A stretch of DNA of 23,309 nucleotides, taken from positions 1-23,309 of IMG/VR virus record IMGVR_UViG_3300020405_000021. One strand, 5' to 3'. The first letter of the stretch is position 1. Each line of letters opens with the position of its first letter. The translations under genes and the position numbers were made by a program. The notes under the pieces were generated by a model. That model was not told the origin of the DNA. It saw nothing but the letters and a program-made list of their open reading frames with translations, and searched no databases. This DNA is from a virus. This document shows, in pieces, positions 1 through 23,309 of the stretch.

Positions 1-3000
1 AGTACCACTTCCTGTCAAAGATTTGAGAGGAACATCTGCAATAGGAGCTCCAGTTACAGGATAACCAGAACCTCGTGTAACAATTGATGTTGAAGTGGAT
101 GAACTAATAGATGAACCTTGACCTTCAATAATACCTGTTATGGAATTATCATCGTTAGAATTGACTCCATCAACGATAGCATCATTTCCATCTGCCATCG
201 TAATCTTGTCACCAATACCTAAATTTGCATCAATACAATCGGTTCCAGTAACACCAAGTTTAAGTTTTCTTGGTAATGAACGAACAGGATTGTCAGATAA
301 TTGTTGAGAATTTAAGTTGCCTGGAGTAACTGGTGTATTATAGAATGTGGCAGTTCCAGATTCTACAAAAGATGCCTTACGTAACTTAAATGTTAAATCT
401 TCATATTGACTTGGTGTCCAGATTGTTCCATTTTGTGATTTAAATAAACTACCACCAATGTACTGTTTTGATACTACAACATCTTCTACTTCAGGGAGAA
501 GAGTTGTTTTTACTGTTCTCTCACCCATACGAGCAACCCACATTTCATATAAGTCTGATGCAGGTGATAAAAATACAATTGCATATTCCTTATCTGGTTC
601 TAGATAAACAGGAGATGGGAAACTAATTGTGGTAGGAACTGATGCATCATTGGATATATTAACTTGATCTGGATTCAATGCTACTTGAGTGTAATTTTGA
701 ACAAGGAATTCTGTTGGTGTGCCAAGTTCCATGTGTCTAAGTTCTACAAATACTTTAGCATTTGGATCCTTAGAAGCAAAGTATACATCAAATGAAGTTA
801 AGAATGCTCCTGTTTCATCAACTCTAAATGATTGAGCTAATGGGTCTCTATGAGGTGCTTTAACAAATTTTGTGTCTATAATATCTGTTTTAACGTTTAT
901 CCTCTCAGTAAATGAATTAGCTCTCTGTGGAGGTGCTGCAGGGTTCCTAATCTGCACATTATTGTTAGTTTGTGTAACGATAACCCCAGTGCCTGTAAAC
1001 ACCCCTGAAGCGTCACTAGCGAGTGATGTGGAGCCTGGTATTTGTACTACACCCTCTGAAGCAGCAGTTATTTTAAATGTTTTTGCACCAGTTCTAAAAG
1101 TAACTGGAGGTTTGGGAGTTGTATTTGGATCTCTAAAGAAGAATGAACCAAGTATATCACCCCAATTATCAGATATTAAGTCTATGCTAGTAATTTTTGC
1201 AACTGCACCACTGGTTTCACCAATTACCATTGCACCCTTTACAGCATATCCATAATATTGCTCCTCAGATGCTAATGAACTTACATCAATATTAAGTAAT
1301 CTTGATGTTGCAGAATATGTTGCTGAAGGTGCTGGTCTTGAAGAATCATAAGGATCGACAGAGTAATCTTCAACAGTAACAGATGGTGATCCTAATCCAG
1401 CTGTAACATCTGGTCTTGAACTATCGCCAAATTTATGATTTGGTCTCTGTATTCTAACATAACCTATTTCTGGATCATCACCTAAACTTACTAATTCAAT
1501 TCTTGCATTTTCAAAAATAGAAAATGAACCAGAAACCATTTCGATTTCAATTAATTTAGGAATTATATCAGGTGATTGACTATCAAGATAATGGAAATGT
1601 TTTGTAGATGGTTTAAGACCATTTGCTGAAAAGTATACATTTCTAGATCTCATGAAAGGATCTACTTTACTATCAATTTTTGTGCTTTCTATGTAATCAC
1701 TCTCTTCTGCAGTACCTACTAAATTATTAGTGAATTTTTTTTCTACCAATAATGTCTGTCTATTGGTTTGTACAGTATCTACTCTTCTTCGAGGATAGAA
1801 ATCGGTAATTTTTATACTATTAGTTTTATCTTCTTTTAAAACCGTGGTGTTAACAACGTTTGATGTTTCAGCCCAAGTATTACCTGTTGATTCCACTCTA
1901 TAATTATTTAAATAAACAGTTCTTGACCAATTATCTGATGGAGGATCTAAGAGAATTCCACCTGCAAATGTAATTACGTTAAATGGGTTTACGTTTTCTA
2001 CTCTTGTTGCTTGTGGTTGATTAATCCAATCGATTTCAGTGTAATCAAGAGTTATTAAATCACCCGTTTTTTTACAATTTGCATCAAGTAATTGTAAATT
2101 AGAGTTTAAATCAGCAGAAGCTAAGTCAATGTTTGGATTTAGTGCAAGTTCTGCTCTCATAGACCAGAAATCAACTGCACTTATTAATTCTCTAGTTTCT
2201 ACATTAACATCACATCTAGAACCTCCATCAAGATTGAAATCAATGAAACTTCTATTTTTAAAATTATTAACTACAAAACCTGTTTTAAATCTATTGAGAC
2301 CATCCGCATCTTTAACTTCTAGGGATTTAGTATCTAATTCTAAAGCACTTAAAGATGTAAATTCTTCTAGGTTTTCAATTCTTTTTTCTAAAGCACCAAT
2401 ATCTCTCATCGTAAAACGACGATTATCAAACATCCTTATTTGAGGTTCATTGACAACATCATACAAATATGGAGGCAATGTGATCTGAGCAATTTCCATT
2501 GCATTACCAACTTCAGTTGGGGGAACAGGAACTTCTGCTGACTCTCCTTTAATTAATTTTACCTGTTCATATTCATCAATAACAAGTCTATCAATACGAG
2601 GGAGATAGAAACTATATCCCATGATAGAACTTTCATTTGGTGTAATTACAAATGGATTAGTTTCTTCAAATTCACGATTGCAGAAAGCAAATGGCGATCC
2701 TGGTGTTGCTGCTGGATTAAATGTTTTTACTCTTGGTCTTGAATCTAAAACATCAGTTGATCTATCGCCTGTTATGTCTGCTATATCATTTGTATACCTA
2801 TCAGAAGTAAATGAATTTACAGTAAATAAATCACCCTTATTTCCTGATGGTACTTCGTACTGGTCAAATATAACAAGTAATCGTTTTGCAGGAATGGCAG
2901 AACCTTCTTTTCTTACAATTCTTGAATAATCTGATAATTGTTTGGTGTGTCCCTTATCTAATAGGTAATTATCAGTTCTGTCAACATAGTTTCCGTTTAT

Positions 3001-5811
3001 TACTTCTTGAGCACTAGCAATTATAGAAGACTCTTTAAATTTAATATTTTCACTAACAGTGAATCTATTTGCATTTAAGTAAACAAAACTTATATCAGTT
3101 GCAGTTCTTTCAACAATTTGACCTACTGCTCTGCTTTCTTCACCAACTATTTTTTCACCAATAACTGTTGCAGTATCTAAATTTAATCCAGATACAAATT
3201 TTATCTTATCATAAACTGGTTTAGATGTATTTTTTGATTCGTAAATTCCAATTATTTTATTTACATCTGGCACATTTAGAGAAATCTCTTCATCTTGAAT
3301 TCTTAAACCGTATGCATTACTTTGTGTTAAACTAGAATCTGCAGATGAACCTGTCGTTCTTGTGATTTCCAATTGTTTACTTCTAGAGTAATTCTTTGAT
3401 TTACTTGTAACACCAACTTTTTTAAGTGTTACATTTACTGTGCAAGCAAGGTTAAATTCTAATCCTGTAAATTTAATATCATTTCCATCATTTGTAATAC
3501 TAACCTTATCTGCAGTTAAAGGTTCAACCAAACCATTACTATATGTTATTGTATATTTTTCAGCATCAAATGGTTCAAAGAATGCACTTGTAATACCTGC
3601 ACTTGCATCCAAAGCATCTTGAGTCGTCAAATCTAATTCAAAACCAGATGATGATTTACCTGTTACTTGAGTTGTAATAATCAGATTAGAATTTGAAGAA
3701 TTTAAATTTGATACATTTTTTCTAGGTAATCTGGTATATAATCCAGCATCATCAATATTTGATATTAAAGGTACTCTAACTCTAAAAACACCTGAAGTTG
3801 TGCCACTAGTTATAATATCCCCCTCATTAACATCAGTAACATCAGGGACTTCGACTAATGTAAGTGTTTTTCCACTGTTAGTTATATCTATTACACGATT
3901 ATAAACAGGATCTGAAAAATCATTTGAATTATAAGATATAATTGAATCTGTAGTAAGTCCTACCTTACCTGCAAAATTACGACCTGCTACAATAGCAGTA
4001 TTGGTACCACTACCTCCACCAGTGACTGATAATTGATCTGCAGGTGAAAATCCAGACAATACACGATCATAAAGAACTGAATCTGCTATAAAATCAGATA
4101 CTAGACCACTACCACTTATCGTGCTAATGTCTTGAAAAACAGATTTGATATCAAATACATTATATGCATTTACCTTTGCAACTGTTGATTTTGTGTCAGT
4201 GGTTTTTTCATTGTAAATTAATTGCTCTCCAACAACGAATGTCCCAGTAGTCTCCGATATATTAATTTCATCTACTGCAGTCGTTCCAGAATTTTCTGCT
4301 AGATAGCCTATGGCACCACTGGATAAACCCCTAACTCTAGTTCCCTTTATTTGACCTGAAACTATATTTGTTACTCTCAATGTGGTGTATGTTTGAATAT
4401 CATACAAATGTAAATCAAATTGAGTTGAAGCATTTTCATATGGTTTATCTGTAACTCCAAAGGAATATACTCTTGCTTGTCCTATTTTTAATCCAGTAGG
4501 TAAAGATGTTGAACCACTTCTTCTTTGATTATAAAGTCCAACAACATTTGTATTATTTCCACCCAAATTAATATATGGAGTTCCTTGAACATTATTCACT
4601 CGAAGTAAACTTCCCATGCTAAATGGTATGGATGCAGAGGGTATATCTTTAACATCTCTTGGTTTATCAACGTCTAAAACAGTTGTGCCATTTAAATATA
4701 CATCATATCCCTTAACATATGCTTTACCTGGTGATAATTTAACACACATGGTGTCCTCTGAGGGTTTATTACCATCATCAGTTAACTGATTCTCAGTATA
4801 TAATCCATTTGATTCAATTTCATCATTTAGAGAATTTTGTAAATTGACACGGAATGGTTCAACTGCATAGTTTCCAGACTCATCATAAGTTCTTTTAGCA
4901 AAATATTTTTTAATCTGCGAGTATACTGAATCATCTTGTAGTTTCTTAGTTACACCCTGATCAACCTTGAATAATTCAACGAAAGATGTATCATTAAAAT
5001 CATTTATAGATTTCTTAGCTAATTTGAGTGATATTTTAAATCTATCAGCACCTGGTGCAGCAAAATTAGTAAATCCTTTTGCATTATCAAATAGAGATGA
5101 ATCATCATTAGCATTTATTACTTCTTCAAGTATATCAAATCCTACTCTGTATGATGGATTATTATCATAAGGTTCTAATATTATAAGAGATGTTGATACG
5201 TCAACAAAAGTACCACGAACAAAATATACACCTTCACTCACTCCAAAAGCAGAACCAGTTGCAGAAGCATTTTCTAGGGATAAAGTTAATACAGTCTCGC
5301 CAGCATTTAAAGTAGTGTTTCCATAAGTTACACTCTCCTCTAAAATTAAAATCTCACCATTTGGATATAATGTGCTTAAAGAGTCAGTTCCAGATTTATT
5401 ATATTTTACAAAAATAGTTGGTTCAGTTACACCTTCATTTGGTGGAAGAACATAATTTTTTATAGTTGCAACAATACCAGAATTTTGACCTCTAACTCTT
5501 ACACCTTTACCATTATTTTTTGCAATTAAACTATCTAAGTATATTGAAACGTCTAAACCAAGGTGGTTTGGATTAATTTTACAAGAAAAATACGATGTAT
5601 CATACTCAATGCCACCTGGTATGACCATTGAACCTTCTTTGAAAATATGCTTTCCAAATGTTTCAACTTGATTTTGTAATATTGACTGTAAACCAGTTAA
5701 TTCTCTTGCCTGTACTGGACTTCCAGGTTTAAAAAGAACTTTATAAAAATTTTTCGCCTTATCAAAGTCGTCATAATAAGGACTTATATTTAGATTTGTC
5801 TTTTGTGGCAT
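1..5811 (-). CDS. DUF4815-type phage baseplate/tail structural protein, partial (C-terminus beyond the window)
   Basis: I read this frame codon by codon from the ATG at 5811-5809 to base 1. It is open for 1,937 codons with no stop, so the 3' end lies outside the window. The N-terminus has the pattern I know from DUF4815 proteins of T4-like cyanophages: SPYYDDF (residues 10-16), then LFKPG..VQAREL..LQ..LQNQ (26-48). Residues 1127-1151 include RRFTMRDIGALEKRIENLEE, a short predicted coiled coil typical of the family. DPLAQSF (1656-1662) opens a beta domain found near the C-terminal part of relatives. GSGY (1914-1917), followed by LTGSGT at the window edge, begins the same beta repeat found in the two upstream genes. 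The start is 1 nt after the gp8 stop with no strong Shine-Dalgarno, so translation is probably coupled to gp8. Position after gp8 matches T4 genes 9 and 10, so a peripheral baseplate role is inferred. No signal peptide or membrane segment is seen. Confidence 0.9.
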   Translation of the reverse strand, partial: MPQKTNLNISPYYDDFDKAKNFYKVLFKPGSPVQARELTGLQSILQNQVETFGKHIFKEGSMVIPGGIEYDTSYFSCKINPNHLGLDVSIYLDSLIAKNNGKGVRVRGQNSGIVATIKNYVLPPNEGVTEPTIFVKYNKSGTDSLSTLYPNGEILILEESVTYGNTTLNAGETVLTLSLENASATGSAFGVSEGVYFVRGTFVDVSTSLIILEPYDNNPSYRVGFDILEEVINANDDSSLFDNAKGFTNFAAPGADRFKISLKLAKKSINDFNDTSFVELFKVDQGVTKKLQDDSVYSQIKKYFAKRTYDESGNYAVEPFRVNLQNSLNDEIESNGLYTENQLTDDGNKPSEDTMCVKLSPGKAYVKGYDVYLNGTTVLDVDKPRDVKDIPSASIPFSMGSLLRVNNVQGTPYINLGGNNTNVVGLYNQRRSGSTSLPTGLKIGQARVYSFGVTDKPYENASTQFDLHLYDIQTYTTLRVTNIVSGQIKGTRVRGLSSGAIGYLAENSGTTAVDEINISETTGTFVVGEQLIYNEKTTDTKSTVAKVNAYNVFDIKSVFQDISTISGSGLVSDFIADSVLYDRVLSGFSPADQLSVTGGGSGTNTAIVAGRNFAGKVGLTTDSIISYNSNDFSDPVYNRVIDITNSGKTLTLVEVPDVTDVNEGDIITSGTTSGVFRVRVPLISNIDDAGLYTRLPRKNVSNLNSSNSNLIITTQVTGKSSSGFELDLTTQDALDASAGITSAFFEPFDAEKYTITYSNGLVEPLTADKVSITNDGNDIKFTGLEFNLACTVNVTLKKVGVTSKSKNYSRSKQLEITRTTGSSADSSLTQSNAYGLRIQDEEISLNVPDVNKIIGIYESKNTSKPVYDKIKFVSGLNLDTATVIGEKIVGEESRAVGQIVERTATDISFVYLNANRFTVSENIKFKESSIIASAQEVINGNYVDRTDNYLLDKGHTKQLSDYSRIVRKEGSAIPAKRLLVIFDQYEVPSGNKGDLFTVNSFTSDRYTNDIADITGDRSTDVLDSRPRVKTFNPAATPGSPFAFCNREFEETNPFVITPNESSIMGYSFYLPRIDRLVIDEYEQVKLIKGESAEVPVPPTEVGNAMEIAQITLPPYLYDVVNEPQIRMFDNRRFTMRDIGALEKRIENLEEFTSLSALELDTKSLEVKDADGLNRFKTGFVVNNFKNRSFIDFNLDGGSRCDVNVETRELISAVDFWSMRAELALNPNIDLASADLNSNLQLLDANCKKTGDLITLDYTEIDWINQPQATRVENVNPFNVITFAGGILLDPPSDNWSRTVYLNNYRVESTGNTWAETSNVVNTTVLKEDKTNSIKITDFYPRRRVDTVQTNRQTLLVEKKFTNNLVGTAEESDYIESTKIDSKVDPFMRSRNVYFSANGLKPSTKHFHYLDSQSPDIIPKLIEIEMVSGSFSIFENARIELVSLGDDPEIGYVRIQRPNHKFGDSSRPDVTAGLGSPSVTVEDYSVDPYDSSRPAPSATYSATSRLLNIDVSSLASEEQYYGYAVKGAMVIGETSGAVAKITSIDLISDNWGDILGSFFFRDPNTTPKPPVTFRTGAKTFKITAASEGVVQIPGSTSLASDASGVFTGTGVIVTQTNNNVQIRNPAAPPQRANSFTERINVKTDIIDTKFVKAPHRDPLAQSFRVDETGAFLTSFDVYFASKDPNAKVFVELRHMELGTPTEFLVQNYTQVALNPDQVNISNDASVPTTISFPSPVYLEPDKEYAIVFLSPASDLYEMWVARMGERTVKTTLLPEVEDVVVSKQYIGGSLFKSQNGTIWTPSQYEDLTFKLRKASFVESGTATFYNTPVTPGNLNSQQLSDNPVRSLPRKLKLGVTGTDCIDANLGIGDKITMADGNDAIVDGVNSNDDNSITGIIEGQGSSISSSTSTSIVTRGSGYPVTGAPIADVPLKSLTGSGT

Positions 5812-5812
5812 T

Positions 5813-7414
5813 TTAGAACTCTAGTATGATTTTAATGTCCTCTTTTTGTCGGTCACTTCTCACAATCTCTGGTCTATTATCTAAGTAAATTATTTGTCCC
5901 GACCCTTTATTTATCTCAGAATCAGATAACCCTGCTTGGAATCTAGTTCCAAGATTAATCAACTTAGTTCCAGTTGGATTAGTAGAAATACCTGAAAAAT
6001 TAGTTTGAACTTTACCTGAAAATCCTGATTCATCACCACTCACAACCGACTCTGAACTTTCAAACTGAAATGTTGGAGTGGATGTGGTTATCCCAAGAAA
6101 GTCTGTTTGATCCTTCGCTATATTTCCTGTATTGAAATAAAGTGATCTGTCTCTAAAGTATTTCATCACTTTAGTTTCCTTATCATAAGATGAAACGTAA
6201 CCTTTAGCAATCCTTGTAGCATTATTTAATGTCAATGTTTGTGTTATTTTCTCACCTACAATTGGTGTTCCAGTAGAAGTATCTGGATTAAATTTTATTG
6301 CTTGTAGTGATGAATATGTATTATCGGTATATGTATTTGCAGTGCCAGCTTTAGTTGGATTCTTTACAATTCCAACCTGTGCGAATATGGAATCACTTGG
6401 GAAGTCTTTAGTTGAATCATCAAATCGAGAGTAAATCATAACTCTATCAGTTCCCAACTCAGTGTAAATGTCATCACCATGACCTCTTCCAGGAGGAATT
6501 ATAGGAACTAACTTTGCTCTATTTTGTGCTGAAACATTACTACTTATACTGTCTAAATTTACCATTGCATAAGTATAACCCTTTCCACCATTACTAACCG
6601 TCACATTTGTTATATTGCCCCCTTGAACAGTTACCCTTGCTTTTGCACCTGTTCCATCACCCAATATATCTACTTCTACAGAACCGCCCTCTGGTGAATT
6701 ATCATATTCTATACCAGGATTTTCAATATAAACATGTTTAATTTGATTTGAATTTACATCAGAGTTTCCATTTTCTCTTACTGTTCTAATTTGAGAGTCA
6801 GTTGATGATGACCAATTATTAGGAACAGTAATAAATTCAGTTGAATCAAATTTTATAATGTCACTTGGAGAAACTGTAAATAAGTATTTCCACTTATATC
6901 CATCACCACTATTTCCTGCTTTTGATGGTTCTAAATCAGTAAACAATGGTTCATCCTGTGATACATTGCCTAATGGATTAATGCCTGAAGAACCATTATC
7001 AATACAAATATAAACTTTAAACTCAGAGTTCATTACGTAGTAATGTGCGTCATATAATCTATTTGATTTTGTTACTGGACTTTGATTTTCTGGACTGTAA
7101 TCATCTCTATAAATTTCATACCTATTACCAGAAACCCAATCTACTCTTCTAATAAGTCTTCTTATATTTGCAGATGATACCTTTTTACCAAACATCATTG
7201 TATCACCACTATGTCTTAGATATGCAAAACTATCTGTTGGTGAGGGAGTCACTGTGTTCCAGTCAGAGGATCTACCATAACCCACTAAACCTGGTATACC
7301 ATCAGGATTTGATAATCCTAAAAATACATAATATGAATTATTTGTATCCTCTACTGACTCTACAAAATTATTTGCATTTAAAATTCTAAATTGATCAGTA
7401 ACAATTGCTGACAT
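5813..7414 (-). CDS. gp8: Baseplate wedge subunit gp8
   Basis: This 533-residue protein matches T4 gp8 as I remember it at several places. These are the start AIVTDQFRILN (residues 3-13), RRVDW (89-93) aligning with RRDW, GDGYKWKYLF (170-179) followed by EFITVPNNW (193-201), and the final 29 residues from SGQIIYLDNRPEIV (505-518) to the end (EDIKIILEF), aligning with SGEMIYMENRPPII...EEINILFTF. In T4, gp8 is a wedge component bound near gp7 and gp10, and it is about 334 residues long. The extra ~200 residues here lie mainly between 205 and 505. They include GTGAKARVTVQGG (254-266) followed by NVTVSNGGKGY (270-280), the repeat shared with the neighbouring proteins. The gene starts 41 nt after the giant gene and has its own late promoter. 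The leader lacks a good Shine-Dalgarno. Its TAA stop lies 1 nt before the next start. Confidence 0.93.
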   Translation of the reverse strand: MSAIVTDQFRILNANNFVESVEDTNNSYYVFLGLSNPDGIPGLVGYGRSSDWNTVTPSPTDSFAYLRHSGDTMMFGKKVSSANIRRLIRRVDWVSGNRYEIYRDDYSPENQSPVTKSNRLYDAHYYVMNSEFKVYICIDNGSSGINPLGNVSQDEPLFTDLEPSKAGNSGDGYKWKYLFTVSPSDIIKFDSTEFITVPNNWSSSTDSQIRTVRENGNSDVNSNQIKHVYIENPGIEYDNSPEGGSVEVDILGDGTGAKARVTVQGGNITNVTVSNGGKGYTYAMVNLDSISSNVSAQNRAKLVPIIPPGRGHGDDIYTELGTDRVMIYSRFDDSTKDFPSDSIFAQVGIVKNPTKAGTANTYTDNTYSSLQAIKFNPDTSTGTPIVGEKITQTLTLNNATRIAKGYVSSYDKETKVMKYFRDRSLYFNTGNIAKDQTDFLGITTSTPTFQFESSESVVSGDESGFSGKVQTNFSGISTNPTGTKLINLGTRFQAGLSDSEINKGSGQIIYLDNRPEIVRSDRQKEDIKIILEF

Positions 7415-7421
7415 CGTATCT

Positions 7422-7429
7422 ATACTTTT
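7422..7429 (-). promoter_or_regulatory. Shared octamer AAAAGTAT in the gp8 leader
   Basis: AAAAGTAT lies 6 nt after the late promoter and 7 nt before the gp8 ATG. The same octamer occurs at the equivalent place before gp25. It overlaps the predicted transcription start, so it could be an initial transcribed sequence or a minimal translation leader. No AGGAG-like site is present. A function is inferred only from the recurrence. Confidence 0.4.
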
Positions 7430-7435
7430 TCTTTC

Positions 7436-7443
7436 TATTTATA
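7436..7443 (-). promoter_or_regulatory. T4-type late promoter for gp8
   Basis: On the minus strand the sequence reads CTATAAATAG, an exact match to the T4 late -10 element TATAAATA. T4 late genes are read by host RNA polymerase carrying gp55, gp33 and the gp45 clamp. The element sits 12 nt after the stop of the giant gene and 21 nt before the gp8 ATG, and lies outside any coding region. Transcription should begin about 6 nt downstream. It would supply gp8 and the DUF4815 gene with a transcript independent of the 13.4-kb gene upstream. Confidence 0.85.
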
Positions 7444-7455
7444 GGGGTTTCTGCA

Positions 7456-10400
7456 TCAAGCTATAATAGCCCTTATTGAACCGCTGTTTCTGTGTCCTTT
7501 TTCACCTTGATCATCATAACTCTTTCTTTGTATTGTTGGGAAAGTTGTGAGTCCACTATTTACTGTGAATCCAGAAACACCAATTGAGATTGGATTACTT
7601 GAACGTGCAACGTCGTTACCATATATTCTTCCCCAACTTAATTTACCTAGAGGTCTTGCAGAAGTAAGATCACCATCAAAGAATCCTTCGGTGTTTATAC
7701 CGCTGATAGAACTAGCACTATTTGTATGAACATGGCATATGATAGTTCCCGTTGCACCATCAGTTATTATAGAATTAACAATATAAACATTATCAACGAA
7801 AGTTGTACCAACTCCTACGATATTTGCATTACCAGGTTCTACAGATGTAAGACCATTACCCACATTTGTATCTGTAATAAGGACTGGGTATCCTTGTTTT
7901 AATGTGTTTGCTGCAATATTAGTATTTAATGTTCCATTAGGTTGTCTTACTACTCCATAGTAATCAAATCTAAGTGCTGGACCACCACCACTTCTGGTGA
8001 TTTGAGTTATACCAGTTATGATTCCAGTATATCCTTCAAATTGGTCAAAACCATTTACTTTTTCTGTTTTAAATTTAGGTTCATCGATTATAACTTGTGG
8101 TGGAGCCATGTTTGAATAACCAAATCCAGGATTTGTAATATTAATATCTGTTATTGAACCGTTTGTTATAGTAGCGGTTGCTGTCGCAGTAGTTGCTACT
8201 CCCACCGTTCCATCAGATTGTATAAATGTATGAATTCCTACAAGTGGATTACCTATTTTAACAGTAGCACTCTCATATCCACTACCTGAATTTGTAATAT
8301 TAATATCTGTTATTGTACCTGCTGTAGATACTATTGCTGTTGCAGATGCACCTACTTTAATTTCTCCAGATGTTATCAAGGCATCAACAGAGTCAACTGT
8401 AAAATTATCATACTTGTTTTCATAGAAAAACTGAGTAGCATCATCAACAAATATACCGTCATTGTTGTTAACTCCCTTTCCAGATGTAGATGTTAAATTA
8501 CCGATTATCTTTGAAGTGGGATAAATTTGAGGTTCTAATATAGATCTTGATTTGTCAATTTTTTGACCATTGATTATGAAATCAGTTTTTTGTTTAGTCC
8601 ATCTTATTGGTTTTTCATTTTTTTCGTCAATACCAAGTCCAGTGTAGATATCAGTATCAAGTATATCTGTATTAAGAATTTCTTTTACTATTCTCTCTTT
8701 TTGCTGTGATGTTGTTATGCCTGGTAGAGTAGGATTCGCAAAAACTCTTAAATTATCACCTATCTTTATTGTTTCAGATACATTTTGAAGTTTTACATCT
8801 ACATTATCAGTTCCTTTATAGAAGTAAATATCTACTTTATCATGGTCATTTAGACCAGGACCAGATTCTCCACTAGGTGCTTCAGTAAATGTAAATGTAG
8901 TTCCACCTTGGAATTGATATGCTTCACCAGGTTTTTGTAATACACCATTTATAAAGATGAGTAATACAGCATCTAAATCAATCAAAGCGGAGCGAGGATC
9001 ATCAAGTGTTTTTTCAAAACTTAATAGTTCACCATTAAAGAATAATGGGAATCTTGTTCTTTTTCCATTTTGTAATATTTTGATGCTATCAATCGCATCA
9101 ATTTGACCAAATTGCCAAGCGGAGAATTTATCGTTGAATATTTCTAAAACCTCTAATTCAAATTCCTGAATTGGTGATGTTAAATGAGCAGCAGTAACTA
9201 ATCCTACAGGTTTGAACTTATCTCCTTTTTTGAACGAATGTCCTGACCTTGCAACTTCAAAATCCTTTATTTGGAATAGTGTAGAACCAATTCCAACACT
9301 AGTTGATGCAGCACTAACCCCAACATTTAATAGTAAATTTGATCCAGTATCAGTAGTTGCTCCAACTCCTAATCTAGATATACCTACAACTTCAAGATTT
9401 TCATATACAGGTTCAGGTATTATTATTTCAGGATTTACATAACCTGTACCAGGTGAGGTTATATCAAACGATAGACTACCTCCTACACCCACAGTTGCGG
9501 TCACAACAGCACCTGTTCCTCCACCACCACCAGCACCAACATTAAATGTGATTGTACTGAGAGATGTTGAACCTACACTTACAAATGTGCCAGCAAATGG
9601 ATCTGAGTTAGGGAAACTAGTTTTAGATACTGCACGAGGATATGGATGATTACCTAAGAATGCATCTTTTGAACACTTAAATACGATTCCACCAGTATCA
9701 ATACCAACTGTATCACTCGTTGTAAATGTATGATCTGGTATGGTTAATGTAAGAAGTCCGCTGTGAGATTCATAAAATGCATCAGTTGCAGTAAATGAAT
9801 CTCCATTATAAGTTCCTTTTTTAATAGAACCAATTCCTGAACTAACGAATCTATGTTCATACGCAATGTCTGTTACACCTATAGCAACACTACCACCACG
9901 ATATCCAGAACCAAATGTTAAGTCCTCATAAAATTCATACACATGACCACCACCTTGATAAGTATGTGGTATTGTGCTGGCACCTGCTTTTACTTCAAAA
10001 GTTCTCTCAGATACAATACCAACAACAAATAACCCTCTTTCATGGTCTTGGAATATTGTGGTTGTGACTCCAACATATCCACCACCACCAATTGTTTGTA
10101 CTGCAGTAGCAGTTGCTGATACAAAAGTATGAGTATATTGATCACCAGGTGCAGAGGCACCAACATTTACTCTAAATGTATTTGTAGTAACGTTACTCAC
10201 TGTCAAATATTGATTTGCAGCAGGATCAGTTGCTCTTGGATAACTATGATTCGTAGCGTTACTATCTTTAGTACAAGTAAACACGAATGAATCTGTTTCA
10301 AGAACAACAGCATCACCATTTACTAATCCATGATTGTTAATAGTAATAACTAAATTACCATTTGAAGGAGTATAATTTGCATTTGTAGGTTGACCAACTA

Positions 10401-13400
10401 CAGTTTTAGGGCATTTAAATTCCAATCCCTTTAATTTAACCGTAGTAGGTTTATTCAAACCAAATCCATGAACATCATTTGTTGTGACAGTTATTATTCC
10501 AGTATTATTATCATAATCAGCAGTTTGAATACCTATATTAAATCCTGATGATGTACCAATACCGACAATACCTGTTAATTCACCGTTACTATTTTTCTCT
10601 GCTTTTACATTAGCACCATGTAATGGAGCATATCCTAAACCTTCTGTAGAACCAAGAGAAACAATAAGACCACCTCTAGGTATTTGATTTTGATTGATAT
10701 CGGAGTCTGATACTATGAATTGACCATTCTCTGAGGTTATACCTGTAAATCTAATAGTTGAAATTCCAGCAATTGTATCAATACCAACATTATAATTTTC
10801 TTCATTTCCTGTATTATTTGCTGTATCAGGTGTTTGGAATACCCCGTTTATGAATACTACTCCATTTCCTCTACCATCAATACCTGCAGAGGTGTTCGCA
10901 CCACCAACTTTTAAGTTATAAGCAGTAGTAAGACCAGTAAAGTTATCTGAGATATCATCGAATAACATATTTGTATCATAACTTTGTCTTAAGAAAGTTC
11001 TACCACTAAAGTTTGCTTTTACGAAAGGTATTTCAGTTTCTGTTCTTCTTGTACGAGTATTACCTTTGGGTGGTTCAATAAAATGAATTGAACTGTCAAC
11101 AATGTTGAATGAACCCCTATGAACTCTAATAACATCTCCATTATTATGCGAAGTAGCACCCACTCCTAAAACACCCCTCTCAACTCTAACTGTTGGTATG
11201 TTTGAAATTCCTAGTGATACATTTAATTGATCATCTATTTTTCCACTTCCATCTGATGTACTTGAAAAACCAACTTCAATAATTTTCATGTATTCATCGT
11301 CTATTTTTAATACATCAAATGTTGATATTGAACTAATTCCACTTAATGAGAATTGTGTTGTTGCAGCACCGATGTTTACGTCCAACGTATAATTTAATTC
11401 GGTAAATGTAATTGGTTGTTGCACTACGCCATCTAATCCAATAATAGTCTTAGACAGTTTGTTTGACATATTTAACTTATGAGCATTACCAGCACCAATA
11501 CCAGTAAATGTTATTGCAATACCTGAAGTAATGTCTTCTTTTGTTGGGAATAATTGGAACTTGTCTTCACTGATTACTTTTGCAAAAACAGTGGATGGTA
11601 AAATATCAGTGGTGACACCAGCATTATTAATTGTTGCACCTATTGATACTGCAGTGGCAGCAACTCCAATAAATGTTGATGTAGGTTCATATGTTATTTC
11701 TTCACCTGTATTAAAGAAATGACTAGGTAAAGTAAATATTCCTGTGGATTTTTCAAGATTAGCACCATCAGGATTAAAAGTTTTACTGTATATTGGTGTT
11801 CCTTCAAATGTAAGATCAAATTTAGTTTTATTTGCTCTTCTACCTGCTAATCCATCATAAGTTGATAATAATATATCTTGCTCTACAGCACCATATTTCA
11901 AAGTACCAGGTAAGTTATCAAAATCAGACTCTGTATTTAAAATTTGGTTATATGCTTGAACGGTCACTTCATCAGTAAACTCTGAATCAGGAACAAAAAG
12001 TAATGAGATGTTATCTCCATTTGTATCTGATATAAATGAACCAATACCAGTTGTTGATCCTAATGATACGTACGGATATTGAACAACTAAAATATCTTCA
12101 GCGTCTCTAACTGCAACAACCTGATGTATAGCTGAAGTTTGTCCAGTAGATACTCTAATTAATGATTTAATAGAACTATCTAATGTTTTATCAAGATTTG
12201 CATAAGATATAGAGGTTCCTGTACCAGTATTAACTGTAGATTCAAATCTAGCACTCCTTTCAGCACCTTGAGGTTGTCCTGATGCTAAAAATCTGAAAGT
12301 ACCAATTCCAGCAGTTATAGTTCCTAAACCAACTATGTTTGCTTTTGCATCGAGTGGATTCTCTCTATCATTTTCAATTTGTATTTTTACTAAACCACCT
12401 TCTAATCGAGTAGTTACAATACCAACAGTGTTTGATGTGTTAGTAGTACCTCTATCATCAATGTAAATTTGTGAGGTGGTTGTATCTACACCATCAAAAT
12501 CAACAGTAATTTCATTATAATTAATTTCTTTAGTTAGAGAATCTTGTACAAAAATAGTAGCATGTAATCCATTGAATTCATCTTTATTAAATTCTACAAC
12601 TGTAGTAGTGTTAAAACCGACTGCTTGTATTTGCTCTTGAGTAGCGGATGCTATTCCTACATTTGCACTCACTAATTGAATATTTCCAATAACACTGGTT
12701 GTAACACCCAAAGCATCAACGTCATAAAAAGTTTTGATCATTTTTACATCATGATCTTTAATGAATTTTTCACTAGGGTTGAATAATAAATTCTTCGTTC
12801 CGTCACTTTTAATTTCAGTATCAAAAGTTCCCAATCTTAAATTTCCATCAACATTATCCAAACCTACTCCAGCACTATCCGATGATTTTTCTACTAGAAA
12901 AACGTCTTCCTGTGTTGTTAAAATGACTAGTTCACTTAATTGAGCATCAAAGGTATCAGGATCAACTACTTGTATTAAATAATGTACAAATTTACCAGTA
13001 ATTTCATTTAATATAGTTGAATTAGCAGCAAATCCAACACTAGAAAACTCATCGCTAACATCATCATGAATAAGAACTCTGTTAGTAATACACTTATTGA
13101 AATTAGTTAATTTCTTCTCAGATAATAATAGAGATTTTGATTTATTTCCTAAACTGTTAAAGTCTAATGCATTGTCAAAATTATTGATAGCATCAACTCT
13201 GTTATCATCACTTACTATATCAAGAATCGTAACACTTATTGAATCAACAGTAGTTCCAACACCTACCCTTGTTTTAGTTTCTACAAATGTATCGGAGAAA
13301 TTCTTTAAACCTGCAGGATGTATAATACTATTCAAACTATTTGAGAATTTATCCCAAGGAATAGGACTCTTGACAGAGTAAGATAAATTTTGATAGTAAT

Positions 13401-16400
13401 CGTTATTAGGAGTAACTTGAGTATCATCATTTAATTTACCAATATCATCAATCCATCCAATATCTTGGCGACTTGAGAAATCAATTTCAAATTTTGCTAA
13501 ATTATTTTTTATATTAACGATTTCTGCTGATACACCTGTAACTTTTCCTAAAATTCTATCACCCTTCTTAATATAATCTAATCCATCTAATTTGATATAG
13601 TCATTTCTAATTTCAACAACAGTTAGATCAGAGTCTTGACCATTCAAAGTTAATGCTTCATTTTGTTGGAATACACCTCTACTTTGAACTGGAACTAACT
13701 GTGGATACTTATTTTTATTAATGATAGATGCGTATCCAGATTGGAATGTTTTAGCAATACCTGGATTTGTAGTAACACCTGCTACGCTATATTTTACTAT
13801 GGTAGTAGTGCCTGGAGTGTATGATACAACTTTAAAGAACTGGAAATGATGATCAGCAGAGTTAAATCCCTCTCCTAGAATATCTCCACCAGCAGCACCA
13901 CCCTGTGTACCTATTCCTGCTTCTCCAAGTCTTTGTATTCCTTCTACATAAATTTCATCACCAACTGCAAATGGTTGTGGATCAAGGAAACCATTAAATG
14001 GTGTTTCCATGAAGCATGTAACTAATCCACCAGAACTGCTTTGAATTGAATTTATCCCTATACCATTTGAATTATTAATAGCAAAAATCTTATGTTCAAC
14101 AGAATCTAAACCATTTATAGGTGCAATAATGTCAACTGAAGATATAGATTGTTCTGGTGCTTTTGGATCTAATGAAAGTTCATCTACAATGATATTCGAT
14201 GTAGGATTGAACACTACTAAATTTGGTGGAGTTGTATAATCTGATCCACCATCTACAATATCAATTTCAGTTATTTGATCTAAATTATCAATATTAATTA
14301 TTGATGGAACAAAAACTTCAGGTTGTAAAGTTTTGTCGGCTGAATATTCGTAACCAATGTCAAGCACTCTAATATTTTCTATTTTACCTATATTTTTTGA
14401 TTCAGCTACTAGATTTGCATTTGCTCCTGTAACAGATAAAACTTCTTTAAATACAGGTGGTCTTTTGTAATTGAATCCATTAGATAATATTTCAATATTT
14501 TTTATACCACCATTAACATTTTTTGATTTTGTAGAATACTCAATTACATCACAATTTGTTTCATCGTAATTTAAAATTTCTGGAACTTTTGGTGAAAATT
14601 CAAATGATTCGTCAGTTACATTCGATATTTTGTAATCTCCATTGTAGATACTATCTACAAAAACAATTTGAGAATAATTTTGTACATCTGTATCTGCAGT
14701 GCTTATAAATCCACCTTTTGTCAATCCATAATACAGAACCAAAGGAGTTGAAGCAGAAGATTGCAATGTTAAAGTAGCACCAACAAGATCGTTTAGATTG
14801 GTTCCTATACCTATAGTTCCTTGTCTTTGAACGTTAAATGTAGTCGAATCAAGAGAACTTAGATATTCATTTTCGCCATTTTCATTGAAAATTTTAAAGT
14901 CAAAATCAGCAAGATTTGTTGTTGATAAACCAAATGTTAGTTTTGAATTCTTATATACTTTAATTTGAGGATTTACAAGTGATATAACTTGATTATTTCC
15001 ACCAGTATTTGCTGTAATATTAATTAGATTAATTGGATTACTATAAAGATCATTATAAGTTTCTGCTAATTGGAAATATCTACTATTAATTTTATGAACA
15101 AAGTATAATCCATTTGCTATTCCAGAACCATCTCCAGTGTAAAGAACTTTATCTCCTGTTTCAAATCCATGATTAGCGATATCAATTCGATCTGTTTCTA
15201 CATCTGCACTTACAAATTTTATTGGATCTACAATTAATTTTTCAAACTCTGTGTTATAATCAACTTGTACAGGTGTTGTTTTTCCTAAGCCAACGGATAA
15301 GTTTGGAACAACATTTATTGTTACAATGTCACCATTCTGTAAATTGTGAGTTGTTGTATTAGCAGCAGCAACTTTTGTAGTAAGAGTACTAATAACTTTA
15401 TCAATATCACCTGTTACTTGTTCAAATTGTGATGTAATATTATAGAGATGAGTGTTTATACCGCTAACATTACTTGCATTTGATTTGAAATATAATCCTT
15501 CACTTGTACTTCCAATAGCTACGGTTGATAATCCAATATAATTATTGCTTTTCTTGATTACAAATAAATCTTGAGAATTTCCTGTAAATGGTATTGAAAA
15601 ATTACCATCTGAGTCATTTGGGTCATCTGAGGTTGCTACATTTAATTGTTTATTGGAGGTATTAGGAACATTAAGTTTTACTTTTTGACCTGTAACGAAT
15701 GGGTGATTAGGAAGATAAATTTGTCTATTTGGGATCGATACTGAATCTACTCTATCTCCAACAAAATAATTTGTGGATATTCCTTCTCCATCTGTTCCTA
15801 ATCCTATTTGTTGAGGTGCATTAAAATAAACAACATCGTTTAATTGTGATTCAAACTTAGTTGTTGATGCTGGTATTGATATAACTGTGTTTAAGATATC
15901 AACATTTGAACCATATGTATGTGCTACTCCAGTATTTCTTACAACACGAATTGCTTTTTCTAAAGGAAATATATTGATTACCATCATGGTTTCATCAATT
16001 GTTCCTGGTTGAACTGCGGATGTATTCCCAGAACCAACTCTAATTGTTCCACCTATAGAAACATCATTTGGTATTTTACTAACAAAAATATCTTCTATAG
16101 CAAGACTACCAGATGCTACAGTTTTTGTTGGTGCAAGTAATTTTACACGAGAGGTAGTAATTCCAATTGTGAAAGAATCTGATAATCCTAGAATTGATTT
16201 ATTTAAACCAGAAACTAAAATATTATCTTTATCATTTAATTCTAAAAATGGTAGATATTTTGCATTGACTTGATTACTATTTTCCCAAGTAAATACTACA
16301 TCTTCAAATGTAGTAAGATTTGTTTGAATTGAAGATACTCCAAGACCAACAATATCACTAACTTCTGCATTTAAACCTGTACCGTTTGTATCTGTATTAT

Positions 16401-19400
16401 CAAAAGATGTGCGATCACCAACTTTATATCCAGTTCCTGGATTCAGTATAGTAATACTTTCTACTTCACCCTTTGATACTGATGTCACCTCTGCTGATTG
16501 TCTTATGAATTCATTTGACTCGATAATAAAATCATTGTTAGCAAATTCTTCACCTACATTGTATGGATAGGTGTTTCTAATTAAATTTGAATTATTAAAA
16601 TCAAAATCATGAGTTAATTTAAGATTCTCTTTTATTAGAGGTGATCTAAATGTTTTTCCTATAAAGTAAGGATATGATCCATTCAATTTACCATTAATAT
16701 TTACCTCTACTGTTGCAAAATATGCATATACTCCATTTGGAAATTCTGGAGTTTTACAGAATCTTCCATTGTGTATATCTAAATCACCCGATGCATCGTA
16801 CACAAAATCGTCAACAAAATACCCATCAATAAAACCTGTTGGTCTATTCTCAACTTTAGTACTATCTTTTGCATATGAAGATTCTATCAACTTTATAGGG
16901 GAATTAATATTATTTGGTTCTGTATATCCAAATGGACCGTAAATTGGATTACCATCATATGCCCAACCAATGATTGATGAGTGTTTTGCTGGTGTATCAA
17001 AATCACCACTACTTGTTACATTGAAAGTATTGACTTCTAAATTTGAAATTAATTCCTGATCACAACCTATAACACAAAAACTTAAAAAATCTCCTCTTGG
17101 AACTAATACAGTATCACCTGTTCTACTCTTTTCATTTATTCGTAATACTCTTACATTTGCCTCAAAATTACCATTAAGACCACTATTATCAAGATATGCG
17201 TTTGTAGTTAACTCATTATAACCTATACCAGAGTTTATCACTACTGTGTCGATAAGTTTACCATTTTCAATTACAGGTCTTACAATAGCACCTACACCAC
17301 TTCCATCACTAGAAGTTATTGTAATATCTGGTTTTGAAAAATAATTTTCACCTTGATCAACTATGACAACATCTATAATTTTTCCGTTTGATACTATTGG
17401 TTTTAATTCTGCATTTTTTCCACCATCAATTGTAACAGATGGATTTATTAAAGTATTTAAAATTTTTGAACCATAATCAGAACCAGTTTCATACACATAA
17501 GCATCAGTAAAAGAACCTTTAACATAAGGTGTTATATTGAAACCACCTGTTATTGTGCCACCATAACCTACCTCAAGATTAACTTTAATATCTGGATACT
17601 TAAAAGTTTGATATCCAGTACCTGTAGAGTTTAACCCAACAATTTTACCTCTCTCAAAATCAACGATTGATGTACCACCAACACCAGCATTTGCTAATTT
17701 AAATGAATTATCATCAACTTTCATCACATAGTAAGATGTTGTTGTTGATAATCCCTGAATTTCTTTTGGCATTGTTGAACCAATACCTACCATAGGTGCA
17801 TAATCAACCAAGTCACCATGATTGAAACCATGATTAACAAAATTAATAGTATTGAAAGAGGTTGATATACCAGATGGTTTAACAATCAATTTTCGATGTT
17901 GATAACCCTCTCCAGAATTAATTACTTTTATATCGGTTATAGTATTTTTTGATATAGTTCTAAAAGCATGTATACCACTTGCTGCAGTATCAGTTGACAA
18001 TCCTACTGTGTTAATTCCAGATAAAGCATCATTTTTTGTGTTATAGATTCTTACAGTTGTAGAGTTTACAACTCTTACATAATATGGATCTCCACTTGCT
18101 AATGTTCCAGTAATTGTGTTAGTGCCATCATAAGCAGCACCTATTCCTATAGATGGATTTCCGTTATTCAAATAATAAACTAATTCACCGTTTTCTAAGT
18201 TGTGTTTTCGTGTAAATGTAATTGTTTCGTCTTCAATATCAATACCACCACCAAAAAATATATCTTTACTATTAAACTCTAATTCTCTATATCTCTCTCC
18301 TGTAATTGCCTCTAATACACATCCAGTACCATTTCCACCAGTTAATGAAATGTTCTTAACAGATGCAATATCAAAATCTTGTGGATCAATAAGAACTTTT
18401 TCGACAGATCCAGATAAAACTGGTTCTGCCAAAGCCTGTTCACCAGTGCTAGATTCTACAAATATTTTTGGTGGATTATTAACATCATAACCAGAACCCC
18501 CATTTATAACGTCTATTTTAGTTATACCACCATAACTTATAAAATCCTCCGATATTGGAGATCTTATTTCTACACCGTCTTTTAATAATCCAATATCATC
18601 TACATTTTCATCATTATTAGTTGCATTGAATAAATTTTGTTCTAACGGGAACTTTCTTAAAATTTTATTTGCACTTATTTTCTTATCATGATGTCTTTGA
18701 AGTGTAAATATATGCTGATCTGTCAGAGATTGACCTAAACCAATTTGTACAGTGCTAGCTGTTCCAATTTGTGCTCTGGACAAATAAAGTGCTATTCTAG
18801 TAATCTTTGTGCCAGGTTGTTCTGGTTGTGGATCAACATAATATATTTCACCATCATTCAAACCTGGAATGATATCGCTTGGATTATTATCCGTAGAATT
18901 AGGATCTTTAACTGAATTGTATACTATAGCATCTCCCCTTATAAATTTAATATCTCTAATTGTATCAAAATTAAAACTGAGGAAACTGTATGAATCAGTA
19001 TCTGGATTTAGTCCATCTAGTGAAAAATTAGTTGTTGTTTGAGCAATACCAATTATCTTTTCATCTATAACTTTATCTGTAATTGTATAACTTGGTAATG
19101 AATTTGATGCAACATATCCATCTGCAGTACCGTCAACATAAACATTTAATATGTCTGACATAATATTATTGTTTCCTTCTCTTATCTCAATTCCAGAACT
19201 AGACGCTTTTTTAATTACTCTACGAATATCATATTCTTCACCTAAAACAGGATTAAAATTTAAATTTTGAACACTTATTTGATTATCACTCAGATTAACT
19301 CCACCATTGGGAATTGTAAAGAAATCGTCAGCAGTTGTCTCATTTCTTCTTAATACTTGGAATGTATCGCCATCTTTAATAGATGATTTATCAATCTTAG

Positions 19401-20814
19401 TGTTTAATTTAATTGTTCCACCAATTTCACTAGTAGTAACTCCAACTTGAAATCTTGAACTTGAATTGTAAATCCAACTATTTACGAATTTTTGTCTATA
19501 ATCTAATGATTCATTTAATATTTTTTCTCCAACATTCTTTACAAATATTTTTTCTCCCTCTCTAATTAAAGATAAGTTTTCATCAGTTACTAATTTAGAT
19601 AAAACTCCAGTAATTCTCAATTCAACCTTTTTAGTTGCATCACCATTCTCATAACCAAATATAAAGTCATCATTTCTTATACTATCTGCAGTATTAATAG
19701 GGACATCAATACCTTCACATCCAAAAAACTGATTTAAAGATTTTGATTTGTATTCAATTGTATTAGTTCCACTCTTAAGAATTCCTGTATTACCAAAACC
19801 AATAGTTGAATCAACAGTTATAATAGAATCAGTTGTTGATACTCCCGATAATACTTTGGTATGTGGAGTTACTGAGAATATACCTTGTATTAAATCACGA
19901 TCACTATATCCTACAAATAATGCAATTTTATAATAAGTTTTACCATCTCTATTGAATATCTCAACCTCAGATACAGATCCATTAGTTCCTAAATCATTAT
20001 TTTTAAATATTGTCTGTCCTACTAGGTTTTGAGGATCTTTATCCTCAGTAATTAAATCTGCAATTATTACTTCTCTTCTTATATACTCAGCATCAGAGGG
20101 TTTAATTACGTTATTTTCGAGATCTAAAATCCTTGACTCTACTCCATATAATACCTTAAATAAAACTCTTATTGACTCCTCTACACCTTTTGAACGATAA
20201 AAAGAACGAGCAAATTTTACAAAGTTACCAACATCTAAGTCTGATGCTAAAGTTGAGTTTTCAAAACCTGGTAAAAACGTCTTTTTTAATTTTTTATAAA
20301 ACTCTTGTAAAAATAAAACAGATAGATTATTTACTACAGAACCATTAACATGTGAAGATGCTGTAGTTTCTTCAAATTTTAAACTTTCTTTATTAACATC
20401 TAATAATGAAGATGAAATCCCAACATTATATCCAGTTACTCCACTAAAACCACGCAGACATCCTGTGAATGAAGTAGATGTAATTCCAGTGTAAGATATT
20501 ATTTCATCATCTATCTTAAGTAAACCATACTCTGTTGGAAATCCTTTAGTGCTTGGAACATTTATAGTTGTATCAGTTGATTCTATACTAGTTGTAATTG
20601 AAGTGACACCGACAATGACTTCTGGAACTAAATTATCGACTTTTAAATATTGATCAAAATTACTGATTAAATCAGTTGGACCTCCTTGAAATTCTTGAGA
20701 GATATAATATTGTTTAAAAAATTCGACTGCGTTAGGAAAATCAGCAGAGACGAACTCTGGCAACTGATTCTCAATAATTGTATTGACTTTTATTCTTTTG
20801 TCAAATTGTGACAT
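7456..20814 (-). CDS. Giant baseplate/tail protein in the gp7 position (4,452 residues)
   Basis: Located between gp6 and gp8, where T4 encodes gp7 (about 1,032 residues). The ATG follows a good ribosome site, GAGAGG, 9 nt upstream. Residues 1-70 and about 165-232, including SFYRSKGVEESIRVLFKVLYGVE (204-226), resemble the RSKGT...LF..LFG pattern of simple tail protein I, the counterpart of gp7. A beta module (about 75-130, with LLKIDDEIISYTG and GCLRG) interrupts this core. Related IDDE or GCxG modules recur near 322-372 and 3150-3230. At least ten I..I.I..G.GY repeats occur. HGF..GD modules lie near 871, 995, 1877 and 3030. A YHYH-like domain spans 1283-1386. INGV.Q-type modules sit at 3127, 3322 and 3955. 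A pair of HxYPR repeats lies at 3523 and 3723. The tail (about 4381-4452), with RPLGKLSWGRIYG and TTFPTIQR, is familiar from cyanophage structural proteins. Chain mass is near 480 kDa. No signal peptide, membrane helix or enzyme motif is seen. The gp7 role is inferred from position and the N-terminus; a long tail-fibre-like role is the main alternative. Confidence 0.92.
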   Translation of the reverse strand: MSQFDKRIKVNTIIENQLPEFVSADFPNAVEFFKQYYISQEFQGGPTDLISNFDQYLKVDNLVPEVIVGVTSITTSIESTDTTINVPSTKGFPTEYGLLKIDDEIISYTGITSTSFTGCLRGFSGVTGYNVGISSSLLDVNKESLKFEETTASSHVNGSVVNNLSVLFLQEFYKKLKKTFLPGFENSTLASDLDVGNFVKFARSFYRSKGVEESIRVLFKVLYGVESRILDLENNVIKPSDAEYIRREVIIADLITEDKDPQNLVGQTIFKNNDLGTNGSVSEVEIFNRDGKTYYKIALFVGYSDRDLIQGIFSVTPHTKVLSGVSTTDSIITVDSTIGFGNTGILKSGTNTIEYKSKSLNQFFGCEGIDVPINTADSIRNDDFIFGYENGDATKKVELRITGVLSKLVTDENLSLIREGEKIFVKNVGEKILNESLDYRQKFVNSWIYNSSSRFQVGVTTSEIGGTIKLNTKIDKSSIKDGDTFQVLRRNETTADDFFTIPNGGVNLSDNQISVQNLNFNPVLGEEYDIRRVIKKASSSGIEIREGNNNIMSDILNVYVDGTADGYVASNSLPSYTITDKVIDEKIIGIAQTTTNFSLDGLNPDTDSYSFLSFNFDTIRDIKFIRGDAIVYNSVKDPNSTDNNPSDIIPGLNDGEIYYVDPQPEQPGTKITRIALYLSRAQIGTASTVQIGLGQSLTDQHIFTLQRHHDKKISANKILRKFPLEQNLFNATNNDENVDDIGLLKDGVEIRSPISEDFISYGGITKIDVINGGSGYDVNNPPKIFVESSTGEQALAEPVLSGSVEKVLIDPQDFDIASVKNISLTGGNGTGCVLEAITGERYRELEFNSKDIFFGGGIDIEDETITFTRKHNLENGELVYYLNNGNPSIGIGAAYDGTNTITGTLASGDPYYVRVVNSTTVRIYNTKNDALSGINTVGLSTDTAASGIHAFRTISKNTITDIKVINSGEGYQHRKLIVKPSGISTSFNTINFVNHGFNHGDLVDYAPMVGIGSTMPKEIQGLSTTTSYYVMKVDDNSFKLANAGVGGTSIVDFERGKIVGLNSTGTGYQTFKYPDIKVNLEVGYGGTITGGFNITPYVKGSFTDAYVYETGSDYGSKILNTLINPSVTIDGGKNAELKPIVSNGKIIDVVIVDQGENYFSKPDITITSSDGSGVGAIVRPVIENGKLIDTVVINSGIGYNELTTNAYLDNSGLNGNFEANVRVLRINEKSRTGDTVLVPRGDFLSFCVIGCDQELISNLEVNTFNVTSSGDFDTPAKHSSIIGWAYDGNPIYGPFGYTEPNNINSPIKLIESSYAKDSTKVENRPTGFIDGYFVDDFVYDASGDLDIHNGRFCKTPEFPNGVYAYFATVEVNINGKLNGSYPYFIGKTFRSPLIKENLKLTHDFDFNNSNLIRNTYPYNVGEEFANNDFIIESNEFIRQSAEVTSVSKGEVESITILNPGTGYKVGDRTSFDNTDTNGTGLNAEVSDIVGLGVSSIQTNLTTFEDVVFTWENSNQVNAKYLPFLELNDKDNILVSGLNKSILGLSDSFTIGITTSRVKLLAPTKTVASGSLAIEDIFVSKIPNDVSIGGTIRVGSGNTSAVQPGTIDETMMVINIFPLEKAIRVVRNTGVAHTYGSNVDILNTVISIPASTTKFESQLNDVVYFNAPQQIGLGTDGEGISTNYFVGDRVDSVSIPNRQIYLPNHPFVTGQKVKLNVPNTSNKQLNVATSDDPNDSDGNFSIPFTGNSQDLFVIKKSNNYIGLSTVAIGSTSEGLYFKSNASNVSGINTHLYNITSQFEQVTGDIDKVISTLTTKVAAANTTTHNLQNGDIVTINVVPNLSVGLGKTTPVQVDYNTEFEKLIVDPIKFVSADVETDRIDIANHGFETGDKVLYTGDGSGIANGLYFVHKINSRYFQLAETYNDLYSNPINLINITANTGGNNQVISLVNPQIKVYKNSKLTFGLSTTNLADFDFKIFNENGENEYLSSLDSTTFNVQRQGTIGIGTNLNDLVGATLTLQSSASTPLVLYYGLTKGGFISTADTDVQNYSQIVFVDSIYNGDYKISNVTDESFEFSPKVPEILNYDETNCDVIEYSTKSKNVNGGIKNIEILSNGFNYKRPPVFKEVLSVTGANANLVAESKNIGKIENIRVLDIGYEYSADKTLQPEVFVPSIINIDNLDQITEIDIVDGGSDYTTPPNLVVFNPTSNIIVDELSLDPKAPEQSISSVDIIAPINGLDSVEHKIFAINNSNGIGINSIQSSSGGLVTCFMETPFNGFLDPQPFAVGDEIYVEGIQRLGEAGIGTQGGAAGGDILGEGFNSADHHFQFFKVVSYTPGTTTIVKYSVAGVTTNPGIAKTFQSGYASIINKNKYPQLVPVQSRGVFQQNEALTLNGQDSDLTVVEIRNDYIKLDGLDYIKKGDRILGKVTGVSAEIVNIKNNLAKFEIDFSSRQDIGWIDDIGKLNDDTQVTPNNDYYQNLSYSVKSPIPWDKFSNSLNSIIHPAGLKNFSDTFVETKTRVGVGTTVDSISVTILDIVSDDNRVDAINNFDNALDFNSLGNKSKSLLLSEKKLTNFNKCITNRVLIHDDVSDEFSSVGFAANSTILNEITGKFVHYLIQVVDPDTFDAQLSELVILTTQEDVFLVEKSSDSAGVGLDNVDGNLRLGTFDTEIKSDGTKNLLFNPSEKFIKDHDVKMIKTFYDVDALGVTTSVIGNIQLVSANVGIASATQEQIQAVGFNTTTVVEFNKDEFNGLHATIFVQDSLTKEINYNEITVDFDGVDTTTSQIYIDDRGTTNTSNTVGIVTTRLEGGLVKIQIENDRENPLDAKANIVGLGTITAGIGTFRFLASGQPQGAERSARFESTVNTGTGTSISYANLDKTLDSSIKSLIRVSTGQTSAIHQVVAVRDAEDILVVQYPYVSLGSTTGIGSFISDTNGDNISLLFVPDSEFTDEVTVQAYNQILNTESDFDNLPGTLKYGAVEQDILLSTYDGLAGRRANKTKFDLTFEGTPIYSKTFNPDGANLEKSTGIFTLPSHFFNTGEEITYEPTSTFIGVAATAVSIGATINNAGVTTDILPSTVFAKVISEDKFQLFPTKEDITSGIAITFTGIGAGNAHKLNMSNKLSKTIIGLDGVVQQPITFTELNYTLDVNIGAATTQFSLSGISSISTFDVLKIDDEYMKIIEVGFSSTSDGSGKIDDQLNVSLGISNIPTVRVERGVLGVGATSHNNGDVIRVHRGSFNIVDSSIHFIEPPKGNTRTRRTETEIPFVKANFSGRTFLRQSYDTNMLFDDISDNFTGLTTAYNLKVGGANTSAGIDGRGNGVVFINGVFQTPDTANNTGNEENYNVGIDTIAGISTIRFTGITSENGQFIVSDSDINQNQIPRGGLIVSLGSTEGLGYAPLHGANVKAEKNSNGELTGIVGIGTSSGFNIGIQTADYDNNTGIITVTTNDVHGFGLNKPTTVKLKGLEFKCPKTVVGQPTNANYTPSNGNLVITINNHGLVNGDAVVLETDSFVFTCTKDSNATNHSYPRATDPAANQYLTVSNVTTNTFRVNVGASAPGDQYTHTFVSATATAVQTIGGGGYVGVTTTIFQDHERGLFVVGIVSERTFEVKAGASTIPHTYQGGGHVYEFYEDLTFGSGYRGGSVAIGVTDIAYEHRFVSSGIGSIKKGTYNGDSFTATDAFYESHSGLLTLTIPDHTFTTSDTVGIDTGGIVFKCSKDAFLGNHPYPRAVSKTSFPNSDPFAGTFVSVGSTSLSTITFNVGAGGGGGTGAVVTATVGVGGSLSFDITSPGTGYVNPEIIIPEPVYENLEVVGISRLGVGATTDTGSNLLLNVGVSAASTSVGIGSTLFQIKDFEVARSGHSFKKGDKFKPVGLVTAAHLTSPIQEFELEVLEIFNDKFSAWQFGQIDAIDSIKILQNGKRTRFPLFFNGELLSFEKTLDDPRSALIDLDAVLLIFINGVLQKPGEAYQFQGGTTFTFTEAPSGESGPGLNDHDKVDIYFYKGTDNVDVKLQNVSETIKIGDNLRVFANPTLPGITTSQQKERIVKEILNTDILDTDIYTGLGIDEKNEKPIRWTKQKTDFIINGQKIDKSRSILEPQIYPTSKIIGNLTSTSGKGVNNNDGIFVDDATQFFYENKYDNFTVDSVDALITSGEIKVGASATAIVSTAGTITDINITNSGSGYESATVKIGNPLVGIHTFIQSDGTVGVATTATATATITNGSITDINITNPGFGYSNMAPPQVIIDEPKFKTEKVNGFDQFEGYTGIITGITQITRSGGGPALRFDYYGVVRQPNGTLNTNIAANTLKQGYPVLITDTNVGNGLTSVEPGNANIVGVGTTFVDNVYIVNSIITDGATGTIICHVHTNSASSISGINTEGFFDGDLTSARPLGKLSWGRIYGNDVARSSNPISIGVSGFTVNSGLTTFPTIQRKSYDDQGEKGHRNSGSIRAIIA
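8077..8350 (-). repeat. Tandem pair of GTGA/GxGY beta repeats with a 25-bp direct DNA repeat
   Basis: Residues about 4155-4245 of the giant protein hold two adjacent units. Each has an Ala/Thr-rich strand, then ITDINITN, then GSGY or GFGY, then a Val/Ile strand. The DNA for ITDINITN is nearly unchanged: an identical 25-base stretch on the plus strand begins TTTGTAATATTAATATCTG and occurs at 8132-8156 and 8291-8315. The spacing is 159 bases, exactly 53 codons. This indicates a recent in-frame duplication. Confidence 0.8.
9481..9762 (-). repeat. HPYPR-type beta repeat, second copy
   Basis: Residues about 3685-3778 of the giant protein form the second copy of a module. It starts with G.L.LTI..H (from 3686), then IVFKCSKD, then NHPYPRA (3722-3728), and ends in a NVGAG strand. 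It aligns without gaps to a copy exactly 200 residues earlier over at least 44 positions, 19 of them identical. The Cys in F.C.KD and the H.YPR motif are both conserved. It runs directly into a GTGA...GTGY repeat (about 3770-3800). Confidence 0.75.
10066..10359 (-). repeat. HSYPR-type beta repeat, first copy
   Basis: Residues about 3486-3583 of the giant protein are the first copy of the 200-residue-spaced module. It has GNLVITINNHG, then FVFTCTKD, NHSYPRA (3522-3528) and a FRVNVGAS strand followed by YTHTF. The preceding stretch (about 3438-3475, with VHGFG and EFKCPKT) looks like a third, shortened relative. I recall similar HPYPR modules in other cyanophage structural proteins. No function is known to me. 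Confidence 0.75.
14215..14515 (-). repeat. Cluster of three GxGY-type beta repeats
   Basis: Residues about 2100-2200 of the giant protein hold three successive units of the form I..I.I.D.G..Y...P...V: IKNIEILSNGFNYKRPP, IENIRVLDIGYEYSADKT and ITEIDIVDGGSDYTTPP. They are spaced roughly 40 residues apart. Such units probably form short beta hairpins or a beta-solenoid-like stretch; the fold is inferred. Confidence 0.7.
16657..16968 (-). other. YHYH-like domain inside the giant protein
   Basis: Residues 1283-1386 carry the marks of the YHYH domain family in order: GWAYDGNPIYGPFGY (1283-1297), a D.HNGRF block (Asn at 1349), FPNGVYAYF (1358-1366) and YPYFIG (1381-1386). In cellular members the third block reads YHYH. 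Here it is YAYF, so both histidines are gone. The family's biochemical role is unknown to me. In phage structural proteins it probably serves as a structural or binding domain. Confidence 0.7.
17190..17400 (-). repeat. Pair of GxGY beta repeats
   Basis: Residues about 1140-1205 of the giant protein contain IIDVVIVDQGENYFSKP, then GSGVGAIVRPVIENGK, then LIDTVVINSGIGY. This shows the full unit order: a GTGA-like strand, a Gly/Asn turn, an I..I.I strand, then GxGY and Pro. Single further copies lie near residues 771, 965 and 1455. Confidence 0.7.
17690..18225 (-). repeat. Two consecutive HGF..GD..Y beta modules
   Basis: Residues about 865-1040 of the giant protein show two units that share an order: a T.T/N.V-H (His 871 and His 995), then NGELVYY or HGDLVDY, then YYV.VV or YYVMKV about 33-40 residues later (near 911 and 1028), then a short Ile/Phe-rich strand. 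Related units appear near 1877 (IANHGFETGDKVLY) and near 3030 (SHFFNTGEEITYEP). This module is common in cyanophage tail proteins as I remember them. Confidence 0.65.
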
Positions 20815-20817
20815 AAA

Positions 20818-22794
20818 TTATTTCCTCTCTAAAACTCCATTTGAGTAACTTGAGGTATAGTAATCTCTAGTAAATACAACACCTGATACATCTTCTCCTG
20901 ATGCTATTACGTCCTTCACCATATTTATGTTACTATTAGAAATGTCTAAACTAACAAATAAATCTTTGAGACCTATAACATCATTAGATTCTGGGAATGC
21001 TTGTATTTCTATTATGTCGTTTTGAGAGACAGTTGATGTAATATTAATGGTGTTTAATATTATCTCACCCTTTTTATAGTCAACAGAACCAGCTTCCTTC
21101 ATTAGAACTTTAATATTATTTTTTTGATCTTTAGTAACAACACTAATAGTTCCTTTCATGCTTCCATCAAGATTACCTGCAGCATCTTTATTTGGAATAT
21201 CAGTAAAATATGCTGTCTCTAAACTGCCAGAAATTGTAAATCCAGTACTTTTAATATTATATCCAACAGGATTGATATGGAACATGTTGCCAAAACACAA
21301 TTCATATTGAGCAAATTGATTAATTAAGGCATTCAAGTCCCTTCTAATGATTACTTTAGTGATATTTGAGGTAATACCATCATCAATACGGTCAATTAGT
21401 TGATTTACTTTACTATATTTGAATCTTCCACCAAATTTATTCATCTCAACGTTATCTGCATAAGATTGCAATGCACTTAGAACATCTGTTCTTAGATTGA
21501 TTGATGAACCTATCTTTATGGGGTCATAGTATACGTTAGAGTCAACTTCAATATAGAGTATTTTAAGGTCAATTATCTCAGAGTTGATTCCAGCAATTGC
21601 ATAACTTTTTAATTTATTCTTAATCTGCGATTTATCAAAATCAGATAAAAAAGTGCCATTTTTTGGTTTGATACTTATCTGCACTTTTCCAAATTGTGGT
21701 GGATCTAACTCCTCTCCTCCAATGACTGCAACAGACTCTGTTTGTGGATAAATTTGATTAATTATTGCCTCATAATCTCTTGATGTAACTGCTCTGTGTT
21801 GTGCTGAGTAAAGTCTTGGTGCAAAATACTTAATAGACGACACATCTTCAACTTCTGCCCCGTTAGAAGCGTTTGTAATGGTAGTTACTGTCACACTATC
21901 AGTTGGAGTAAAGAAAGTTCCATCGTCTTTTGTAAAGGTTCCTTGGAAACTAAAATTACTTGGACCATTTCCATCTTTTCCTTCACTTACAATATAAGTT
22001 GCAGTGATTCTTGATCCATTATCAAGTTTTTTACCAAAAAATCCATCTCCAAACAAAATTTCATATTTTTCATCTTGAATTTCTTGTGAAAGATAGATTT
22101 CTGAGTTTTTATTTAAATTTAAAATATTATCAACCTTCGTATACTTTCTTCCAATCGTAGCTTGGTTTGGATCTGCAACATATACGTTTAATGTTGATGC
22201 ATCAATACCAGGACTATCAATTATAAATCTTTGATCCTGTGATGTATCAACTCTGTACACACGATTTAGATATGTTCCTTCGTAAATTGATATATTATCA
22301 GCAAATTGGGCAAATGAGTGAATAATAGCATTTCCGTTTGCATCTGTGCCTACACTTCGACTTACAATTTTAGTTGATGTAATATTATCAGGTATTGAAA
22401 AACGATAAGTTGTATTTTCACTGTTTCCAATACATACAAGTCCAGATCTAAGCGTTAACTTCTTTGGTGTAGCATTTGTAGTTAAACCTAAGTCAACATC
22501 TCCAAGTTTTATTGTTGCAATCGCTGATCTTCTTGAACGTGGTACATATCCAATGTTTCGAGCAAGTGAAACCACGTTTTCACGAATAGTTGCAGAGTCT
22601 AAAAATGACTCATTTGCAACTAAGTTAGCATTAAATGAGTTAATGTAAGTATTATATGCTAAAGTATCAATTAGAACAGAAAAGTTTGACCCTTCAAAGT
22701 CAAAATCCTTAAAATTGGAGTTTGAACGGAGAAAATCTTTGATCTGTGCTTTGATATTTTCAAAGTCTAAACTAGTGTACTGAGTAAAGGGCAT
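20818..22794 (-). CDS. gp6: Baseplate wedge subunit gp6
   Basis: At 658 residues it is almost the length of T4 gp6 (660). The N-terminal block, with FENIKAQIKDFL (11-22), DFDFEGSNFSVLIDTLAYNT (32-51), ANESFLDSATIRENVVSLA (about 61-79) and GYVP, matches the T4 pattern LDYDFEGS...LLAYNT...YESFM.TA. In the middle, AVTSRDYEAII (from about residue 334) and GGEELDPPQFGKVQISIKP (from about 357) are the Baseplate J/gp6 core signature. In T4, gp6 forms the inner ring that ties the wedges together and changes shape during sheath contraction. The ATG is 1 nt after the gp25 stop and has no strong ribosome site, so coupling to gp25 is likely. Its stop lies 3 nt before the giant gene. No unusual features are seen. 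Confidence 0.95.
   Translation of the reverse strand: MPFTQYTSLDFENIKAQIKDFLRSNSNFKDFDFEGSNFSVLIDTLAYNTYINSFNANLVANESFLDSATIRENVVSLARNIGYVPRSRRSAIATIKLGDVDLGLTTNATPKKLTLRSGLVCIGNSENTTYRFSIPDNITSTKIVSRSVGTDANGNAIIHSFAQFADNISIYEGTYLNRVYRVDTSQDQRFIIDSPGIDASTLNVYVADPNQATIGRKYTKVDNILNLNKNSEIYLSQEIQDEKYEILFGDGFFGKKLDNGSRITATYIVSEGKDGNGPSNFSFQGTFTKDDGTFFTPTDSVTVTTITNASNGAEVEDVSSIKYFAPRLYSAQHRAVTSRDYEAIINQIYPQTESVAVIGGEELDPPQFGKVQISIKPKNGTFLSDFDKSQIKNKLKSYAIAGINSEIIDLKILYIEVDSNVYYDPIKIGSSINLRTDVLSALQSYADNVEMNKFGGRFKYSKVNQLIDRIDDGITSNITKVIIRRDLNALINQFAQYELCFGNMFHINPVGYNIKSTGFTISGSLETAYFTDIPNKDAAGNLDGSMKGTISVVTKDQKNNIKVLMKEAGSVDYKKGEIILNTINITSTVSQNDIIEIQAFPESNDVIGLKDLFVSLDISNSNINMVKDVIASGEDVSGVVFTRDYYTSSYSNGVLERK
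20824..20829 (-). promoter_or_regulatory. Ribosome binding site of the giant gene
   Basis: GAGAGG on the minus strand ends 9 nt before the ATG at 20814-20812. It lies inside the last codons of gp6 (the ERK end), so translation of gp6 and the giant gene is probably linked. It is the only clear Shine-Dalgarno site among the five starts in the window and supports the chosen start. Confidence 0.8.
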
Positions 22795-22795
22795 A

Positions 22796-23197
22796 TTATC
22801 TGGTTGGTTCTAATATGAAACTGAAAGATTGAGTTGGAACTTCCAATCCAACTATGTCAAAAAGTACCTTGACCTCTATTTCATTTAAATCTGGTCTGCC
22901 TACCACCTCAAGACCAAGGTTACTAACTCTAGGTTCAAAGTTATACACTGTTTCACGTATTTGGTCTTCAATAACAGTAACTGTTGTCCTTGAATAGTTC
23001 TCAAATAGTGAATCTCGTATGTCTGTGCCTATTAAAGAGTTAAAAAACCTCTCAGTAGGTATTGTTTCAACTAAATTTCTCACTGACCTGACAATTGCAC
23101 GTTCATTAAGTAGCACAGGAAGGTCTTTTGTCACTGGATGAGGTGAAAAAGACAGACTTATATCCTTAAATGCTCTTGATTTGCGTGTGATCGCCAT
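22796..23197 (-). CDS. gp25: Baseplate wedge subunit gp25 (GPW/gp25 family)
   Basis: This 133-residue protein is the same size as T4 gp25 (132). The family core runs from about residue 28 to 130: the NERAIVRSVRNLVETIPTER helix region (31-50), FFNSLIGTDIRDSLFE (51-66), and NFEPRVSNL (86-94), which contains the EPR triplet (88-90) conserved in gp25, phage gpW and the type VI secretion protein TssE. The C-terminal strands include VKVLFDIVG and FSFILEP. In contractile tails this protein nucleates sheath assembly on the wedge. It is the first gene after a late promoter (23216-23223), and the predicted leader is very short with no Shine-Dalgarno site. The stop lies 1 nt before gp6. ATG at 23197-23195 is chosen because it is the only start close to the promoter and gives the family length. 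Confidence 0.94.
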   Translation of the reverse strand: MAITRKSRAFKDISLSFSPHPVTKDLPVLLNERAIVRSVRNLVETIPTERFFNSLIGTDIRDSLFENYSRTTVTVIEDQIRETVYNFEPRVSNLGLEVVGRPDLNEIEVKVLFDIVGLEVPTQSFSFILEPTR

Positions 23198-23202
23198 TAT
23201 TG

Positions 23203-23210
23203 ATACTTTT
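23203..23210 (-). promoter_or_regulatory. Shared octamer AAAAGTAT in the gp25 leader
   Basis: AAAAGTAT lies 5 nt after the late promoter and 5 nt before the gp25 ATG, which mirrors the arrangement upstream of gp8. It falls on the predicted transcription start. The repetition suggests a conserved initial transcribed sequence or leader. There is no direct evidence of function. Confidence 0.4.
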
Positions 23211-23215
23211 AGATT

Positions 23216-23223
23216 TATTTATA
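23216..23223 (-). promoter_or_regulatory. T4-type late promoter for gp25-gp6-giant gene
   Basis: The minus strand reads GATATAAATAAAT, which contains an exact TATAAATA late element. It is 5 nt after the stop of the upstream gene and 18 nt before the gp25 ATG, in a non-coding gap. It would drive a unit of about 16 kb covering gp25, gp6 and the giant gene. Confidence 0.85.
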
Positions 23224-23228
23224 TCCCA

Positions 23229-23309
23229 TCATGGAGTATATTCGTATCCATACTTCTGTAAATATTCCTCAAACAACTCATCAGGAACTTTTCCTTCCCA
23301 ATATTCCTT
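23229..23309 (-). CDS. C-terminal end of an unidentified gene (5' end beyond the window)
   Basis: From the right edge the minus strand is open for 26 codons and then ends in TGA (23231-23229). The tail peptide contains YWEGKVPDELFEEYLQKYGY, which is acidic and aromatic and looks like a genuine helical C-terminus rather than noise. The stop lies 5 nt before the gp25 late promoter, the spacing expected for a real gene end in this tightly packed region. I do not recognise the family from so short a piece. It could be a small late protein or the end of a structural gene. Confidence 0.55.
   Translation of the reverse strand, partial: KEYWEGKVPDELFEEYLQKYGYEYTP

Follow-up and report, generated by a model that had tools for sequence, protein, structure and literature searches.

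A 4,452-residue marine phage protein as the likely baseplate wedge protein gp7, with a core in two separated blocks

Introduction

The T4 protein gp7 has been said to be absent from pelagimyophages and cyanomyophages, where it is apparently substituted by VrlC (PMC7029224). The window analysed in the present study, an entire IMG/VR record of 23,309 bases and thus a 23-kb fragment of its genome, encodes a protein of 4,452 residues in the position between gp6 and gp8. The locus raises the question of whether this protein is gp7 and, if so, which part corresponds to T4 gp7 and what role the remainder may have. New here are the two-block core, the places at which the protein grew, the stepwise variation of one cassette, and the correction concerning gp7 and VrlC.

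Results and Discussion

Gene order and integrity of the giant ORF

The genes recognised in the window all lie on the minus strand and are listed below.

22796..23197, minus strand: gp25, sheath initiator (PF04965, E=5.6e-10)
20818..22794, minus strand: gp6, the expected partner of the gp7 core (PHROG_219, E=3e-187; Pfam Gp6-like helical domain at residues 11-83)
7456..20814, minus strand: protein assigned as gp7, baseplate wedge protein, 4,452 aa, 480 kDa (intact ORF; PHROG_2885; collinear with P-SSM2 gp7)
5813..7414, minus strand: gp8, wedge protein (PHROG_438 and PF09215)
1..5811, minus strand: VrlC-like protein, cut by the window end and not gp7 (downstream of gp8, an arrangement also seen in P-SSM2, P-HM1 and HTVC008M; no match to either core block)

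The order gp25, gp6, X, gp8, which a sequence-only reading of this DNA had proposed, was borne out by the Pfam and PHROG assignments, and its suggestion that X is gp7 in the usual slot is supported by core homology and synteny. By its position, the truncated protein at the window end corresponds to VrlC of P-SSM2-type phages (PHROG_358).

From 20814 to 7456 on the minus strand the giant gene is a single stop-free ORF with a calculated product mass of 480.4 kDa. PHROG_2885 ('baseplate wedge subunit') spans residues 4-4431 of the product (E=0), and gp7 of the Prochlorococcus phage P-SSM2 (YP_214343, 5,195 aa, PHROG_2885), encoded in the same gene order, is collinear with it over the full length at 48-50% identity, which places the window protein in a family that had been annotated before. 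This collinearity also argues against an artefactual ORF, whether from assembly or from fusion of separate genes, for which the size of the ORF is the sole point in favour, as does the occurrence of the same single collinear ORF in the complete genomes of P-SSM2, S-SRM01, ACG-2014f, Bellamy and P-TIM68. Such an origin is already refuted for the family, and has a negligible probability for the window.

The protein is far larger than T4 gp7 (4,452 versus 1,032 aa), as the earlier reading had pointed out, and its question of how unusual this is can now be answered: the gp7-slot proteins of the sampled cyanophages range from 1,937 to 7,124 aa, and 4,452 aa is an ordinary size for the family.

Core block A

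Two stretches of the protein carry the likeness to T4 gp7.

19870..20814, minus strand: core block A, residues 1-315, made up of N-terminal helices, a small inserted beta module, three helices bearing the motif 'FYxSKGxxxSxxxLFxxLYG', and a beta domain (profile, hhalign)
13270..13497, minus strand: core block B, residues 2440-2515, 'NDYYQNLSYSVKS...W...IHPAGLKNFSD' (hhalign and profile matches)

The core A profile (A1), which covers the first 480 residues, was derived from 65 aligned, diverse marine sequences. Among 177,635 PDB sequences just two scored below E=0.01 (1.2e-5 and 6.2e-5), both of them T4-type gp7 matched at residues 729-814, and in the whole T4 genome a single place was matched, inside gene 7 (E=1e-7). 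Each of the 12 complete genomes of marine phages searched yielded one gp7-slot gene, the other matches in genomes being weak and confined to the small inserted beta module. A separate gp7 homologue elsewhere, which would have spoken against the assignment, was not found in the 12 marine genomes, the nearest complete relatives, or in T4.

Comparison of core A by hhalign gave E=1.5e-15 with gp7 of Sinorhizobium phage phiM19 and E=7e-10 with an alignment of the T4 gp7 family; phiM19 gp7 in turn matched the T4 family in a profile-profile comparison at T4 residues 643-830 (E=1.6e-7). The best-scoring part of the core aligned window residues 192-322 with T4 residues 727-829. The T4 gp7 family scored 86 against the profile and the best of 60 shuffled T4 gp7 sequences scored 23.9, indicating that the match is not due to chance. 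Moreover, PHROG profiles independently join T4 gp7 directly with PHROG_2885 (E=1.3e-4). When the first 300 residues were searched as a single sequence against PDB sequences, the matches to T4-type gp7 were weak (E=0.028 and 0.069), so that a profile was needed.

The earlier reading had placed a recognisable core at residues 165-232, which holds true for the gp7 core, but it had likened this segment to phage tail protein I. Direct similarity to the P2-type protein was not found, the Tail_P_I family (P2 gpI type) giving no match in the whole protein at E up to 1 or in the 65 core A sequences at E up to 0.1. Among wedge proteins of the tail protein I type, gp17 of Vibrio phage XM1 (242 aa) has been described as an orthologue of T4 gp7 that pairs with two copies of the gp6-like gp16 (PMC10457771); no direct sequence match between this group and the window protein was found, and a tie to simple contractile tails could be drawn only by way of published structures such as that of XM1 gp17.

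No counterpart of the T4 sequence before residue ~643 was found in the window protein. This N-terminal part of ~640 residues is also absent from phiM19 and Acidovorax phage ACP17, and is thus not a defining feature of the wider gp7 family.

Core block B and the two-block architecture

The block B motif ('DYYQNLSYSVKS...W...IHPAGLKNFSD') recurs after block A in all homologues, and core B followed core A in each of the 18 gp7 proteins compared. By hhalign, block B matched residues 929-987 of phiM19 gp7 (E=4e-9), and profile matches were obtained in ACP17, DLP6, RHph_I1_9, VH7D, HTVC008M and, weakly, at residues 864-897 of T4 gp7 (864-892 in the profile hit), always after core A; the likeness is strong for phiM19, ACP17 and DLP6. 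Taken by itself, the match of block B to T4 is weak, with an hhalign probability of 20% (E=0.001) and an HMM i-E of 0.0027 against a small set, and its homology with T4 depends on the links via phiM19, ACP17 and DLP6 together with collinearity.

In T4 gp7 (PDB 5HX2, 5IV5), which occupies the same slot between gp6 and gp8, core A lies at residues 643-830; ~640 residues precede the core and 139 follow block B. In the window protein, by contrast, nothing precedes the core, the two blocks are ~2,100 residues apart and block B is followed by a further 1,937. The gp7 proteins of phiM19 (1,007 aa), Stenotrophomonas phage DLP6 (1,288 aa) and ACP17 (482 aa) represent a small, minimal form with both blocks in order, encoded after gp6 and before gp8 and VrlC; DLP6 adds an independent C-terminal extension of 775 aa. 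Block B lies near the C-terminus in the short relatives ACP17 and S-CREM2 (1,937 aa), ending 13 residues from it in the latter.

These sequence comparisons show a gp7 core in two separated blocks, A and B, homologous to the core of T4 gp7 and in the same order. The window protein is almost certainly the gp7, with a two-block core, of a Kyanoviridae-type marine phage (T4-like, related to P-SSM2).

VrlC and mislabelled genes

If gp7 were missing and VrlC were its replacement, as stated in PMC7029224, the giant protein would be an unrelated virion protein. Comparison of the whole length of T4 gp7 with these proteins does show little, which is explained by the shared part being small and split. 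The gp7-slot proteins, however, carry both core blocks, whereas neither block was detected in VrlC of the window, P-SSM2 and HTVC008M or in the large protein encoded after gp8 in S-CREM2 (hhalign probability below 3%), and VrlC was accordingly rejected as a candidate for gp7. Moreover, VrlC lies beyond gp8, and phiM19, DLP6 and ACP17 encode both VrlC and gp7. Replacement by VrlC is thus very improbable, and the published statement that gp7 is absent and substituted is contradicted by the distribution of the core blocks.

Labels of individual genes are also affected. In the pelagiphage HTVC008M the gene in the gp7 slot, I899_gp055 (18436-21486), is labelled 'head closure Hc2' (PHROG_3465) and contains both core blocks (E=7.6e-21 and 1.4e-13); the label may stem from a beta module that this protein has in common with neck proteins (PHROG_460). 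Four other genes of this phage, I899_gp059, 062, 063 and 064 (29146-39906), are labelled 'baseplate wedge initiator', and no gp7 core block was found in any of the four. The 573-aa 'gp7' of S-ShM2 (SShM2_094, 20940-22661) was rejected as the true gp7, since it is without both blocks and resembles only the YHYH region of the giant proteins; gp7 of this phage is the neighbouring gene product of 6,198 aa.

Structure models

AlphaFold models were obtained for residues 1-480 of the window protein (pLDDT 69) and for a compact pelagiphage gp7 of 828 aa (pLDDT 61). In a Foldseek search of the PDB, the first match of both models was chain 9f4a_A0 of a T4-type phage baseplate (E=1.7e-4 for the window, 1.6e-3 for the pelagiphage), and the T4 baseplate chain 5iv5_BJ ranked second and fourth, respectively; TM-scores were low for both models (0.05-0.11). 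These two chains are taken to be gp7 on account of their lengths (1,031 and 1,004) and of the gp7 entries that the two structures contain. An N-terminal fold unrelated to gpI or gp7 would have counted against the assignment, and the matches of the core profile were of T4 type, as were, at middling pLDDT values and low TM-scores, the first PDB structure matches. A Foldseek search of predicted viral proteins returned mostly homologues that were already known.

The model matches support the identification as gp7 and do not prove it, given the very low TM-scores and a block B that is unresolved in the pelagiphage model; nor is this evidence independent of the sequence, as Foldseek also uses residue identities. 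Packing of A against B, which had been hoped for in the compact pelagiphage model, was not seen, the pLDDT of block B being below 50.

Inserts, arm and places of growth

The remainder of the window protein could be divided as follows.

20428..20613, minus strand: beta module 'gamma' at residues 68-129, an insertion that separates the first helices from the remainder of core A and recurs at residues 316-372 (profile self-comparison)
13498..19869, minus strand: A-B insert, residues 316-2439 (profile self-comparison; position relative to the core blocks)
Residues 621-719, 855-954, 978-1079, 1866-1955 and 758-839, 1097-1228, 2099-2245, minus strand: recurrent modules in the A-B insert (profile self-comparison)
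16696..16998, minus strand: YHYH domain (PF14240), residues 1273-1373 (Pfam E=5.5e-26)
7459..13269, minus strand: C-terminal arm, residues 2516-4452 (position of core B versus the C-terminus in 18 gp7 proteins)
9358..10539, minus strand: variable cassette spanning residues 3426-3819, in which a module of ~95 aa occurs twice, at 3476-3568 and 3676-3774 (copy-number variation in contigs)

The earlier description of the remaining 4,000 or more residues as repeated beta modules is correct as far as the recurrent modules are concerned, but the YHYH domain and core block B, the latter overlooked in that reading, are found there too. The region around the YHYH domain (residues 1125-1525) is conserved in all cyanophage gp7 proteins compared. 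It was also observed that residues 184-302 of the window gp8 form a 'GxGY' beta module, recurrent in gp7 and in neck proteins as well, and one beta module thus appears to be common to several virion proteins (gp7, gp8 and neck proteins).

The extra residues are located at few places. S-ShM2 and P-SSM7 contain ~500 aa more at the position of the gamma module inside core A. The arm after block B is nearly missing in S-CREM2 (13 residues) and MC09, and measures 1,177 residues in S-PM2, 1,937 in the window protein and 3,626 in P-SSM7; in T4 and RHph_I1_9 the extra residues instead precede block A. The idea that the giant is T4 gp7 plus an arm is therefore not correct, since the large extra part of T4 gp7 (~640 residues) sits at the opposite, N-terminal end. 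These positions suggest that gp7 grew by addition of modules within core A, between the two blocks and beyond block B, and the resulting arms would be peripheral, or would bind fibres or the host.

The variable cassette

The cassette is the sole stretch not conserved among orthologues. In 62 marine contigs that span it, one copy of the module was present in 34, two in 27 and three in one, all in frame, and cassette lengths clustered near 285, 394 and 504 residues, a step of ~107 aa. About 8-10 copies were counted in P-SSM2 gp7, compared with two in the window protein, and P-SSM2, P-SSM7 and P-HM1 as a group have about 6-12; none was detected in S-SRM01, Bellamy, P-TIM68, S-ShM2, S-PM2 or S-CREM2. 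It would appear that this part of the C-terminal arm is still gaining and losing a unit of ~107 aa, and the region is a possible recombination hot spot. No simple tie of copy number to Prochlorococcus hosts could be upheld, given that P-TIM68, itself a Prochlorococcus phage, lacks the module. Contact of the cassette with the host is speculative.

Proposed role in the baseplate

In T4, gp7 is part of the heterotrimer of the wedge, by which the baseplate is kept in place around the hub. In the window phage, blocks A and B would meet once the chain is folded and would unite two gp6 chains in such a heterotrimer; a gp6 with the helical domain is encoded next to gp7. The A-B insert and the C-terminal arm would leave the core as strings of beta modules, which would form the outer baseplate and take over part of the roles that gp10, gp11 and the short tail fibres have in T4. 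That the arms form the outer baseplate is moderately probable.

Several findings bear on this proposal. The genes g10, g11 and g12 are listed as missing from cyanomyoviruses (PMC2984593), and the gp10 and gp11 families were not found in P-SSM2, P-HM1 and HTVC008M, except for a marginal gp10-like stretch of 97 aa in P-SSM2. This stretch (NC_006883, 217298-217588), which weakly resembles the middle part of T4 gp10 (E=1.8e-4) and lies in an ORF of 1,175 aa, is possibly a shared fibre domain. The 1,937-aa orthologue of S-CREM2 was detected in virions with 91 unique peptides (PMC10665884). In phage XM1, the tail spikes are held by an internal loop and the C-terminal end of gp17 (PMC10457771), a suggestive parallel to the places at which the gp7 arms would have grown.

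Alternatively, the protein could be gp7 with its extra ~4,000 residues serving mainly as a host-binding adhesin, for a receptor or polysaccharide, and not as baseplate structure. The YHYH domain, grouped with carbohydrate-binding domains in PMC7029224, would fit such a function, as would a single cassette of variable copy number, which is expected under host selection and reaches its highest copy numbers in phages isolated on Prochlorococcus (P-SSM2, P-SSM7, P-HM1). However, P-TIM68 breaks this pattern, no binding domain of known ligand was found, and most of the arm is, unlike tail-tip adhesins, conserved among phages that infect different hosts, at about 15-65% identity per 100 residues outside the cassette. 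A mainly adhesive function is accordingly considered doubtful, though a real possibility.

An outer baseplate built from the arms could be extended to a bolder proposal, which is rather unlikely as a whole. According to this, the wedge protein itself would constitute the outer baseplate as well as some of the surface in contact with the host, one chain per wedge would replace T4 gp7, gp10, gp11 and the short fibres, and the fit to the host would be adjusted through gain or loss of entire modules in one in-frame cassette.

Conclusions

The current study settles what one of the largest proteins of these very abundant marine phages is, and corrects the printed statement that they are without gp7. 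The part of gp7 common to T4 and these phages is small and consists of two blocks, all else having been added at few places, which explains why databases divide the family among numerous groups, labelled for instance as tail, head and packaging, connector or unknown. For structural work on the marine contractile baseplate, concrete residue ranges are now given.
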